A stretch of 64,000 bases of DNA from an uncultured Ilumatobacter sp. (GTDB taxonomy: Bacteria; Actinomycetota; Acidimicrobiia; Acidimicrobiales; Ilumatobacteraceae): assembly GCA_905480335.1 (NCBI GenBank), contig CAJQPY010000011.1, positions 62,001-126,000 on the forward strand. Direction: 5' to 3'. Below are positions 1 to 64,000 of this stretch, in pieces. A model generated the notes under the pieces. That model did not search any database, was not told the DNA's origin, and was given only the letters and a program-made list of their open reading frames with translations. Positions within the stretch are counted from its first letter, which is position 1, and each line of letters begins with the position of its first letter. Position numbers and translations under genes: made by a program.

Positions 1-67
1 CCCTTACCCCATTCTGCAACGAATCCCGGGCGCAACCTTTTCCGGAAGCTGACGTGGACGAACAGGG

Positions 68-574
68 TCAGCGCAGCGTGTCGGCGCGCATGATGATTTC
101 GCGCGCGAACGGATCAAGCTGACGCCCAGCAATGCGCTCGGTCACCTGAATCGCCTGTGTGGGGTCTTCAACCAGGCCGGACCATCGGATGTAGCCGCCC
201 ATAACGCCAACCAGACGATCACCGAGTTCTTCGGCGTGGACCATCAGCTTCGTATTGTGACGCAGCAGCTCGCGAATTTCGACGTACAGCGACTTGAGGT
301 ACGGATCTGGGTGCTCGGTGTTGAACGGACGGTGTCGGTACGGCAATTGAAGTTCGTCGTAGTTGTGGAGATTGTGCGGAGCAGCGATAATCGAGATCAC
401 ACAGCCGAAGCCGTTCTCGCGCAGCCAGATGATCTCTTCCTGGCGACGGACGCGGCGATGGTTGTCGCCGACACCGCCCGGTCGCTCACAGATCGCCAGC
501 TTGTCCTTGAGTACCCATGTGAAGTTCCGCGGCGTGATGCCAAGCGCCCATTTGCCGCGCAGGCGGGGAGCCAT
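68..574 (-). CDS. Phosphatase-fold protein lacking the catalytic cysteine
   Basis: A 168-aa protein with the general layout of a small dual-specificity or tyrosine phosphatase. The P-loop position, expected as HCX5R, reads H113-A114-x5-R120 (HAEELGDR), so the nucleophilic Cys is replaced by Ala while the flanking His and Arg remain. A phosphatase of this architecture could not form the phospho-cysteine intermediate, so I infer a binding or scaffold role (pseudophosphatase). The start is the only ATG after an in-frame stop, and it has no clear Shine-Dalgarno. It lies 61 bp downstream of tilS on the same strand and may share its transcript. The fold assignment rests on that motif and the overall pattern, so a different family is possible. 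Confidence 0.55.
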   Translation of the reverse strand: MAPRLRGKWALGITPRNFTWVLKDKLAICERPGGVGDNHRRVRRQEEIIWLRENGFGCVISIIAAPHNLHNYDELQLPYRHRPFNTEHPDPYLKSLYVEIRELLRHNTKLMVHAEELGDRLVGVMGGYIRWSGLVEDPTQAIQVTERIAGRQLDPFAREIIMRADTLR

Positions 575-635
575 CAGGAGCAGCCCATTGCAGGATTGAA
601 GCTAGCGGTTGCGGTGTACATGACGGCCTAGGACG

Positions 636-1556
636 CTACCTCGTCGATGGCGTGGAGGGAAAATGCGGTGTGGTCGACGTGATCGGCTCGACCCAGAGTT
701 GTTGCTGTGATCGTCGGACCCGACCCACGCCTGTCACCTCACACGCTGAGCGGCTTCCCGTCGCGACTTGAAGAACTCGCGCAACGGCGGCCGCATCAGG
801 GGGATAGCCGTCGATGCTCAGCCAGGCCCGAATCGCTCGCCGGGCGACTGGGAGTGGTGCAGCCGCAAGTGCTTTGGCGTCGGTAGGGTTGACCTCGGCG
901 GCGAGCCCGTCGAGCAGGCTGTCATCATCACCGAGCAGATCTGCGGAGCGCACAAGGAGTGGCACGACGTCGCGCTCAGCAATCGCATTAAGTAACGGCA
1001 GGAGCTCGTGGCGAACCCGGTTGCGACGAAATCGTGGGTTGGTGTTCGTTGGGTCTTCGACCGGGTTGAGGCCCAAGGCGGCACATAGCTGTTGCGTCTC
1101 GCTGCGGCGCAGGCCGAGCAACGGGCGGGTGATGCTGGGTCGCATTGCCGACAGGCCCGTCGCGCCGCTTCCGCGGAGCAGTGCGAGCAGTACCGTTTCC
1201 GCTTGGTCGTCGGCTGTGTGGCCAGTCAATGCGTCAGGTCCGAGCAGATCGAAGCGAGCTGCCCGGGCCCTGGCCTCAAAATTTGCGCCGTCGTCGAGCT
1301 CTGCGCGGCTGCAGGTAAAGATCACCCCAAGACGATCGGCGATCCGCTCCGCAGCGGCCGCCTCGTCGTCGGCTTCGGGGCGGATCCCGTGGTGGACATG
1401 GACCGCAACAACCTCAAGTTCTGCAGCAACGGCAAGCGCGAGCAGAGCGCTGGAGTCGGGTCCCCCCGAAAAGCCACAGGTGACTTTCGTTCCAGGCGAT
1501 GGGAAGGCGCACCGGGCGAGAAGTTCGCCGCTGAGCCGAATTGCGTTGGAAGTCAG
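636..1556 (-). CDS. tilS: tRNA(Ile)-lysidine synthetase TilS, probable CTG start
   Basis: TilS uses ATP to attach lysine to C34 of the CAU-anticodon tRNA-Ile, switching it to read AUA. The PP-loop ATPase motif SGGPDSS is encoded at 1469-1449, and the second conserved block, HTADDQAET, follows about 75 residues later. Opening the gene at its first ATG (1325) would delete the PP-loop, so that start is wrong. Upstream of the PP-loop the frame is open back to a stop at 1607 but contains no ATG, GTG or TTG. The best candidate is CTG at 1556, which overlaps the stop of the upstream small membrane gene as CTGA, in the position where ATGA overlaps usually occur. That gives 306 aa, normal for the family. 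ATT at 1541 is an alternative. Confidence 0.9.
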   Translation of the reverse strand: MTSNAIRLSGELLARCAFPSPGTKVTCGFSGGPDSSALLALAVAAELEVVAVHVHHGIRPEADDEAAAAERIADRLGVIFTCSRAELDDGANFEARARAARFDLLGPDALTGHTADDQAETVLLALLRGSGATGLSAMRPSITRPLLGLRRSETQQLCAALGLNPVEDPTNTNPRFRRNRVRHELLPLLNAIAERDVVPLLVRSADLLGDDDSLLDGLAAEVNPTDAKALAAAPLPVARRAIRAWLSIDGYPPDAAAVARVLQVATGSRSACEVTGVGRVRRSQQQLWVEPITSTTPHFPSTPSTR

Positions 1557-1705
1557 AGGTCTTGATGGCGGCGTTGCCGCTTGCCACTCGGGTGCTTTTT
1601 GGCTTCAACACTGAACATGTAGTAGCCCAGCAGCCCAGCCATTGCCAGCAGAACCACGGCCACCAGGGCCACGCCGATCCAAATGTGCCAGACATATCCG
1701 AGCAT
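1553..1705 (-). CDS. Small single-pass membrane protein coupled to tilS
   Basis: A 50-aa frame below usual gene-calling length limits. Residues 8-30 form one hydrophobic helix (WIGVALVAVVLLAMAGLLG), followed by a strongly basic tail (KKHPSGKRQRRHQDL), which predicts an N-out/C-in or C-tail-anchored inner-membrane peptide. Its TGA at 1555-1553 overlaps the likely CTG start of tilS, suggesting translational coupling. No Shine-Dalgarno is evident before ATG 1705. I do not recognise a family. The membrane-protein composition and exact junction with tilS make it more than chance, but it needs homologues to be secure. Confidence 0.55.
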   Translation of the reverse strand: MLGYVWHIWIGVALVAVVLLAMAGLLGYYMFSVEAKKHPSGKRQRRHQDL

Positions 1706-1776
1706 GCGATGAGACTACCGTCGCCAGACGCGACGCCACTGATCTGTCAGTGCCCCGGTTAGGACCGATGCGTTGG

Positions 1777-2241
1777 TCAGCCGATGACGGCGACTACAGC
1801 GATTACCGCGACGAGCAGCGCTCTGGTGGTCCACGCGGCCGTTCGGATCCAGTTGGTGGCAACGAGACGGGTGTGCGCCTGTGGGTCGAACTGCTCGGTG
1901 AGCCGTTCGTGAAGGGGCACCGACACGAATGCAGTCGTCCCGTATGCGACCGCCATGAGGGACAGAGCAATGAGGGGCAAGACTCGGGTCATATCACCCG
2001 GCGGGTCGATAGCGAGCCACAGACCGGTCAGCCCTTCAGCCAACATGAAGGGTCCGACGACGAAGGAGATGCCGCTGCGGTGGCGATCACCGAAGCGGCG
2101 CCAGTTTTCGTCGCCGACACCCCGTTCGATCGAATCAAAAATCGGATAGTGCACTACTTGGATGACCCAGATGACGCCAGTCATCGCCCAGACTGAGGCC
2201 AGCGCAACGATCGTGGCGATCGCCTCGCCCGTCGAGATCAT
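1777..2241 (-). CDS. Four-helix membrane protein, DUF1772-like
   Basis: A 154-aa integral membrane protein with about four hydrophobic helices. Recognisable landmarks are an early IQVVHYP segment, the mid-protein VSVPLHERL and the later NWIRT, an arrangement seen in DUF1772/anthrone-oxygenase-like membrane proteins. Function is unknown. I start it at ATG 2241, 13 bp after the stop of the anti-sigma gene. The longer reading from 2304 would overlap that gene and add a low-complexity S/T/A leader without support. It is the third gene of a sigR-rsrA-membrane protein run, so redox-stress control is plausible but inferred. Confidence 0.6.
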   Translation of the reverse strand: MISTGEAIATIVALASVWAMTGVIWVIQVVHYPIFDSIERGVGDENWRRFGDRHRSGISFVVGPFMLAEGLTGLWLAIDPPGDMTRVLPLIALSLMAVAYGTTAFVSVPLHERLTEQFDPQAHTRLVATNWIRTAAWTTRALLVAVIAVVAVIG

Positions 2242-2254
2242 AGAAGCGGCGGCG

Positions 2255-2524
2255 CTAGCCGATCTGGCCGTCGTTGTCGAAGTCGGTGGAGAAACACTGC
2301 TCAATCCGGGCGAGGAGGTCCGAAGGCATTTCCTCGTTACGGCACTTCTCGCCGATCACGATCTTCAATTCGGCGTGGAAATCGAAGGCACCGTGGCAAT
2401 CTGGACAGCCTGCGAGGTGATGTGAAATCGACAAACGGGCACTAGCGGAGAGTTCGTCGTCAAGAAACACATCAAGTTCCTTGAGCGTCGCTGCGCAATC
2501 GGGCTCGTCACATTCGTCCATCAT
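2255..2524 (-). CDS. rsrA: Zinc-binding anti-sigma factor, RsrA type
   Basis: An 89-aa ZAS-family anti-sigma factor. The H36-x3-C40-x2-C43 signature (HHLAGCPDC) and C10 match the positions of the zinc ligands and redox switch of Streptomyces RsrA. In that family, reduced zinc-bound protein holds SigR, and disulfide stress between the cysteines releases it. Its start overlaps the sigma factor's stop as ATGA (2524-2521), so the pair should be made in balance. An ATGATG double start is present, and the first is taken because it gives the overlap. The C-terminal half is acidic and has no obvious extra domain. Confidence 0.9.
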
Positions 2525-3117
2525 CGGTCCTGGTTTGTTGTTTCGTCGGCACGCTGGGTGCGTTGGAGGCCTCGAGCGGCCGCGTAATCATGCAACGCTT
2601 TCTGCATCGCCTTTCTTCCCCGATGCAACCGAGACATCACTGTCCCGATCGGAATTTCGAGGATCTCGGCGATCTCCTTGTAGGCGAAGCCCTCCACGTC
2701 GGCGAGGATCACGGGCAGCCGAAAGTTCTCCGGCAGGTTCTCGAGTGCCTGTTTTACCTCGTCATCCGGAAGCATCGTCATTAGCGACTCTTCGGCCGAG
2801 CGTCCGATTGAGGCGTCCTCAAAGGTCCCCATACGCTTGTACAGGTATAGGTCTTCGATGTCACCGAGATCGCTCTCGTCGAAGCCGCGCTGCTGTTTGC
2901 GGTACTTGTTGATATAGGTGTTCGTCAGGATCCGGAACAGCCACGCACGCAGGTTCGTTCCTTCGTTGAAGGTATGGAAGCTGCGAAACCCCTTGAGGTA
3001 AGTCTCTTGAACGAGATCTTCGGCGTCGGCCCGATTGCGAGTCATGCGCATTGCCGCCGCGTAGAGCTGCGGCGCGAATTCCATTGCTTGATCTGCGAAC
3101 GCCGCCTGGTGTGCCAT
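2521..3117 (-). CDS. sigR: ECF RNA polymerase sigma factor SigR
   Basis: A 198-aa group IV sigma factor. Region 2 is at about residues 15-80 ([17 protein letters not shown] and [12 protein letters not shown]). Region 4 is at about 125-185, with the helix-turn-helix around [21 protein letters not shown]. The strong match in both regions and the adjacent RsrA-like gene identify the disulfide-stress sigma factor SigR/SigH. It would direct thioredoxin, mycothiol and proteolysis genes. Members of this family usually drive their own promoter, but I could not find a convincing GGAAT-N18-GTT pair in the 88 bp upstream. Confidence 0.92.
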
Positions 3118-3205
3118 TACCAGGCAACCTACCGACCGCAGCGGGACCAGACCAGCCTGCGGATGGTGTTCATTGTCTGGGTGCCGTCGGCCCCGCCGTC
3201 ATCCG

Positions 3206-3697
3206 TCAGGCCAACCGCTCAGCGGAGTCGTCCAGTGCCTGAACGAATCGCTGGAGCAGACCAGCGAGATCCGATCGCTCCTCGAGCGTGAATTGACTGA
3301 GGATGAGTGCCATCACGTGGGAGCGGCGTGAGGCGACTGCTGCGTGGCGGCTTCGGCCCTCTTTTGAGATGCGAACCATTACGACCCGTTTGTCGTCGTC
3401 CGCTGCGTACCGCTCGGCGAGACCGTCGGCGACGAGGCGTTGCACAGCTCGCGTTGCGCTTGATGGGTCGATGCGGAGCCGCTCGGCGAGGTGCTTCATC
3501 GTTCGCTCCTGTCGAGACAGCAGGTCGAGTGCATCCATCTGTCCGGGTTCGAGTGGATCGTCGTCGCCGAACAGATAGTCCCTCAAGTGTTGGGTCCACG
3601 CACCGCGGCGCATCTCGGTCCAGGCTCGTCCGATCCGAATCGCGTGCTCGACGTCAATCGGATTATTGAAGTCAACGGATTCAGATGTTTGGAACAT
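3206..3697 (-). CDS. MarR-family transcriptional regulator
   Basis: A 163-aa winged-helix repressor. The recognition helix region (MKHLAERLRIDPSSATRAVQRLVADGLAER) and wing (DDKRVVMVRISKEG) are typical of MarR, flanked by dimerisation helices at both ends. I start at ATG 3697. Reading back to 3940 adds Arg/Ser-rich sequence that runs into the divergent gene. It is transcribed away from the phospholipase D gene across a 110-bp shared promoter region, so it may control both. The ligand cannot be inferred. Confidence 0.85.
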   Translation of the reverse strand: MFQTSESVDFNNPIDVEHAIRIGRAWTEMRRGAWTQHLRDYLFGDDDPLEPGQMDALDLLSRQERTMKHLAERLRIDPSSATRAVQRLVADGLAERYAADDDKRVVMVRISKEGRSRHAAVASRRSHVMALILSQFTLEERSDLAGLLQRFVQALDDSAERLA

Positions 3698-3807
3698 TGC
3701 TTTAGTGAAGATACCGACGTGGCACCCGTCGCAGCGGGCCGGAGCAATGAGGCAGGGGTGGACGTGTCGCCCAACGATTTGGCCGCCCGCTGGTTGACTG
3801 AGAGTGC

Positions 3808-4983
3808 ATGACTCGCAACGATTTGGAACGACGTTCGATTGATCGCCTGCACGGACTGCTCGGGGTCCCGCCGACCTTTGGCAATGAGGTGCGGGTTCTC
3901 CGTAACGGCGACGAGATCTTCCCGGCGATGCTCGACGCAATCCGGGCGGCCACTCGAACGGTCGACTTCGTTACGTTCGTGTACTGGACGGGCGAGATCG
4001 CAGTGACCTTTGCGGAGGCATTGCAAGAAGCTGCCCGCCGTGGGTGTCGGGTCCGCGTGTTGCTTGACGCAGTCGGCGCGCGCAAGATCGACGACGCACT
4101 AATCGATGACATGTCCGAGGCCGGGTGTGATGTCCGGTGGTTTCGACCGTTTTTCGACAGGAAGGTGCCGAAGATCACTGAAGCGAACCGTCGAACCCAC
4201 CGCAAGATCCTTATTTGCGACAATGCACTCGGATTCTGCGGCGGTGTCGGGATCGCGGCGGAGTGGACAGGCGATGCTCGCGACGAAACCGAGTGGCGCG
4301 ACACCCACCTTGCGGTCCGAGGCCCGGCCGTCGCAGGGCTACTGAGCGCGTTTCTCGACAACTGGGCGGATCAGCACGAGGACGGCTACGACGCCCGTGG
4401 CGAGTACGACGTCGACTTCACCGAGCACGGCTCGACGGCGATGTTTGTCGTTCGAGGGTCGGCCGAAACCGGTGCGAGCGACGTTTGGCGGATGATTATG
4501 GCGCTGGTGTCGATTGCCGAGACGCGATTACGGATTGCGACGGCGTACTTCAACCCCGACCGGTTCGTGATCGACGCATTGGTTGCTGCGGTTGAGCGCG
4601 GAGTGCTTGTGACTTTGCTGGTCCCCGGTGAGCACCACGACAAGCGGTTCATCCAGATCGCCGGTGAGGAGGCATATCAGGAACTGCTCGATGCCGGCGT
4701 CGACATTCGGACCTACGAGGTGTCAATGATGCACGCGAAGGTCATGACGGTTGACGGCCGAATCGCAACGGTCGGATCCACCAACTTCAACCAACGGTCG
4801 ATGCAGCACGACGAAGAGGCGAACGTGGTGCTGGTCGACGAGGACATCGTCGGTGTTCTCGACGACCAACTCGACGATGACCTGACGAAGTCGATCGAGT
4901 TGGATCCGGCACGTTGGGCCGACCGTGGCCTCCCGCAGAAGATGGCCGAGAAGGTCACCACCGTCGTCGAGAAGTGGCTCTGA
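3808..4983 (+). CDS. Cardiolipin synthase / phospholipase D family protein
   Basis: A 391-aa protein with two HKD catalytic motifs: H131-x-K133-x4-D138 (HRKILICD) followed by a Gly-rich GFCGGVG stretch, and H309-x-K311-x4-D316 (HAKVMTVD) followed by GSTNFNQRS. Two HKD motifs in one chain are needed for the phosphatidyl-transfer chemistry of bacterial cardiolipin synthases. Unlike ClsA, no N-terminal membrane helices are visible, which resembles the shorter ClsB/YbhO class. It is divergent from the marR gene. Substrate is not certain from sequence; a general PLD or transphosphatidylase is possible. Confidence 0.85.
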   Translation: MTRNDLERRSIDRLHGLLGVPPTFGNEVRVLRNGDEIFPAMLDAIRAATRTVDFVTFVYWTGEIAVTFAEALQEAARRGCRVRVLLDAVGARKIDDALIDDMSEAGCDVRWFRPFFDRKVPKITEANRRTHRKILICDNALGFCGGVGIAAEWTGDARDETEWRDTHLAVRGPAVAGLLSAFLDNWADQHEDGYDARGEYDVDFTEHGSTAMFVVRGSAETGASDVWRMIMALVSIAETRLRIATAYFNPDRFVIDALVAAVERGVLVTLLVPGEHHDKRFIQIAGEEAYQELLDAGVDIRTYEVSMMHAKVMTVDGRIATVGSTNFNQRSMQHDEEANVVLVDEDIVGVLDDQLDDDLTKSIELDPARWADRGLPQKMAEKVTTVVEKWL

Positions 4984-5050
4984 CGACCACGTGCCCGACG
5001 TCGCAGCACGGTTGCAGTCCCTCGGTGCAAGGATCGAGTGTGAGGTGCTC

Positions 5051-5122
5051 ATGATGAACAAAATCGAACGAACCTCCACCAACGCCGAAGCTGAACCGAT
5101 CCGGACGCTGCAGCAGCCATGA
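5051..5122 (+). CDS. Possible 23-aa leader peptide before the flavoprotein gene
   Basis: A short frame beginning MMNKIERT and ending with TGA at 5120-5122, which overlaps the ATG of the next gene as ATGA. A purine-rich GAGGTG lies 4-9 nt before its first ATG, better than anything directly before the downstream gene. This would allow coupled translation into the flavoprotein gene. The peptide itself has no recognisable features, so it may be only a translational loading device or chance. Confidence 0.25.
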   Translation: MMNKIERTSTNAEAEPIRTLQQP

Positions 5123-6222
5123 CCACTCCCACTGCTATCGCCGTTGACGGCGTCCTCGTCGTCGGGGGTGGCTATGCGGGAGTGCACGCCGCCCGATCGG
5201 TCATCCGCGCCGGCCGCCGTGCGTTCATCATCGATCCGACCGGTCGCCACGATTTCGTCACCCGACTCGCTGCCGTCGCCGGCGGAACCGCGCCGGAGAG
5301 TGATGCGTCGGCATCATTGAGCGACTTCAGCGACGACGTGATCGTCGGGTCGATGGCCTCGATCGTGGATGGTGCGGTGACCCTCAACGACGGGCGCACA
5401 TTCACCGCCGATGCGGTCGTCGTCACGGCGGGCGCAGTCCCGCTCGCACCATCGATCGAGGGACTCGACTTCGCCTTGCCGCTCCGAACCGCGGCGGACG
5501 CTTCAAGGCTGCGCGCGAAGATCGACATTGCGTCGAGCGTGGTGATCGTGGGTGGTGGTGCGACCGGGGTGCAGCTGGCCGGCGCGGTCGCAGCCAAACA
5601 CCGGAGCGTCGCCGTCACCCTCATGGACGGCGCCCAGACGCTGCTCGCCGGGCTCGGCGCCGCAACCGGTGGCGATGCTGCGCGCATTTTGGGCGATCGG
5701 GGGGTCGACGTCCGGCTTGGATCCGACGTCGACGAGATCGGCGAGGGCTCCGTGAACGTTGCCGGGGACATGTTCGAAGGGTTGCCGGTCTGGGCCGCGG
5801 GGTACACCGCTCGCGCCGACGACTTCGGGTTTCCCGTCGAGCGATCGGGCCGCATCGACGTGGACCAGTTCCTTCGTGTGCGCGGCTGGAGTCGAACGTT
5901 CGCTGCGGGCGACGTTGCGGCGCACCGCGATGCGCAGGGTCGTGAGCTGCCAATGTCGGCGCAGATCGCCGTCCAGGCGGGCGAGGTGGCGGGTCGCAAC
6001 GCGCTGCGGCTGCTTCGTGGCGACACGCTCGACCGTGCCCGTTTGTCGCACCGGGGTTGGGTGTTGGACCTCGGCGGTTTCCGCGGGCTGGCCGAGTTCG
6101 GCCCGGTGACGCTCTCAGCACCGTTCCTCGACCTGGTTCCGCCGGTGCTGCACTGGGCGATCGATGTCAAGCACTTGATCGAGACCCGTGGTCTCGGCGG
6201 GCTCTCCGACGCGCCGAGCTGA
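5119..6222 (+). CDS. FAD/NAD(P)-dependent oxidoreductase, NDH-2-like
   Basis: A 367-aa two-dinucleotide-binding-domain flavoprotein. The N-terminal FAD Rossmann motif is GGGYAG (residues 16-21), the central NAD(P)H Rossmann motif is VVIVGGGATGVQLAG (about 142-156), and the C-terminal FAD-contact AAGDVA is at about 262. This is the plan of type II NADH dehydrogenases and AIF/FSP1-like quinone reductases, which transfer electrons from NAD(P)H to a quinone without proton pumping. It lacks an obvious membrane anchor. Substrate is inferred only from the family; ferredoxin reductase-like roles are possible. Confidence 0.8.
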   Translation: MTTPTAIAVDGVLVVGGGYAGVHAARSVIRAGRRAFIIDPTGRHDFVTRLAAVAGGTAPESDASASLSDFSDDVIVGSMASIVDGAVTLNDGRTFTADAVVVTAGAVPLAPSIEGLDFALPLRTAADASRLRAKIDIASSVVIVGGGATGVQLAGAVAAKHRSVAVTLMDGAQTLLAGLGAATGGDAARILGDRGVDVRLGSDVDEIGEGSVNVAGDMFEGLPVWAAGYTARADDFGFPVERSGRIDVDQFLRVRGWSRTFAAGDVAAHRDAQGRELPMSAQIAVQAGEVAGRNALRLLRGDTLDRARLSHRGWVLDLGGFRGLAEFGPVTLSAPFLDLVPPVLHWAIDVKHLIETRGLGGLSDAPS

Positions 6223-6252
6223 CGCACCGTCCGGCTGGGGTGACCGGCCCCG

Positions 6253-8532
6253 CTAATCCCGGCCGAGTTCGGTGTCGCCGGCAGCGTCGTGGTCGACCTC
6301 CTGGTCATCGTCAAGTTCGATGATGACGTCGACGAGCGAACCCGTGAACGAGAACGGCCCAAGGTGTCGGCCGGTCCGGTCGTAGTCGGCCACGGTCGTT
6401 CCTCGGTCGAGGCCGATGTCGAGTCCAGACCACGAGATCATCAGCCAGAAGATCTGATCCGTTTCCATCCGGCCGACTTCGACACCATCGACGAGCAGTG
6501 TGCCGGTGCCGTGCGGAAACGGCCCGTCGCCCGGGTTGCGGTTCATTCGGAAGCCGAGCTCGGTGGCACCCACGGGAATCGGGCTGTCGGACGAGACGAC
6601 CTGATGGGTGCCGCCGATGTTGAGGTCGTGAACGAGATGACCATCGCGAACGAACAGCGAGTAGCCGCACGTGGCGTCGCCGTGGGCGATGAGCACGCCC
6701 TGGGTGCCGTCTGTGCACGGTTGTACCCGAGCCGTGATCGCGTAGCTGCGACTGCGGAGGTCCGGCGCGACGTCGGACGGGAGATGACCCATGCCTGCGG
6801 TGAACACGTAGCGCCGTCGGGCGCCGTGGAAGCGCTGGGCCGTCTCGGCGAACCGCTCACCGAACCGGTCGTCGAGTGGCAGGACGTGGTTTGCTCGGGC
6901 TTCGCTCCACCACAGTTGAATCAGCTCGCTCAGCCGATCGGGCTCGGTGTCGGCGAGGTCATGGCATTCGTTAAAGTCGGTGCCGAGGTCGAAGAGTTCC
7001 CAGCGGTCCTCGTCGAATGAACTTCCCGGGCGGTGCCAGGCCACTGCCTTCCATCCGTCGTGCCAGATCCCGCGGTGGCCGAACATCTCGAAGTACTGCA
7101 CCGATTTACCGGTTTCCGCCGCAGGGTCGACCACGGCATCGGCAAAGCTGATCCCGGTCATCGGTGTGGTCTCGGTCGGCGGATCGAGTCCGATCAGTTC
7201 GAGCACAGTCGGCGCGAGGTCGGACGCGTGGCAAAACTGATGACGCAGCTCACCTGCTCCGGAAGTCGCGGTCTCGCGAGTGCGGATGACCAACGGATCG
7301 CGGATCCCACCGCCGTGGGTGTTCTGCTTGTACATCCGCAGCGGCGTGTTCGCCGCCATCGCCCAGCCATGCGGGAAATTCGAATGGGTGTCGGGGCCCC
7401 CGATGTCGTCGAGCCGTGCGAGCTTGTCGTTAAACGACTCCCTGACCATGTTGAACGGCGCCATCGCGTTCACGTAGCCGAGTGGTCCGCCCTCCTGGCT
7501 GGCCCCGTTGTCGGAGAGGACCACCACGATCGTGTCGTCGAGTTGACCGGTGTGTTCGAGTGCGGCGATCACTCGACCGAGGTGCTCGTCGAAGTGGTGG
7601 AGCATCGCAGCGTAGGCGCCGGCCAGCCGGCTGAACAGGCGGTGCTCGTCGGGTGAATGATCAGTCCATGCCTTCACGCCGAGGTTGCGGGGCGGCAGCT
7701 CGGTACCCGCGGGCACGATGCCGAGATCGATCTGTTTCGCGAGGCGGCGTTCGCGCTCGACGTCCCAGCCGTGCTCGAACTCCTGGGTGTATCGGTCAAT
7801 CAAGTCGCGCGGTGCCTGGTGCGGTGCGTGGCAAGCTCCGGGCGAGAGTTGGAGATACCACGGAGCATCGGGGCTCGCAGCGTGATGATCCGTGAGATTG
7901 CGGATCGCCTCGTCGACGAGGTCTTCGGTCAGGTGATAGCCGGTCGAATGGTCGCCGGCTGCGGTGACGTGGGTGTTGTCGCGTACGAGCTCCGGTGAGT
8001 ACTGGTCGGTCTCGGCGTCGAGGAAACCGTAGAAACGATCGAAGCCGCGGCCGAGCGGCCACCCGTCGAACGGCCCGGTCGGCCCGGTCTCGGTCGTTCG
8101 CGTGGCGTGCCACTTACCGATCATGTAGTTGCGGTAGCCGGAGGGAGCGAGCATCTCGGCGATCGTCGGCGCGTCGGCGGCGATCTTGCCGCGATAACCC
8201 GGGAAGCCGCTGTCGAAGTTCGCGAGACAGCCCATCCCGACTGCGTGGTGATTACGCCCCGTCAACATCGACGCCCGAGTCGTCGAGCACATCGCAGTGG
8301 TGTGGAACCCCGTGGCCCTGATGCCATCGGCCGCCAGTCCGTCGATCGTGGGGGTCTCGATCGATGAGCCGTAGCAACCGAAGTCGGAGAAGCCGACATC
8401 GTCGAGCAGCACCATCAACAGGTTGCGCCGACGGTCGGCGTCGCCCGTGGAGTCGGGCCACCATGGTGTCGACTCCGCAATCGTCGTCCCGATGGTGCCC
8501 GCGAAGGGCTGGTCCGCACCGCGCTCGCTCAT
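6253..8532 (-). CDS. Sulfatase (arylsulfatase AtsA-like)
   Basis: A 759-aa type I sulfatase. The N-terminal metal-binding LLDDVGFSDFGCYG contains the Asp pair. Residues 82-86 (CSTTR) occupy the formylglycine site and are followed by the conserved LTGRN. The LSDNGAS metal-ligand segment lies mid-protein, and a C-terminal beta domain follows. The usual CxPSR/CxPTR signature has Thr in place of Pro. Such enzymes hydrolyse organic sulfate esters after FGE converts the Cys. No signal peptide is visible, so it is probably cytoplasmic. I start at ATG 8532, which lets a 64-bp divergent promoter exist; GTG 8550 is an alternative. The neighbouring TauD-type dioxygenase supports an organosulfur role. 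Confidence 0.88.
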   Translation of the reverse strand: MSERGADQPFAGTIGTTIAESTPWWPDSTGDADRRRNLLMVLLDDVGFSDFGCYGSSIETPTIDGLAADGIRATGFHTTAMCSTTRASMLTGRNHHAVGMGCLANFDSGFPGYRGKIAADAPTIAEMLAPSGYRNYMIGKWHATRTTETGPTGPFDGWPLGRGFDRFYGFLDAETDQYSPELVRDNTHVTAAGDHSTGYHLTEDLVDEAIRNLTDHHAASPDAPWYLQLSPGACHAPHQAPRDLIDRYTQEFEHGWDVERERRLAKQIDLGIVPAGTELPPRNLGVKAWTDHSPDEHRLFSRLAGAYAAMLHHFDEHLGRVIAALEHTGQLDDTIVVVLSDNGASQEGGPLGYVNAMAPFNMVRESFNDKLARLDDIGGPDTHSNFPHGWAMAANTPLRMYKQNTHGGGIRDPLVIRTRETATSGAGELRHQFCHASDLAPTVLELIGLDPPTETTPMTGISFADAVVDPAAETGKSVQYFEMFGHRGIWHDGWKAVAWHRPGSSFDEDRWELFDLGTDFNECHDLADTEPDRLSELIQLWWSEARANHVLPLDDRFGERFAETAQRFHGARRRYVFTAGMGHLPSDVAPDLRSRSYAITARVQPCTDGTQGVLIAHGDATCGYSLFVRDGHLVHDLNIGGTHQVVSSDSPIPVGATELGFRMNRNPGDGPFPHGTGTLLVDGVEVGRMETDQIFWLMISWSGLDIGLDRGTTVADYDRTGRHLGPFSFTGSLVDVIIELDDDQEVDHDAAGDTELGRD

Positions 8533-8596
8533 CTCCTCGAAGGTAGCCACTGCGTACTGTGTAGTGAACACCCGTACTTCGAACTGAGGACCCATC

Positions 8597-9481
8597 ATGC
8601 CCAACGTTTCAACACAGCTCGAGGTCGATCGACTCTCCGGGTCGCTGGGCGCCGAGATCCGCGGCCTCCGCCTGGCGGCGGCGACTTCTGAGGACGCGGA
8701 ACGGATTCATGCGCTTCTGATGGAGCATCAGGTCCTGTTCTTCCCCGGCCAGTACCCGACGCCGGATGAACATCTCGCATTCGGCCGGCTGTTCGGCGAG
8801 CTCGAATCCCACCCGAATCTGGATCTCGATGTCGAGCGCGAGCGTCCCGAGTTCTTTGAGCTCCACGCGATGGATGGTGCGGGCGGTGTCGCCGACGAGT
8901 GGCACAGTGACATCACGTTCGAACCGCACCCGTCGAAGTTCGCCATCCTCCACATGAAGGTCTGTCCGGCGGTGGGAGGCGACACGCTGTGGGCCAACGC
9001 CTACAGAGCGTACGACGAGTTGTCGGGACCGATGCAGGCGATGTGTGACGGCCTGACGGCACTCCACGACGCCAGCGCCCACCTCGTGCCGGACAAGATG
9101 CACATCCATCCCGTCGTGCGTGTCCATCCTGAAACCGGCAAGCGGTCGCTGTTCGTCAACGAACACTTCACCCGTCGGATCGTGGAGCTCAGCGATGCCG
9201 AGTCGACGATGTTGCTCACCTACCTATCGCAGTGGATCCATCAGCCACGCTTCACGGTCAGATACCGATGGAGTGCCGGCACAGTCGCGATGTGGGACAA
9301 CCGGTGCACGCAGCACCATGTCCTGAACGACTTCGTCGGCGAACGCGTGATCCAACGTGTCACGGTGATGGGGGATGACCCGCAGGCAGCCGTGCCGTCA
9401 CCTTGGGAGCCCTACGGTTCGAAGACGGCATCGTTCTGGCGGGACACCAAAATGCGCCAGCAACTCACTCGGCAGCGCTGA
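8597..9481 (+). CDS. TauD/TfdA-family Fe(II)/2-oxoglutarate dioxygenase
   Basis: A 294-aa non-haem iron dioxygenase. The HxD iron ligands are H103 and D105 (WHSDITF), the distal His is at 240-241 in WDNRCTQHHVL, and the 2-oxoglutarate-binding Arg is R254. These are the complete catalytic set of TauD (taurine), AtsK (alkyl sulfate) and TfdA enzymes, which hydroxylate next to the sulfonate or sulfate group to release sulfite, sulfate or an aldehyde. It is divergent from the sulfatase, which favours a sulfate-ester or sulfonate substrate, although this family is broad. Confidence 0.88.
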   Translation: MPNVSTQLEVDRLSGSLGAEIRGLRLAAATSEDAERIHALLMEHQVLFFPGQYPTPDEHLAFGRLFGELESHPNLDLDVERERPEFFELHAMDGAGGVADEWHSDITFEPHPSKFAILHMKVCPAVGGDTLWANAYRAYDELSGPMQAMCDGLTALHDASAHLVPDKMHIHPVVRVHPETGKRSLFVNEHFTRRIVELSDAESTMLLTYLSQWIHQPRFTVRYRWSAGTVAMWDNRCTQHHVLNDFVGERVIQRVTVMGDDPQAAVPSPWEPYGSKTASFWRDTKMRQQLTRQR

Positions 9482-9526
9482 CCCTCGAAGGCGCAGGTCC
9501 GTACCGGCATCCGCGAGACTCGGTGC

Positions 9527-10180
9527 ATGGCTGAGCTGTACGACGTGATGAGCACCCTGCGAGCGGTGCGCAAGCTGCGACCCGATCCGATCCCTCCAGA
9601 GGTGCTCGACCGAGTGCTCCAGGCTGCGTGCTGGGCTCCGACAGGCGGCAACACCCAGCCGTGGCGCGTCGTCGTCGCGACTGCTGCCGAAACGAAGCAG
9701 GCCCTCCAGGAGATCTACGAGCCCGAATGGGAGCGGTATTCGGCCGGCTTCATGAAGATGATGGCCGGCTTGCCGCCCGAGCAGCTCGCCAAGTGGGAGC
9801 GGATCGTTGCCGCCGGCGATCATCTGGCGCAGAACCTCGCCAAGGCGCCGGCGATCCTGATGTTCTGTGCGAACCCGGCGCTGATGGCGATCACCGATTC
9901 CAAGCTCGACCGCGTGAGCATGGTGGGTGGCGGCTCGGTCTATCCGGCCGTGCAGAACGCGATGCTCGCGTGTGTACAAGAGGGCCTCGGCTGCACGCTG
10001 ACGACGCTGCACTGCTTGCACGAGGACGCGGTCAAGGACGTGCTCGGAATCCCGGCCGAGTGGGCGACGGTCGGCATGGTCCCCATCGGCTACCCCATCG
10101 GCAAGGGACACGGGCCGATCACCCGCCAGCCGCCATCGGCGATGGCCTACCGGGATCGTTTCGGCGAGGCCTGGAGCTGA
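9527..10180 (+). CDS. Nitroreductase-family FMN oxidoreductase
   Basis: A 217-aa protein with the nitroreductase fold pattern: an N-terminal RAVRKLRPDPIP segment for FMN phosphate contact, then APTGGNTQPWRVVV for the FMN ring, and a C-terminal GYP motif before the end. Family members reduce nitro compounds, quinones or enones with NAD(P)H, and some are dehalogenases or F420-independent reductases. It starts 45 bp after the dioxygenase and may be co-transcribed with it. A strong hairpin follows at 10219-10248. Confidence 0.82.
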   Translation: MAELYDVMSTLRAVRKLRPDPIPPEVLDRVLQAACWAPTGGNTQPWRVVVATAAETKQALQEIYEPEWERYSAGFMKMMAGLPPEQLAKWERIVAAGDHLAQNLAKAPAILMFCANPALMAITDSKLDRVSMVGGGSVYPAVQNAMLACVQEGLGCTLTTLHCLHEDAVKDVLGIPAEWATVGMVPIGYPIGKGHGPITRQPPSAMAYRDRFGEAWS

Positions 10181-10218
10181 GCGGCGTTCGCCAACCTGCT
10201 TGCGGATCCCAAAAACAA

Positions 10219-10248
10219 CGAAAACCCCCACCGAAGCGAGGGTTTTCG
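10219..10248 (-). terminator. Rho-independent terminator, probably the original tRNA-Thr terminator
   Basis: A perfect 9-bp stem (CGAAAACCC paired with GGGTTTTCG) with a 12-nt loop. On the minus strand it is followed by TTGTTTTT, giving a proper U-tract. It abuts the displaced tRNA 3' fragment, so I read it as the terminator that originally served the tRNA-Thr gene on the minus strand. It would also stop transcription arriving from the nitroreductase gene. Confidence 0.8.
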
Positions 10249-10287
10249 TGGAGCCCAAACCGAGAGTCGAACTCGGGACCTACGCAT
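10249..10287 (-). repeat. Displaced 3' end of tRNA-Thr (putative att half-site)
   Basis: Thirty-nine nucleotides identical to 19508-19546 except at 10258 (A versus G at 19517). They cover encoded CCA, acceptor 3' strand, T-arm, variable loop and the anticodon 3' stem of tRNA-Thr(CGU), and the match stops inside the anticodon loop. The same orientation as the intact gene, together with the adjacent terminator, makes this the partner direct repeat expected after tRNA-directed integration. Confidence 0.85.
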
Positions 10288-10664
10288 GAATACTGAGTGG
10301 CCAACGCACCACTTCCCGGCCGATCCGCATAGGAGACAATTGCCTACGGGTTATCGACAGTCTCAAGCCAGACGCCCTGTTCGAAGCCGCCGCGTTGAGA
10401 GTGTGTGTTCTGGGCGAGTAGTCCATACTGCTCGGACACCTCCGGCCGAAATGTCATTGAATGCTTGTCGGAGTGTCCGGTCGTGTTCAGACGGAGTTGT
10501 CTCGGAGCACCCTTGGCTGGAGCACCCTTGGCTTAGGCACCAGCACCAACGTCTTTGTCCACATCAAAAAAGTTTTCTCGTGGACATGTAACAAATTCGG
10601 TTCCGTCGACGATCACTCTGTTACTCGCCCACCGACGGGCGGGCCACCTCAAGGGAGAAATACC
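10288..10664 (+). promoter_or_regulatory. Leader and promoter region of the Tad operon
   Basis: About 375 bp without a convincing gene between the left repeat and the pilin gene. It contains a perfect tandem duplication at 10504-10533 and ends with a strong Shine-Dalgarno (AAGGGAGA) 6-7 nt before the pilin start. It must hold the promoter for the whole pilus operon. I could not single out -35/-10 boxes with confidence. Confidence 0.5.
10504..10533 (+). repeat. Perfect 15-bp tandem duplication upstream of the pilin gene
   Basis: GGAGCACCCTTGGCT occurs twice head to tail with no gap. It lies about 130 bp before the Flp start, within the probable regulatory region. It could be a pair of regulator half-sites or a recent slip duplication. 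Confidence 0.75.
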
Positions 10665-10847
10665 GTGAATCGAATTCTTATCAACCTCGCAAACCGCTAC
10701 CGCGAACTCGGCCAAGACACTGACGACACCGGGGGTGTCGCCGCTGAGTACGGCGTTCTACTCGCCGGAATCGTTGCTGTAGTCGCCATCGCCGCAGCCG
10801 CACTCGGCACACGTGTCGGTGGCCTATTTGACGGAATCCTGGCCTAG
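10665..10847 (+). CDS. flp: Flp-type pilin
   Basis: A 60-aa pilin starting at GTG 10665 behind an excellent Shine-Dalgarno. The mid-region carries the prepilin peptidase site G|GVAAEY, giving Glu at +5 and Tyr at +6 as in Flp pilins, followed by the hydrophobic helix GVLLAGIVAVVAIAAAALG and a short tail. After processing it would leave a mature subunit of about 36 residues that polymerises into thin Flp fibres for adhesion. It is the first gene of the Tad operon. Confidence 0.92.
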   Translation: MNRILINLANRYRELGQDTDDTGGVAAEYGVLLAGIVAVVAIAAAALGTRVGGLFDGILA

Positions 10848-10851
10848 TCGC

Positions 10852-11313
10852 ATGAATCTCCCTTTCCGTCCCGGTCGGCGTTGTTACGACGTCGGACTGG
10901 GACGGACCGGGGTAGACGGTCTCGTTGCTGAGCCCAGCGATGAAGCCAAGACCGAACGCGACGGTGGCGTTGCCGCAGTGGAGTTCGCGCTTGTGCTGCC
11001 TCTGTTGATTATGTTGATCTTTTCCGCAGTCACCGCCGGCAGCATCGGTGCAGCCCAACTGCACGTGAACTCCACGTCCCGAGATGCTGCCCGCGCCGGC
11101 GCACTCGATACCGGTAGCGGATGTGCTTTAGCCGCCGCCCGACTGGCTGACGCGACAGCAAGCCTCGGCAGTACCAACTGCATCAGTGTTGCGACATGTC
11201 CTGGTGTCGACTCCGTCGTCCGTATCGACGCGACCCGGGCTGTCACCATCCCCTTCATCGGCGACCGCACGATCGATCTCTCCTCAACGGCCAGCTACCG
11301 CTGTGAGATCTGA
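10852..11313 (+). CDS. tadE: TadE-like minor pseudopilin
   Basis: A 153-aa protein beginning 5 nt after the pilin stop. Around residue 37-60 it has DGGVAAVEFALVLPLLIML, a prepilin-like cleavage site with Glu at +5 and a single hydrophobic helix, then a Cys-containing extracellular domain. TadE/TadF pseudopilins prime or cap Flp assembly. An upstream in-frame ATG at 10813 lies within the pilin gene and is rejected. The unusual 35-residue N-terminal extension before the helix is basic then acidic. Confidence 0.85.
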   Translation: MNLPFRPGRRCYDVGLGRTGVDGLVAEPSDEAKTERDGGVAAVEFALVLPLLIMLIFSAVTAGSIGAAQLHVNSTSRDAARAGALDTGSGCALAAARLADATASLGSTNCISVATCPGVDSVVRIDATRAVTIPFIGDRTIDLSSTASYRCEI

Positions 11314-11349
11314 TCAGTTCAAGCCAACTCAACCCAGAACGCACTTCTC

Positions 11350-12312
11350 GTGAACAAGACCGACACCTCCGATCCCACACGTGATGCGGGGACGATCGCG
11401 GTCCTTGTAGCCATCGCGATGGTGCCGATCGTCGGTCTGTTCGCCGTCGTCGTGGACGCCGGCCGGGTCATCGCCGAACGCCAGCAATTACAGACAGCCG
11501 TCGAGGCTGCAGCCCTCGCCGGAGCAATCGACCGCCGCGCCGGGATTTCGGCTTGTTCCAGCGCCACCACACGCGTCGAGAACACTGTTGGTACCAGCCC
11601 GACTGTTACCTGCTCCACAACCGGAACTGCCACGGGTGGAACCGTCACCGTCAGCGCCTCCACCACTAGCAACCTCAGCCTCGGAGCGCTGTTTGGACGA
11701 TCCTCAGCCGACATCACCACGACTGCGGGTGCACGTTCCGGAGGCGCCACAGGCGTAACCGGTGTTCGGCCGCTGTCGATCTGTGCTGAACATCCAGCCC
11801 TGCTGGCGTGGCTTGCCTCGGGCTTGACCGACACAGCGACGTACTCGGTCGGTATCGAATCTGACGGAACAAGCTGTGGGGGCGACATCGCGGGCAACTG
11901 GGGTGTGCTCGACTTTGATGGCGGATCGAACTCCATGGCGATCACCCAGGAATGGATCAGCAACGGATACGGCGGCGAAATTTCCGTCCCAAGCGTCATC
12001 GGAGGTGACCCTGGCATTCCCAGCCCAGCATTCGACCTGACGGACATAATCGACAAGTCCATCGTTGTGCCCATCTTCGCCACCGCCACTGACACAGGTC
12101 AGAACGCGCAGTACTCGGTCGTTGGTTTCGTCGGCATTGTTATCGAAGGCGCCACGTTGAACGGCCCCGCCAGTGAGCGTCACGTGCTTCTGCGGTTCAC
12201 TACCGACACCGGTACGGCCACCACTACCAGCTGCTGCACAGACGATGCGGAGATCAATGCTGGCATCACCGCTGCACGCTTATGCAACTTAGACGGAATA
12301 GGAGACTGCTGA
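11350..12312 (+). CDS. tadG: TadG-like pilus assembly protein
   Basis: A 320-aa protein starting at GTG 11350. The N-terminus carries the Tad domain: RDAGTIAVLVAIAMVPIVGL as the membrane anchor, then VVDAGRVIAERQQLQTAVEA, the signature that follows it. The remainder is a Ser/Thr/Gly-rich secreted domain with several cysteines and no von Willebrand domain, shorter than proteobacterial TadG. It probably sits at the outer side of the membrane near the pilus base. Its stop overlaps the next start. Confidence 0.82.
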   Translation: MNKTDTSDPTRDAGTIAVLVAIAMVPIVGLFAVVVDAGRVIAERQQLQTAVEAAALAGAIDRRAGISACSSATTRVENTVGTSPTVTCSTTGTATGGTVTVSASTTSNLSLGALFGRSSADITTTAGARSGGATGVTGVRPLSICAEHPALLAWLASGLTDTATYSVGIESDGTSCGGDIAGNWGVLDFDGGSNSMAITQEWISNGYGGEISVPSVIGGDPGIPSPAFDLTDIIDKSIVVPIFATATDTGQNAQYSVVGFVGIVIEGATLNGPASERHVLLRFTTDTGTATTTSCCTDDAEINAGITAARLCNLDGIGDC

Positions 12313-12971
12313 TGTCCCGCAAACCTGAGACCTCATCGACCAAACCACCCCGCATTCGGGCTCATAGTTCAAAGCTGGGCCTGCAACGGATTGCGATCCC
12401 ATTCATCGCATTCGCCACGACTGCAGGGGGTCTTTTCATGCTGACCACAAACGGGACCTCAACCGAAGAGGTCAATCCTGATGGGATTGCGACCGTTGTT
12501 GTCTTAAGTGCCTTACCGGCAGGCGCGCCGACAGCCGACGTCATCGCATCCAGCGAGGTACGCATGCTGCCCGGCAGCGCTCGTGCCGAGGGCGCGCTCA
12601 CCGAACTCGACGCGATTCCGTCGGGCGTGTTGGCCGCCGATCTGGTTCCCGGTCAACAGGTGCTGATGACCTCAGTCGCCGATGATGTCGTCGATGCACT
12701 GGGCGCCGGTCTAGTGGCCGTGTCGGTCCGTCTCGATCCGCAACGCTGGGCCGGACCGCTCACGACGACCGGCGATACGGTCACTGTGCACGATGTTGGT
12801 GACAATGCCACGACGGTGATCGCCCGCGAGGTTCGCATCGTGTCCGCGCCCGACCCCTCAGAACTCGGGCCACGGTCCGAGCAGGTCATCACCCTGGCCG
12901 TTCCCGAGAACACGGCCACAGACGTCATAACCGCTGCGGCTGACAACCGTTTATGGCTGGTGGGATCATGA
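12312..12971 (+). CDS. cpaB: CpaB/RcpC-like SAF-domain pilus protein
   Basis: A 219-aa protein with one N-terminal membrane helix (about residues 24-45) and an SAF-type segment: a first block around SSEVRMLPGSARAEGAL, then AADLVPGQQVLMTSV, the pattern by which CpaB/RcpC proteins are recognised. In Gram-negatives CpaB helps the secretin gate. In a monoderm actinobacterium it probably organises the exit through the wall. The start ATG at 12312 shares a base with the preceding TGA; the longer reading from 12282 lies inside tadG. Confidence 0.82.
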   Translation: MSRKPETSSTKPPRIRAHSSKLGLQRIAIPFIAFATTAGGLFMLTTNGTSTEEVNPDGIATVVVLSALPAGAPTADVIASSEVRMLPGSARAEGALTELDAIPSGVLAADLVPGQQVLMTSVADDVVDALGAGLVAVSVRLDPQRWAGPLTTTGDTVTVHDVGDNATTVIAREVRIVSAPDPSELGPRSEQVITLAVPENTATDVITAAADNRLWLVGS

Positions 12972-13771
12972 TTACCTTCCGCTCACGCAGCGACGACAGC
13001 GCCGAACGACACGGCATCAATCCGAGCGAGGCCCCAGTTGTGGCTGTGGTGTCACCGAAAGGCGGGAACGGTAAGACCACCGTGTCGTCGAACCTGGCCG
13101 TTGCCCTCGCGCACCGGACTGACAGCGTCATCATCGACCTGGACGTCCACTTCGGTGACGTCCAGTACGCACTGCGGATGTGCCCTGTCCACCGACTTGA
13201 CGATCTCGTTGACGCGGATAGCCGTCGGGACCCGATGTCAATGCTAAGTACCCACCCCAGCGGACTGGACGTTCTATGCGCGCCGAGCGACCCGGTGGCA
13301 GCGGACCGCATGTCGGTCGGTGATGCCTTTGGTGTGGTCGACCGCATCATCGCTGCGAACCGGCCGGTGATTCTCGACACGGCTGGTGGGATTAGCAACT
13401 ATTCACTCGGAGCGCTCGACCGTGCCACACGAGTGGTGATGGTGTGCGGCACGGATGTCCCCTCGGTGCAGGCAGGACGCAAATTGTTGGACACCATGCG
13501 TCGGCTCGACATGGACCTCAGCCACGTCGACCTACTCGTTAACCGTTCCGATGCCTGCGTCGGCCTCTCCGTCGACGATGTCGAGACCGCCCTGGACTGT
13601 CAGGCAGTGCTCGCCGTGCCCGAGCACTCGAGTCTGGCCGCCGGCATGAACTCAGGCTCACCTGTCACCGAATCGAGCCCCCGTTCATCTGTCGCTGCTG
13701 CGTTCCACCGCTACGCGGATCTCGTTCTCGGTCTGGACCTCGCCGCCGGCACTCGTCGGGGACGACGATGA
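12968..13771 (+). CDS. tadZ: TadZ/CpaE-like MinD-family ATPase
   Basis: A 267-aa P-loop ATPase with the deviant Walker A KGGNGKT at residues 31-37, a DLDVHFGDVQ segment for the switch/Walker A' region, and the ILDTAG block. CpaE/TadZ proteins place the pilus machine, often at the pole. The receiver-like N-terminal domain found in longer CpaE members is absent, so only about 20 residues precede the ATPase core. It overlaps the CpaB stop as ATGA and the TadA start likewise, showing tight translational coupling. Confidence 0.87.
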   Translation: MITFRSRSDDSAERHGINPSEAPVVAVVSPKGGNGKTTVSSNLAVALAHRTDSVIIDLDVHFGDVQYALRMCPVHRLDDLVDADSRRDPMSMLSTHPSGLDVLCAPSDPVAADRMSVGDAFGVVDRIIAANRPVILDTAGGISNYSLGALDRATRVVMVCGTDVPSVQAGRKLLDTMRRLDMDLSHVDLLVNRSDACVGLSVDDVETALDCQAVLAVPEHSSLAAGMNSGSPVTESSPRSSVAAAFHRYADLVLGLDLAAGTRRGRR

Positions 13772-15231
13772 GTCTCGCCGCTCGTGTGGACCGGGCCCAC
13801 TCCACCTCCGACCGCGACGAACATCCGACCGCCGCGGCTCAAGGTCCGTCGATGAACGGTGCAGAACAAGATCACACCATCGAACAGGGAACGACCAAAG
13901 AGTCACTTGTCGACGAGTTGCCCATCGCTGATACGACCCCCGTCGGAAACAGCGGACAAGAACGCATCACGCGGCTCGACGAGGTGATAACCGAGCAGGG
14001 CCATTCCAGCACCATCGACCGAGACGTCGTGCTTCGTGTCGTCGGCGAGGTCCGCGAGGCCATCGGCGACATCCCTGACCGCTCTCGACTTTCCGATGAC
14101 CGCCTGCGAGCCCTCGTCGAACAACAGACCGTCGCCGTGTTGTCTGTCCAGGACGAACAACTAGATCGCGTGACGGTTACTGCCATCCGCCGGGCTGTCG
14201 CTGCTGAACTACTTGGTTTCGGTCCACTGCAAGAGTTGCTCGACCGCGACGATATATCCGAGATCATGGTGAATGGTCATCGCAACGTTTTCGTCGAACG
14301 GAGCGGTCGCCTTGAAGCCGCTGACACCGTGTTCGAGAATGAGGAACAACTAATGCTCGGAATCGAGCGGATGGTTCGTACCTCGGGACGTCGCGTTGAC
14401 CAGTCCTCACCGATGGTAGATGCCCGATTACCGGACGGTTCACGACTCAATGTTGTACTCCCTCCGTTGGCCGTGGATGGGCCATCAGTCACCATTCGCA
14501 AGTTCACTGAACAACATCTGACCAGCACCGAACTTGTCTCCCGTGGCGCCATGACCGATGCTGCCGCGGCGCTGCTACAGGCGGCAGTGGAGCGGCGCAT
14601 GAACATCATTGTGAGTGGTGGTACCGGCACCGGTAAGACCACCATGCTCAATGTTCTGTCGTCGAACATCGGTCGCACCGAACGGGTCGTCACCGTCGAA
14701 GATGCGGTGGAGCTCAGCCTTGACCTTCCGAACCTCATCCGACTCGAGGCGCGGCCCGCCAACACAGAAGGAGCTGGCGAAGTCACCATCAGGGATCTGG
14801 TGCGTAACAGTCTGCGCATGCGGCCGGATCGAATCATCGTGGGCGAGGTCCGCGGTGCAGAGGCCCTCGACATGCTGCAGGCAATGAACACTGGGCACGA
14901 CGGTTCGTTGTCGACCGTTCATGCCAACACGCCTCGCGATGCTGTCCGGCGACTCGAAACGATGGTTCTCTTCGGAGGGATCGATCTGCCGCTGCGAGCT
15001 ATCCGGGAACAGATCGCCTCTGCGGTCGACCTGGTAGTGCAACTCACCCGCCTCAACGATGGCCGTCGCGTGGTGTCGTCGATTACCGAGGTTGTCGGTC
15101 TGGAGGGTGATGTGGTGTCAATTGCCGACCTGTTTACCCGTCAGATGATTGGCGACCGCGAGGCGCTAACCCCCACTGGGGTGATCTCACGCACCCTCGG
15201 TGTCGTCGAAGATCGCGAAGCCAGGTTATGA
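13768..15231 (+). CDS. tadA: TadA/CpaF secretion ATPase
   Basis: A 487-aa type II/IV secretion ATPase that powers Flp assembly. Residues 1-80 are poorly conserved and polar. The N-terminal domain (about 85-260) has EIMVNG and the GRRVDQSSPMVDARLPDGSR Arg/Asp boxes. Walker A is GGTGTGKT at 284-291, followed by the Asp box, the IIVGEVRG Walker B and the STVHAN His box. These are complete, so the motor should be active. It is coupled by ATGA overlaps to tadZ and tadB. Confidence 0.94.
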   Translation: MSLAARVDRAHSTSDRDEHPTAAAQGPSMNGAEQDHTIEQGTTKESLVDELPIADTTPVGNSGQERITRLDEVITEQGHSSTIDRDVVLRVVGEVREAIGDIPDRSRLSDDRLRALVEQQTVAVLSVQDEQLDRVTVTAIRRAVAAELLGFGPLQELLDRDDISEIMVNGHRNVFVERSGRLEAADTVFENEEQLMLGIERMVRTSGRRVDQSSPMVDARLPDGSRLNVVLPPLAVDGPSVTIRKFTEQHLTSTELVSRGAMTDAAAALLQAAVERRMNIIVSGGTGTGKTTMLNVLSSNIGRTERVVTVEDAVELSLDLPNLIRLEARPANTEGAGEVTIRDLVRNSLRMRPDRIIVGEVRGAEALDMLQAMNTGHDGSLSTVHANTPRDAVRRLETMVLFGGIDLPLRAIREQIASAVDLVVQLTRLNDGRRVVSSITEVVGLEGDVVSIADLFTRQMIGDREALTPTGVISRTLGVVEDREARL

Positions 15232-16073
15232 CCACTGGTTCCGCCACTATCGCATCGCTCGCCGTCGGTACCGGTGTCGCGGTTGCTCTCACGTGGTTGA
15301 TCGACGCTGGTGTACGCCGTCGCATTAGCCGTGCTGCGCGCACACAGATCGGCCTCGAACGCGAGGTCACTCCCCGGGAACTTCCCCGCGGCAGCACGCC
15401 CATGGTTGCCGCTGTCATTTCCACCGCTCTGATCGCGGTCGCTCTGGTTGGACCTGTCGGCATTCTCCTTGGGGCCCTTCCGCCTGTCATCTGGCGCGTC
15501 GTCACGTCACGTCGGCGGCGTGCGCGTCGTACCGCGCTCGACGCAGCCCTCGGCGGTGTACTTCAGCTTCTGATCGATCAGTTGCGGGTCGGACGTGACC
15601 TCACGGGTGCCATGCAGGCGATCGTGGACCGCGCTGATGCCCCTCTTGACGAACTCCTCGAGAACGTTCTGGCCGCAGTGCGTTTAGGCGCTCCTATTCA
15701 CGAGGTGCTTGAGGAGATGGCTTCTGCGGAGAGCAGCCGCCACCTTGATGTCATTGCGTCGGCGATCGGGCTGCACGCGCACCACGGGGGGTCGCTCACC
15801 GAGATCCTGACCACCGTTGCTGAATCGATCGATGCCGAGGACAACCTCCGTCGCGAAGTGGAGACACTCACGGCCGACGCCCGCCTTAGTGCCCAGGTGC
15901 TGCTCGGGCTTCCAGTGGCGGCACTTGCTCTGTTGTCGCTGCTCAGCCCTGGGTACGCCACGCCGCTCTTCTCCACATCGGCTGGCCAGACGATGTGCAT
16001 CATTGCTGGAATTCTGGGTAGCGCTGGCTGGTGGTGGCTGCGCACACTGAGCCGCGTGGGAGATGCGTTATGA
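15228..16073 (+). CDS. tadB: TadB inner-membrane platform protein
   Basis: A 281-aa T2SSF-domain membrane protein. A first hydrophobic segment near the N-terminus, another pair around 60-95, the cytoplasmic T2SSF helical domain (LLIDQLRVGRDLTGAMQAI through SLTEILTTVAESID) and two C-terminal helices follow the TadB plan. With TadC it forms the platform that TadA acts on. Start and stop both overlap neighbours by 4 nt. Confidence 0.9.
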   Translation: MTTGSATIASLAVGTGVAVALTWLIDAGVRRRISRAARTQIGLEREVTPRELPRGSTPMVAAVISTALIAVALVGPVGILLGALPPVIWRVVTSRRRRARRTALDAALGGVLQLLIDQLRVGRDLTGAMQAIVDRADAPLDELLENVLAAVRLGAPIHEVLEEMASAESSRHLDVIASAIGLHAHHGGSLTEILTTVAESIDAEDNLRREVETLTADARLSAQVLLGLPVAALALLSLLSPGYATPLFSTSAGQTMCIIAGILGSAGWWWLRTLSRVGDAL

Positions 16074-16963
16074 CCAGCACCGCATTAGGTGTGTTGCTGG
16101 CTGCGACCGGTGTCGCGTTGATCGCCAACCTAGTGACCTCGCGCCGAGTTCAGCTCTCAGTAAGCGCCAGCAGCCCCGTTGCTAGCGAGGTTGACCTAGA
16201 CCACCAAGAGGACCACGACATCTCCCGTGAATCGGACGATGTCCCCGTCTTACCGTCTTACCGTCGATCCGCACTCACCGGTAGTGCTCGACTCAACTCG
16301 ATGCGAGTAGATGCCATCGGGCTTGTGAACGCCACACCAGAACGGCTCCGCGATGTGGGCCGCACCCAGTTGGTGGCCACCGGCGTTATCGCCACTCTGA
16401 TGGTCCTGGTGGTGGTGAATGACCCGACGCCCGCATCACTTGTTGCTGCGGTCATTGTCGCCGGCGGTGCATGGCAGATGCCTCTAATTGCTGCTCGCCG
16501 CCGCGAAACAGACCGTTTACGCACCCTTGATCGCGAACTTGGTGATGCTCTCGGAGAACTAGTCATGGGGGTCGAAGCAGGGCTCACTCTCGAGGCCGTA
16601 TTAGTCCGCTATGCGCAGCGCCGTACATCGCCTCTCGCGTCGGAGTTCGACCAAATGACCCAGTCGGTCCAACTCGGGGCTACCCGACGCGAAGCCATCA
16701 CTGCATTCACCAACCGAAACGACACTCCGACGGTTCGACTCTTCGCAGCCGCCGTCGAACAGAACCAGACGCTCGGCACCCCACTTGCGGGCGTGCTGCG
16801 GCAGCAGGCCACCACGATCCGCCGGCATCGGCGCCAGGCAGCAGAGACCGATGCTGCGAAGTTGTCGATGAAGATGATTTTCCCGACAATTTTCTGCATT
16901 CTTCCGGTGCTGCTCATCGTGGTTGTCGGCCCGGCGATCGTCCGACTGGTGGAGGTCTTGTGA
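16070..16963 (+). CDS. tadC: TadC inner-membrane platform protein
   Basis: A 297-aa second T2SSF-domain protein: an N-terminal helix, a paired helix region around residues 100-135, the T2SSF core (LGDALGELVMGVEAGLTLEA through TPLAGVLRQQATTIRRHRR) and a C-terminal helix. The start ATG 16070 overlaps the tadB stop as ATGA; an upstream in-frame ATG at 16031 lies within tadB. A variable polar stretch (about 30-65) separates the first helix from the rest. Confidence 0.89.
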   Translation: MTSTALGVLLAATGVALIANLVTSRRVQLSVSASSPVASEVDLDHQEDHDISRESDDVPVLPSYRRSALTGSARLNSMRVDAIGLVNATPERLRDVGRTQLVATGVIATLMVLVVVNDPTPASLVAAVIVAGGAWQMPLIAARRRETDRLRTLDRELGDALGELVMGVEAGLTLEAVLVRYAQRRTSPLASEFDQMTQSVQLGATRREAITAFTNRNDTPTVRLFAAAVEQNQTLGTPLAGVLRQQATTIRRHRRQAAETDAAKLSMKMIFPTIFCILPVLLIVVVGPAIVRLVEVL

Positions 16964-17107
16964 TGTCTCCCTTCCCACGTCACTATCGGGATGTCGATCA
17001 CGGTGTGGACGTGTCGAAGGGTGGTGAACGCTGCGAGGGACGTCGGGTACGCCCCGGTAAGTTTGGGCGATGCGCCACAGTCAGTCCTAGGGCTGAAAGA
17101 CTGGAGT

Positions 17108-17734
17108 ATGTTCGAGAGTCTGGCTGCATCGAGCATTGCCGCGGTTGCTATGTGGCCAGCTTCGGTCGCCATCTGCGGTCGTCGGCTCGCTTTCGCGTCT
17201 ACGTACATCACCTCGACAATGGTCCTAGCGCTCGCAGCAGGTGCGCTGACGCGCTACCTTCCCGTTTCAGCAATGGGTTGGCCGGTCCATGCGTCTCTGG
17301 GCGCTGCGGCCGGTGTGCTGGCCGCACAGGTAACAATCGACATCTGGGCTCGACGGCTTCCGCTTCGGCCAAGCATCACAATGGCTGCGATCGTGCTGAT
17401 CTCACTTCCGATTGGATCCGCCACCTCGCGGTTGTGGCCCGCCGTTGTGTGCGCGACGCTGATGACAGCGATCAGCGCAACGTTGATGCTGACATCGGGG
17501 CGTCGGTTGGGCCGCGGGGACGTGTACTTGTCCCCGCTGTTGGGGGCGATCATTGGGATTGTCAATCCGTGGGGTTTGTTGACCGCATGGCTAGCCACCA
17601 CAGTGTTGGCAGCGCTGTTCGCACTCGCAGCACTTTTTATCGGAACGGCAAAACGGGACACATTGATTCCCTATGGCCCGTTCATGGTGGCCGGCACCGT
17701 CATTGCGGTAGCAGCAGGGGTCGCTGCACAATGA
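17108..17734 (+). CDS. tadV: Prepilin peptidase, A24 family (TadV/CpaA-like)
   Basis: A 208-aa polytopic membrane protease that processes Flp and TadE before assembly. The catalytic aspartates are D78 (TIDIWARRLP) and D138 in the GxGD motif GRGD. About six hydrophobic helices surround them. The family's N-methylation domain is absent, as in TadV. The start is uncertain: ATG 17108 has a close GGAG, while ATG 16991 in frame would add 39 residues of non-membrane sequence. About 145 bp after tadC are then unassigned. It overlaps the sigma gene by ATGA. Confidence 0.82.
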   Translation: MFESLAASSIAAVAMWPASVAICGRRLAFASTYITSTMVLALAAGALTRYLPVSAMGWPVHASLGAAAGVLAAQVTIDIWARRLPLRPSITMAAIVLISLPIGSATSRLWPAVVCATLMTAISATLMLTSGRRLGRGDVYLSPLLGAIIGIVNPWGLLTAWLATTVLAALFALAALFIGTAKRDTLIPYGPFMVAGTVIAVAAGVAAQ

Positions 17735-18306
17735 ATTTGCCGGTGTCCAACTTGAGTTTCCGCCGCCGCGGACGCGTCACGGTTCGCGCTCTGAAGAAGG
17801 GCGACGCTTCGGCTTGGTCGTTGCTGGTCGCTGAACTCGGACCGAAGATTACCGGTTACGCCAACCGCATGGGTGCGCGCGATGGTGACGACGTGGCGGG
17901 TGCCACCTTTGAGACCCTGGCGCGAACGATTGGCACATTCGAGGGGTCAGAGAGCCAGCTGCGGTCGTATGTGTTTTCTATTGCCCATGCCCGCATTGTT
18001 GACCAACTTCGCCGGTCTACTAGGCGTAGCGAGGTGTCGATCGAAAACACGCTGGTACTCCTTGAAGCGGACGAGTCGACTGAGGAGACGTTCAGCGATC
18101 CCGATCTGCTGGCTGCGCTCGGTCGTCTGCCCGAGGATCAACGAAGAATGCTTGACCTTCGATACGTCGTTGGCCTGTCGACGAAGGAGACCGCTCGCGC
18201 GGTCGGGAAGTCAGAGGTGGCGACTCGCGTAGCCATAAGTCGAGCGTTGTCAAAGTTAAAGGAACTCATCGTCGCTAACCTCCGGGAAGGCGGTGACGAC
18301 GCATGA
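17731..18306 (+). CDS. Sigma-70-family (ECF-like) factor inside the Tad operon
   Basis: A 191-aa sigma factor. Region 2 is at about 25-90 (DDVAGATFETLARTIGTFEG then LRSYVFSIAHARIVDQLRR) and region 4 at about 125-185 (LPEDQRRMLDLRYVVGLSTKETARAVGKS and VATRVAISRALSKLKELI). It is linked by 4-nt overlaps to the prepilin peptidase before it and the membrane protein after it, so it must be expressed with the pilus genes and may drive them. A longer open frame extends upstream to 16960 but lies wholly over the peptidase gene. Confidence 0.85.
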   Translation: MNLPVSNLSFRRRGRVTVRALKKGDASAWSLLVAELGPKITGYANRMGARDGDDVAGATFETLARTIGTFEGSESQLRSYVFSIAHARIVDQLRRSTRRSEVSIENTLVLLEADESTEETFSDPDLLAALGRLPEDQRRMLDLRYVVGLSTKETARAVGKSEVATRVAISRALSKLKELIVANLREGGDDA

Positions 18307-18890
18307 GCACCTTGACGTTCGGTACTTTCCTGGCGGCCGTCGCATCGCTATTGTTCGGAGCTAGCCGCATTTCGTTTCTGAGGCGGCGTCTGCACCGTCG
18401 GCTTGCCGCTCAACGACGCGATGAGCTTCCCTTGAGCTCTGATGCGGTGATGATCGAGAACCTTGCATCGCTGGCTGTGGCATCGTCAATGGCCGTTGAC
18501 GCACTGGGTGGTCGGTGGCAGCGCCGAATCGTCGCGGCAGTCGGGGCCATTGGAGTGTTCGGGTGGGCGGGTAGCTGCTGCTTCGGTGGTGGCGTCGTCC
18601 TTGCCTCCACCGGCAATCTGCCCGACCCAGTGCAGCGTGCGGTGGCCGACGTCTTGGAGGTCGTGAACATTGAAGTGCCACGACCCGGCTCCTCGACGGT
18701 GATCGCGCCTAGCGGCCTTGATGATGTTGTCGATACAAATATCAACAAGAACGGCGACGTCAATGACGATGGTGGGCTTGGTGATAGCGGAAACGCGCCC
18801 GGCGCTAGTGGGAACGCCGGCAACGGTGGAAACGACAGCGGCGTTGATGATGATGCGCCGGGCAATGAAGGGAAAGCCGCCAGCAACTAG
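18303..18890 (+). CDS. Membrane protein paired with the Tad sigma factor (candidate anti-sigma)
   Basis: A 195-aa protein with a short N-terminal hydrophobic stretch, a basic region (RRRLHRRLAAQRRDE), one clear helix at about 75-100 (IVAAVGAIGVFGWAGSCCFGGGVVLA), the segment LPDPVQRAVADVLEVVNIEVP, then a low-complexity Gly/Asn/Asp tail. LPDPVQ-type segments after a single helix are common in actinobacterial proteins encoded directly after sigma factors. With the ATGA overlap this suggests a membrane-bound partner of the sigma factor. No zinc-binding HxxxCxxC is present, so it is not a ZAS protein. Confidence 0.6.
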   Translation: MSTLTFGTFLAAVASLLFGASRISFLRRRLHRRLAAQRRDELPLSSDAVMIENLASLAVASSMAVDALGGRWQRRIVAAVGAIGVFGWAGSCCFGGGVVLASTGNLPDPVQRAVADVLEVVNIEVPRPGSSTVIAPSGLDDVVDTNINKNGDVNDDGGLGDSGNAPGASGNAGNGGNDSGVDDDAPGNEGKAASN

Positions 18891-19507
18891 TCGTTTCGCT
18901 AGCGGTCTATTCCGAGGATGGGCCAGCAACTAACGCTCGAGTAATGTCGGCACCGGAACAGCGAGTAAGACGGCGAACTTTGCCGAGACGGCGACTAGAT
19001 ATACGTAAATCCGCACGTCAGCTAGCGCCACGACTTCTGGATGGCCGGAGGGTTGTGGGTCAGCTCCGGTATTTCGGCTGGGGCTCCGCAACCATCTCGC
19101 TCGGCGAAGCACTATTCTGCCGCAGGCCCTCCTGGCCGGTTATGTCATCACTCGTTCGTGAATCAACGCAAGTTTTGTCGAGCCGGTACCAGGAACGTAT
19201 TCGAGATTGTCTGCAACAGGGCCAATAATTCATGCCACATCAACCGGAAACCTTCTCGGCGCCAGCTTGAAGGTGGCCCACAACTGCGGGCAGGTGGTGG
19301 CAAGAACTTTCAACCTGCCGCAGGTCGCCTGAATCCGTTGGGACCGCACGGTCAAAGCCCGTCGAAGACGTCAGGTGCACAAGCCAGCGAGTTGCTGCGC
19401 GGTGTTGTCCCGCGTCTGTCCCGCGAACAAGGGGGAATTCCGGTGAAAAACGGCGAACCGCCACCGGCGGCCAACCTGCAGAAACATGATCCTAGCAGGT
19501 AAAACCT
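18891..19507. other. Right end of the island: no intact gene, candidate integrase-arm repeats
   Basis: About 615 bp between the last Tad gene and the tRNA. Short open frames exist on both strands but none has convincing composition or motifs. A minus-strand frame around 19010-19110 contains EVVALADV, vaguely like the start of a tyrosine-recombinase catalytic domain, but it is interrupted and not claimed. At 19406-19414 and 19417-19425 TGTCCCGCG is repeated directly with an 11-bp period, about 85-100 bp from the tRNA 3' end, where integrase arm-type sites would be expected. Confidence 0.5.
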
Positions 19508-19583
19508 GGAGCCCAGACCGAGAGTCGAACTCGGGACCTACGCATTACGAGTGCGTTGCTCTACCAACTGAGCTATCTGGGCA
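19508..19583 (-). tRNA. tRNA-Thr (anticodon CGU), CCA encoded
   Basis: Seventy-six nucleotides on the minus strand fold as a standard cloverleaf. The acceptor GCCCAGA pairs with TCTGGGC, the D-arm is AGCTCAGTTGGTAGAGC-like, the anticodon stem ACGCA/TGCGT encloses CTCGTAA (anticodon CGT), and the T-arm is CCGAG-TTCGACT-CTCGG. Discriminator U and CCA are encoded. Its 3' half is the integration target of the Tad island. Confidence 0.97.
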
Positions 19584-19664
19584 ACGTTTCGCACCCTGAG
19601 GAGCGACGTAGAGAGGTTATCGGCCGTCTCGGTGAGTAGCAGCCCCTGATTCGGTGGCGCAGCG

Positions 19665-19991
19665 TCAGGCCTTCTTGACGAATGCTGCCTTCACGAGCAA
19701 CTGACGTCCGTCGACTTTGCCGTCGATTTCGTGGTCGCCCGACACGAGTCGGATCGACTTGATCTTCGTGCCCGACTTCACGCCGCCGGTCTTGCCGTCG
19801 AGCTTGAGATCCTTGACCACGGTGACCGCATCACCGTCGGCGAGCAGATTGCCGTTCGCATCGCGGATCTCGCCGTGTCCGTTGTCGGCGTCGCCAAGCC
19901 ATTCATGGCCGCATGTGGCGCACTCGAAGCCGTCATCGGCCACGAGCAGCTCGGGCATGGTGCAGATCGGGCAGGTTGCCGGCTCGCTCAT
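19665..19991 (-). CDS. phnA: PhnA/YjdM-family zinc-ribbon protein
   Basis: A 108-aa protein with an N-terminal zinc ribbon (CPIC and CATC, residues 6-9 and 24-27) and a C-terminal SH3-like domain (GDAVTVVKDLKLDGKTGGVKSGTKIKSIRLV and the closing GRQLLVKAAFVKK). This is the YjdM architecture once named PhnA; its link to alkylphosphonate use is doubtful and the cellular role is unknown. I start at ATG 19991. A much longer in-frame extension upstream lies over the monooxygenase gene and has no conserved content. Confidence 0.88.
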   Translation of the reverse strand: MSEPATCPICTMPELLVADDGFECATCGHEWLGDADNGHGEIRDANGNLLADGDAVTVVKDLKLDGKTGGVKSGTKIKSIRLVSGDHEIDGKVDGRQLLVKAAFVKKA

Positions 19992-19996
19992 GGCGC

Positions 19997-20713
19997 CTAT
20001 GTATCGCCGGACTCGCTGGATCGGTCTGCGAGTGGGTCGCGGCCGTTCCACGCGCCGGCCGAGGCATACGGTTCGAACCGAGCGAACAACTCCTCGGTGT
20101 ACCAGTCGCCGTCGCGAGTCTCCTGGACGACCTGCTGATGGCGAGGCATCCGGTAGGCGAACTCGCGAAGGTCGGCCATCGACTCCCACAGACTGAAGGT
20201 GGCCAACCGTCCGATCGGCGCCTCGCCGACACCCACTACGTCGATCAGGCCGGCGGCGGTGTGTAGTTCGGCATCGACCTCTCTGCCGGCACGTCCGAAA
20301 TCGCGGGACGACGACAGCCGAACATCGGCTCGGGTGATCACCGCGATTGGGCCACCCTGGGTTCCGCGTTCCATTCCATCGAGTGGGTCGAAACCACGCC
20401 ATCGCCCATGTCCCCCGAGCGCGCGCAGCCGTACGTGCCAGGCTTCGCCGACGGAATCCCAGCGGCGGCTGATCGGGTGATCGTCGAGAAATCGGTCGAG
20501 GTCGGACTCGTCGTTCCACACGGCGAACAGCGCCGTGCGCCGAATATCGGCACCGGGTCCCGTGTCGTCCCGTCGGCCCGTCCCCATCAGCCGCCAGAAG
20601 GCGAGCCCGTCGACGCGGGCCAGGCGCGGTCGGTCGAGGCCGAGACGTGCGAGCGCGAGAGGGGCCTTCCACGTCGGCTCGGAGATCAGATGGAAGGACG
20701 CGATGCGAGCCAT
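19997..20713 (-). CDS. Spheroidene monooxygenase (CrtA)-like protein
   Basis: A 238-aa protein resembling CrtA, the oxygen-dependent monooxygenase that adds a 2-keto group to acyclic carotenoids. Typical blocks are the N-terminal ARIASFHLISEP, FAVWNDESDLDRFL and the C-terminal FSLWESMADLREFAYRMPRH. Many actinobacteria carry such proteins without known pigments, so the activity is not certain, but the acyclic carotenoid operon starting 650 bp away supports it. It is divergent from plsY, with only 9 bp between the starts, so the promoters must overlap the coding regions. Confidence 0.7.
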   Translation of the reverse strand: MARIASFHLISEPTWKAPLALARLGLDRPRLARVDGLAFWRLMGTGRRDDTGPGADIRRTALFAVWNDESDLDRFLDDHPISRRWDSVGEAWHVRLRALGGHGRWRGFDPLDGMERGTQGGPIAVITRADVRLSSSRDFGRAGREVDAELHTAAGLIDVVGVGEAPIGRLATFSLWESMADLREFAYRMPRHQQVVQETRDGDWYTEELFARFEPYASAGAWNGRDPLADRSSESGDT

Positions 20714-20722
20714 GTATCCGAC

Positions 20723-21367
20723 ATGCTGTCACCAATGGACGCAATCAGCGACTTCGCCTCGACACCGGTCGACGTTCTCGTCGTGGTGGTCGTCGGGTAC
20801 CTGCTCGGTTCGATCCCCATCGCAAACCTGGTTGCCGCACGCCGTTCGGCGGTCGATCTCCGTGACGTCGGCGACCGAAACCCCGGTTTCTGGAACGCGC
20901 GGGAGACCATGGGGCGGATGGCGGCGGTGCCGGTCTTCGTCGGCGATGTCGCCAAGGGATTCGTCGCCGCCGGTCTCGGTGTCCTCCTCGCCGATGACGG
21001 TGTGTGGGGGCTTCCGTACGTGGCCGGTGGTGCGGCGATGGTCGGCCACGCGTTTCCGATCTTCGCCCAGTTCGTCGGCGGTCGCAGCATCTTGACCTTC
21101 GTCGGCACGGTCATCGTCGCAACGCCAATCGCCACAGCGATCTCGATCGGGATTCTCCTGGTGGTTTTCGCCGCCACGCGATCTTTCGCGTGGGGTGCCC
21201 GCGTCGGTATGGTCGCACTGCCGTTCGTGCAACTCGTTGTGGACGGCCCGTATCGAACAGCCGCCACCGGTGTGCTGATGACCTTCATCGGCGTGCGCTT
21301 CGGCCAGGCCGCGATCGCCGATCGGCGGCGCGCCGACAGGGATGGCTCGAGCGCAACTCAGCCGTAG
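20723..21367 (+). CDS. plsY: PlsY-like acyl-phosphate:glycerol-3-phosphate acyltransferase
   Basis: A 214-aa polytopic membrane protein. PlsY landmarks are LGSIPIANLVA at the first loop, GDRNPGFWNA (standard GSGNPGATN), and GHAFPIFAQFVGGRSI (standard GHxFPxFxxFKGGKG). The last has Arg for Lys and the first loop also deviates, so this is a divergent paralogue and may not be the housekeeping enzyme for lysophosphatidate synthesis. Starts at 20723 or 20735 are both possible. Its end overlaps the convergent glycosyltransferase gene by 10 bp. Confidence 0.7.
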   Translation: MLSPMDAISDFASTPVDVLVVVVVGYLLGSIPIANLVAARRSAVDLRDVGDRNPGFWNARETMGRMAAVPVFVGDVAKGFVAAGLGVLLADDGVWGLPYVAGGAAMVGHAFPIFAQFVGGRSILTFVGTVIVATPIATAISIGILLVVFAATRSFAWGARVGMVALPFVQLVVDGPYRTAATGVLMTFIGVRFGQAAIADRRRADRDGSSATQP

Positions 21368-22446
21368 GTTCGGCCACGCCAGGTCTGGCGACCGCGACGG
21401 GTGATCCCGCGAGCGATCGCGGATACCGAGCCCAAGTCGGCCAGCGGGCTGAGCCAGTACGCGGCGTCGGCGCGGTCATAGGCCGTCCGGGTTCCGACGA
21501 GGGTGCCGAGGCGAGTGGCGAGCAGCACGACGTCGAGCAGGTCGCCGGGCCCGAGGAGGATCCGGGGGAGCGGGAGTGCCTGTGCGACGAGCACGACCGC
21601 CAGATCGAAGAGCTGGCGACCGGTCGGTTCGACCCCCGGGAGCGCGAGCGATCGCCCCCAGCCCGTCCAGGCGTCGCCGAGTGATTCGAACATGCGGACG
21701 GTGAGGAGGTCCGCAGCGTCGAGAAAGCCGACCGACCAGCCGTCATTCGCGAGCCGTCTGGCGAGTGCGATGTCCTCCACGACTTCGCCGGCGACGAGCG
21801 ACATCCCGCCGGCGGACAGGAACCGATCGCGTCGAAGCGTCATGCACTGTCCGTTCGCCATCGTTCGGTTCGGCGTCGTCGCGGATCCGGGTGGCCCGAA
21901 TCGGTAGACGAGCGTGGTCAGCATCGAGGCGTGCAGCCACCTGGTGGCCGGGGTTGGGCATTCGAAACGGCCGCCGACCGTCAAGAGGTCGAACCCGTCT
22001 TGCTCGGCGCGGGCGACGACCGCAGTCGGGAGACGGGGGTCGGGCCGAGCGTCGGCGTCGAAGGTGACGATCCACTCACTCGAGGCGGCGTCGATCCCCT
22101 GCTGAAGCGCCCATGCCTTGCCGGCCCAGCCGGTGGGAAGGGGGTGTCCTGCGATCACCGAGGCGCCGGCAGCGCTGGCGATCGCAGCGGTCGTATCGGC
22201 CGACTGATCGTCGACGACGATCACCTCGGCGACGCCGGGCCCGCCGACGATCTGTTCGAGCAGCGGGCCGATCCGGTCGGCTTCGTCCCGGGCCGGGATG
22301 ACCACGCTGATCGAGGCCGCGACGGACTCGTCGGGTGACACCGGAGCGGCGGCGCGAGCAGCGCCGGCGAGTCGGCTGATCGCGACGGCGCCGGCCCCGG
22401 CACGAATCGCCACTGACGTCCAACGGCGAGCGCTGGATCGACTCAT
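21358..22446 (-). CDS. GT2 glycosyltransferase of the carotenoid cluster (CruC/CrtQ type)
   Basis: A 362-aa family 2 glycosyltransferase. The nucleotide-sugar region has SVVIPARDEADRI and VIVVDDQSADTT, the DxD-like FDADARPD, and the block LPTGWAGKAWALQQG, which is characteristic of carotenoid glycosyltransferases of the CruC/CrtQ group. Hydrophobic C-terminal segments suggest membrane association. It overlaps the upstream desaturase gene by ATGA and is last in the operon, consistent with sugar transfer to the 1'-hydroxyl of the finished carotenoid. Confidence 0.82.
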   Translation of the reverse strand: MSRSSARRWTSVAIRAGAGAVAISRLAGAARAAAPVSPDESVAASISVVIPARDEADRIGPLLEQIVGGPGVAEVIVVDDQSADTTAAIASAAGASVIAGHPLPTGWAGKAWALQQGIDAASSEWIVTFDADARPDPRLPTAVVARAEQDGFDLLTVGGRFECPTPATRWLHASMLTTLVYRFGPPGSATTPNRTMANGQCMTLRRDRFLSAGGMSLVAGEVVEDIALARRLANDGWSVGFLDAADLLTVRMFESLGDAWTGWGRSLALPGVEPTGRQLFDLAVVLVAQALPLPRILLGPGDLLDVVLLATRLGTLVGTRTAYDRADAAYWLSPLADLGSVSAIARGITRRGRQTWRGRTYG

Positions 22447-23891
22447 GCGAAATCGTCGGCGATCATGTCGACAACGATCCGCCCGCTCATGGTGACGAGC
22501 GGCAGCCCTCCGCCCGGGTGGCTCGAGCCGCCGACGAGGTACAGCCCTGGCTTGGCCCCGCGATTGGCTGGCCGGGCAAAGGCCGCCCGTTTGCCGTTCG
22601 ACGACGTGCCGTAGATGGCGCCGCCGGGAGAGCGGTAGTTGTGCTCGATGTCGCTCGGGGTCATGTGCGCGCAGAACCGCATGCGGCGACGGAGATCGAC
22701 GCCGTGAGTCGCCAGCCGTTCGAGCACCACGTCGCGGTAGCGATCGGCGTCGACATCGATCCCCGGCGGCGTGTTGACGAGCAGGAACCAGTTCTCGTCA
22801 CCTGCGGGTGCCTGGGTCGGATCGGTGGTCGACGAGACACAGCCGTAGATAGTCGGATCGTCGGCGAGTTGGCCGGCATCGATCGCCCGGAACTCCTGGT
22901 AGGCATCGTCGGAGAACCAGACGTTGTGATGGCCGATCCCTTCGGTCCGTCCACGGGCACCGATACACAGCACGAAACCGCTCGTCGAGCGGCGCGCCTT
23001 GCGCACCTGTTTCGCTGCCGTACGATCGGGGAGCAAGTCGTCGTAGAGATGCTGTGCATCGACGTTCGCCACGACGATCGGTGCGTCGATGTGGCTCCCG
23101 TCGTTGAGTGCCACACCGGTCACCCGGTCCGGCGTGGAGGTGATTGACATCACCTCGGTCGAGGTCTTGATCTCGACACCGATGCCGGTCGCCACGTTCT
23201 CGAACGCAGAACGGAGTGCGCCGAGTCCGCCCATCGGATACCAGCAGCCGAAGCGTGACTCGATGTGGGGAATGCAGGCGAGTGTCGCGGGAGCCTGCGC
23301 TGGCGACGAGCCCGAATAGGTGGCATATCGGCCGGCCCACTGTCGAACGTGGTCGTCGTCGAACGTGTCACGCGCCGCTCGGCGAAGCGTCCGGAGCGCA
23401 TCGATGTCGAGCAAGTCGCGCGGAGACTTCATGCGCTTGAGCAGTGAGGAGGGGTTCGACATCGGGCCGGCGAAGAAGGTTCGCTCCGAGATGTCCCAGA
23501 TCGTTCGACCATTGGCATCGAATTCGCGCCACTGCTCGCCTGCGCCGGGAGCGAATGCGTCGAACGCTGCTGCCGTGGCATCTGGATCGTCGGGAACGTC
23601 GAGCGCCGATCCGTCGCGCCACGAGTATTTGAACTGTGGATCGAGCCGGACCATCGTGACCTGTTCGTCGAGCGATGTCCCCGCGAGGCGGAACACCTTG
23701 TCGAACACGTGTGGCAGGGTGACCAGCGACGGGCCGAGGTCGAAGACGAACCCGTCGCGCTCGAACACGGCGAGCTTGCCGCCGACGACGTGATTGCGCT
23801 CCACGACGGTCACGTCGTGACCTGCGACTTGGAGGCGGATGGCGGCGGTGAGGCCACCGACGCCGCTGCCGATCACGACGGCTCGGGTCAT
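22443..23891 (-). CDS. crtD: CrtI/CrtD-family carotenoid desaturase
   Basis: A 482-aa FAD-dependent desaturase: N-terminal dinucleotide-binding VIGSGVGGLTAAIRLQVAG, FDLGPSLVTLP, and the C-terminal GGSSHPGGGLPLVTMSG. A separate, more CrtI-like desaturase lies earlier in the operon, and this copy sits next to the CruF-type hydratase, so I infer a 1-hydroxycarotenoid 3,4-desaturase role. A ketolase/oxygenase of the CrtP/CrtO group is the main alternative. I start at ATG 23891, which overlaps the hydratase stop by ATGA; a longer frame upstream is over the hydratase gene. Confidence 0.8.
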   Translation of the reverse strand: MTRAVVIGSGVGGLTAAIRLQVAGHDVTVVERNHVVGGKLAVFERDGFVFDLGPSLVTLPHVFDKVFRLAGTSLDEQVTMVRLDPQFKYSWRDGSALDVPDDPDATAAAFDAFAPGAGEQWREFDANGRTIWDISERTFFAGPMSNPSSLLKRMKSPRDLLDIDALRTLRRAARDTFDDDHVRQWAGRYATYSGSSPAQAPATLACIPHIESRFGCWYPMGGLGALRSAFENVATGIGVEIKTSTEVMSITSTPDRVTGVALNDGSHIDAPIVVANVDAQHLYDDLLPDRTAAKQVRKARRSTSGFVLCIGARGRTEGIGHHNVWFSDDAYQEFRAIDAGQLADDPTIYGCVSSTTDPTQAPAGDENWFLLVNTPPGIDVDADRYRDVVLERLATHGVDLRRRMRFCAHMTPSDIEHNYRSPGGAIYGTSSNGKRAAFARPANRGAKPGLYLVGGSSHPGGGLPLVTMSGRIVVDMIADDFA

Positions 23892-24652
23892 GCCGCTCTC
23901 CTTGTGAGCTGTGTCGCAGCGGCGGCTGCGAAGGGGAGCATGCCGAGGCCGCCCACGACGGCGACGAGCGGATCGCGGAAGTAACGGGCGAAGCCGAGCG
24001 TCTGCATGACCGACATGTACCCGTATTGACCGACGAGTCGAACATCGTGGCGATCGGGGCCGGTCCGGGCCACCGGAAGGACTACTTCGAATAGCGCCAT
24101 GATCCCGAGCCCTGTCAGGAACCACCCGCCGAAATTTGACAGGGGGATGCCGCGATAGAGCCCCCGACGAGCCCACGCCCAATACCCCTCGCCCACCATC
24201 TGCGGATCGAGGAACAAGTCCCACGCGGTCATTGCCGCTGAACCGAGCACGATGCGCGTGGCTGGCGTCGAGCGGTTGCCGAGTGCAGCGTGCGCCGCCT
24301 CGCGTGCGGGCAGGCCCATCCCGAACCAGGCGAGCGGGACGATTGCCGGCACGTGTGCGACCTGTGGTCGTAGCGCGTCCGTGTAGGCATAGCGGCCGAA
24401 CGGCAGCCCGGTCTGCGTGCCGATTCGCTCCACGACACCGGTGGCGACCGCGGTCGCGGCGCTCGCGGCGCCGGCGCGAGCCGCGCCCCATCGACGGACC
24501 GCGTTGGCGGTCGTGGTCGCCCACATTCCGCCGACGACGACCGATGACAGGATCTTGCGCCCCCGCCCGCCCTGCGGCAGGAGCGGTGTCGCGATCATGC
24601 CGGCGATCGTGGTGGCACCGGCCACCGCTGCGACCCGATCAGCGACGCGCAT
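23888..24652 (-). CDS. cruF: Carotenoid 1',2'-hydratase, CruF type
   Basis: A 254-aa membrane protein with about six helices. Landmarks are ERIGTQTGLPFGRYAYTD, AWDLFLDPQMVGEGYW and GIPLSNFGGWFLTGL, the signature of CruF/DUF422 proteins that add water to the psi end of acyclic carotenoids. This commits the pathway to 1'-hydroxy end groups. I start at ATG 24652, which has GGGGCGG just upstream. The 142 bp between it and crtB is the only sizeable gap in the operon and could hold a secondary promoter. Confidence 0.85.
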   Translation of the reverse strand: MRVADRVAAVAGATTIAGMIATPLLPQGGRGRKILSSVVVGGMWATTTANAVRRWGAARAGAASAATAVATGVVERIGTQTGLPFGRYAYTDALRPQVAHVPAIVPLAWFGMGLPAREAAHAALGNRSTPATRIVLGSAAMTAWDLFLDPQMVGEGYWAWARRGLYRGIPLSNFGGWFLTGLGIMALFEVVLPVARTGPDRHDVRLVGQYGYMSVMQTLGFARYFRDPLVAVVGGLGMLPFAAAAATQLTRRAA

Positions 24653-24794
24653 CACCGCCCCACCCCCACGCCAACTCCCACTCCGGCTCCCACTCCGGTT
24701 TGTGTGACCGAATCTGACGTCGACTGTCGCCTGCGGTCGCAGAGAACGCCGGTGGTTTGGCGCGGGACCGACGGGCTGTCTGGGGTCCGCATGT

Positions 24795-25718
24795 TCATCG
24801 GAGGAGCGAAGCGACGAGGCGAGCCTTCTCGGTGGTCGAGACCGATGCCCGTGACGTGAACACGTCATAGTCCTGCGCTTCGATCTTGTCGAGAATTCGG
24901 CCGTAGAGCGTGTGGGCGGCGCCGACGCACTTCGCCGATCGGTCGGGGAGCATGGAGGTCCCGATCTCGGCCGATCGGTACAGCTTTCGACATCGTTCGA
25001 TCTCGAAACGCATCAATTCGACGAACTCAGGTGACACGCGCCGTTCGTTGAGGTCGACGCCGAATCGGCGTGAGTCCTCGAGCGGAATGTACTGACGGCC
25101 GCGGTCGAGGTCTTCGTCGACGTCCCGAAGGAAATTGGTCAACTGGAATGCGTTGCCCAAGTCACGGGCGTGGGGGAGCGCGGCGTCGTAGTCGGACGGC
25201 TCGAGGATCGGCAGCATCATCTCGCCGATCACAGCCGCCGAGCCGTCCATATAGACGAGCAGGTCGTCCCATGTTTCATACGACTCGACGGTCAGGTCCA
25301 TCGTCATCGAGCGCAGGAACCGGTGGAAGGCGTCGATGTCGATGTCAAACGCGCGCACCGTGTGTACCACGGCCTTGAGCACCGGGTCATCGGATCGACC
25401 GGCCTCGACGTCGGCGAAGAACCGGTTGCCGAAGTCGGCGAGCGCATCGGCCCGCACCTCGGTGGGGACGTCACGGCCACCCTGGGACGGGATCTCGTCG
25501 ACGATGTCGTCGGCGTAGCGGGCGAAGGCGTACAGCGCGTGGACGTGGTGCTGTTTCACTTTCGGGAGCACTTTGGTCGACCAGTAGTAGGTCGTGCCGT
25601 GGCGCTTGTTGAAGTCCTTGCACAACGCGTAGCTCTCGTCGAGCGTGACGGGTCCTGCGGGCAACAAATGCGTGGTCGGCATCGGTGGCTGCCGACGGAT
25701 TGCTTGGGGAAGACGCAT
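24795..25718 (-). CDS. crtB: Phytoene synthase
   Basis: A 307-aa head-to-head prenyltransferase that joins two GGPP into phytoene. Both Asp-rich motifs are present: YADDIVDE (about residue 68) and NFLRDVDEDLDRGR (about 195), with YYWSTKVLP and CKDFNKRHGTTYY at the N-terminus. ATG 25718 is preferred because GAGG lies a few bases upstream and it begins after the crtI stop; ATG 25682 (MPTTHLL) is possible. Membrane-associated by family, no membrane helix. Confidence 0.92.
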   Translation of the reverse strand: MRLPQAIRRQPPMPTTHLLPAGPVTLDESYALCKDFNKRHGTTYYWSTKVLPKVKQHHVHALYAFARYADDIVDEIPSQGGRDVPTEVRADALADFGNRFFADVEAGRSDDPVLKAVVHTVRAFDIDIDAFHRFLRSMTMDLTVESYETWDDLLVYMDGSAAVIGEMMLPILEPSDYDAALPHARDLGNAFQLTNFLRDVDEDLDRGRQYIPLEDSRRFGVDLNERRVSPEFVELMRFEIERCRKLYRSAEIGTSMLPDRSAKCVGAAHTLYGRILDKIEAQDYDVFTSRASVSTTEKARLVASLLR

Positions 25719-25764
25719 CGACCTCATCGTACGGCGATGTCGCTGTTCTGGTGAGATGTGGCGG

Positions 25765-27255
25765 TCAGCGGGCGCCGAACTCGTCGACGCGTTCGGCGGC
25801 GAGTTTGCCCGAGACGAGCACCATCGGAACACCGACACCGGGCAGCGTGGACGAACCCGTGAACACGAGGCCCGGCACTCGCTTGTCGACGTTGTTCGGC
25901 CGGAACGGGCCGGTTTGGAAGAACGTATGGGCGAGAGCGAACGGTGTGCCCTGTTCCATTCCCATTCGCTCCCAGTCCTGCGGGTCGTAGATCTCTTCCA
26001 CGACCACCTCGGTTGGGTAGCCGAGTGAGGTGACCTTCTCGCGCAGCGACCCCATGATCCGGTCTCGCTCGCGAGACCAGTCGATCTTGCCGCTCAGGTT
26101 CGGGGTGGGCTCGAGCACGTAGATGCTCGAGCAGCCGTCGGGGGCGAGTGACGCGTCGTCGAGGCTGTGGAGCGTGACGAGGATCGACGGGTCGGGCATC
26201 CGCACACCGTCTTCGATTAGCGCTTTGAAGGACCCGTCCCAGTCCTGCCCGAAGTGGATGTTGTGGTGGGACGCGTCGTCCGGCGGGAGCCCATTGACGC
26301 CGGCGATCCAGAGCAGGCACGAAGGCGAGTACTTGCCGTTGCGTGCCTTCTTGGGGGCTTCGACATCGCCCAGCAGCTCGCGGTAGGCGACCGGGAGATC
26401 GGGGTTGCACACGACAGCATCGGCCTCGACGAGTTCCGATCCTTCGCCCGTGCCGAGCCGGACGCCGCGGATCGTGCCGTTCGAGTGGCGCACGATGTGC
26501 GACACCGGCGATGAGTAGCGGATGGTGACGCCCGCTTGCTCGACGGCTTCGGCCAGACCGGCGGCCATTTGGTGCATGCCGCCCTCGGGCACGAACACGC
26601 CTTGGACCGAATCCATGTAGGTGATGACGGCGTAGATCGCGAGCGCCTCGTACGGGGCTAACCCGGCGTACATCGACTGGAAGCTGAAAATCTGCTGGAG
26701 GCGCTGATCGTCGAAGAACGAGGCGACCTTCTTGTCGAGCTTGCCGAAACCGCCCATCTTTAAGATCGCAAGCCCGTCGCGCCACGGCTTGATCAAGTCG
26801 AGCGGCGAGTTGATGTTCGTGTCGATGTACGACCGCATCTCGGCGTTGTAGAGCTGTTCCAACCAGTCGGAGAAGCGACCGAAGGCCTCGGCCTCCTTGG
26901 CGTTTGCGAACCGTCGGATCTCCTCGGTCATCGCCTCGCGGCCGTGGCGGACAAAGAGCGTGGAGCCGTCGGCGTAGCAGGCCCGGTACATCGGATCGAC
27001 CGGTTTGATGGTGACGTGGTCGGCCATGTTTGCCCCGGCAGCGATGAACGCCTCCTCGAGCAGATCCGGCATCGTGAGCACTGTCGGGCCGTTGTCGAGG
27101 CTGAAGCCGTGCGAACGGATCATGCCGGCGCGGCCGCCTGGGATGGCCTCGCGTTCGACGATCGTGACGTCGTGTCCTGCTTTGCTCAGGTGCGCTGCCG
27201 CCGACAATCCACCGAGACCGGCGCCGATAACGACGACTCGCAGTTGCTTTCCCAT
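25765..27255 (-). CDS. crtI: Phytoene desaturase CrtI
   Basis: A 496-aa flavoprotein that converts phytoene to neurosporene or lycopene. The FAD motif is VIGAGLGGLSAAAHLSKAG, followed by the family's DNGPTVLTMP, the mid-region GVFVPEGGMHQMA, and the closing GSSTLPGVGVPMVLVSGKLAAE. Complete and of normal length. The start ATG shares a base with the crtE stop (TGATG at 27257-27253), and it is 46 bp ahead of crtB. Confidence 0.92.
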   Translation of the reverse strand: MGKQLRVVVIGAGLGGLSAAAHLSKAGHDVTIVEREAIPGGRAGMIRSHGFSLDNGPTVLTMPDLLEEAFIAAGANMADHVTIKPVDPMYRACYADGSTLFVRHGREAMTEEIRRFANAKEAEAFGRFSDWLEQLYNAEMRSYIDTNINSPLDLIKPWRDGLAILKMGGFGKLDKKVASFFDDQRLQQIFSFQSMYAGLAPYEALAIYAVITYMDSVQGVFVPEGGMHQMAAGLAEAVEQAGVTIRYSSPVSHIVRHSNGTIRGVRLGTGEGSELVEADAVVCNPDLPVAYRELLGDVEAPKKARNGKYSPSCLLWIAGVNGLPPDDASHHNIHFGQDWDGSFKALIEDGVRMPDPSILVTLHSLDDASLAPDGCSSIYVLEPTPNLSGKIDWSRERDRIMGSLREKVTSLGYPTEVVVEEIYDPQDWERMGMEQGTPFALAHTFFQTGPFRPNNVDKRVPGLVFTGSSTLPGVGVPMVLVSGKLAAERVDEFGAR

Positions 27256-28325
27256 CAGACGCTCCGCTGGCTGACGTACTCGGCGAGTTCCACGAGGGCA
27301 GTCTTGGCGACATCGGTGATCGGTGCGTGCTCGAGCGATGTGACAGCCGACTCGGTGAGTGTGGCGATGTGCGCCTCGAGTTCGTCGAGAGCGCCGGTAT
27401 CGACGATCACCTGCTGGATGGCGGCGACGGTTTCGGCGGACATGTGCGGGTCGCCGACCAGATCGAGTACGGTCAATTGCTGGGGCGAGGCCCGGCGCGT
27501 GGCCCGTGCGAGCAGCGGCGTCGGCTTCCCCTCGATGAGATCGCCGCCGACCGGCTTGCCGGTGACTGCCTCGTCGCCGAAGGCTCCCATCACGTCGTCA
27601 CGCATCTGGAACGCATCGCCGAGCGGCAATCCGTAGTTGCTGAGGTGCGGGAGCAACTCGTCGGCCCGTTCCGGTGCGGCGAGCACAGCACCCAAATGGA
27701 GCGGGCGCTCGATCGTGTACTTGCCCGACTTGTAGCGACAGATCCGCTCCGACGCCACGATGTCGCGGGTGCGGCTCACACCGCCGAGGATGTCGAGGTA
27801 CTGACCGATGTTCAGTTCGATCCGCAGCTCGTTCCACACTCGGGCCGCGGCGGGCGTGGCTTCTTCGAGTAGTTGGTCGGCGTAGACGAACGCGAGGTCG
27901 CCGACGAGGATCGCGACTCCTTCGCCGTAGCGGCGCGACTCGCCGGCCCAGCCTTTCTCCGCATGCTCGGCTGCTGCAACGACGTGTGTTGTGGGCTGGT
28001 TTCGACGCGAGTCGGCGTCGTCCATCACGTCGTCGTGGAACAGCGCAAACGCGTGCATGAGCTCGAATGCGGCACCGGCGTCGATGTCGATCTGATCATT
28101 GGCCGCACCGCCGGCGCCCACGTATCCCCAGTGGCAGAAGGCAGGTCGCAACCGCTTTCCACCGGACAGGACTAGGCGGCGGATCTCGTCGATCGGTTGA
28201 GCGAGCTCGGGCGTAAACGACGCCCAGCGGTCGCGCTCGGCTGCGAGGAACTCGTTGAGCCGGGCGGTGACCCGATCGGCCAGGTGGAGCAGGGAGGCGG
28301 GAGCACTGCCGGGCATGATTGTCAA
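27255..28325 (-). CDS. crtE: Geranylgeranyl diphosphate synthase
   Basis: A 356-aa trans-isoprenyl diphosphate synthase. The first Asp-rich motif is FHDDVMDDADSRR with the GGKRLRPAFC block before it, and the second is QMRDDVMGAFGD. Chain length is set upstream of the first motif (FELMHAFALF), compatible with C20. It is the first gene of the carotenoid set and follows xseB by 61 bp on the same strand, so it may be read from the xse promoter or from its own in that gap. Confidence 0.9.
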   Translation of the reverse strand: MTIMPGSAPASLLHLADRVTARLNEFLAAERDRWASFTPELAQPIDEIRRLVLSGGKRLRPAFCHWGYVGAGGAANDQIDIDAGAAFELMHAFALFHDDVMDDADSRRNQPTTHVVAAAEHAEKGWAGESRRYGEGVAILVGDLAFVYADQLLEEATPAAARVWNELRIELNIGQYLDILGGVSRTRDIVASERICRYKSGKYTIERPLHLGAVLAAPERADELLPHLSNYGLPLGDAFQMRDDVMGAFGDEAVTGKPVGGDLIEGKPTPLLARATRRASPQQLTVLDLVGDPHMSAETVAAIQQVIVDTGALDELEAHIATLTESAVTSLEHAPITDVAKTALVELAEYVSQRSV

Positions 28326-28386
28326 GGCTACTCAGCGTCCGGTCGGACGGGACCGTGTTGCCGGTTGGGGAGATCGCTGCGCCAGC

Positions 28387-28608
28387 TCAGCTCTCGGGAT
28401 CGACATCGGCTGCGGCATCGAGGTCGGCGGTGACCTGGCGAATCTGGAGGTCGGCCGTGGTGATCTTGTCACGGCAGACGGTGATGAGCTCCGAGGCGCG
28501 GGCCACCCGCTCGGCCAGCCGGTCGACGTCGACGTCGGAGCCTTCGAGCTCGCGCAGGATCGTGTCGAGTTCGCTGAGGGCATCGGCATAGCCGGGTGTG
28601 TCGGTCAT
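28387..28608 (-). CDS. xseB: Exodeoxyribonuclease VII small subunit
   Basis: A 73-aa helical protein with the XseB pattern: YADALSELDTILRELEGSDVD, then RVARASELITVCRDKI. It wraps the large subunit's coiled-coil in ExoVII, which degrades single-stranded DNA from both ends. Its start overlaps the xseA stop by ATGA. The family's usual LE.G..LE core is present in slightly altered form. Confidence 0.88.
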   Translation of the reverse strand: MTDTPGYADALSELDTILRELEGSDVDVDRLAERVARASELITVCRDKITTADLQIRQVTADLDAAADVDPES

Positions 28609-30053
28609 CGGTTCGGGTCGCTTTCGGTGTCGCCGGAGGGTGCCGGTACGGGGTGGAGGTTGACGGTGTCGATTACGCTCGTGCTGCGGCCGTCGAGGAA
28701 GTCGGTCGTGAGTGCGTCGCCCGGGCTGAGATCAGCTGCAGACCGGACGATCTCGCCGTCAGCGTTGCGCGTGATGGTCCACCCGCGGGCGAGCTGGACC
28801 CCGGGATCGACTGCATCGACGCGGGCGGCGAACAGGTCGAGTCGGCTCCGTTCGCGCTCCGTGATGCTGGTCGAACGCTCGCCGAGGCGGACGGCTGCTG
28901 CCGCGAGCCGCGCGGTTGATCGATCGAGTGCTGCCGGCACGAGCGTCGCAAGGCGAGCCTGGCGCATCGTGAGCCGCTCGTCGGCGCGTTCGACAGCTGC
29001 GTTCGCGCGACCCGCGATGCGTCGTGCCGTGTCGTGGAGGCGTCGTTCGGCGCCGTCGGTCGTTGCCAGTGACCGGCGGACGATCGCCTCGAATGCGGCC
29101 TCAACACCGACGGTGTATGCGGCGACTCGCTCGATGAGTGCTCCAGCGCAAGCGGTTGGGGTCTTGAGCGCCGTATGAGCCACCTCGTCGGCGATGCTCC
29201 GGTCGGTTTCGTGCCCGAGCCCAGTGAGTACCGGGATCGGGGCCGCCGCGATCGTTTGGGCGATCCGCGCACTGTCAAACACGGCCAGTTCGTTGCGGGC
29301 ACCGCCGCCGCGGATCACCACGATCACGTCGAGGACGCCCTCGCGTGCGCCGCGGGCCAACGTGCCGATCGCCCCTGCGACCATGCGGTCGGCGCCGTCG
29401 CCTTGCACGCGAGTGTCGGCCACGGTGAGCTCGAATGCGAAGCCGCTGGCCGACAGCTCGCTGCGGAAGTCAGCCCACGCGGCCGAATCGACGCTCGTCG
29501 CCACGCCGACGCGCAACGGGATCGGTGACATGGGGCGCCGCTTGTTGAGGTCGATGAGACCGCTGGCAACCAGTCGCCGCATTACCTCGTCGCGGGACTG
29601 CGCAATATCGCCGAGCGTGTAGCGGGGGTCGATCTCGGCCATCTTGAGGCCAACCGAACCGCCCTGAGCCCAGTAGTCGAGGACCCCTCGGATCCGGACC
29701 TTCATCCCGTCGCGCAGCTCGAGATTGGCTCGCTTGAGGATCGGTGTGAGGCGTCGCTTGGCCGGCGCGAACAGCTGGACTCGAAGCACCCCTTTGCCGT
29801 CATCGCCGTCTTCGACGAGAGAGAAGTAGGTGTGTGGGCCGCGATGCTGGAGCCCGTTGATCTCGCCGCGCACCCACAATCCGCCGCGAAAGCCGCGGCG
29901 GAACTGGTCGTTGATCGCCTCGGCGAGTTCACACACCGAGTAGGTCAGCTCACCGCCGTCGTCCGGTTCGGCGTCGTCGAATTCGAAAGCCGGTTGCGAC
30001 ACAGGATCAGCCTGCCACGAGAATGAGCGTCGCGGTCGGGACGATGCGGTCAA
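28605..30053 (-). CDS. xseA: Exodeoxyribonuclease VII large subunit
   Basis: A 482-aa nuclease subunit. An N-terminal OB-fold (GLWVRGEINGLQHRGPHTYFSLVED) binds single-stranded DNA. The catalytic domain includes DVIVVIRGGGARNELAVFD and GLGHETDRSIADEVAH. A long Arg/Ala-rich coiled-coil (about 300-420) leads to GWTITRNADGEIVRSA. The start overlaps the hydrolase stop by ATGA; a second start candidate near residue 18 would align better with typical XseA N-termini. Confidence 0.93.
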   Translation of the reverse strand: MTASSRPRRSFSWQADPVSQPAFEFDDAEPDDGGELTYSVCELAEAINDQFRRGFRGGLWVRGEINGLQHRGPHTYFSLVEDGDDGKGVLRVQLFAPAKRRLTPILKRANLELRDGMKVRIRGVLDYWAQGGSVGLKMAEIDPRYTLGDIAQSRDEVMRRLVASGLIDLNKRRPMSPIPLRVGVATSVDSAAWADFRSELSASGFAFELTVADTRVQGDGADRMVAGAIGTLARGAREGVLDVIVVIRGGGARNELAVFDSARIAQTIAAAPIPVLTGLGHETDRSIADEVAHTALKTPTACAGALIERVAAYTVGVEAAFEAIVRRSLATTDGAERRLHDTARRIAGRANAAVERADERLTMRQARLATLVPAALDRSTARLAAAAVRLGERSTSITERERSRLDLFAARVDAVDPGVQLARGWTITRNADGEIVRSAADLSPGDALTTDFLDGRSTSVIDTVNLHPVPAPSGDTESDPNR

Positions 30054-30748
30054 ACACCGAGTACCTCTGGCAGCCAGCTGTCGAGCCGCTCGGTGATTAC
30101 CGCGTCGCTCTGCCCGAGGACGTGCCCGTCGCCAGGGAGAATCACCACCTCGCCCGACCCGGCGATCATCTGTACCGTCTGACTCGACTCGGGTGAGAGC
30201 AACTCGTCACGGTCGCCGTGGAACAGCAGCAGCGGGCGGCCGTCAAGCGCGCCGGCTACCTCGCAGCCGGCTGACTGCGTGGCAAAGGTGACGACGCCGA
30301 CCACCGAGCCGGGCATCACCACGGCGGTTCGAATGGCCACGGCACCGCCGAAGCTATGGCCCAGCACGACGATTCGCTCGGCGCCTGCATCTCGCGCCCA
30401 CTCGACGCCACACGCGAGGTCGTGGGCACATCGATCGAGATCGTTCGGCGTGCGATAGTTCACCCGCACCGCTGTGACCCCGCGTGCCGACCACCGTTCG
30501 CCCAGCGCGTGGTAGAGCCCGTGGCCAGGACCGAGAAGGCCGCCAAGTGCCCCACCGCACATTACGATTGCCGCCGGGAGAGCCGACGGGCCGGCCGGTT
30601 CGTGCACCAGCGCGGTCAGCAATCCCTGCTGGGTGTAAACCTCACGATGGATGATGCCGCCGGTGATGGTGACCTCGCTGCTCGCCAACGGACGGAGCGC
30701 CTCGAGTGCGGTCGGGCCGGTTGGGTCGAGCTGGTCGGACACGGCCAT
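30050..30748 (-). CDS. Alpha/beta-hydrolase, dienelactone-hydrolase-like
   Basis: A 232-aa hydrolase with the nucleophile elbow GHSFGG, an oxyanion-region CGGALGGLLGPG, the LLLFHGDRDELLSPE acid block and a catalytic His in DGHVLG. The set Ser-Asp-His is complete. Substrate unknown. It is coupled to xseA by a 4-nt overlap, which suggests shared expression rather than shared function. Confidence 0.8.
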   Translation of the reverse strand: MAVSDQLDPTGPTALEALRPLASSEVTITGGIIHREVYTQQGLLTALVHEPAGPSALPAAIVMCGGALGGLLGPGHGLYHALGERWSARGVTAVRVNYRTPNDLDRCAHDLACGVEWARDAGAERIVVLGHSFGGAVAIRTAVVMPGSVVGVVTFATQSAGCEVAGALDGRPLLLFHGDRDELLSPESSQTVQMIAGSGEVVILPGDGHVLGQSDAVITERLDSWLPEVLGV

Positions 30749-30789
30749 CAGTGTCGCACCTCGCCCGCCGACGTCGTAGCCCGGGGTAG

Positions 30790-32160
30790 TCAGGCCCCAA
30801 GATGCCGGATGTTGCCGCCGGGAGGTGACTCCTCGTCGTCGTCGACATCGGCGTCAGCTTCGAGCGAGAACAATTCACCGTCGACGGGCAATCCACGCTG
30901 CTGGCGGATTGCTTCGAGCTCACGCAACGGGCGTTCGAGCGCACGGCGCCGCGTGACGGATAGGGCTTCGAAGTCCTTTTCGACGCCTTCGAAACGGCGC
31001 TTGATCTTCTCCATCTGGTCGGCGTACTTGCCCCACTGCGTGCCGAACTTGCCGATGAGCGACAAAATCTCGTCACTGGTGCGCTCGATGGTGAAGTTGT
31101 CGTGGGCCTGGCGGATCACACCGAGGAAGGCGAACAGCGTCATCGGCGAGCACATGACGATCTGCTGGCCCATCGCGTCCTCGATCAGGTCTGGATCGTG
31201 CTCGTGGATGAAACCGGTGAGCTGTTCGTTGGGGATGAACAGCAACACGTTGTCCAGCGCTGAACCGCCGCCTGCGATTGCGTACTCTCGCTTGGCTAGC
31301 TCCCTGACCCGCGCCCGAACGTCGGTGAGGAATCGCTTGAGGTGGACCTCGCGTTCAGCTTCCGAATTCGTCGCGAGGTAGCGCAGATATGCCGCCATGG
31401 GGAACTTGACGTCCATGAAAAGGGTCTGGCCCTGGGGCATGTGGAACGTGTAGTCGGGCCGACCGGTGCCGCCTTCGATCTGGGTCTGCTTGCGGTAATT
31501 GACGTTCTCGACGAAGCCGGCCAGACGCAAGACGTCTTCGGCCATTCGCTCGCCCCACTGCCCGCGAGCCTGTGGGTTGGCGAGGGCAGTCTGTAACGCC
31601 TGCGTCGACTCCGAGAGCGTGTTCGCGATCTGAATATGTGCATTGATCGACGATTCGACCTCACCGAACTTCTTGGCGTTGGTCTCATTCAATGTCGTGA
31701 GCATCGTGGACACCTTGGCGAGCTCGGCGCGCATCTCAGCGTGGACCTGGTCGAGTCGGGCGTCGATCACATCCTTCTTCGCACCGAGGTCGGCCGTGGT
31801 CTGTTCCTTCATCTGCGTACTCGTGGCGTCGAGGTGCTCCTTGACCTGGGTCGTGGTGGACACGAGCTGTTCGGCTTGGCGCTCCATCGACGACTGGAAC
31901 TGCTCGCGCTGCAGGAGTGCCGCTTGTTCGAGAGCGGCCTGAACAGCGGCGTCTCGCTCCGCCGAGGCCTGTTGGCGGGAGTCAGCGACGGCTCGGTTCA
32001 CTGCGGCATCGACCGCAGCTTGGACTGACGCGGCCGTCGCGGTGCGATTCGATTCAAGCTTGGCCGTGGTCTGTTCGGCCCGGCGCGTGGCGATCACGAA
32101 TGCAACGCCGGCGGCCACGAGCGCCAGCAGCACGGTGACGATCATCATGAGACTCGACAT
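30790..32160 (-). CDS. rmuC: RmuC-family DNA recombination protein
   Basis: A 456-aa protein with one N-terminal membrane helix, a long coiled-coil (about 25-190) rich in Ala/Gln/Glu, and the RmuC nuclease-like domain: QARGQWGERMAEDVLRLAGF, GRPDYTFHMPQGQTLFMDVKFPM and FIPNEQLTGFIHEHDPDL. RmuC limits DNA inversions and rearrangements at short repeats. ATG 32160 with GGGA close by is preferred over ATG 32169. A 15-bp motif just upstream (32179-32193) is shared with radA. Confidence 0.9.
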   Translation of the reverse strand: MSSLMMIVTVLLALVAAGVAFVIATRRAEQTTAKLESNRTATAASVQAAVDAAVNRAVADSRQQASAERDAAVQAALEQAALLQREQFQSSMERQAEQLVSTTTQVKEHLDATSTQMKEQTTADLGAKKDVIDARLDQVHAEMRAELAKVSTMLTTLNETNAKKFGEVESSINAHIQIANTLSESTQALQTALANPQARGQWGERMAEDVLRLAGFVENVNYRKQTQIEGGTGRPDYTFHMPQGQTLFMDVKFPMAAYLRYLATNSEAEREVHLKRFLTDVRARVRELAKREYAIAGGGSALDNVLLFIPNEQLTGFIHEHDPDLIEDAMGQQIVMCSPMTLFAFLGVIRQAHDNFTIERTSDEILSLIGKFGTQWGKYADQMEKIKRRFEGVEKDFEALSVTRRRALERPLRELEAIRQQRGLPVDGELFSLEADADVDDDEESPPGGNIRHLGA

Positions 32161-32178
32161 GTTTCCCATGATGACGTG

Positions 32179-32193
32179 GGGGTACTCCAGAGT
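32179..32193 (-). promoter_or_regulatory. 15-bp element upstream of rmuC, shared with radA
   Basis: On the minus strand ACTCTGGAGTACCCC lies 10-19 nt before the rmuC start. An identical 15-mer lies 19 nt before radA. CTCTGGAGTA resembles the -10 part of the mycobacterial LexA-independent damage promoter (CTCTAGTGTA), but I could not find a convincing -35 partner. Confidence 0.4.
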
Positions 32194-32260
32194 TGGCGGA
32201 CCCTTATCAGAGAGGCGTTGAGCCGGGGGTCAGCGGTTTGAGTATCGACCGAGGAGGGTG

Positions 32261-33337
32261 TCAGGCGGGAGTCGCCGAGATTTCCGTTGCCTTGACAGCT
32301 GCCCAGACTGGACCCGACGGCCTCAGTCCGAGCGATGTCACGGCGGCGGGGGTGACGTCGACAGCCATCGGGACCGGACCACCTAGTGTGATCCGCACAA
32401 TGTCGCCGAGCGGCTCGACCAATTCGACCGTTGTGTTCCAGACATTCCGCTGACTTCCACTTGGGCAATCGGGGTGCAGCGACACCGCCGTCGGATGAAC
32501 GGTCAGGAGCACGGAACCGGTCATCGAGGTGTCGGTGATAGTGAACGTGTGGTCGTGGTCGGCAAGCAACACTGACCCATGCGCAGCCAAGCCGGCGTAC
32601 AGGTTCGTGCCAGCAAGTGCAGCAACGTATGGCGTCGCGGGGGAGCGTCGGATCTCATCGGGCGTCCCGCGCTGCGTGATCCGACCATTTTCGATCACGA
32701 AAGTTGTATCGGCCAAGAGGAATGCGTCGGAGGGATCATGAGTGATGAGCAGCCGAGGACCCCGGAACGAGTCGAGCTGCTCGCGGAGCACTCGTCGGAC
32801 TTCGGATCGAGCCGCGACGTCGAGCGCAGCGAGGGGCTCATCGAGCAACAACGCGTCCGGAGACGCAGCGAGCGCACGGGCGATCGCAATCTTCTGGGCC
32901 TGACCGCCCGAGAGCTCGTGTGGTTGCCGATCGGACAATTCAGAGACGCCGAGCAGCTCGATCCAGCTGGCAGCTTGTCGACGAGCCTCGGCCGTGCGAC
33001 TTCCAGTGCTCCGCGGACCGAATGCTACGTTGTCGAGCACCGTCATGTGGCCGAACAGAAGGTGTTCCTGAAAGACCACCCCGATGTTCCGGTCCTCCGG
33101 CGGTGTCCACCTCCGGGCAGTGGTGTCTTCCAGGCTTCGCTCGGCGAGCGTGACCGAGATCTCGGACCCGGCGGGGAGTTCCAGGAACCCGGCGATGGCG
33201 CCGAGGACTGACGACTTGCCAGCGCCGTTCGGACCCAGGAGGGCGGCTGTGCTTCCGGCCTCGACCTCGAGGTCGGCATTGATCGAGAACCCTGCCCGCG
33301 TGAGGCGGATGTGTGCCGACAACCCCTTCGGACTCAC
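32261..33337 (-). CDS. modC: Molybdate ABC transporter ATPase ModC
   Basis: A 358-aa ATPase. Walker A is GPNGAGKS (35-42), the signature LSGGQAQ, Walker B LLLDEPLAALD and switch TH. A C-terminal TOBE/Mop-like domain (LTVHPTAVSLHP through DIVRITLGGPVPMAVDVT) identifies the molybdate subclass over general importers. Start GTG 33337 overlaps the modB stop as GTGA; longer in-frame readings run through modB and are rejected. Confidence 0.88.
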   Translation of the reverse strand: MSPKGLSAHIRLTRAGFSINADLEVEAGSTAALLGPNGAGKSSVLGAIAGFLELPAGSEISVTLAERSLEDTTARRWTPPEDRNIGVVFQEHLLFGHMTVLDNVAFGPRSTGSRTAEARRQAASWIELLGVSELSDRQPHELSGGQAQKIAIARALAASPDALLLDEPLAALDVAARSEVRRVLREQLDSFRGPRLLITHDPSDAFLLADTTFVIENGRITQRGTPDEIRRSPATPYVAALAGTNLYAGLAAHGSVLLADHDHTFTITDTSMTGSVLLTVHPTAVSLHPDCPSGSQRNVWNTTVELVEPLGDIVRITLGGPVPMAVDVTPAAVTSLGLRPSGPVWAAVKATEISATPA

Positions 33338-34119
33338 GGCGACGTCCGTTCCCACCAGCGGCCGCGCAGCGCGACCAGTACCACGACCGAGACCACGACC
33401 ATGAGCAGGCTGATCGCGATCGCCGCGTCCCGATTCGCATCGAGCGACACGAACACCGCCAAGGGAAGGGTTTGGGTCCGGCCCTGCAGGTTGCCGGCAA
33501 AGGTCACGGTTGCCCCGAACTCGCCGAGCGCTCGCGCCCACGCCAGTACGATCCCGGCTCGCAGCGATGGAGCGATCATTGGAAGCGTCACACGACGAAA
33601 CACGGTGAGCGGTGAAGCACCGAGGCTTGCCGCCGCAGCTTCAGGCCGGCGGTCGGCCGAGGAGAGCGCGCCTTCCACGGTGATCACCAGGAACGGCATG
33701 GCCACGAATGTGTTCGCGAGAATTACCCCCCACGTCGAGAACGGCAAGACGAACCCCGTGGCGTTGGCGAGCGGTTCACCGACTGCGCCCCGTCGACCCA
33801 AGGCGAACAGTAGGGCGGCTCCGCCGACGACAGGTGGGAGCACCAGTGGCAAGGTGACGACCGCTCGAAGCAGTGACCGTCCTCGGAATTCGACGCGACT
33901 GAGCGTCCAGGCGAGTGGGACACCGAGCACCGCCGCGCATAGGGCGGCAGCCACGGATGTGATCAGCGATAATCGGAGCGCGTCGACGACGACGTCGTCG
34001 GTCAGCAGCGAGCCGAGGTCGGTCCACGGCGTGACCCCCAACAGGCCGATCAGCGGGAGGACGAACAGTGCTGCGCCGATCACGGCGAGCACAAGCAGGA
34101 TGGCCGGTGGGCGACGCAT
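33334..34119 (-). CDS. modB: Molybdate ABC transporter permease ModB
   Basis: A 261-aa permease with about six helices and the cytoplasmic coupling motif EAAASLGASPLTVFRRVTLP, which contacts ModC. Clear family features include RTQTLPLAVF near the end, found in ModB and CysTW-type permeases. Gene order modA-modB-modC with overlap to modC completes the importer. Confidence 0.9.
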   Translation of the reverse strand: MRRPPAILLVLAVIGAALFVLPLIGLLGVTPWTDLGSLLTDDVVVDALRLSLITSVAAALCAAVLGVPLAWTLSRVEFRGRSLLRAVVTLPLVLPPVVGGAALLFALGRRGAVGEPLANATGFVLPFSTWGVILANTFVAMPFLVITVEGALSSADRRPEAAAASLGASPLTVFRRVTLPMIAPSLRAGIVLAWARALGEFGATVTFAGNLQGRTQTLPLAVFVSLDANRDAAIAISLLMVVVSVVVLVALRGRWWERTSP

Positions 34120-34124
34120 CTGGA

Positions 34125-34874
34125 TCAGGCCCCGCCGAATCCGGCATCGGTGAGGATTGCCTGGCCCGCGGCTGATCGCACGAAGTCGATGAAGCGACGG
34201 GCGCCGTCTCGGTCGTCGGTGTCGCTGACGATCGCGATTGGGTATTCCGCTCGGACGTCGACACCGTCCGGAAGCGGGATCGCCACCAACCGATCGGGTA
34301 TCGACCTGACATCGGTTGCGTAGACGAGACCGGCGTCGAGTTCGCCCACAGCGATCTTCCCGGCGAGCGACCGGACGTCAGGCTCCTCGGTATCGATGGA
34401 CGCGTCGACTCCTGCGGCGTCGAGGACCTCTCGGGCATATCGACCGCACGGCACCTGCGGCGCGCACACGCCGACGAAGAGCGCAGCGTCTGACAACGCC
34501 TCGAAGTCGTCCACTTTGCCAGGATTGCCGATCGGGACCGCCAACACCATCGAGTTCGTCGCGAATTGCGACGGGTTCTCGACCAAGCCCGCCTCGGCCA
34601 GCGCGTCCATCGGCATCGTGTCGGCGAGTGCTACGACATCAGCGGGCGCCCCCTGCTCGATCTGGACACCGATCGCGCTGCTTCCCGCAACGCTGATCTC
34701 GACGTCGACACTCGGATTGGCGACTTCGAATGCAATCTCCATGTCATCGAACGCGTCGGTCAGCGACGCGGCGGCCAGTACTAAGAGTGAATCTGAGTCG
34801 TCCCCGGCTCCACACCCCGCGAGGGGGAGCGAGACCACCGATCCCGCGACGAGGACACGGATGAGCCGGAACAT
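34125..34874 (-). CDS. modA: Molybdate-binding lipoprotein ModA
   Basis: A 249-aa solute-binding protein. Residues 1-21 are a lipoprotein signal ending in the lipobox LAGC. The mature protein begins near LLVLAAASLTDAFDDM and contains EISVAGSSAIGVQIEQGAPADV, where Ser residues bind the oxyanion in ModA. A TAGGTT box 9 nt before the ATG suggests a nearly leaderless transcript. Five bases separate it from modB. Confidence 0.9.
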   Translation of the reverse strand: MFRLIRVLVAGSVVSLPLAGCGAGDDSDSLLVLAAASLTDAFDDMEIAFEVANPSVDVEISVAGSSAIGVQIEQGAPADVVALADTMPMDALAEAGLVENPSQFATNSMVLAVPIGNPGKVDDFEALSDAALFVGVCAPQVPCGRYAREVLDAAGVDASIDTEEPDVRSLAGKIAVGELDAGLVYATDVRSIPDRLVAIPLPDGVDVRAEYPIAIVSDTDDRDGARRFIDFVRSAAGQAILTDAGFGGA

Positions 34875-34921
34875 GCGGAGCAGAACCTAGTGCAGCCGAT
34901 GCTGATGGCGGCTGAGCGTGC

Positions 34922-36025
34922 TCAGCGCGCTGTGGGAATGACGAAGCAGCGGTCCTCGAGGGTGCCGAGCGCGTACGACTCGTAGTCGATGTCGAAGTCG
35001 GCGTAGAGACCGCGGCACGATTCGCTCCACGCAAGCGCAGCCGGTGAGGAGATTCGATGGACCACCTGCATGATCGCGTCGTCGTGGACGCGGTATTCGG
35101 CCCACGTGCCTGGGAAGTCCTTCGTGCAGCCGATCTCGACACTTGGGATCCGGGACGTCGTCATTGTTCGCACGCGATGGCGGTGGGTGTGTCCACAGGT
35201 GTAGGCGACGATCGCAGTGCGTCGAGCACAGACCTCGTCGAGGCGGTCACTGCCGTCTGGATGGAGACCGAAGTAGTCGTCGTTGCGATTGGCTTCCCTG
35301 CGTTTCGCGTCGGGGCTGGCGATCCACTGCTGATGGTGGCCCATCACGATGACCGGTTGCGTAGTTTCTGCTGCGAGCGTGTCAAGCCAGTCGGCTTGCT
35401 CGCTGGTGAAATCACCCGTGGTCGAACCCGGGATAACCGTGTCGAGGAGCGCGATGGTCACCCCTGGAATGTCGATGCGCTGGTCGCCTGCGTACTCGCT
35501 CTGAAATCGGTAGCTGTCGTGGTTGCCGCGTACGACATGCAGGCGGTTTCCGAATGGGTCTCGGTAGCAGCGCTCGAACGCCGCCCACTCCTCGGGAGCG
35601 CCGTCGAGCGACAGATCACCCTTCACCACTACGGCATCGGGTCGAATCGCTGCGATGGCGTCAGCGGCTCCCCGGTTCATGACCTCCGGGTATGGGTCGC
35701 CTCCGGCTTCGGCGCGACGGATCGGTCCGATCGTCAAATTGTCGATCTTTCCGGCGTCGAGTTCACCGAAGTGGACGTCGTTGACCGTAGCGAACACGCT
35801 GTGGGGAGTCCCGGACGGCTGCTTGAGCGTGCGCGTCGTCACGGTGCGGGTCGCACCTCGCTCGAACGGGTCGGGCACGTCGAGATGAATGTCGGCACCC
35901 GGCGGGAGGTCTTCAAAGCGGTGAGTGTCGACCTCGAACGTGCCGGGTCGCGTCACGTGGACGATGGCGACAGTGTCGCTGACGGTCGTGACGTCGATGG
36001 TTGGAGAACTCTTGGCTTCGGCCAC
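34922..36025 (-). CDS. Calcineurin-like metallophosphoesterase
   Basis: A 367-aa protein. An N-terminal domain of about 100 residues is of unknown type. The catalytic domain follows with VNDVHFGE (DxH), VVKGDLSLDG (GD), VVRGNHDSY (GNHD), VIMGHHQQ (GH) and YTCGHTHRH (GHTH), the full binuclear metal set, as in 3',5'-cyclic nucleotide phosphodiesterases (Icc) and related enzymes. No signal peptide is visible. Substrate cannot be told from sequence. Confidence 0.87.
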   Translation of the reverse strand: MAEAKSSPTIDVTTVSDTVAIVHVTRPGTFEVDTHRFEDLPPGADIHLDVPDPFERGATRTVTTRTLKQPSGTPHSVFATVNDVHFGELDAGKIDNLTIGPIRRAEAGGDPYPEVMNRGAADAIAAIRPDAVVVKGDLSLDGAPEEWAAFERCYRDPFGNRLHVVRGNHDSYRFQSEYAGDQRIDIPGVTIALLDTVIPGSTTGDFTSEQADWLDTLAAETTQPVIVMGHHQQWIASPDAKRREANRNDDYFGLHPDGSDRLDEVCARRTAIVAYTCGHTHRHRVRTMTTSRIPSVEIGCTKDFPGTWAEYRVHDDAIMQVVHRISSPAALAWSESCRGLYADFDIDYESYALGTLEDRCFVIPTAR

Positions 36026-36106
36026 CCCTGGATCCTTCCACGTCGAGAAGGCCTGTGCCGTCCACGATTGCCCTGCTGGCGCCTGGTTCTAGATAATCGG
36101 GGAGAG

Positions 36107-36325
36107 TCAGCGGAAAGGTCGGTCGCGACGCGCAGGCACTGGGGTGCTCCACCAGCGTCCAGAGAAGCGCCACCCCAGCGATCGCGAAGGGTGATCGACA
36201 GCGGCGGCGGCGACGGGTTTGGGCCACAATGCTTCGGCGGCGGCCATGATCGCCACAGCTTCCTCGTCAGATGGTGTCGGAGACATCTGCATGCCCGATG
36301 GCGGAGGAAGGTCATTTAGCGACAC
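36107..36325 (-). CDS. accE: Probable acyl-CoA carboxylase epsilon subunit
   Basis: A 72-aa protein from GTG 36325. PTPSDEEAVAIMAAAEALW followed by WRFSGRWWSTPVPARRDRPF resembles the short epsilon subunits that stabilise actinobacterial biotin-dependent carboxylases. It is on the same strand as the carboxyltransferase gene, the usual partner, but about 820 bp downstream rather than adjacent. The family is short and divergent, so this call leans on context as well as pattern. Confidence 0.5.
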   Translation of the reverse strand: MSLNDLPPPSGMQMSPTPSDEEAVAIMAAAEALWPKPVAAAAVDHPSRSLGWRFSGRWWSTPVPARRDRPFR

Positions 36326-37142
36326 ATCGGCGAGGGTATCCGACGAGTGTGTCGCAGTCGTAGCCGCCGGTCAGGCCTCGACCCCGTCAACAGCCCTCCT
36401 GCGCTCTCGCACCCGATCACGATCGAACTGACGAGGCAGTCGTCAAGGAGCGGCGCAGGACGTCGGTGAATGCGATCAAGAGTCCGGAGAGGAAGATTGT
36501 CGAGATTTGGCACCGCACAGTCACCCGAAGCGCTACCCGTCCGCCCTTGGTCTCGCCGTCGACCTCGGTGTCGGCCACCCTGTTGCCGCACAACTGCCGA
36601 TGCGCAGCGATCGGCCGCACCGCGCTACGACGAAAAACACGAAGCCGAGCAGCGTGACGTTGAGCTTAAGAACACAAGCGAACTGGCAACTACATCAATG
36701 GTTGCAGCCGGGAGTAGGGCAAGCCTGAGAACGACCGGGTCGATAATCAACTTGAGTGCGCGCTCGGAGAACGGTGCGAAGTCAGATCGAATTGCACGTT
36801 GCCTCCAGACTGATCGCTGTCCTCGACGCGCTCGACAGCCGCTGGAGATCGTTCGGGCCGGTTAGGTCGGTGTTCGCGCTGCGCAGGGCTTGATGTGGAC
36901 GAAACGGTCTTCTGTTGCGGCGTGAGGTTCGGGTCTCCAGCGGCCGGTGACGGGATTGACTCCTCCTCAAACTGAGCGAGGATGCTCGCCTAATTTTCGT
37001 CACCTCGAGCGCTCACCGATGGTGACGCGACAGCCGGCGGGGATGGCGGCAGTGGCGTCGAAGGTCCTCTGGACGCGCCAAACATGAGCTCATGTCCGCG
37101 CTAGCTCGCGCAGGGGAAACACTCGGCGGGAAATAGAACCTG
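36326..37142. other. Gene-free stretch between accE and the carboxyltransferase gene
   Basis: About 815 bp with only short, mutually overlapping frames on both strands. On the minus strand around 36420-36800 several hydrophobic stretches occur in different frames (for example STIFLSGLLIAFTDV and LRLALLPAATIDVVASSLV), as if a membrane-protein gene had decayed by frameshifts. I cannot name a parent family. No RNA gene, IS inverted repeat or att site was recognised. Confidence 0.45.
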
Positions 37143-38684
37143 TCAGAGGGGCACGTTGCCGTGTTTGCGGCGAGGAAGCTCCTCGCGCTTTGAGGCGAGC
37201 AGCCGCAATCCGGCCACGAGTTTGCGCCGCGTTTCTGACGGCTCGATGACGTCGTCGACGTATCCGCGTTCCGCAGCGGCGTACGGGTTGGCATACTTCT
37301 CTGTGTATTCGTCGACTAACTCGGCGCGACGCGACACCGGGTCGGCCGCTTGCTGTAGCTCGCGGCGATAGACAATCTCGACGGCACCCTGGGGGCCCAT
37401 GACGGCTAGCTCGGCGCTCGGCCATGCGAACGCAAGGTCGGCACCGATCGATTTCGAGTTCATCACGACGTACGCGCCCCCATACGCCTTGCGGGTGATC
37501 ACCTGGATGCGTGGCACCGTCGCTTCGCAGTAGGCGTAGAGCAGCTTGGCGCCATGACGGATAATCCCGCCGTACTCCTGGTCGACGCCGGGGAGGAACC
37601 CGGGCACATCGACGAAGGTGATCAGCGGGATGTTGAACGAGTCGCAGGTGCGAACGAAGCGGGCCGCTTTCTCCGACGATTCGATGTCGAGTACGCCTGC
37701 CAGGATCTTCGGTTGGTTGCCGACGATGCCGACGGGCTGGCCGTCGATACGCGAAAAGCCGCATACGATGGACTTTGCCCAGTGCTGGAAATATTCGAAG
37801 AACTCGCCGTCGTCGACGACGTGCCGGATCAACTCGGTCATGTCATACGGCAGGTTCGGTGAATCGGGCAGAATCCTGTTCAGCTCGGGACATAGGCGAT
37901 CCGGATCGTCGCCGAGGTTCTCGACCGGCGGTTCTTCAAGGTTGTTCGATGGGAGGAAGCCGAGAAGAAACCGTACGTCGTCGAGGCAGGCCTTCTCGTC
38001 AGCCGATACGAACGTCGCAACGCCGGACTTTGAGGCGTGGCTCATCGCCCCCCCGAGTTCTTCGAGCGTCACATCTTCGCCGGTCACGGTCTTCACCACG
38101 TCGGGACCTGTGATGAACATGTGGCTGGTCTCGCGGACCATGAAAATAAAGTCAGTCATCGCCGGCGAATAGACCGCGCCGCCCGCGCATGGGCCGAGGA
38201 TCACCGAGATCTGCGGGACGACACCCGAGGCCCGCACATTGCGCAGGAAAATCCCTCCGTATGAGGCAAGGCTGACTACACCCTCCTGGATGCGGGCACC
38301 GGCTCCGTCGTTGAGGCCGATCACGGGCGCGCCAACCTTGGCGGCCAGATCCATCAGCTTGTGGATCTTCTCGGCGAACACCTCACCGAGCGCGCCGCCG
38401 AAGACCGTGAAGTCCTGCGAGAACACGAAGACCTTGCGCCCTTCGACGGTGCCCCACCCGGTGATCACACCATCGGTGTAGGGCCGTTCCTCGAGCCCCG
38501 AGGTATGGGCCCGGTGGCGGGCGAGTAGATCGAGTTCGTGGAACGAGCCCCCGTCCAGAAAGTAATCGATTCGCTCACGGGCGAGCATTTTTCCTTTGTC
38601 GTGCTGACGTTCGACCGAACGTGGCGAACCGGCGTTCAACGCTTGTTCCCGTCGGTCGGCGAGGTCGGCGATCTTTTCTTCCAT
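37143..38684 (-). CDS. pccB: Acyl-CoA carboxylase carboxyltransferase (beta) subunit
   Basis: A 513-aa carboxyltransferase of the AccD/PccB type, which moves CO2 from biotin to an acyl-CoA (propionyl or acetyl). Both oxyanion-hole regions are present: [13 protein letters not shown] with [16 protein letters not shown], and [10 protein letters not shown] with [16 protein letters not shown]. The C-terminal [12 protein letters not shown] is the family's usual ending. ATG 38684 is preferred; upstream GTG codons in frame are possible. The biotin carboxylase subunit is not in this window. Confidence 0.93.
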
Positions 38685-38834
38685 CGTCACGGCCACGAAG
38701 TTACCCCGTCGCCCTAACGCTCCCTGCTTCGGGAAGTTCGCCACATCGCGACCCGTCCCTGAGTCGGCATCCCCAACCGACCTGGGTCAGGAAGATTGGC
38801 ACCGCTTGCCGCCGTGTGCGCCAAACTCGGAGAC

Positions 38835-39947
38835 GTGTCTGAATCCGACCATCCATGGAACCTCCCACGCCAGCCGCCGATCGAACCGATGCTGGCGAAG
38901 CTTGCGCGCAAGCTCCCGCCGGGAGAGGACGAATGGCTGTTCGAGCCGAAGTGGGACGGGTTCCGGTGCATCGTGTTCCGTGACGGTGATCGAATCGAGC
39001 TCTACTCCCGCAATCGCAAACCACTAGGGCGGTACTTCCCCGAACTGTCCACTCCACTTCAGCGGGCGCTACCCGAGCGCTGCATCGTGGACGGTGAGAT
39101 TGTCGTGCCCGACCTTGGTGACCGCGGACTCGATTTCGATGCTCTGCTACAGCGAATCCATCCTGCTGAGTCGCGAATCAATCGGCTTGCGGCGGAGACA
39201 CCTGCCGAGTTCGTTGCGTTCGATCTTCTTGCTAAAGGCGACCGCGAGTTGGTAGATCAAGCGATGCTGACGCGTCGCGCTTTACTCGTCGACTCAATCG
39301 AGCAGAACGAACGAGTCCGACTCACCCCGTCTTCGACCGATCGCATGCAAGCTGAGGAATGGTTCGATGCGTTCGAGGGGGCCGGCCTCGATGGCGTCAT
39401 CGCAAAGCCGGTAGCGGGAACCTACGAACAGGGCAAGCGAGCGTTGATCAAGGTGAAGCATGTGCGTACCGCCGATTGTGCAGTGCCTGGGTATCGGATC
39501 CACAAGGACGGCAACGGCGTTGGTTCCCTGCTGCTCGGGCTGTGCACCACTGAAGGCGAGATGCGTTCGGTCGGCGTCGCTGCCTCGTTCAGCGTCAAGC
39601 GTCGAGCGGAGCTGCTTGCAAAGTTGTCGCCGCACACCGGCGAGGATGCGCTCATCGACCACCCGTGGGCCGATTGGGCGAAGTTGCAGGCCGAGCGTGA
39701 TGGAAACGAGGCTGCCGGCAAGCTGACCGCATCATTGGCGGGGAGTCGGTGGAGCGCCAGCAAAAATCTCTCGTTCGTCCCGATCCGGATGGGACTCGTC
39801 GCAGAGGTCACGTTCGGTCAGCTTGAGGGTGGCCGGTTTCGACATGGTGTCGGTTTCGTTCGCTGGCGTCCGGATCGCTCACCCGAATCGTGCCGATTCG
39901 ACCAGCTTGACGTCGCCGTACCCGTGCGGTTCTCGACGTTGTTCTGA
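38835..39947 (+). CDS. ligC: ATP-dependent DNA ligase (LigC-like)
   Basis: A 370-aa ligase. The adenylation lysine lies in FEPKWDGFRC (motif I), with YSRNRKPL, VDGEIVVPD, EFVAFDLLA, GLDGVIAKP and ALIKVKHVRTADC for motifs Ia to V. An OB-fold follows. There is no polymerase or nuclease domain, so it is a stand-alone LigC rather than LigD; such ligases assist repair beside the NAD-dependent LigA. GTG 38835, with GGAG just upstream, is preferred to the earlier in-frame start. Confidence 0.9.
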   Translation: MSESDHPWNLPRQPPIEPMLAKLARKLPPGEDEWLFEPKWDGFRCIVFRDGDRIELYSRNRKPLGRYFPELSTPLQRALPERCIVDGEIVVPDLGDRGLDFDALLQRIHPAESRINRLAAETPAEFVAFDLLAKGDRELVDQAMLTRRALLVDSIEQNERVRLTPSSTDRMQAEEWFDAFEGAGLDGVIAKPVAGTYEQGKRALIKVKHVRTADCAVPGYRIHKDGNGVGSLLLGLCTTEGEMRSVGVAASFSVKRRAELLAKLSPHTGEDALIDHPWADWAKLQAERDGNEAAGKLTASLAGSRWSASKNLSFVPIRMGLVAEVTFGQLEGGRFRHGVGFVRWRPDRSPESCRFDQLDVAVPVRFSTLF

Positions 39948-40036
39948 ACCCAAACGGTCAAAACGCCGACGAATCGTGACGTCAGCCGTCGCGACCTCCC
40001 GGAATTTGCCGAGACGAGAACCGGGAGTGTGACCAA

Positions 40037-41872
40037 TCAGCTGTCGGTAGCGGCCGGTTCGGTTGGAACCACTTCGACGAGGCTCGTCGGCGGCAACGTG
40101 ACCACCGTGGTCGGAGAGCTGCCGTCGAGATTGAGCACCGTGTAGGTCTGGGGCGTGCTGCTGACCGCGCCACTCGCAGTGTTTGCATCGACCTGAATGG
40201 TCCAGACTCCTGCGACGCTGATCGGCAGGCCGATCGCCGCGTCACGGACAGCGAAACCAGCCCCACTCAGCGGGACCGGCTGACGGATCGAGCCGACGTT
40301 CTGGTCGTTTGGCGGTGCAGTGAACACAACCACCAGTTCAGAGAGATTCTCTTCGGGATCACGCACTTCGACTTCGAGTCCGACGAGGCCGACCTTGTCG
40401 TCGGTGAGACGGATCCGAACGTTGAGAATCTGGGCTCCGTCCGTGTGGGTCTGTGTTACGGCGTAGTTGATCTTCGGGGCGTCGTCAATGTTCGGTGGGA
40501 CGAACGCAAGGAGCCATGCGCTCATCGCAAGTACCACGATGCCGATCGCAGCCTCGGCGCCGAATGCACGTCGCAGCCGGTCGGCCAGTGGGACGCTCAT
40601 CTGCTGCGCCCGGTTGAGGCGCTGAGCCACGAATTGACGCGCAGAAAATGCCACGAAGATCATCACTGCAACGACGATCGTCTTCAGCACGACAACTCGG
40701 CCGTGTCCGCTCTGGAATAACTCCCCGCCGTCGAGTCGGAACATCTGGATGAGACCGGTGACAATTGTGACCACGATTGCCGGAGTGGACACCCTGCTGA
40801 ATCCGCGAACTGCGTGGACGAGATCTTCGTCACCTGGGCCCGACAGAACCACTCGGGCGAGTAAGACCACTCCACCCACCCACACGGCCATTGCGAGCGC
40901 GTGGAGGATTCCCATGACGACGCCGAGGCCGGCGAGGGGTCCAACTGTCCGCGAGATACCGAGCATCGCTGCGCAGATCCCGGGGATGCCGAGTGCAGCG
41001 AGCTGCGTTGTGGGGTCGATGACGCGTTCAGGCCGGAACGCAGCCCAGGCCGAGGCGATGAGAAACACTAGGCGCAACAGCACGGCACGGCCGGCCCACC
41101 CGGCATCGATGAGATCAAGCCAGGTGCTCGGATTGAACGGACTCCCACCACCGTCAGGGGTCACCGACGCAGCTGCAAAGCCCGTAAAGAGCAGTGTGCT
41201 GATGAATGCGAAGACCCAGGTGGCTCGTAGGAACCTGATCGTGACGAGGTACTCGACGCCCTCCGGCCACGCTGCGGTGATCACGACCAGCGAACCGAAC
41301 AGAGCGGCGATCCCCAGCGTCGAGAGCAGCCGTGTAAGCCAGACGGCCGCATTCCCCTCGCCAGCAGTCGAGAAATCGACGATCTCGGGATCGTTGGCTG
41401 TTGCGCTGCCGGTGGCGTCATCGCCGGTCGTCACTGGTGTCGATGCTGGGGTGGTTGTACTTGCGCTCGCAGCATCGTCAGGGTTTACACCGCTTTCGGG
41501 TGTCGCGTTCTCGACAACGAAGGTGATCACGCCTCGACCGTCCGGCTCGCCGTCAGGATTGCTGACCTGCCAGCGGGCAGTGCAGGTTCCGCTCGGTAGG
41601 GGATCGACGATTTCGACCGACAGCGTCGTGCCGTCGTTGAGCACCCCGGGCGGTGGCAGGGTGACTGGCTCGGCCTCGCAGTCGACCGAGATCGTGTTGT
41701 CCTCGCCGAGTTCATCGGCAAATCCGATGACGATTTCGTCGGGGGACACGTTGAGGACGGCGCCGTTAGATGGCGATGAGTTGACGACTGAGTTCTCTGC
41801 TGACGCCGAGCCGGGTGCGAGACCGACGACCGCCGCAATAGTGACCAAGAGCGCAAACGCGTACCGGTGCAT
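40037..41872 (-). CDS. CopC-CopD fusion (copper-resistance-like membrane protein)
   Basis: A 611-aa fusion. A signal peptide (about 1-26) precedes a CopC-like beta domain (SVVNSSPSNGAVLNVSPDE), then a Ser/Thr-rich linker, a CopD-type membrane domain of about eight helices (including GILHALAMAVWVGGVVLLARV and FSRVSTPAIVVTIVTGLI) and a second extracytoplasmic beta domain. CopC normally begins at a mature N-terminal His that binds Cu(II); here the mature start is AENSVV, with no His. Copper handling is therefore uncertain. Confidence 0.85.
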   Translation of the reverse strand: MHRYAFALLVTIAAVVGLAPGSASAENSVVNSSPSNGAVLNVSPDEIVIGFADELGEDNTISVDCEAEPVTLPPPGVLNDGTTLSVEIVDPLPSGTCTARWQVSNPDGEPDGRGVITFVVENATPESGVNPDDAASASTTTPASTPVTTGDDATGSATANDPEIVDFSTAGEGNAAVWLTRLLSTLGIAALFGSLVVITAAWPEGVEYLVTIRFLRATWVFAFISTLLFTGFAAASVTPDGGGSPFNPSTWLDLIDAGWAGRAVLLRLVFLIASAWAAFRPERVIDPTTQLAALGIPGICAAMLGISRTVGPLAGLGVVMGILHALAMAVWVGGVVLLARVVLSGPGDEDLVHAVRGFSRVSTPAIVVTIVTGLIQMFRLDGGELFQSGHGRVVVLKTIVVAVMIFVAFSARQFVAQRLNRAQQMSVPLADRLRRAFGAEAAIGIVVLAMSAWLLAFVPPNIDDAPKINYAVTQTHTDGAQILNVRIRLTDDKVGLVGLEVEVRDPEENLSELVVVFTAPPNDQNVGSIRQPVPLSGAGFAVRDAAIGLPISVAGVWTIQVDANTASGAVSSTPQTYTVLNLDGSSPTTVVTLPPTSLVEVVPTEPAATDS

Positions 41873-41987
41873 GAAGCGGTATCGACTGGCCGCGTCGCTG
41901 CGTCGGCGCCGAGAGGGTGACAGAAGAACAATCACGATGCGCCGAGGTTAGTGGTACAGCGGGCCGACCAGGTGAGACCGTGGTCGT

Positions 41988-42497
41988 TCACGTCAGCTCG
42001 CGAGCTCGACAGCCGGCGAGTCCCATCTCGCCAGCAAGGTCGTTGCGGCCGAGCGTAAGCTCGGCGAGGTCGGTTGTGAGTTTGCTTATCATGCTGCGGT
42101 CGGGCTCGGCGTCGCCGAGGGCGTCGCCTAGGTCGTTCCAGCCAGCAGCCTGTCCCTCGGTGTTCTCGATGAACGATGCGTGGTCGGTCCGGCGGTCGTC
42201 GCCGACGTTGAGCTCGTCGAACGCTGCTGCCTCTGCGCCAAGCGCGCGTGAGACCTCGCCGGCCCAGTCGGCTCGACTGATCTCGTTGGGCGGTGCTGGG
42301 AGTTCGTTGAGGCGTTCAGTGGCGGCGTCGCAAATGTCGCTCATGGCTTGCGTGTAAAGCGTAGGAGTCAGTGCATTATCGTTGGCGCTGTTTCCGCTTG
42401 TGCTCGAGCAGCCGACGCTACCGAGTACGAGCGCAACGATGATCAGTACTACGAAGATAAGAATGACCCGTCGCCGGGTGTCGTACGACATCGACAC
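41988..42497 (-). CDS. Putative lipoprotein of unknown function
   Basis: A 169-aa secreted protein: a basic start, hydrophobic segment ILIFVVLIIVALVLG and lipobox-like GSVGC. The mature part is mainly helical and acidic, with two cysteines (ICDAATERL and GLAGCRAREL) that could form a disulfide. No family recognised. It lies between the CopC-CopD gene and the divergent dnaX. Confidence 0.6.
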   Translation of the reverse strand: MSMSYDTRRRVILIFVVLIIVALVLGSVGCSSTSGNSANDNALTPTLYTQAMSDICDAATERLNELPAPPNEISRADWAGEVSRALGAEAAAFDELNVGDDRRTDHASFIENTEGQAAGWNDLGDALGDAEPDRSMISKLTTDLAELTLGRNDLAGEMGLAGCRARELT

Positions 42498-42600
42498 GGG
42501 GCAAATCTAGAGCTCGCGCGTTCACTTTCGCGTGCACTCCACGCAACGCCAGATGCTGTCCCGGGGAGCAGTGCGCACTGTGTCGCTAGTGTGATCGACA

Positions 42601-44709
42601 ATGGCCAATCAGTCGCTGTATCGCCGATATCGTCCGCGCCGCTTCGCCGAGCTTAGGGGGCAGGACCATATCGTTCGTGCCCTACAAACATCGGTGGCCG
42701 AAGAACGTGAGGGGCAGGCATATCTGTTCTCCGGTCCTCGCGGTACCGGAAAGACCACCACCGCACGGATCATGGCGAAGGTGCTCAACTGCGAAGATCC
42801 GCACGAGGGCGAACCCTGCTGCGAGTGTGTTTCGTGTCTGTCGGTTGAGCAGGGCACTAGTTACGACGTGCATGAGCTTGACGCAGCGAGTAACAACGGT
42901 GTCGAAGCTATGCGCGACCTCATCGAGAAGGCATCGCTCGGGACACCTGGTCGTCACAAGGTGTATATCCTCGACGAAGTCCACATGCTATCCAAGGGTG
43001 CTGAAGCCGCGCTGCTGAAGACCCTCGAGGAGCCGCCGCCTCATGTCGTGTTCGTCCTGGCCACGACCGACCCGCAAAAGATGTCGGACACGATCCGGAG
43101 TCGGACGCAACACCTGCAGTTCCATCTCCTCGGTTCTGACACGTTGCAAGAACACGTTCGTTGGGTGGTGGCCGATGCGGGACTAACGGTCAGTGACGAC
43201 GCGATTGAGCAAGTGGTTTCTCAGGGTGCTGGTTCGCCACGCGACACGCTGTCCGCACTCGAGTTGGTGTCTAATTCTGGTGGAGTGGCCACCGAAGTCA
43301 TCGAACTCGATGACTTCGTTGAGGCGATGATCGATCATGATCCCGGCCGAGGGCTGGCCATGGTCGCTCACGCGGTCAGTCGGGGACGCGACCCGCGCGC
43401 GATTACGGAGGAATTGGTCGGCTTCATGCGTAATGGTTTTCTGGCGCTAATGGCGCCCGACCTCGTGCAAGTGCCCGGCCAACGCCTCGACGCGCTCACC
43501 GACCTCGCCCGACGAGCGGGCGCCCCCGGCCTCGTCCGCGGCATTGAACTCTTGGGTGAAGCCCTCACTGAGATGCGCCATGCCCCTGACCCGCGCGTAC
43601 TGCTCGATGTAGCGACCGTGCAGCTCACATCAGAGCAGGTGGGCGATGGCGTCGGCGCTCTAGTTGCGCGGATCCAGCGGCTGGAACAACAAGTCGCCGA
43701 TGGAGCCAGCACACCAGCTGCTTCGAGCGCTCTGCGCTCGTCGGAGATGTCATCGGACGCGACCCCCGCTTCGGTGTCGGCCGATCCGTCGACCAGGCGA
43801 ACCAAGCTCGGCTCACGCGCTGCAGTCGCCGCATCAGTTGGAGACCAAAGGCCAGCCGATGCTGTTCCTTTGGCTGAAGCGGCGCCCGCTCCCGCTTCAC
43901 CCCCTCCGCCCGAGCCCGTTAAAACGCCGGCGCCGGAGGCAGCCCCACCACCGGCTCCTGTTGCTGCTTCTTCTGCGGCGGATGGGTCGGTGGTGCGTGA
44001 ATCAACGCCCACCGAGCAAGCGGGGGCTGCGCAGATCACTGCCGCCGACTGGGAGGCTGTGCGGCCTACGCTCGGCGGCATGGCGCGTGCCCTGTTCTCG
44101 CCGGCAACGTTCGTCTCGTCGGCTGCTGGGAGCGTGACCCTTGGCCTTCCGAATGAGGCTCATCGGACGAAGTGCGAGCAACACCGCGCTGGCGTTGAAA
44201 AAGTGTTGTCCGACCAGTCGAAAGCGGACGTCACGGTCGTACTCGTTGTCGGTGGAGGTGGCGGTGGTGGCGGTTCGGTCGAACCGGGTAGTGGTGGCGG
44301 TGGTGGTCAATCGGTGAGCCCGTCGGCGTTGACACCGGATTCTTCCGTGCCAACTCGGTCACCAGTTGTCGACGATCCGTCGGTGTCGATGAGTGTGGGT
44401 GCACTCGCCCATGACTCGCTGCCGCAAGCAGGCGCCGAGAGCGCGCCCGATTCGACCCATCTCAGCGTCGTACCGACACCCGCAACGCTGTCGGTCGCGA
44501 GCGGACGAGTGATCGCCGAGCAAGCGCGCAGCCAGGGCCCGGCATCGGACCCCGACGAAGGCTCCCAAACGCTCGCTAAAACGCTGCCCGATGATCACGA
44601 GGTCGACCTCGACGAGTTAGTTGACGCGCCGCCGGAGGCTGTCAAGACACCGGTCGACCGCTTAGCTGAGGCGTTCCCCGGCTCCGAGCTGGTCGACGAC
44701 ACCTACTGA
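42601..44709 (+). CDS. dnaX: DNA polymerase III gamma/tau subunit DnaX
   Basis: A 702-aa clamp-loader ATPase. Walker A is GPRGTGKT (45-52), the zinc module is C64-x8-C73-x2-C76-x2-C79, and [10 protein letters not shown] and SRTQHLQFH are the Walker B and SRC regions. Domains I-III end near residue 360; the tau-type C-terminal part is Ala/Pro-rich, then has an unusual Gly-rich tract (about 550-575), and ends with an acidic FPGSELVDD segment. No A-AAA-AAG slippery site was found. A TAGTGT box 8 nt before ATG suggests a leaderless transcript. Confidence 0.95.
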
Positions 44710-44710
44710 C

Positions 44711-45319
44711 ATGGCAGGCACGTATACCGCACCGGTCCAGTTGCTGATAGACGAGCTCGGCCGTCTTCCTGGGGTTGGCCCGAAGTCCGCGCAGCGGATC
44801 GCTTTCCACCTTTTGAAGATTCCGGCCGACGACGTCACACGTCTGGCCGACGCGATCATGGACGCGAAGCAGCGCGTGCGGTTCTGCGAGCGGTGCTTTA
44901 ACGTCGCCGACGACACGCTCTGCCCCATCTGCAAGGATGAGTCGCGCGACTCATCGGTCGTGTGTGTGGTGGAGGAATCGCGAGACATTGTGGCGCTCGA
45001 GAAGACTGGGGAGTTTCGTGGCCGCTACCACGTGCTGCTCGGTGCGATGAGCCCGCTCGAGGGGATCGGCCCCGAGCAGCTCAAGATTCGCGAACTGGTA
45101 GCGCGCATCGAACCGGAGAGCATCGACGAGATCATCCTCTGCACGAACCCGAACACCGAGGGAGAGGTAACCGCGATGTATCTCGCCCGTCTACTCAAGC
45201 CGATCGGCTTAGACGTCACCCGTATCGCCAGCGGGCTTCCCGTCGGTGGAGATCTCGAGTATGCCGACGAACTTACGCTCGGCCGAGCGCTCGAGGGTCG
45301 GCGTAGTGTGGTCGACTGA
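44711..45319 (+). CDS. recR: Recombination protein RecR
   Basis: A 202-aa protein: N-terminal HhH ([20 protein letters not shown]), a four-Cys zinc finger ([16 protein letters not shown]) and a Toprim domain ([19 protein letters not shown] with [18 protein letters not shown]), closing with [15 protein letters not shown]. It works with RecF/RecO in gap repair. It follows dnaX by one base, but the ybaB/ebfC gene usually found between the two is missing. Confidence 0.96.
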
Positions 45320-45715
45320 GTAATTCCTCCGGTCGGCCCGGCGTAGATGCGATAGCCCCCAAAAAGAACGGAGGCCCTATCTCCCCAAACCGGTAGCGGG
45401 CGGGCGGGCCGCTTCTGATTGACGGTGCCTCAGACGAGGATGACCGCAATGCCAGGCGGCCCGTCGGTGAGTTCTGGGTGTTGACGACAACTCGATCAAC
45501 ACGCTGCACTTCCGTTGTGTAAGGGGGTTTTCGATCTCGTTATTTCGCAACAAATCCATCTCGCCGCCAGAGTTGTCGGTCTTCATCAGATGGGGACGAT
45601 GAGCATTCGAGACTTGACCCTCGGCCATTTTGTGTGCCCGGAAGTGGCCAAGCTTCAGCTCTTATCAAGCGTCGATGCTGTACTCGCGGAGAGCCGGCCC
45701 TCCCGCAGCCTGTGC
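45320..45715. other. Intergenic stretch between recR and the thiolase gene
   Basis: About 395 bp between two converging genes. Short frames occur on both strands but none has a start signal and composition like its neighbours. CCTCCG at about 45326 and CGGAGG at about 45369 could pair over a long loop. No RNA gene recognised. Confidence 0.5.
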
Positions 45716-46906
<1,191 letters not shown>

Positions 46907-46926
46907 GGTTCCAACGTAGCCGCGCC

Positions 46927-46940
46927 TTACCCGCCGGTAA
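46927..46940. promoter_or_regulatory. Operator 1, TTACC-N4-GGTAA, at the thiolase promoter
   Basis: A perfect inverted repeat TTACCCGCCGGTAA. It begins 9 bp upstream of the thiolase -10 box (minus strand 46918-46913), within the -35/-10 spacer, where a bound repressor would block polymerase. Its twin at 46974-46989 has the same arms and N4 spacing. Confidence 0.7.
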
Positions 46941-46973
46941 CATTTTGGGAGCATGGTCGCCTTGGATCACCCG

Positions 46974-46989
46974 GTTACCGCTCGGTAAC
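46974..46989. promoter_or_regulatory. Operator 2, GTTACCG-CT-CGGTAAC, at the ccr promoter
   Basis: A perfect 16-bp inverted repeat containing the same TTACC-N4-GGTAA core as operator 1. It overlaps the proposed ccr -10 box TAACGT (46986-46991), which is followed by 6 nt and the ATG at 46998. The two operator centres are 48 bp apart. Confidence 0.72.
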
Positions 46990-46997
46990 GTCGCGAT

Positions 46998-48332
46998 ATG
47001 CAGCAGATTCTCGAAGCCATCCAGGCAGGCGCCAGCAGCGACGAGTTCGCCAATCTTGTGATCCCCGAGAGCTATCGGGCCGCTTTTGTGAAGCGCGACG
47101 AAACCGCGATGTTCGATGGCATCGACTCGTGGGACAAGGACCCGCGTAAGTCGCTCCACGTCGACGACGTCGCCACCCCAGAACTTGCTCCCGACGAGGT
47201 GTACGTCGCGGTGATGGCATCGAGCATCAACTTCAACACCGTGTGGACATCGATCTTTGAGCCATTGCCGACATTCGGGTTCCTCGACAAGATGGGTCGT
47301 CAGAACGAGTGGGGTAAGCGCCACTCGTTGCCGTACCACGTGGTGGGTTCCGATGCGTCGGGCGTGGTGGTCCACGTGGGCTCAGCGGTGCGGAACTGGA
47401 AGCCAGGCGACCGCGTCACCGTGCACTGCAATTACGTCGACGATCAGGATCCGAGCGCGCACAACGACTCGATGCTCGCCTCCAACCAGCTGATCTGGGG
47501 TTTCGAGACGAACTTCGGTGGGCTTGCTGACCTCGCGGTCGTCAAGGCCAATCAACTTATGCCGAAGCCGACTCATCTGTCGTGGGAAGAAGCAGCGGTG
47601 AACGCGCTGTGCAGCTCCACTTCGTATCGGATGCTTGTGGGCGATCACGGCGCGCGGATGAAGCAGGGCGACAGTGTGCTCATCTGGGGTGCGACGGGTG
47701 GTATCGGTGGCTACGCCGTCCAGTACGTCCTCAACGGTGGGGGCACGCCGATCGGAGTCGTTTCGTCACCTGAGCGTGCTGAGCTCCTCAACAAGATGGG
47801 GTGCGAGGCGGTCATCGACCGCCGTGCGGAGAACTACCAGTTCTGGTCCGACGAGCACACACAGGATGAGTCGGAGTGGCGACGCTTCGGCAAGAGGATC
47901 CGTGAACTTAATGGTGGCGAGGACGTCGACATCGTGTTTGAGCACCCTGGTCGCTCCACCATGGGGGCATCTGTCTTCGCCGCTAAGCGCGGCGGAACGA
48001 TCGTTACGTGTGCGGCGACGTCGGGGTACATGGTTGAGTTCGACAACCGCCATTTCTGGATGAAGCTGAAGAAGCTGCTGTCGTCGCATTTCGCGAACTA
48101 CGCCGAGGCCTACGCTGCCAACAAGCTGCTCAATCAGGGTCGGGTCCAGCCGTTGCTAACCGCAACCTACGATCTCGAGCACGTCGGCGACGCTGCGCTG
48201 TCAGTGCATCACAACGAAGCCGAGGGCAAGCTCGGCGTCCTGTGTCTCGCACCGGAGAAGAACATGGGTATCGACGACCCGGCGAAACGCGAACGCATCG
48301 GCGAGGAAAAGATCACCATCTTCCGTTCCTGA
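46998..48332 (+). CDS. ccr: Crotonyl-CoA carboxylase/reductase
   Basis: A 444-aa MDR-superfamily enzyme of the Ccr group, which reductively carboxylates crotonyl-CoA to ethylmalonyl-CoA with NADPH. The family's N-terminal block SINFNTVWTSIFEPLPTF and the Rossmann motif IWGATGGIGGYAVQYVLNGG are clear, and FEHPGRSTMGASVF is a typical active-site region. Length is normal. With the divergent thiolase it suggests acetyl-CoA assimilation through ethylmalonyl-CoA, although Ccr also feeds polyketide extender pools. Confidence 0.94.
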   Translation: MQQILEAIQAGASSDEFANLVIPESYRAAFVKRDETAMFDGIDSWDKDPRKSLHVDDVATPELAPDEVYVAVMASSINFNTVWTSIFEPLPTFGFLDKMGRQNEWGKRHSLPYHVVGSDASGVVVHVGSAVRNWKPGDRVTVHCNYVDDQDPSAHNDSMLASNQLIWGFETNFGGLADLAVVKANQLMPKPTHLSWEEAAVNALCSSTSYRMLVGDHGARMKQGDSVLIWGATGGIGGYAVQYVLNGGGTPIGVVSSPERAELLNKMGCEAVIDRRAENYQFWSDEHTQDESEWRRFGKRIRELNGGEDVDIVFEHPGRSTMGASVFAAKRGGTIVTCAATSGYMVEFDNRHFWMKLKKLLSSHFANYAEAYAANKLLNQGRVQPLLTATYDLEHVGDAALSVHHNEAEGKLGVLCLAPEKNMGIDDPAKRERIGEEKITIFRS

Positions 48333-48379
48333 CCTGCTCGCGCGGATCGCTGCGTGCTTTCTGCTGGCAGACTCCTGCG

Positions 48380-49018
48380 GTGACCGACATCGCTGCGCTG
48401 TTGATCGACATGGACGGGACGATCGTTGACTCCGAGCCGTACTGGATTGCGAGCGAACACGCGCTCGTTGCCGAATTCGGAGGCACCTGGGGTGCCGAAG
48501 ATGCGCACTCGGTCGTCGGGTTCGATCTGCTCGATGCCGCTGTCGAGTTGCGTGATCGCGGTGGTGTCGACCTTGAGCCGCCGGTGATCGTCGATCGGCT
48601 CCTCGACAGCGTGATCGCGAAGTGCGCAGAGGAACTGCCCTGGCGTCCGGGAGCGCGCGAGCTATTGATCGAAGCACGCGATGCCGGCGTCCCGTGCGTC
48701 CTGGTGACGATGTCGTGGCGCCGTCTCGCTGACGCTGTGCTCGCCGAGGCGCCGCAGGGTGTTTTCGTTGGTTCAGTCACCGGCGACGAGGTCGCGAACG
48801 GTAAGCCCGCACCTGACCCCTATCTTGCCGCAGCTGAGCTCATCGGAGTCGACCCCGCCGATTGTGTTGCAATCGAGGACTCGCCGACCGGTGTCGCATC
48901 GGCGCTGGCCGCCGGCTGTCGCACTGTCGCAGTTCCGCATGTCGTCGACATCGAACCACGAGCCGGGCTCATGGTGCTGTCGACGCTCGCCGGAGCAAAA
49001 TTAGCCGACTTCGCTTGA
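48380..49018 (+). CDS. HAD-superfamily phosphatase (phosphoglucomutase-like)
   Basis: A 212-aa HAD hydrolase: motif I LLIDMDGTIVDSE, a helical cap, motif II at CVLVTMS, motif III GKPAPDP and motif IV CVAIEDSPTG. This set fits phosphoglycolate phosphatase/beta-phosphoglucomutase-type enzymes. Start GTG 48380 is 47 bp after ccr; the longer reading from 48242 lies over ccr. Substrate unknown. Confidence 0.85.
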   Translation: MTDIAALLIDMDGTIVDSEPYWIASEHALVAEFGGTWGAEDAHSVVGFDLLDAAVELRDRGGVDLEPPVIVDRLLDSVIAKCAEELPWRPGARELLIEARDAGVPCVLVTMSWRRLADAVLAEAPQGVFVGSVTGDEVANGKPAPDPYLAAAELIGVDPADCVAIEDSPTGVASALAAGCRTVAVPHVVDIEPRAGLMVLSTLAGAKLADFA

Positions 49019-49148
49019 CCGAAGGTCGCGCCGATTGGGCGAGCAGACCCAGGTCGCGTGTCGCGCGCTGCGGGGGTCACTGTGCACGCAGTAGCAGCTT
49101 GGTCTGTCGATCACAGTCGACGACCTTCGAGCGGAGCCCGCTGAACAG

Positions 49149-49195
49149 TTTGTTCCGGTCGGGATGCGAACTGTGTGAGCATCCCGACCGACAAA
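49149..49195. terminator. Long near-perfect stem-loop downstream of the HAD gene
   Basis: Twelve uninterrupted base pairs (49156-49167 with 49079+100-49190, i.e. CGGTCGGGATGC with GCATCCCGACCG) enclose an 11-nt loop. A 2-nt bulge is followed by five more pairs (TTTGT with ACAAA). There is no long U-tract, so it may be a bidirectional terminator, an RNA element or a protein site. A weaker hairpin (ATCGCTG/CAGCGAT) follows at 49237-49256. Confidence 0.55.
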
Positions 49196-49273
49196 CAAGT
49201 AACGAGTCGGGCGGCAAACTCAGGGATGCTGTGCTGATCGCTGACCGGCCAGCGATTTGTCGAGATCCGATGG

Positions 49274-50219
49274 TTATCCGTCGGTGAGTTGTCGACTGGT
49301 TTCGGGCGCCATCGTGCACCGGATCGAAATGAGCGGAGCGCTCAGCACTGCACGGTCAGGTGAAACGAGCCGTGATAATTCTTCCTTCGTCATCCAAGAT
49401 CCTGATGAATTCTCCTTTGGGGAAGTGTTTCGAGGGGAAGTCACTGCAGTGCGAATTTTCGAAGCGTTGGTTCCGCCAGATACGACGCTGGCGCAATCGC
49501 GGACGTTACGGTTGAAATGACCTCGTACTGACCTTCGAAAAGCCCCAGTGCGCCGACAACTTTGGCGGAGCCTTGCGCGAGAGAGCCATCGGACTTCACC
49601 ACGACCCAAAGACTGTAGGCGTCAATCTCTGCTGCAAGTAGGGCGCCAACTTCGGCCTCGGTGTAGTGGCGGTCGGCGTGGGTGTGGCCGATGGTGTAAC
49701 CAACGACGTCGACCAGGACGTCGGCGGCACCGGAATCTGAGGTCGTCTCAACCCAGACCTGAATCTTGCCGTTGTTCAGGTTGACGTTGGCTGCACTGGG
49801 TTCTATCGAATCGATCGTGAAGTTCACCGTGGAGGTCGTGGGGACACCGGTTGCGCCCCCTGGCCGCAGGGATACGAACTCTCTATCGATCGGTCGCACC
49901 ACCGTGGCTTTGACGAGCACACCGGTGGCATCGGCGGGGACGACGGTCTTTTTATCCCCGGGGCCGACGGGTATCGAACCGGTGACTTGGTGGTCGCGCA
50001 GGGTGGCGTTGGCGAATCGGTCGGACCGCCTGAGCCCGATGCCTTCACGGGCGTCGAGGATGCGTTCCGCGGCGACAGTGATGGTGACTGGCTGGTCATC
50101 GCTATCGATGGTGGCGTACGCGATGCCAATACACCCGGCTCGAACGTGATCGCAACAGCAGCGCCTATGGCACTCCATCGAGTGCGCAAACTCGCGAGAT
50201 TCGGTCGCTTCAATAACAT
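49274..50219 (-). pseudogene. Secreted surface protein with two frameshifts
   Basis: The reading is continuous only if two single bases are restored. Frame 1 (from ATG 50219) encodes a signal peptide (LRTRWSAIGAAVAITF). Near 50145 it shifts to a second frame encoding the GIAYATIDSDDQ start, a domain with ERILDAREGIGLRR and VLVDVVGYTIGHTHADRHYTE, and SLWVVVKSDGSLAQG. At about 49520 it shifts again to FNRNVRDCASVVSGG and an end at 49274. Each shift fits one missing base at a short homopolymer. Such domains occur in Acidimicrobiia exported proteins; function unknown. Either a decaying gene or consensus errors. Confidence 0.65.
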
Positions 50220-50376
50220 CGTCTGCTCCCCTCGGAGTGTTAGAGACCGATAGCCGAATTATCGTCAGACGTATAACGGTCGAGCGAGCGGCGAAAAGCG
50301 CGTGACCATGAATGCGGCGCACGGCCGAAAGCGTTCGATGCGTCAGCTTTCGGTGCTCGCGAGGGTGCCGTCGACT

Positions 50377-51453
50377 TCAGTTGTACTGGTCGAGGATCGC
50401 TGATTCGGTCACCCGCGCCAGCGTTTCGCGCACTTCAGCCGCCGTGACGCTGTCGATGCCGTCGACCTGAGACAGATCGTCGACCGTGGCCCGTTGGAGC
50501 TTCGAAAGTCCGTCGAAGTGGTCGGCGATCGCCTCGGCCGACTCCGACGACAGCCGCTTAGTCCGGTTTAGGAGCCGCAGCCCGCGTGGGGTCACCGACG
50601 TCGCCAGGTCGTCGTCGTCGGTCATCCGGTGCAGCGCCTCGGCAGCATGTCGGAGATGATGGATCTCGTCGTCGGTGAGGCGCGACATGCGCCCGAGTGT
50701 CTCGGCTGCCGTGCGATCGTCGGCGACGTAGTCCTGGACGACCAGATCGAGCTCGTCGTCGATCTCGCCGTAGAGCTCGTCCAGCTGGAGTCGCAGCAGT
50801 CGGGCATCGACGCCGAGCTCGACGATCATCAATTCGATTTCGTCGGCGATGCGGTGGACCATTTCGCCGCGCTGGACGACTGCGGCGACGTCGCGCAGCG
50901 TGGCCATGTCCTCGACCTCGACTGCGGTGAGGCTTGCGATCGCGTCGTCGAGGCGGATCTTGTACCGTTCGAGCGTCTGCAGCGCTTGGTTGGCCCGCTC
51001 GAGAAGCCGTCCGATCTCTTGCAGCTGGCGCTTGCCGCCACCGGCGTAGACGTTGATGACGCCCATCTCCTCGCTGGCCGACACGACGGGAACGGCGAGG
51101 GACCGGGCGACGCGCTCGGCGGTCCGGTGACGGGTGCCGGTTTCGCTCGTCGGGACGGTCGGGTCGGGCACGAGGTGCACGTTCGCGCGGGCGATCCGGC
51201 CGCCGTCCGCTGAAATGATGATCGCGCCGTCCATCTTCGCAAGCTCCGAGAGTCGTTGCGGGCTGTACGGTGCGTCGACGAGAAACCCGCCGGAGCAGAT
51301 CGACAGCACGTCGGGTCCATCGTCGAGCACGAGCAACGCACCCGCCTTGGCACGCACGACGCGGTCGATGCCGTCGCGGAGTGGAGTGCCCGGGGAGATG
51401 CGAGACAGCGCGTCGCGCATCTGCTCGTTCGCGCTCCCAAACCGCAGTTCCAT
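50377..51453 (-). CDS. disA: Diadenylate cyclase DisA
   Basis: A 358-aa protein that makes c-di-AMP from two ATP and scans DNA for branched structures. The DAC domain has D75-G76-A77 and R108-H109-R110 (GTRHRTAER), both catalytic motifs intact. A helical spine follows, then a C-terminal HhH domain (LSQVDGIDSVTAAEVRETL). A TAGACT box 6 nt before ATG indicates a leaderless mRNA. It is 71 bp from the CMD-family gene and in the same broad strand run as radA, its usual neighbour. Confidence 0.95.
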   Translation of the reverse strand: MELRFGSANEQMRDALSRISPGTPLRDGIDRVVRAKAGALLVLDDGPDVLSICSGGFLVDAPYSPQRLSELAKMDGAIIISADGGRIARANVHLVPDPTVPTSETGTRHRTAERVARSLAVPVVSASEEMGVINVYAGGGKRQLQEIGRLLERANQALQTLERYKIRLDDAIASLTAVEVEDMATLRDVAAVVQRGEMVHRIADEIELMIVELGVDARLLRLQLDELYGEIDDELDLVVQDYVADDRTAAETLGRMSRLTDDEIHHLRHAAEALHRMTDDDDLATSVTPRGLRLLNRTKRLSSESAEAIADHFDGLSKLQRATVDDLSQVDGIDSVTAAEVRETLARVTESAILDQYN

Positions 51454-51524
51454 GAGTGAAGTCTAGGTGCTGACAGTTGAAGACGATCGGGGGAAGCTCG
51501 TTGACGGACGGCGGCCGCTGGTGA

Positions 51525-52109
51525 TCACTGAGTCGTCGGAAACCCCGGGATGCCGTCGTCGAGCTGGACGCCCGTGCTGTTCAAGAACCCGGAGACCAAC
51601 CGATAGAAGCCGGCAACGACCAACAACTCGACGAGCTGCGCGTCGTCCCACCGGCGGGCCAGGTCCGACCACGTGGCGTCGGTGACGCAGTCGTCGGCGT
51701 GCAGTTCGTCGGCGAGTGCGATGAGCGCGAGGTCATCTGCTGACCAGTCATGGCGATCGGGAGCACGGGTGAGCGCTGCGATCTCATCGTCGGTCAGCCC
51801 GCAGTCGCGTCCGATGACGGTGTGCTGGCCAAATTCGTACTCGGCACGAGCATTGGCTCCGACGCGGAGGATCACCAGTTCACGCTCACGCGCAGGCAAC
51901 ATGCCCTTGTTGAGCAGAAAACCGCCCAACAGGTTGAAGCGCTTGAGCAGCTTTGGGTGTTTCCCGAGAGTGCCGAAGATGTTGAGTGGCTGCCCGTCAT
52001 GGGTGAGTGCAGTGGCCATGATCTCAGCGAGTTCGCCGTCGAATTCGGTGAGCGGTTCGATGCGGGGCTCGGTCGGTCGAACGAGCTCGGCGAAAGGTTC
52101 AGCGGTCAT
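51525..52109 (-). CDS. Carboxymuconolactone-decarboxylase-family protein
   Basis: A 194-aa helical protein of the CMD/AhpD-like superfamily: RERELVILRVGANARAEYEFGQH is the family core and DDEIAALTRAPDRHDWSADD follows. The CxxC of peroxidase AhpD is absent (A and E in those positions), so it is not a thiol peroxidase; decarboxylase or unknown chemistry is possible. Start ATG 52109; a longer frame upstream runs over radA. Confidence 0.8.
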   Translation of the reverse strand: MTAEPFAELVRPTEPRIEPLTEFDGELAEIMATALTHDGQPLNIFGTLGKHPKLLKRFNLLGGFLLNKGMLPARERELVILRVGANARAEYEFGQHTVIGRDCGLTDDEIAALTRAPDRHDWSADDLALIALADELHADDCVTDATWSDLARRWDDAQLVELLVVAGFYRLVSGFLNSTGVQLDDGIPGFPTTQ

Positions 52110-52206
52110 GGCGACGAACGTACTGTTCGTTGCGCCGGGGACAGGACTCGGGTGGCGCTCGGCCTTCAGCTGCCGGCCGGGGACGTGTGGGCGTTCCGGT
52201 CGGGCG

Positions 52207-53586
52207 TCATTGGTTGAGTCCGGCCTTGCGAAGCGCCTCGACCAGTGTCGCGACACGGATGAGTCGCACGCCGTTGAGCCCATCATCCGGTTCAGGTGAC
52301 TTTGCGGGAACGATGACGCTACGAAATCCGAGTCGTGCGGCTTCGGTGACCCGGCGCGGCGCGTGGCCGACCTGGCGTACCTCGCCGCCGAGCCCGACCT
52401 CGCCGAACACGGCCATGTCAGCCGGAAGCGGGATGTCGTGCATTGCGCTCGCAACGGCGAGGCAGATGCCGAGGTCTAGGCCGGGTTCGGTCAGCTTCGC
52501 GCCCCCCGCAGCGGACGCGTAGACGTCTTGGTTGCCCACCTTGACCCGCCCGCGCTGGCCGAGAACGGCCATGAGCATCGATAGTCGACTGCCGTCGATG
52601 CCTTGCGCGCTGCGGCGCTTCGGGACATTCTCCAGTCCTGGAGAGGTGAGCGCCTGCAGTTCGACAACGATCGGTCGTCGACCCTCCATGGTCGGCACGA
52701 CTGCGGATCCGGGGATGCCGGTGCGCCGGTCGGCGAGGAACATCGTGGACGGATCGGGAACAGCGACGAGGCCGGCGCCGACCATCTCGAACAACCCCAG
52801 TTCGTTCGTCGGCCCGAAGCGGTGTTTGACGGCTCGCAGAAGACGCAGCGCGTGGTGCCGATCTCCCTCGAATTGGAGCACGGTGTCGACGACATGCTCG
52901 AGGACGCGCGGCCCAGCGAGGTTGCCGTCCTTGGTGACATGGCCGACCAGCACGATGGCGATGTCGCGCTCCTTCGCCTCGTTCACTAGACGGTTCGCGC
53001 AGCCGCGCACCTGCCCGACCGAGCCGGGTGCCGAGGATAGATCGGGGTCGACCATCGTCTGAATCGAGTCGATCACGACCAACGCCGGCTTGGTCTCGTC
53101 GATTGCTTGAATGACATGGGGGAGCGACGTTTCCGCGTGGAGCCACAGATCAGGCCGGATCGCATCGAGGCGTTCGGCACGCAGTCGGACCTGCGTGGCG
53201 CTCTCTTCGGCGCTGACGTACAGAGTCGTGTCTTCGCGAGCGGCGAGGAGTTGGAGTAGGAGTGTGCTCTTGCCGATTCCGGGTTCGCCGCCGAGCAACG
53301 TGACGGAGCCAGAGACGAGGCCGCCTCCGAGTACGGCGTCCAGTTCGTCGATGCCGGTCGAGATCGGGCGTGACGTGTCAGACCGGATCTCGCCGATCCT
53401 GGCGGGACCGGACCGGTTGGTCGGCGCCAAAGAGACCAGCGAGAGATCGGCCGGCCCACCGAACAGCTCCTCGACCAGGGTGTTCCAGTCACCGCACTCC
53501 GCACACCGGCCGGCCCATTTCGGAGTCTGCGCGCCGCATTCCGAGCAGGCGAACATGGTCTTAATCTTCGGCGACTTCGAGGCCAT
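52207..53586 (-). CDS. radA: DNA repair protein RadA (Sms)
   Basis: A 459-aa RecA-like helicase that extends recombination branches. Zinc finger C14/C17/C28/C31, Walker A GEPGIGKST (100-108), and a C-terminal Lon-like domain (DLGICLAVASAMHD, VFGEVGLGGEVR). The hallmark KNRFG motif reads K254-H-R-F-G, with His for Asn. Start ATG 53586; a different-frame ATG at 53594 would not give RadA. The 15-bp element shared with rmuC lies 19 nt upstream. Confidence 0.94.
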   Translation of the reverse strand: MASKSPKIKTMFACSECGAQTPKWAGRCAECGDWNTLVEELFGGPADLSLVSLAPTNRSGPARIGEIRSDTSRPISTGIDELDAVLGGGLVSGSVTLLGGEPGIGKSTLLLQLLAAREDTTLYVSAEESATQVRLRAERLDAIRPDLWLHAETSLPHVIQAIDETKPALVVIDSIQTMVDPDLSSAPGSVGQVRGCANRLVNEAKERDIAIVLVGHVTKDGNLAGPRVLEHVVDTVLQFEGDRHHALRLLRAVKHRFGPTNELGLFEMVGAGLVAVPDPSTMFLADRRTGIPGSAVVPTMEGRRPIVVELQALTSPGLENVPKRRSAQGIDGSRLSMLMAVLGQRGRVKVGNQDVYASAAGGAKLTEPGLDLGICLAVASAMHDIPLPADMAVFGEVGLGGEVRQVGHAPRRVTEAARLGFRSVIVPAKSPEPDDGLNGVRLIRVATLVEALRKAGLNQ

Positions 53587-53604
53587 TGGCCCATCGTGCG
53601 CACA

Positions 53605-53619
53605 GGGGTACTCCAGAGT
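53605..53619 (-). promoter_or_regulatory. 15-bp element upstream of radA, shared with rmuC
   Basis: ACTCTGGAGTACCCC on the minus strand, identical to the copy before rmuC at 32179-32193, and similarly placed just before the start codon. Two DNA-repair genes 21 kb apart sharing this 15-mer suggests a common promoter element. Confidence 0.4.
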
Positions 53620-53692
53620 CTGCGCCGGGCGCCGGTGCAACGCCCCGGGATCAATCTGGTGTCTGACACCAGGTGTGACACGGACTGGGGCG

Positions 53693-54409
53693 TCAGTCGA
53701 ACGGGACGACTTTGCCCCGATCGATCGAGATCCAGTCCCGAGCTTCGAGGTACGGGTGCAACCGATCGGCGATGACCTCACCGTGGGTGCGGTTCTTGGG
53801 ACGCTGCAGTTCGAACAGGTACGGGTACTCGAGCCAAGCGACCGTGGCACCCCAAAGGTGAAGCGCTGCGGCGCCGCTCGGCGGGTCAAGGACGACCGGT
53901 CCAAAGAAACACTCGGGGTTACCGTCGTCGTTGAGAAACTCGGGAAAGAACAACGTCGGCACCCCGTATCCACCGGCCTGCACCACACGGTCGTGCTCGG
54001 CGTGTACCTCGTCGTGGGTGGTCTGGTCAGCGATTGCAGCGTCAACGATCGTCGGGTCCAGCCCTAACTCTTCGAGTAGATGCCGAGCAACCAACGGGTC
54101 GTGCGGCTTGAAGCCCTCTTCGTGAAGGGCGCGGCCTGCACGCTGGTACCACCGATCGAGGTCGTCCATCGACGTCCGGCGCAGCAGTGCCCCGATCCGC
54201 ATCATCGACCAGCCGTAGGACCAGTCCCGCTCCCACGGGTGCTTCCTACCCTCCCGACGGTTGATCTCTTCGAGGCTGAAGAATTTCCAGTTGATCGTCA
54301 GGCCAAGCTGTGCTCGCACCTCACGAATCCACTTCGAAGTTTGGTATGCGAACGGGCACATGACGTCGAAGTGAAAGTCAACGACGGTTGGAGTTGCCGC
54401 TTCGGTCAT
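53693..54409 (-). CDS. DsbA-fold oxidoreductase-like protein
   Basis: A 238-aa thioredoxin-fold protein of the DsbA/FrnE type. The active-site position is [10 protein letters not shown], so only the first Cys of CxxC remains (CPFA), as in glutathione-transferase-kappa and some mycothiol-dependent enzymes. Helical insert in the middle and [13 protein letters not shown] as the cis-Pro block. No signal peptide, hence cytoplasmic. Substrate unknown. Confidence 0.78.
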
Positions 54410-54506
54410 CCTCTAACGATGCCACAATCAGGGCCGCTTCTCGGCAGCCAGTGTGCCGCAGGCACGCCGGGCGAAGTGACGCTAGATCCCGCCGCCGCTG
54501 CAGAGA

Positions 54507-55322
54507 CTAGGGGAGGTAGCGGTGACGGTAGCCGCGCGCTCGACGCCAGCGAGCGACGGTGACATACCCGATGAAGAGGCACATGAACGCAACCCATCCG
54601 ATCAGCACGATCAACGCCACTGCCGCAACCGGCCGGGCCCAGACACCGCCGGCCGATGGGGCCTGCTCACTTCGCGCCGCAGCTTCGAGGATTGCGCCGT
54701 TCATCGGAATTGTCCACTGCAGGCGCCCATCGTCGAGTACGTCAGCGTTGGTCTCACCGGCGACGAGTTCGCCGGGCAGGGTGACGATGAGGGCGGCGTT
54801 CAAAGAGTTCTCAGGGCTGGCGCCGGCTGCCTCAAAGCGCGAAGCAAACGGCACGTCGCCGACAGCGCTCACGAGTTCGTCGTCGGCGAACGTCGCAAAT
54901 CCGTCGGGCAACCCCAGGTTGGCGCGAGCCGTGTTGGTGGCGCTGTCGCCGTCTTGACCGCGACCGATGACGGGATCGTTGAACGGTGGGCCGAGGCTGC
55001 GCAGCAGATTGGTCGCCTCGTCTTTGCCCTCGAAGTCATGCGTGAGAATGAGCAGAAGCCCGCCTGAGGCGGTGGCGGTCGGGCCGTCGATTTTCCATCC
55101 GGCTTCAGCGATGTCGTCGAGCACGAGTTCCTCGGCCAGCGTCGGCACTTCGCTTACGAGTTCGGCGTCGGCTTCGGCGGTCACAGTGATCGTTCCCGTT
55201 CCGTCGGGATCGACCACGACCTCGGCGACGACGTCGAGCTGGCAGCTAGCCAGCGCTAGCAGCCCGGCCAGGAGGAGGGCCAGACGCCCGAGGTTTAAAC
55301 GTTCACGGGCCTCCGAGGTCAC
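54507..55322 (-). CDS. LppM-like lipoprotein
   Basis: A 271-aa protein: lipobox LASC after a hydrophobic signal, a beta-rich domain beginning QLDVVAEVVVDPDGTGTITV, the pattern of mycobacterial LppM, a C-terminal membrane helix (AAVALIVLIGWVAFMCLFIG) and a short basic tail. In mycobacteria LppM affects surface lipids and phagocytosis. Here only the fold is supported. Confidence 0.72.
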   Translation of the reverse strand: MTSEARERLNLGRLALLLAGLLALASCQLDVVAEVVVDPDGTGTITVTAEADAELVSEVPTLAEELVLDDIAEAGWKIDGPTATASGGLLLILTHDFEGKDEATNLLRSLGPPFNDPVIGRGQDGDSATNTARANLGLPDGFATFADDELVSAVGDVPFASRFEAAGASPENSLNAALIVTLPGELVAGETNADVLDDGRLQWTIPMNGAILEAAARSEQAPSAGGVWARPVAAVALIVLIGWVAFMCLFIGYVTVARWRRARGYRHRYLP

Positions 55323-55396
55323 CTGTTAAGTATGACGCGGACTGTGTCAGAACGGTTGGAGCCCTAGGACTTAGTGCGGCCACCAGGAAAAGGGCT

Positions 55397-55435
55397 GGCC
55401 CCGTCCCACCTCAACGGGTGAGGCGAAACGGGGTC
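55397..55435 (-). terminator. Terminator hairpin downstream of clpC
   Basis: GGCCCCGT pairs with ACGGGGTC (one G-T) and encloses a second hairpin CCTCA/TGAGG. A short T-run (CCCTTTTCC) follows on the minus strand about 6 nt past the stem. It lies 32 bp after the clpC stop. Confidence 0.6.
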
Positions 55436-55466
55436 GAGAAGTGATCGACTCGATGTGGTTCGACCG

Positions 55467-58085
55467 CTAGTCCTGGGCTTCGGGTGGTGGCAACTCTCCG
55501 CCGGCTTCGGGCGCCGGGGCGGGGGCCTCAGTGGAGGTGAGTTCCAACTCGACCGAGGCTGGCGGGACAAAGCCCTCGACGGCGGTGAACTTGAACCGCT
55601 TGTCGCCCGCTTTGTCAGGGTCGTCCTCGACATCGACGACGATGATCTCGCCTGCCGAGAACTCCTTGTAGAGAATCTTCTCCGACAGAGCATCTTCGAT
55701 GTGACGCTGGATGGCCCGTCGCAGTGGTCTGCCGCCGAGCGTGGGGTCGTAGCCCCGATCGGCAAGTAGTTCCTTGGCATCCTGTTTGAGTTCGATGCCG
55801 AGGCCCTGCCCCTCGAGCTGTTCGACCAAGCGCTCCATTTGCATGTCGACCATCTGAAGCACCTCGTGGTGAGCGAGCTCGTGGAAGACGATGGTTTCGT
55901 CGATGCGGTTGAGGAACTCGGGACGAAAGTGGGTCTTCAATGAGTCGTTGACCTTTTCCTTCATTCTTTCGTAGCTCATCGCTGTGTCGTCCTGGGTGAA
56001 GCCGACATTGGCCTTGCGCAGATCCTGGGTGCCGAGATTCGACGTCATGATCAGCACGGTGTTGCGGAAGTCGACCGACCGGCCCTGGCTGTCGGTGAGG
56101 CGGCCCTCCTCGAGTATTTGAAGGAGTGTGTTGAATACGTCAGGGTGCGCCTTCTCGATCTCGTCGAACAGCACCACGGAGAACGGCTTGCGACGCACTG
56201 CCTCTGTGAGCTGGCCACCCTCTTCGTAGCCGACGTATCCAGGAGGTGAACCGACAAGGCGGCTGACGGCGTGCGGTTCCATGTACTCGGACATGTCGAG
56301 GGTGATCATCGACGAGTCGTCACCGAACAAGAATTCGGTGAGTGTCTTCGCAAGCTCGGTCTTACCAACCCCGGTCGGTCCGAGGAAGATGAATGAGCCT
56401 GACGGACGTTTCGGGTCCTTCAACCCGGCCCGGGTACGGCGAATCGATTGACTGACCGCCTTAATGGCGTTTTCCTGGCCGATGATCCGTTTGTGCAGCT
56501 CGGTCTCCATGTTGAGAAGCCGCTCGGTCTCCTCTTCGGTCAACTTGTACACCGGGATCCCGGTCCACAGCGAGAGCACTTCGGCGACGGCTTCTTCGTC
56601 GACTTCGTCGAATAAATCGACGCCGGATTCCTTGACCTCGGTTTCTTTCAACGCCTTCTCTTCAAGAAGTTTCTTCTCCTCGTCTCGGAGGCGGCCGGCC
56701 TCCTCAAATTGCTGATCTTCGACGGCGGTTTTCTTGGCCTCTTGGACGTCGGCGAGCTTCGTCTCGATCTCGCGGAGGTCGGGTGGTGTGGCCATCCGCT
56801 TAATGCGCAGCCGCGAGCCTGCTTCGTCGATCAGGTCAATCGCCTTGTCGGGCAGATGGCGGTCCGAGATGTAGCGATCAGCGAGGTTTGCGGCCGCAAC
56901 GAGGGCCTGGTCGGTAATCGTGACTCGGTGGTGCGACTCGTACTGGTCGCGGATGCCCTTAAGGATTTCGATGGTGTGAGCGAGCGTTGGCTCCTCTACC
57001 TTCACCGGCTGGAACCGACGTTCAAGTGCCGCATCCTTTTCAACATGCTTGCGGTACTCGTCTGTGGTGGTCGCCCCTATCGTCTGGAGCTCACCGCGGG
57101 CGAGCATCGGCTTGAGGATCGATGCTGCGTCGATTGCACCCTCAGCAGCACCTGCGCCGACGAGCGTGTGGATCTCGTCGATGAACAGCAGGATGTCGCC
57201 TCGCGATTTAATCTCCTTGAGCACCTTTTTCAGCCGCTCTTCGAAGTCGCCGCGGTAGCGGCTGCCGGCGACAAGCGAGCCGAGATCGAGGGTGTACAGC
57301 TGCTTGTCGGCGAGGGTGTCAGGGACGTCGTTGTTGACGATTTTCTGCGCAAGGCCCTCGACGATGGCAGTTTTACCAACACCTGGTTCGCCGATGAGTA
57401 CTGGGTTGTTCTTCGTGCGGCGGCTGAGGATCTGCATGGTGCGCTCAAGCTCTTTCGAGCGTCCGATGACCGGATCGAGTTCGCCATCACGGGCGGCTTG
57501 GGTGAGGTTGCGACCGAACTGGTCGAGGATTTGAGAATTGCCGCCCTTGTCCTCGCCCTCCTTCGAGCCTGGACCAACACCAGCGGTGGCGCCTTCGCGG
57601 CCGCCAGCGGAAGAACCGGAGCCACCGCCGGACGAACCCGACGGACCCTGGTAGCCCGAGAGCAGCTGGATGACCTGCTGGCGCACACGAGAGAGGTCGG
57701 CGCCGAGCTTGACGAGGACCTGCGCAGCAACACCTTCGCCCTCGCGGATGAGACCGAGCAGGATGTGCTCAGTACCAATGTAGTTGTGGCCGAGCTGTAG
57801 CGCTTCGCGCAGCGACAACTCGAGCACTTTCTTCGCCCGCGGCGTGAAGGGAATGTGACCGGACGGCGACGAGCCCCCTTGGCCGATGATCTCCTCCACC
57901 TGACTGCGCACGGCTTCAAGGCTGATCCCGAGTGATTCGAGCGCCTTCGCAGCAACGCCCTCTCCCTCGTGGATGAGGCCGAGCAGGATGTGCTCAGTGC
58001 CGATGTAGCTGTGGTTGAGGAGGCGCGCTTCCTCCTGGGCCAGCACGACGACTCGTCGTGCCCTGTCGGTAAAGCGTTCGAACAT
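55467..58085 (-). CDS. clpC: ATP-dependent Clp protease ATPase ClpC
   Basis: An 872-aa Hsp100 unfoldase feeding ClpP. Two N-terminal Clp repeats (1-145), a Gly/Ser linker, AAA-1 with GEPGVGKT (232-239), a UVR-type middle segment ([18 protein letters not shown]), AAA-2 with GPTGVGKT and the LGF-like ClpP-contact region, and an Ala/Pro/Glu-rich tail. Length is normal for actinobacterial ClpC1. A TAGGGT -10 candidate at 58142-58137 and GAGGGAAGGGA before ATG indicate a conventional leader of about 50 nt. Confidence 0.97.
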
Positions 58086-58346
58086 GTTGCGTCCCTTCCC
58101 TCGTAGCCCAAAGGTGTGTTGGAAACTGTCTCGTGAACCCTACCGGTGGGTCGGTTCATCGGCGGGTCGGGCGAAGTGACAAGTTTCGTCAAGAAACCGG
58201 GAATACACCCGGCAGTTTCAGTGTGCAGGTGAGCCGGTCGGTTCTGGGCTGATTGCCAATGGTGTCCCCACGGGCGGGCTGCGCTGAGGTGGCGTCTAGC
58301 TCGGCGGCGAGGCGCTTCCTCACCTGCACGCTATCTGAGACGTACA

Positions 58347-59276
58347 GTGGCGGTCGTGGCCGAAGTCGGGAAGCGTTCGTGGAGCTGGAGAGATCTTTGG
58401 CTGGCCATCGTTATGCTTTTTCCGTCCGCAGCGGTCCTCGGCGTGTTCATTGTGTACCCGCTCGGGCGAGCGATTGTCCTCGGCCAGCAGCGGTGCAACT
58501 CGTTCGGCACCCAGTGCGTGTCGAACGGCTTTGATCAATACGTCGACCTGTTCCTTTCGACCGAGTTTCAAGGGGCGCTCGAGTCGACTGCCATCCTGGC
58601 GCTGATCACGGTGCCGCTCGGCCTGATCCTCGGTGTTGGGTTGGCCGTACTCGCCGACAAACACCTCCGTGGCATCGGGTTCTTCCGAACGGCGTTTTCG
58701 TCGACGATTGCGACGTCGGTTGCAGTGGCCAGTCTGATGTGGCTATTCCTGCTTCAACCGTCGGTGGGGGCGCTGGCCAACATTGACTGGTTCATCTCGA
58801 TCTTTCCGACCGTAAAGAACCCCGGGCTGCTGCAGGATCCGAGAACCGCGCTGCCGGCCGTGGCCATGTCAAGTGTGTGGGCCGGGCTCGGCTTCACCTT
58901 CATCCTTGTAACGGCATCGTTGCAGTCGGTACCGCGTGAGCTTCATGAGGCAGCAGCGGTCGATGGTGCCAGCGGGACTGTTCGCTTCTGGAAGATCACC
59001 GTGCCGCTGCTCGCGCCGACCCTGTTGTTCGTGATCATTGTGTTAACGACGCGGGCATTCCAGACATTCGGCGAGATCGACCTGTTGACCAACGGTGGTC
59101 CGAGGCCGGGAAATTCGACGACTACAGTCACTTACTTCGTGTACGGGGAATCGTCGGTCATCGCTAGCGATCCGGGACTCCAGGCCGGTGGGGCGGTGTT
59201 GCTGTTCGTCATCCTCCTCCTACTGTCTGCGCTGCAGTTACGCGGCCTCGGTCGAAGGGTTGACCTCGGTGGCTGA
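58347..59276 (+). CDS. Sugar ABC transporter permease (MalF/UgpA-like)
   Basis: A 309-aa permease of the CUT1 carbohydrate-importer family with six helices and the coupling motif EAAAVDGASGTVRFWKITVP that contacts the ATPase. Start GTG 58347. It is followed by a second permease and a binding lipoprotein; no ATPase gene accompanies them, so a shared MsmK/UgpC-type ATPase elsewhere is likely. Confidence 0.88.
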   Translation: MAVVAEVGKRSWSWRDLWLAIVMLFPSAAVLGVFIVYPLGRAIVLGQQRCNSFGTQCVSNGFDQYVDLFLSTEFQGALESTAILALITVPLGLILGVGLAVLADKHLRGIGFFRTAFSSTIATSVAVASLMWLFLLQPSVGALANIDWFISIFPTVKNPGLLQDPRTALPAVAMSSVWAGLGFTFILVTASLQSVPRELHEAAAVDGASGTVRFWKITVPLLAPTLLFVIIVLTTRAFQTFGEIDLLTNGGPRPGNSTTTVTYFVYGESSVIASDPGLQAGGAVLLFVILLLLSALQLRGLGRRVDLGG

Positions 59277-60210
59277 CGTTGCCACAGCGCCGTCGTCGCG
59301 GGTCGACCTGGCCGAGGACGAGCCGTCCATGCCCAGGAAGCAGTCGAGTACGTGGGACCACCCGACCGGGCTGCGTCTCGTCGGCCGGTATGCGCTCCTC
59401 GTCGTGATCGTGATCGCTGTCCTGTTCCCCGTCTACACAACCGTCGTGTCGGCCTTTAAGCCGAGCGACAAGTTCCTCATCAACCCGTTGGTGCCGGATG
59501 CGTTCACGTTCGACGTGATGCGCGAGGCCTGGTCGTCGGGGCGTCTCGGCCGGTACCTTGTCAACTCGACGATCGTCGCCGTCGTCATCACGGTGGCTCA
59601 AGTGGTGACGTCGTTGCTATCCGGCTACGCGTTTGCGTATCTCCGGTTCCCCGGCCGTCGGGTCGTCTTCCTTGCGTTTCTTGCCACTCTGCTCGTGCCG
59701 TTAGAGGCGACGCTGTTCGTCAACTTCGAGACTGTCGAAGACGGGCTCACACTTCCGTTGGTCGGTGTGACGATTCCGTTCGGCGGGCTGAACAGCTTCC
59801 AGGCACTCACGGTGCCGTTTCTCGCCACCGCCTTCGGAACGTTCCTCGTGCGTCAGGCGCTGCTTGACCTCCCCGGCGACCTACGCGACGCGGCACGCAT
59901 CGATGGCATCGGCCACATTGGCTTCATCCGCCACGTCGGTGTCCCCCTCGTACGTCCGACGCTCGCTGCGCTGGCGCTGTTCAGTTTCCTCTCGTCGTGG
60001 AACCAGTACCTGTGGCCGAGCCTGATCATCAACGAGGCTGATCGCAACACGGTCCAAAGCGGTCTCCGGTTGTTGAGTAAGTCAAATCTCGATGCACCCA
60101 ATCTCGTGATGGCTGGCACGGTCATCGCAGCCATGCCAATTCTGATCGCGCTTGTGATCTTCCAGAAACAACTTGTGCGCGGCTTGACAGCCGGTGCAGT
60201 GAAGGGTTGA
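59269..60210 (+). CDS. Sugar ABC transporter permease (MalG/UgpE-like)
   Basis: A 313-aa second permease with a variable N-terminus, six helices and the coupling motif DAARIDGIGHIGFIRHVGVP. Start GTG 59269 overlaps the first permease by 8 nt; ATG 59329 is an alternative, and earlier in-frame starts lie within the first permease. Pairing of MalF- and MalG-type permeases is normal. Confidence 0.87.
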   Translation: MADVATAPSSRVDLAEDEPSMPRKQSSTWDHPTGLRLVGRYALLVVIVIAVLFPVYTTVVSAFKPSDKFLINPLVPDAFTFDVMREAWSSGRLGRYLVNSTIVAVVITVAQVVTSLLSGYAFAYLRFPGRRVVFLAFLATLLVPLEATLFVNFETVEDGLTLPLVGVTIPFGGLNSFQALTVPFLATAFGTFLVRQALLDLPGDLRDAARIDGIGHIGFIRHVGVPLVRPTLAALALFSFLSSWNQYLWPSLIINEADRNTVQSGLRLLSKSNLDAPNLVMAGTVIAAMPILIALVIFQKQLVRGLTAGAVKG

Positions 60211-60215
60211 CCCTG

Positions 60216-61784
60216 ATGATTCCATTCGCTCCCCGCGTCGCTCGCCGTCCTACGGCGCTCGTTTTCATCGTCGCTCTAAGCGCCGTGGCGTGTAGTGGGG
60301 GTAATTCGGCGCTCGACGCCGGCAACAACGGCACCGCAGTGACAACATCGCCAGCGGAGTCGTCCGGCAATGACACCGGTGTCACCGATGGCGCCGAGTC
60401 CACCGGTGCCGACGCTGTCGATGCCCCGGAATCGACCGTCGGCCCGGCAACGACGATCGCACCGATCGCCGAGCTCCCACCATGTCCGGTGGACGCCCTA
60501 GACGCGGCAGATGGACCGGTAAAAATCACGTTCTGGCACGGCATGGCGAACGAGCTCGAGACGGCGCTGATTGATGTCGTTGATGGCTACAACACAAGTC
60601 AGGGTCGTGTGCAGGTCATTTTGCAGAACCAAACTGCCTACGAGTCGGCGATCGACAAGTACATCGCAAGTGGCATCGACAGCCGACCCGACATCATCCA
60701 GTTACCCGAGTACATCGTTCAGTCGTTCGCGCAGTCGGAGACGTTCGTTCCGATGCAGGCGTGTATTGATGCGGCAGGATTCGATATGACGCCGATTCTT
60801 CCACGTGTCGCTAACACGTACCTGTTCGAGGGGATCCAGTGGTCGATGCCGTTCAACGTGTCGAGCCCGGTGCTCTTCTACAACAAACAGATGTACGAAG
60901 CGGCCGGCCTCGACCCGGATGATCCCCCGGTCTCGCTTGATGACCTTCGAACAGTGTCGCAGCAGCTCGTTGACTCTGGCGTCGCAGCACACGGGATCGT
61001 GCTCGATTCCGGGCGCGATTCGGGCGGCGGATGGTTCTTCGAGCAGTGGTTTGGCCGCGTCGGTGAGCTCTATGCCGACAACGGCAACGGTCGGGTCGCA
61101 CCAGCAACCGAGGTGCTCTTCGACAACGAAACGGGCTTCGACATTCTCACCTACCTCCAGGAAATGGTTGACAGCGGACTGGCGGTGTCGGTCGGCGACA
61201 ACGCCGGTGGTCAGGACTCGTTCTTCAAGATGATCGACGCCGACGCACCAGGAGCCTCAACAATTGCGACGTCGGCGGCGATCTCCAGTGTTGTCGCCGC
61301 ACTCGGCTCCGGAGTCGCTCCCGGCCTTACGACAGATGACATCGGCATCGGGCCGATGCCCGGGCCGAGCGACACACCGGCCGCGCAGCCGGGTGGCGCG
61401 TCGGTGTGGATCCCGGTTGGCAAGAGCGATGAGGTCACGGCTGCGGCGTGGGACTTTACGCAGTACCTCGTCGATGCCCAGGTGCAGTCAACCTGGGCAT
61501 CGGCAACCGGGTACGTGCCGGTGCGTTCCGACGCTGTCGACCTTGATCCGATCGCTGCGCTCTACGAGGACGACCCTCGATATCGCGTTGCGTACGACCA
61601 GATGTTGGCCGCTGTCGATAGTGAGTCGGCGGTTGTTCCGGCGCTCGGGCCGTTGCGCGAGATTCGCTCACAGACGGCGGATGCAGTCGCGGCGACCTAT
61701 GCAGGTGGCGACATCGCACAAATCTTGACCGAGGCGGCAACCGCGTCGAACACTCTCATTGAGACCTACAACGCCCGGAACTGA
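60216..61784 (+). CDS. Carbohydrate-binding lipoprotein of the ABC importer
   Basis: A 522-aa extracellular binding protein. The signal ends in lipobox LSAVAC (Cys26), then a Ser/Thr/Asp-rich linker of about 60 residues, then VKITFWHGMANELETALIDV, the start of UgpB-like type I solute-binding proteins. ATG 60216 is preceded by AAGGG; TTG 60207 overlapping the permease stop is an alternative. Ligand unknown. A small hairpin (GACGAC/GTCGTC) spans the stop. Confidence 0.87.
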   Translation: MIPFAPRVARRPTALVFIVALSAVACSGGNSALDAGNNGTAVTTSPAESSGNDTGVTDGAESTGADAVDAPESTVGPATTIAPIAELPPCPVDALDAADGPVKITFWHGMANELETALIDVVDGYNTSQGRVQVILQNQTAYESAIDKYIASGIDSRPDIIQLPEYIVQSFAQSETFVPMQACIDAAGFDMTPILPRVANTYLFEGIQWSMPFNVSSPVLFYNKQMYEAAGLDPDDPPVSLDDLRTVSQQLVDSGVAAHGIVLDSGRDSGGGWFFEQWFGRVGELYADNGNGRVAPATEVLFDNETGFDILTYLQEMVDSGLAVSVGDNAGGQDSFFKMIDADAPGASTIATSAAISSVVAALGSGVAPGLTTDDIGIGPMPGPSDTPAAQPGGASVWIPVGKSDEVTAAAWDFTQYLVDAQVQSTWASATGYVPVRSDAVDLDPIAALYEDDPRYRVAYDQMLAAVDSESAVVPALGPLREIRSQTADAVAATYAGGDIAQILTEAATASNTLIETYNARN

Positions 61785-62440
61785 CGACAGCAGTCGTCGG
61801 GGCGAAGTGCGTCGGCATGCCGATCAGATGACGACGAGTGGTTCACCACGGCGCGTAGTGACCTTAGGGAAGAGCGACTGCAGCACTGCTAGTCGTTGCC
61901 GGTGCAATTAGGGCCAGCAGGCGTCGTGCCGCTTCGTCTGCTGGACTCAGGCGGGTGGTCGACCCATGTCAAGGAGTTCTCACGATTGACTTGTAGCGGC
62001 TCACGGTGACTGAGCTGTACTTGCGCTGCGGCTCGCTGCACCCGGTGGGACCGACGCGTTCTCGGATGGGTCGACTCGCTTACTGTCCGCTTTGCCGGTC
62101 TTGTGTTACCCGGCGTGCGGAGCGCTTTCGTTCAGTTGGATCGCATCCACCCTCAACGTACTTGGCCGCTTGAGCGGCCAGCTCGGACAAAGCAGACGTC
62201 GGCATCGCACCATGGGATCGTGATCGTCGTGTTCCGACCGCTCAAACCAGTCGACAGTGATCCCGCTTCGGTGAGGGTTGTCGTTGTGCTCTTGATCGTC
62301 AGTGCTGCATTCCCTGCGGCGTCCATCATTGGGGTGTGGAGGGCGATGGTGTACTTCGCCTGAGCAACTATCGAGTACCCAGAGGTGCGGCGGGTGTCGT
62401 TACTGACGGCCAACGCCTCCTCACCGCTACCCTGCCCGCC
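61785..62440. other. Long intergenic region before the cyclophilin gene
   Basis: About 655 bp with no convincing gene. A plus-strand frame (62103-62363) ends in a hydrophobic segment (VVVVLLIVSAAFPAASIIGV), but the opposite strand is equally open and Ser/Thr-rich, so neither is called. A perfect palindrome TGGCCGCT-TG-AGCGGCCA occupies 62163-62180 and may be an operator or terminator. Confidence 0.45.
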
Positions 62441-62998
62441 ATGGCTACAGCATTCCCGCCCCTCGACGGTTCCGCCCCCAAGTCCCAGCAGTTCTCTGAG
62501 CCGCCGGAGATTGGCATTGATACCGCTAAGCGCTATTCGGCGACTCTCGACACAACCCTCGGTGAAATCGTGATCGCACTCGATGCGATCAAGGCCCCGA
62601 GGACGGTCAACAACTTTGTCTTTCTCGCCCTCCACCACTACTACGACGGCGTCATCTTCCACCGGATCATCAACGGCTTTATGTGTCAGGGCGGCGACCC
62701 AACTGGCACCGGAACCGGGGGCCCCGGATACCAATTCGATGATGAGTTACCCAAGCCGCGTGAATACCAGATTGGTTCCGTTGCGATGGCCAATGCCGGA
62801 CCGAACACGAACGGCAGCCAGTTCTTTCTCGTCTCTGGGAACTCCGGAGTGGGCCTGCCGCCGCAGTACAGTCTGTTCGGTCAGATCGTTAAGGGTCTTG
62901 ATGTGCTCGAGACGATGCAGAACGTCCCGACCGCCCGCGGCGACCGCCCGCACGACGACGTTGTCATCAACAGCGTCGCCATCACGGCGGCCGACTGA
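62441..62998 (+). CDS. Peptidyl-prolyl cis-trans isomerase (cyclophilin)
   Basis: A 185-aa cyclophilin with the catalytic block FHRIINGFMCQGGDPTGTGTG (Arg, Phe and Gln all present) and SQFFLVSG. A short N-terminal extension, no signal peptide, hence cytosolic. ATG 62441 chosen; an in-frame ATG at 62336 would add a non-conserved leader. Many actinobacteria have such single-domain cyclophilins. Confidence 0.92.
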   Translation: MATAFPPLDGSAPKSQQFSEPPEIGIDTAKRYSATLDTTLGEIVIALDAIKAPRTVNNFVFLALHHYYDGVIFHRIINGFMCQGGDPTGTGTGGPGYQFDDELPKPREYQIGSVAMANAGPNTNGSQFFLVSGNSGVGLPPQYSLFGQIVKGLDVLETMQNVPTARGDRPHDDVVINSVAITAAD

Positions 62999-63571
62999 CC
63001 TCGCGCCAGGTGTCCGGCGCCCGTCCAGTTCGCGGCGAGCTACCACGCGATCGGAACCGCAAACGATCTGACGGGCAACCGCCGCCTCAACAGGCTGGCG
63101 GCGCTTCCGTTTATCGTCGAACTTGTGGAGGACGGTCAGCTCGTTGCAACGTCATTTACCGGCTGGGCCGCGCCAATACTCCTGCACCCAGACGCGTCCC
63201 CGCCACGTTTGGCGCAGGCGCTGCCCAGACTGTTCGACCCAGAGGCCCGGAACCGGGATCGAGCCGAGCGACGGTTCGATTTTCGGTATCGGCTCGAGAT
63301 CTATGTCCCGCTAGCGAAGCGGGTGTTCGGCGACTACGTCTTGCCCCCTCTGTTCGATGGCAATCTCGTCGCCGGGGTCGGCCTCAAGGCAGATCGCTCG
63401 ACCGGACGTCTGCTTGTCTGAGGTGTCTTCGGCGAGCGTGGCATCGCTGCACACGAGGCGGCTGCAGAATTTCCTGGCGTATTCAACGAAGTGGTGGCTT
63501 GGCTGGAGCTCAGCGCCGGGGTTGAGGTGGTGGCAAACAGTGACCTCGTGTCGGCACTACGCCCCACATGA
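62999..63571 (+). pseudogene. Truncated HTH_42/YcaQ-like DNA glycosylase gene with an internal stop
   Basis: One frame carries the C-terminal third of a winged-helix YcaQ/AlkX-type protein: ALPFIVELVEDGQLVATSFTG, then RFDFRYRLEIYVPLAKRVFG, DYVLPPLFDGNLVAGVGLKAD and RLLV. It then meets TGA at 63419-63421. The same frame continues beyond with GVFGERGIAAHE and VVAWLELSAGVEVV to a stop at 63569, matching the usual C-terminal end. The first about 200 residues are missing since the cyclophilin gene ends directly upstream. A decayed gene. Confidence 0.68.
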
Positions 63572-64000
63572 CCGATTCCTCCGACATTCCGATGGATTGT
63601 GACTCTCGGCGTCGTGATCTCTCGGGATCACGGTTGGGCCGGCAGGCAACGCGGTACCGTCGCGTGATGCTCTTTGTGCTGGTCCTGCTCCTTGCTATTG
63701 GCGTGCTAGCCACTGCCGGGGCGATCGCGATTCGCCGCCAGTCGGACAACCCGGCCGAGTGGCATCTCGATCCGCTGACCGCACCCACGCCGTCCACACC
63801 GAATTCGTATCGGGTCGCTCCCGCCGGCGACAGCATCGACCGCGATGCCGACGCGCCGACTTTCTCGGTGCCGGTTGCGGACCTCGCTGCAGCGTTTGAT
63901 GCTGTGGCGCTCGGTGATGATCGAGTCGACGTGTTGGCGGGTTCAGCTTCGGGTGGTTTCGTCACCTATGTGCAGCGCAGCGCCTTCTTCGCGTTCCCCG
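63568..64000 (+). CDS. DUF1499-family protein (partial, runs off the window)
   Basis: The first about 144 residues of a membrane-anchored protein: one helix (VLVLLLAIGVLATAGAIAI), then YRVAPAG, FSVPVADLAAAFDAVA and TYVQRSAFFAFP, the pattern of DUF1499 proteins. Its ATG overlaps the end of the decayed glycosylase frame. Function unknown. Confidence 0.7.
   Translation, partial: MTDSSDIPMDCDSRRRDLSGSRLGRQATRYRRVMLFVLVLLLAIGVLATAGAIAIRRQSDNPAEWHLDPLTAPTPSTPNSYRVAPAGDSIDRDADAPTFSVPVADLAAAFDAVALGDDRVDVLAGSASGGFVTYVQRSAFFAFP

Follow-up and report, generated by a model that had tools for sequence, protein, structure and literature searches.

A Tad pilus operon in a tRNA-Thr(CGU) island without a detectable integrase in an uncultured Ilumatobacter

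Tad loci are held to spread horizontally, and the vehicle is rarely seen. The tad locus, or Widespread Colonization Island, was reportedly described by Planet in 2003 as a single-locus pilus system with frequent horizontal transfer; that transfer was read from gene histories, whereas at the locus analyzed here the insertion site and its scar are visible. Three described systems come close to it. The available text on Islander tRNA islands has their ends marked by a restored tRNA and a displaced fragment, with an anticodon-loop subsite among the types (PMC4383910). Our island resembles them in its restored tRNA and a displaced fragment of the anticodon-loop type, but the Islander filter, as given in that text, requires an integrase inside (PMC4383910), and none was found here. 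Dehalococcoides islands at ssrA without integration modules are described, in the available part of their report, as possible cis-mobilizable elements (PMC3146451); like our locus, they combine cargo between att sites, a lack of integration genes and an RNA gene into which complete elements also insert. They differ in having a serine recombinase, ssrA as target and rdhA among the cargo, where our locus has a pilus operon at tRNA-Thr, a hotspot of tyrosine integrases. The 54-kb TAD mobile element of Propionibacterium acnes, also reported from C. leptum and 'P. humerusii', is likewise an actinobacterial Tad locus on mobile DNA, common to several species, but it is larger, plasmid-like and carries a ParA gene, and the main text of its report does not mention a tRNA (PMC3316620). 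The first-pass annotation of our locus had called a Tad island without integrase unusual. Because Tad on mobile DNA (PMC3316620) and integration-gene-free islands (PMC3146451) are known from the available texts of these reports, the word suits the combination and not each of its parts: tRNA islands, integrase-less islands and mobile Tad loci are each known, and their clean combination is a good new example and no new kind of system.

The window, that is, the whole stretch of DNA analyzed, comprises 64,000 nt of an uncultured Ilumatobacter sp. (GCA_905480335.1, contig CAJQPY010000011.1, positions 62,001-126,000, forward strand) and lies inside a single 132-kb contig of a 51-contig draft genome. 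It was compared with 221 genomes of the family (G-numbers below); genomes of the same genus numbered nine. Genome searches scored a few candidates per genome at first look (3 and 8 in the integrase searches, 7 in the TadA search, 4 in the element-end search) and reported the best matches, so that a feature counted as absent may have been missed, and presence is given as a lower limit. The sole tRNA of the window, tRNA-Thr(CGU), is separated from a displaced copy of its 3′ part by a 9.2-kb island that consists mostly of one complete Tad operon. The features are as follows.

10218-10248, minus: displaced original tRNA terminator; 14-pair hairpin and T tail, homologous to the tRNA-joined stretch of G007 and G002
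10249-10287, minus: displaced 39-nt 3′ part of the tRNA (attR); 38/39 identical, T67 allele
10665-10847, plus: flp-like pilin, 60 aa; 85% over 55 aa to a G096 ORF, Pfam class III signal E 0.049, below cut-off
10813-11313, plus: TadE minor pilin; PF07811, E 4.8e-12
11350-12312, plus: TadE/G-like (Tad) protein; PF13400, E 5.6e-12
12282-12971, plus: CpaB/RcpC-like protein; PF16976, E 0.0047, below cut-off, position conserved in relatives
12953-13771, plus: CpaE/TadZ-like ParA/MinD ATPase; PF10609/PF01656, and TIGR03815 CpaE_hom_Actino at E 2.8e-16, below cut-off
13768-15231, plus: TadA/CpaF ATPase; PF00437, E 1.6e-61, and TIGR03819 at E 1.5e-98, below its cut-off
15228-16073, plus: TadB; PF00482, E 4.7e-11
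16031-16963, plus: TadC; PF00482, E 1.4e-15
16991-17734, plus: prepilin peptidase (TadV-like); PF01478, E 3e-5, just under cut-off
17731-18306, plus: ECF sigma factor; TIGR02937 above cut-off, PF08281, PF04542
18303-18890, plus: membrane protein; similar ORF in G096 (60% over 172 aa) and in other Tad loci
19402-19506, minus: end of the element beside attL; 105-nt homology to the corresponding position of the G006 island, direct repeat
19507-19582, minus: intact tRNA-Thr(CGU) (ARAGORN); C32 as in G002, G007 and G008, C67 as in G004, G005 and G006

The displaced copy spans tRNA positions 38-76 (counted by hand), from the last anticodon-loop base to CCA, and a search of the own genome with 10200-10300 listed only this segment and the tRNA, at E 1.9e-12. 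Directly behind it on the same strand stand a 14-pair hairpin (stem 10249-10218) and a TGTTTTT tail. A terminator scan was weak on its own, because it found 1 hairpin compared to a mean of 0.9 in shuffles. Without its tRNA part, the terminator matches the stretch joined to the tRNA in G007 at 35 of 44 positions (score 22, maximum of 500 shuffles 9) and that in G002 at 33 (score 18, shuffle maximum 9); homology to the tRNA-joined stretches of G008, G001 and G027 was not found. The first-pass annotation had given the 39-nt copy at 10287-10249 with the exact coordinates and identity, ending in the anticodon loop, and was right that the copy keeps its terminator and that copy and tRNA flank one complete Tad operon, all genes of which lie on the plus strand between the two tRNA ends; its tRNA coordinates (19583-19508) were off by one. 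An intact tRNA together with a cognate fragment in the right orientation is the arrangement of an Islander tRNA island, and on the attL side the 3′ half of the intact tRNA is interpreted as the copy that the element brought in.

An unoccupied site, predicted at first pass as tRNA-Thr joined to the terminator, exists in two relatives of the same genus, without Tad. In G007, on one contig, the flanking genes stand in the same order and orientation (markers c24, gt2 and duf3291 on one side, nitroreductase and sulfatase on the other), tRNA-Thr is directly joined to the homologous terminator, and Tad genes were not found in the 40 kb around the site. Because 8.3 kb of other DNA separate the terminator from the next shared gene, G007 is empty of the Tad island yet otherwise changed. 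In G002, where phnA served as an additional marker, tRNA-Thr is also directly joined to the homologous terminator; the genome matches G007 on the tRNA/terminator side and showed no Tad gene in the tRNA/terminator stretch examined. The flanks are thus joined without the island on both sides in G007 and on the tRNA side in G002. The alleles follow a corresponding pattern: at tRNA position 67 the displaced copy has T, like G002, G007 and G008, and the intact tRNA has C, like G004, G005 and G006, while at position 32 the intact tRNA has C, like G002, G007 and G008. C67 is present in G004 too, where no island is visible. Neither pattern named beforehand as speaking against the island, Tad at this spot in all relatives or the fragment without the locus, was seen among the nine same-genus genomes, several contigs of which end within a few kb.

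tRNA-Thr(CGU) is an integration hotspot across the family. The best five matches to the G005 integrase in the 221 genomes (G005 as the query itself, G156, G158, G022 and G035; 66-100% identical) all lie ~100 bp behind tRNA-Thr(CGU), and the next six (43-47%) lie on contigs other than those of the listed tRNA-Thr in the same genomes. A 30.5-kb element in G158 encodes an integrase and a TrwC-type relaxase and extends from the tRNA (3912999-3913072) to an identical copy of 43 nt (3882460-3882502); Tad genes were not found in it. G005, of the same genus, has its integrase behind tRNA-Thr(CGU), and a relaxase and a 44-nt tRNA copy on another contig; the relaxase was of the TrwC type in all three elements examined for it (G005, G158, G035). 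The five elements resemble our island in the tRNA used and in an 11-12-bp-period repeat behind it, and two of them, G005 and G158, also in a tRNA-end copy, but they carry the integrase that the window island lacks. A 5-kb oxidoreductase/Rieske island with a 49-nt tRNA copy on the same contig occupies tRNA-Thr(CGU) in G006, and in G193 one tRNA is followed in succession by a 51-nt copy and a weaker match of 32 nt (E 0.004). Other cargo at this tRNA, for which the first-pass annotation had proposed a survey, was hence found in the G006 island and the G005 and G158 elements, next to the integrases behind the tRNA in G156, G022 and G035. Integrases less than 47% identical to the query do occur beside tRNA-Thr(CGU), in G020, G232 and G117.

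Within the island, tblastn with the G005 integrase to E 10 found no integrase and no remnant. Six-frame profile searches for tyrosine integrases had best values of E 0.05 with 30 integrases in the profile (control E 7e-163, with an integrase contained in that profile) and of E 0.07 with 25, the five hotspot integrases being left out (control E 2.5e-140 for the held-out G158 integrase). A relaxase was not found by tblastn with G005 proteins. The island thus has neither the inside integrase of Islander islands, as far as tyrosine integrases were sought, nor the integrase and relaxase of an ICE or IME by tblastn with G005 proteins and, for the integrase, by profile. A CIME would have functional attL and attR and be mobilised in trans or by accretion; here both tRNA-derived repeats are present, and an arm-like repeat was found on one side only. 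The own genome encodes four PF00589 proteins; a match to the hotspot integrase at or below E 1e-30 was not found.

Beside the intact tRNA, the direct repeat CGCGGGACA occurs twice with an 11-bp period (19425-19417 and 19414-19406). The 105-nt homology of this element end to that of the G006 island scored 39 compared to a shuffle maximum of 15. A search of 221 family genomes with this end, at most four candidates being scored per genome, singled out the window itself and two places in G006 (E 3e-6 and 7e-5); matches at E 0.001 or weaker were taken as chance without individual inspection. An exact 22-base pattern of the element end had no match in IMG/VR. The repeat was spotted by eye before testing. 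Because 45 of 2000 shuffles of the window's own 200 nt contained an 8-mer repeat at a spacing of 8-16, the repeat alone is only moderately unlikely, and the weight rests on the comparison of sites and the G006 homology. Repeats of period 10-12 at most 120 nt from the tRNA occurred at 7 of 8 sites with an integrase versus 3 of 37 without, the window among these three; the 45 sites were those that happened to be retrieved, with 192-3000 nt available behind the tRNA. At the attR side, only one-mismatch 7-mers were found, unlike in G005, which carries its own motif at both sides. On these comparisons the repeat represents putative integrase arm-type sites, a role suggested rather than proven, because its letters (GGGACA type) and position (82 versus 48-60 at integrase-bearing sites) differ and the second G006 copy of the corresponding segment, 2.85 kb away, lies inside an ORF.

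Taken together, we consider it very probable that the island arose by site-specific integration of a mobile element at tRNA-Thr(CGU), with a Tad cargo closest to that of g13, another genus of the family, and now without a recombinase. A tyrosine integrase would have inserted the element into the anticodon-loop/3′ half of the tRNA; the attachment site of the element would have restored that half, displacing the host's own 3′ half and terminator by 9.2 kb and leaving an arm-type repeat next to the reconstituted tRNA. The cargo would have been a complete Tad operon with its own sigma-factor gene, its closest known relatives being in g13. The missing integrase could have been lost by a deletion immediately behind the arm sites; alternatively, the element never was autonomous and depended on an integrase acting in trans. 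We infer an enzyme of the hotspot's kind, and an integrase that was lost and not absent from the start.

A variant of this explanation differs in whether an integrase was ever aboard: the island would be a CIME-like cassette that never had one, its att sites being served by the integrase of a co-resident element at tRNA-Thr(CGU). We regard this as rather unlikely. The window and G006 islands, both without a detectable integrase, do share the 105-nt end and differ in cargo, G005, of the same genus, has an integrase-bearing element at that tRNA, and the two copies in a row in G193 look like accretion. However, the shared end belongs to a different sequence type than those of the known integrase-bearing elements; a third occurrence was apparent neither among the 221 genomes (at most four candidates each) nor, with the exact 22-base pattern, in IMG/VR; and none of the four PF00589 proteins of the own genome reaches E 1e-30 with the hotspot integrase. 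Slightly more doubtful is that the window and G006 represent a family of integrase-free, att-bounded cassettes with a shared end and swapped cargo, moved in trans by tRNA-Thr(CGU) integrases.

In the preferred explanation by integration, the cargo is a Tad locus in which TadA ATPase, TadB, TadC, TadE-type pilins, CpaE/TadZ and prepilin peptidase occur together; CpaB, Flp and the peptidase were identified from weak scores plus conserved gene order. Pfam/TIGR searches found no family above cut-off for the membrane protein at 18303-18890, which is possibly the partner of the ECF sigma factor. Judged by its genes, the operon would make a pilus.

The Tad genes of the window are nested among the Tad loci of g13, and an exclusive g13 clade, a group picked after the first tree had been seen, was rejected (p-AU 6.7e-5). 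The concatenated tree had 15 rows, with G092 filled at 44%; the TadA tree, of 63 hand-picked rows and with a warning on two very long branches, placed the same-genus genomes in a different TadA lineage. TadA identity to the window was 37-46% in 8 of 9 same-genus relatives and 56% in G003, and 83% over 435 aa to G096 (78% over 473 aa in another alignment). RecA was not found in the own genome, and RpoB was therefore used as the vertical yardstick (85% to G096, 96% to same-genus G007). GC3 also set nine island genes (0.653-0.718) apart from eight flanking genes (0.758-0.858). It is very improbable that the genus has long had this Tad operon, that the relatives lost it and that the tRNA copy is an unrelated trace of an earlier element. 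Such a history would fit the close G+C of island (0.612) and flank (0.638) and a TadA distance to G096 about equal to that of RpoB, but the window Tad lies within g13 Tad and not as its sister, the TadA lineage of the same-genus genomes is another one, 88% of the sequence lying between the tRNA and its displaced copy can be aligned to G096, and G007 has the empty site without Tad. Moreover, although RpoB of the own genome and G007 agree at 96%, five ordinary proteins of the flanks reach 74-77% between the two; with 60-85% identity to another genus, the Tad proteins are thus more similar than descent would lead one to expect.

We infer a direction of transfer in which the source was most likely another genus of the family. 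In G096 and G092, both drafts, the Tad genes lie on contigs of 10 kb and 4.7 kb, and this donor claim would be weaker if those contigs were misplaced. The 99 loci around related TadA genes contained 14 tRNAs. All 14 belong to the 79 loci from named genomes; the 20 loci of the family, from 19 genomes and covering 4.7-20 kb each, contained no tRNA and thus did not reveal a donor form of the island. Because many compared loci are short, a tRNA further off would be missed. No clear displaced copy accompanied the 14 tRNAs: 12 had no second match in the locus, L116 had an 18-nt match, and L183 is a doubtful tRNA call with weak short matches. It is scarcely credible that no integration took place and that the 39-nt copy of the tRNA end came about by chance, by recombinational duplication or as an assembly artefact. 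Partial copies of tRNAs are known, and the assembly is a draft, but this copy is singular genome-wide at E 1.9e-12, rightly oriented with its own terminator, carries the allele of unoccupied relatives, resembles the copy that ends the G158 integrase element and lies within one contig.

With the integration reading, the footprint of a Tad vehicle becomes visible almost to the base; relatives supply the empty site, a genus that plausibly was the donor and a likely family of enzymes, and tRNA-Thr CGU is named as a hotspot used across this actinobacterial family. If the integrase-free cassette family is real, a surface appendage would travel as an exchangeable tRNA cassette. The movement of a whole pilus machine between genera becomes testable at a concrete site.

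A 9.2-kb island carrying a Tad operon lies between an intact tRNA-Thr(CGU) and a displaced copy of its 3′ part, which is followed by a terminator-like hairpin:

19507-19582, minus strand, intact tRNA-Thr(CGU), the sole tRNA gene of the window
10249-10287, minus strand (same as the tRNA), displaced 39-nt 3′ copy of tRNA-Thr(CGU), 38/39 identical
10249-10218, correct strand for a terminator, hairpin of 14 pairs with a T tail behind the copy (hairpin scan)

The first-pass annotation had located the copy exactly and recognized the terminator and its T tail on the correct strand behind it; its tRNA coordinates were shifted by one. By manual count, the copy spans the tRNA from position 38, the final anticodon-loop base, to the CCA end, and with 10200-10300 as the query the own genome gave two listed places only, the copy itself and the tRNA (E 1.9e-12).

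Integration at the tRNA predicted an empty site in relatives, with the tRNA directly on the terminator and no Tad genes, and such a site was found among the nine same-genus genomes searched (G001-G009), with both flanks in G007 and up to the contig end in G002. On the single contig of G007, homologues of c24, gt2 and duf3291 (74-76% identical) before the tRNA and of the nitroreductase (74%) and sulfatase (77%) genes after it keep the window order and orientation. The G007 tRNA is joined directly to a homologue of the displaced terminator (35/44 nt identical, tRNA part excluded; score 22 vs at most 9 across 500 shuffles), and no Tad genes occur within 40 kb around it. The junction is clean but the DNA further downstream is not, because 8.3 kb of other genes separate the terminator from the nitroreductase gene. 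This segment (~140-8413 of the G007 stretch L037), absent from the window, includes a long repetitive ORF of 1054 aa and represents another change at the tRNA-Thr(CGU) hotspot. The junction recurs in G002 (33 identical, score 18). No tRNA copy was found in G008 (5.6-kb contig) or in G001 and G003 (20 kb each), and the tRNAs of G008 and G001 are followed by no homology to the window terminator. The G005 and G006 sites are occupied by DNA other than the window's island; G004, 94% identical to G006 across 4.2 kb upstream of the tRNA, has no tRNA copy on its 7.9-kb contig, and for G009 nothing matched at E 1e-6, with a single 73% match at 5.9e-6. Near the displaced terminator, the window carries sulfatase and TauD-like dioxygenase genes (6253-9481); no TauD match was present in the 20 kb of G007 behind its tRNA.

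The sole mismatch between copy and intact tRNA is position 67, which is T in the copy and in the tRNAs of G002, G007 and G008, and C in the intact window tRNA and those of G004, G005 and G006. Position 32 of the window tRNA is C, as in G002, G007 and G008. Because of these alleles at 32 and 67, the intact tRNA resembles a fusion of host 5′ part and element-type 3′ part, and the displaced copy would be the host's own 3′ part, a pattern that integration predicts and that is, for a single base, only suggestive alone; C67 in G004, which has no visible island, counts against this reading. In the T-stem of the genus tRNA-Thr(CGU), G001/G003 also differ en bloc from the remaining members, as if by an earlier exchange of the 3′ half.

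The survey for other cargo at this tRNA, proposed along with the integration reading, succeeded as well, for example in G005, G006 and G158. In G005, a tyrosine integrase (PF00589, E 5e-25) begins 98 bp behind tRNA-Thr(CGU). Both a TrwC-type relaxase (E 8e-68) and a tRNA copy identical over 44 nt would belong to the same element, a membership only inferred because they are on a different contig. The best five matches to this integrase in 221 family genomes (G005 itself, G156 70%, G158 69%, G022 67%, G035 66%) all sit ~100 bp behind a tRNA-Thr(CGU), that of G156 with one internal stop. The next six (43-47%; G016, G239, G232, G001, G234, G008) are on contigs other than the listed tRNA-Thr of the same genome; more distant integrases again lie beside tRNA-Thr(CGU) in G020 (35%), G232 (29%, by coordinates) and G117, and G159 has a 116-aa piece (61%) 3 kb behind it. 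On the single contig of G158 (C1:3882460-3913072; L315-L316/L224), a 43-nt identical copy lies 30.5 kb from the tRNA, and the DNA between them holds an integrase and a TrwC-type relaxase and no Tad gene. The 5-kb G006 island (L033 6072-11256) encodes an FAD-dependent oxidoreductase, a Rieske-type oxygenase and a PaaX-like regulator, with no integrase found. Copies occur on the tRNA's own contig in G006 and G193 and on other contigs, at places where ARAGORN calls no tRNA, in G020, G023, G034 and G043. Two partial 3′ matches behind one tRNA in G193 (L217 321-3273; 51 nt at 321-371 and 32 nt, E 0.004, at 2829-2860) resemble tandem islands at one tRNA. In G027, of the same genus as G158, the tRNA is followed directly by an apparent hairpin (by eye). 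The matches start at tRNA positions 26-33, in the anticodon-loop region or immediately ahead of it, and the small differences of the window copy there are consistent with decay.

The window and the G006 island have 105 nt behind the intact tRNA in common (local score 39, compared with a mean of 9.9 and a maximum of 15 for 300 shuffles and with 9-13 for 12 other sites), and in the window this stretch closes with two copies of CGCGGGACA repeated with an 11-bp period (19425-19406). Among 45 distinct tRNA-Thr(CGU) sites, compared over 192-3000 nt behind the tRNA, a 7-mer repeated with period 10-12 within 120 nt was present at 7/8 integrase sites vs 3/37 sites without integrase, the window being one of the three (Fisher p 2e-5). 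At integrase sites the repeats start at 48-60 nt and their letters differ from the window's; the G005 motif recurs on the attR side, where similar letters are also visible in G158, and the window motif is absent from its own attR side. Phage integrases have arm-type sites, and the window repeat can be read as putative left-over sites of this type. However, the stretch occurs a second time in G006 (91% over 264 nt), within a 206-aa ORF with no Pfam match.

Probably, a tyrosine-integrase element with the Tad operon as cargo recombined its att site with the part of tRNA-Thr(CGU) from the anticodon loop to the 3′ end, the element's own copy restoring the tRNA. The integrase, now missing from the island, would lie directly behind the arm sites, and its deletion would suit the comparison because the window and G006 diverge right behind them. 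Alternatively, the island may be a cassette moved in trans.

The Tad cargo points to another genus of the family, g13. Same-genus TadA proteins share 37-46% identity with the window TadA in 8/9 genomes and 56% in G003, and at least 20/220 other family genomes have a match of 53% or above. Among the matches listed, G096 (83% over 435 aa) and G092 (87%, partial gene), both g13, come closest. A caveat for the origin is the shortness of their Tad contigs (10.0 and 4.7 kb); the G+C of these contigs (0.655) lies near the top of the range of other stretches examined in those two genomes (0.62-0.66). In the TadA tree the window branches with G096 and G092 within the g13 group (100/99), six concatenated Tad proteins place it likewise, and grouping the eight g13 rows without the window was rejected (p-AU 6.7e-5). 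RpoB identity to the own genome's is 85% for G096 and 96% for G007; five ordinary G007 flank proteins are 74-77% and ten G096 Tad-locus proteins 60-85% identical to the window's, so that the latter appear closer than descent alone would lead one to expect. GC3 of nine island genes (0.653-0.718) does not overlap that of eight flanking genes (0.758-0.858). The G096 locus aligns, in pieces, to ~10580-18705, or 88% of the tRNA-to-tRNA interval, leaving ~290 nt unmatched at one island side and ~800 nt at the other. No tRNA was found in 20 related family Tad loci (stretches of 4.7-20 kb), and therefore Tad would have arrived at the tRNA either within this lineage or on an element not seen here.

The principle of marking island ends by a tRNA and its fragment is that of Islander, as stated there (PMC4383910), which requires an integrase, whereas none was found in the window island. 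The Dehalococcoides ssrA islands include 15 that lack integration modules and were named possible cis-mobilizable elements (PMC3146451), P. acnes has a mobile TAD element of 54 kb (PMC3316620), and frequent transfer is reported for single-locus systems such as Tad (PMC6668835). Titles and abstract beginnings of the non-subscription literature, among the matches listed, describe no Tad locus set between a tRNA and a fragment of it, nor do passages of PMC6461280, PMC7542103 and PMC2621215. Taken together, the Tad island at tRNA-Thr(CGU) is real, the integration interpretation holds, and the island adds a new, well-documented case of known processes, not a new kind of system.

Eleven plus-strand genes occupy 10665-18890, in the order Flp-like pilin, TadE, TadG-like, CpaB-like, CpaE/TadZ, TadA, TadB, TadC, prepilin peptidase, ECF sigma factor and membrane protein; Flp, CpaB and the prepilin peptidase scored under curated cut-offs and are named from position and an order conserved in relatives. 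No secretin family was among the family matches of the island genes, as expected for a one-membrane cell. Because the pilus genes are open frames accompanied by their own ECF sigma gene, the pilus would be expected to be functional and separately regulated.
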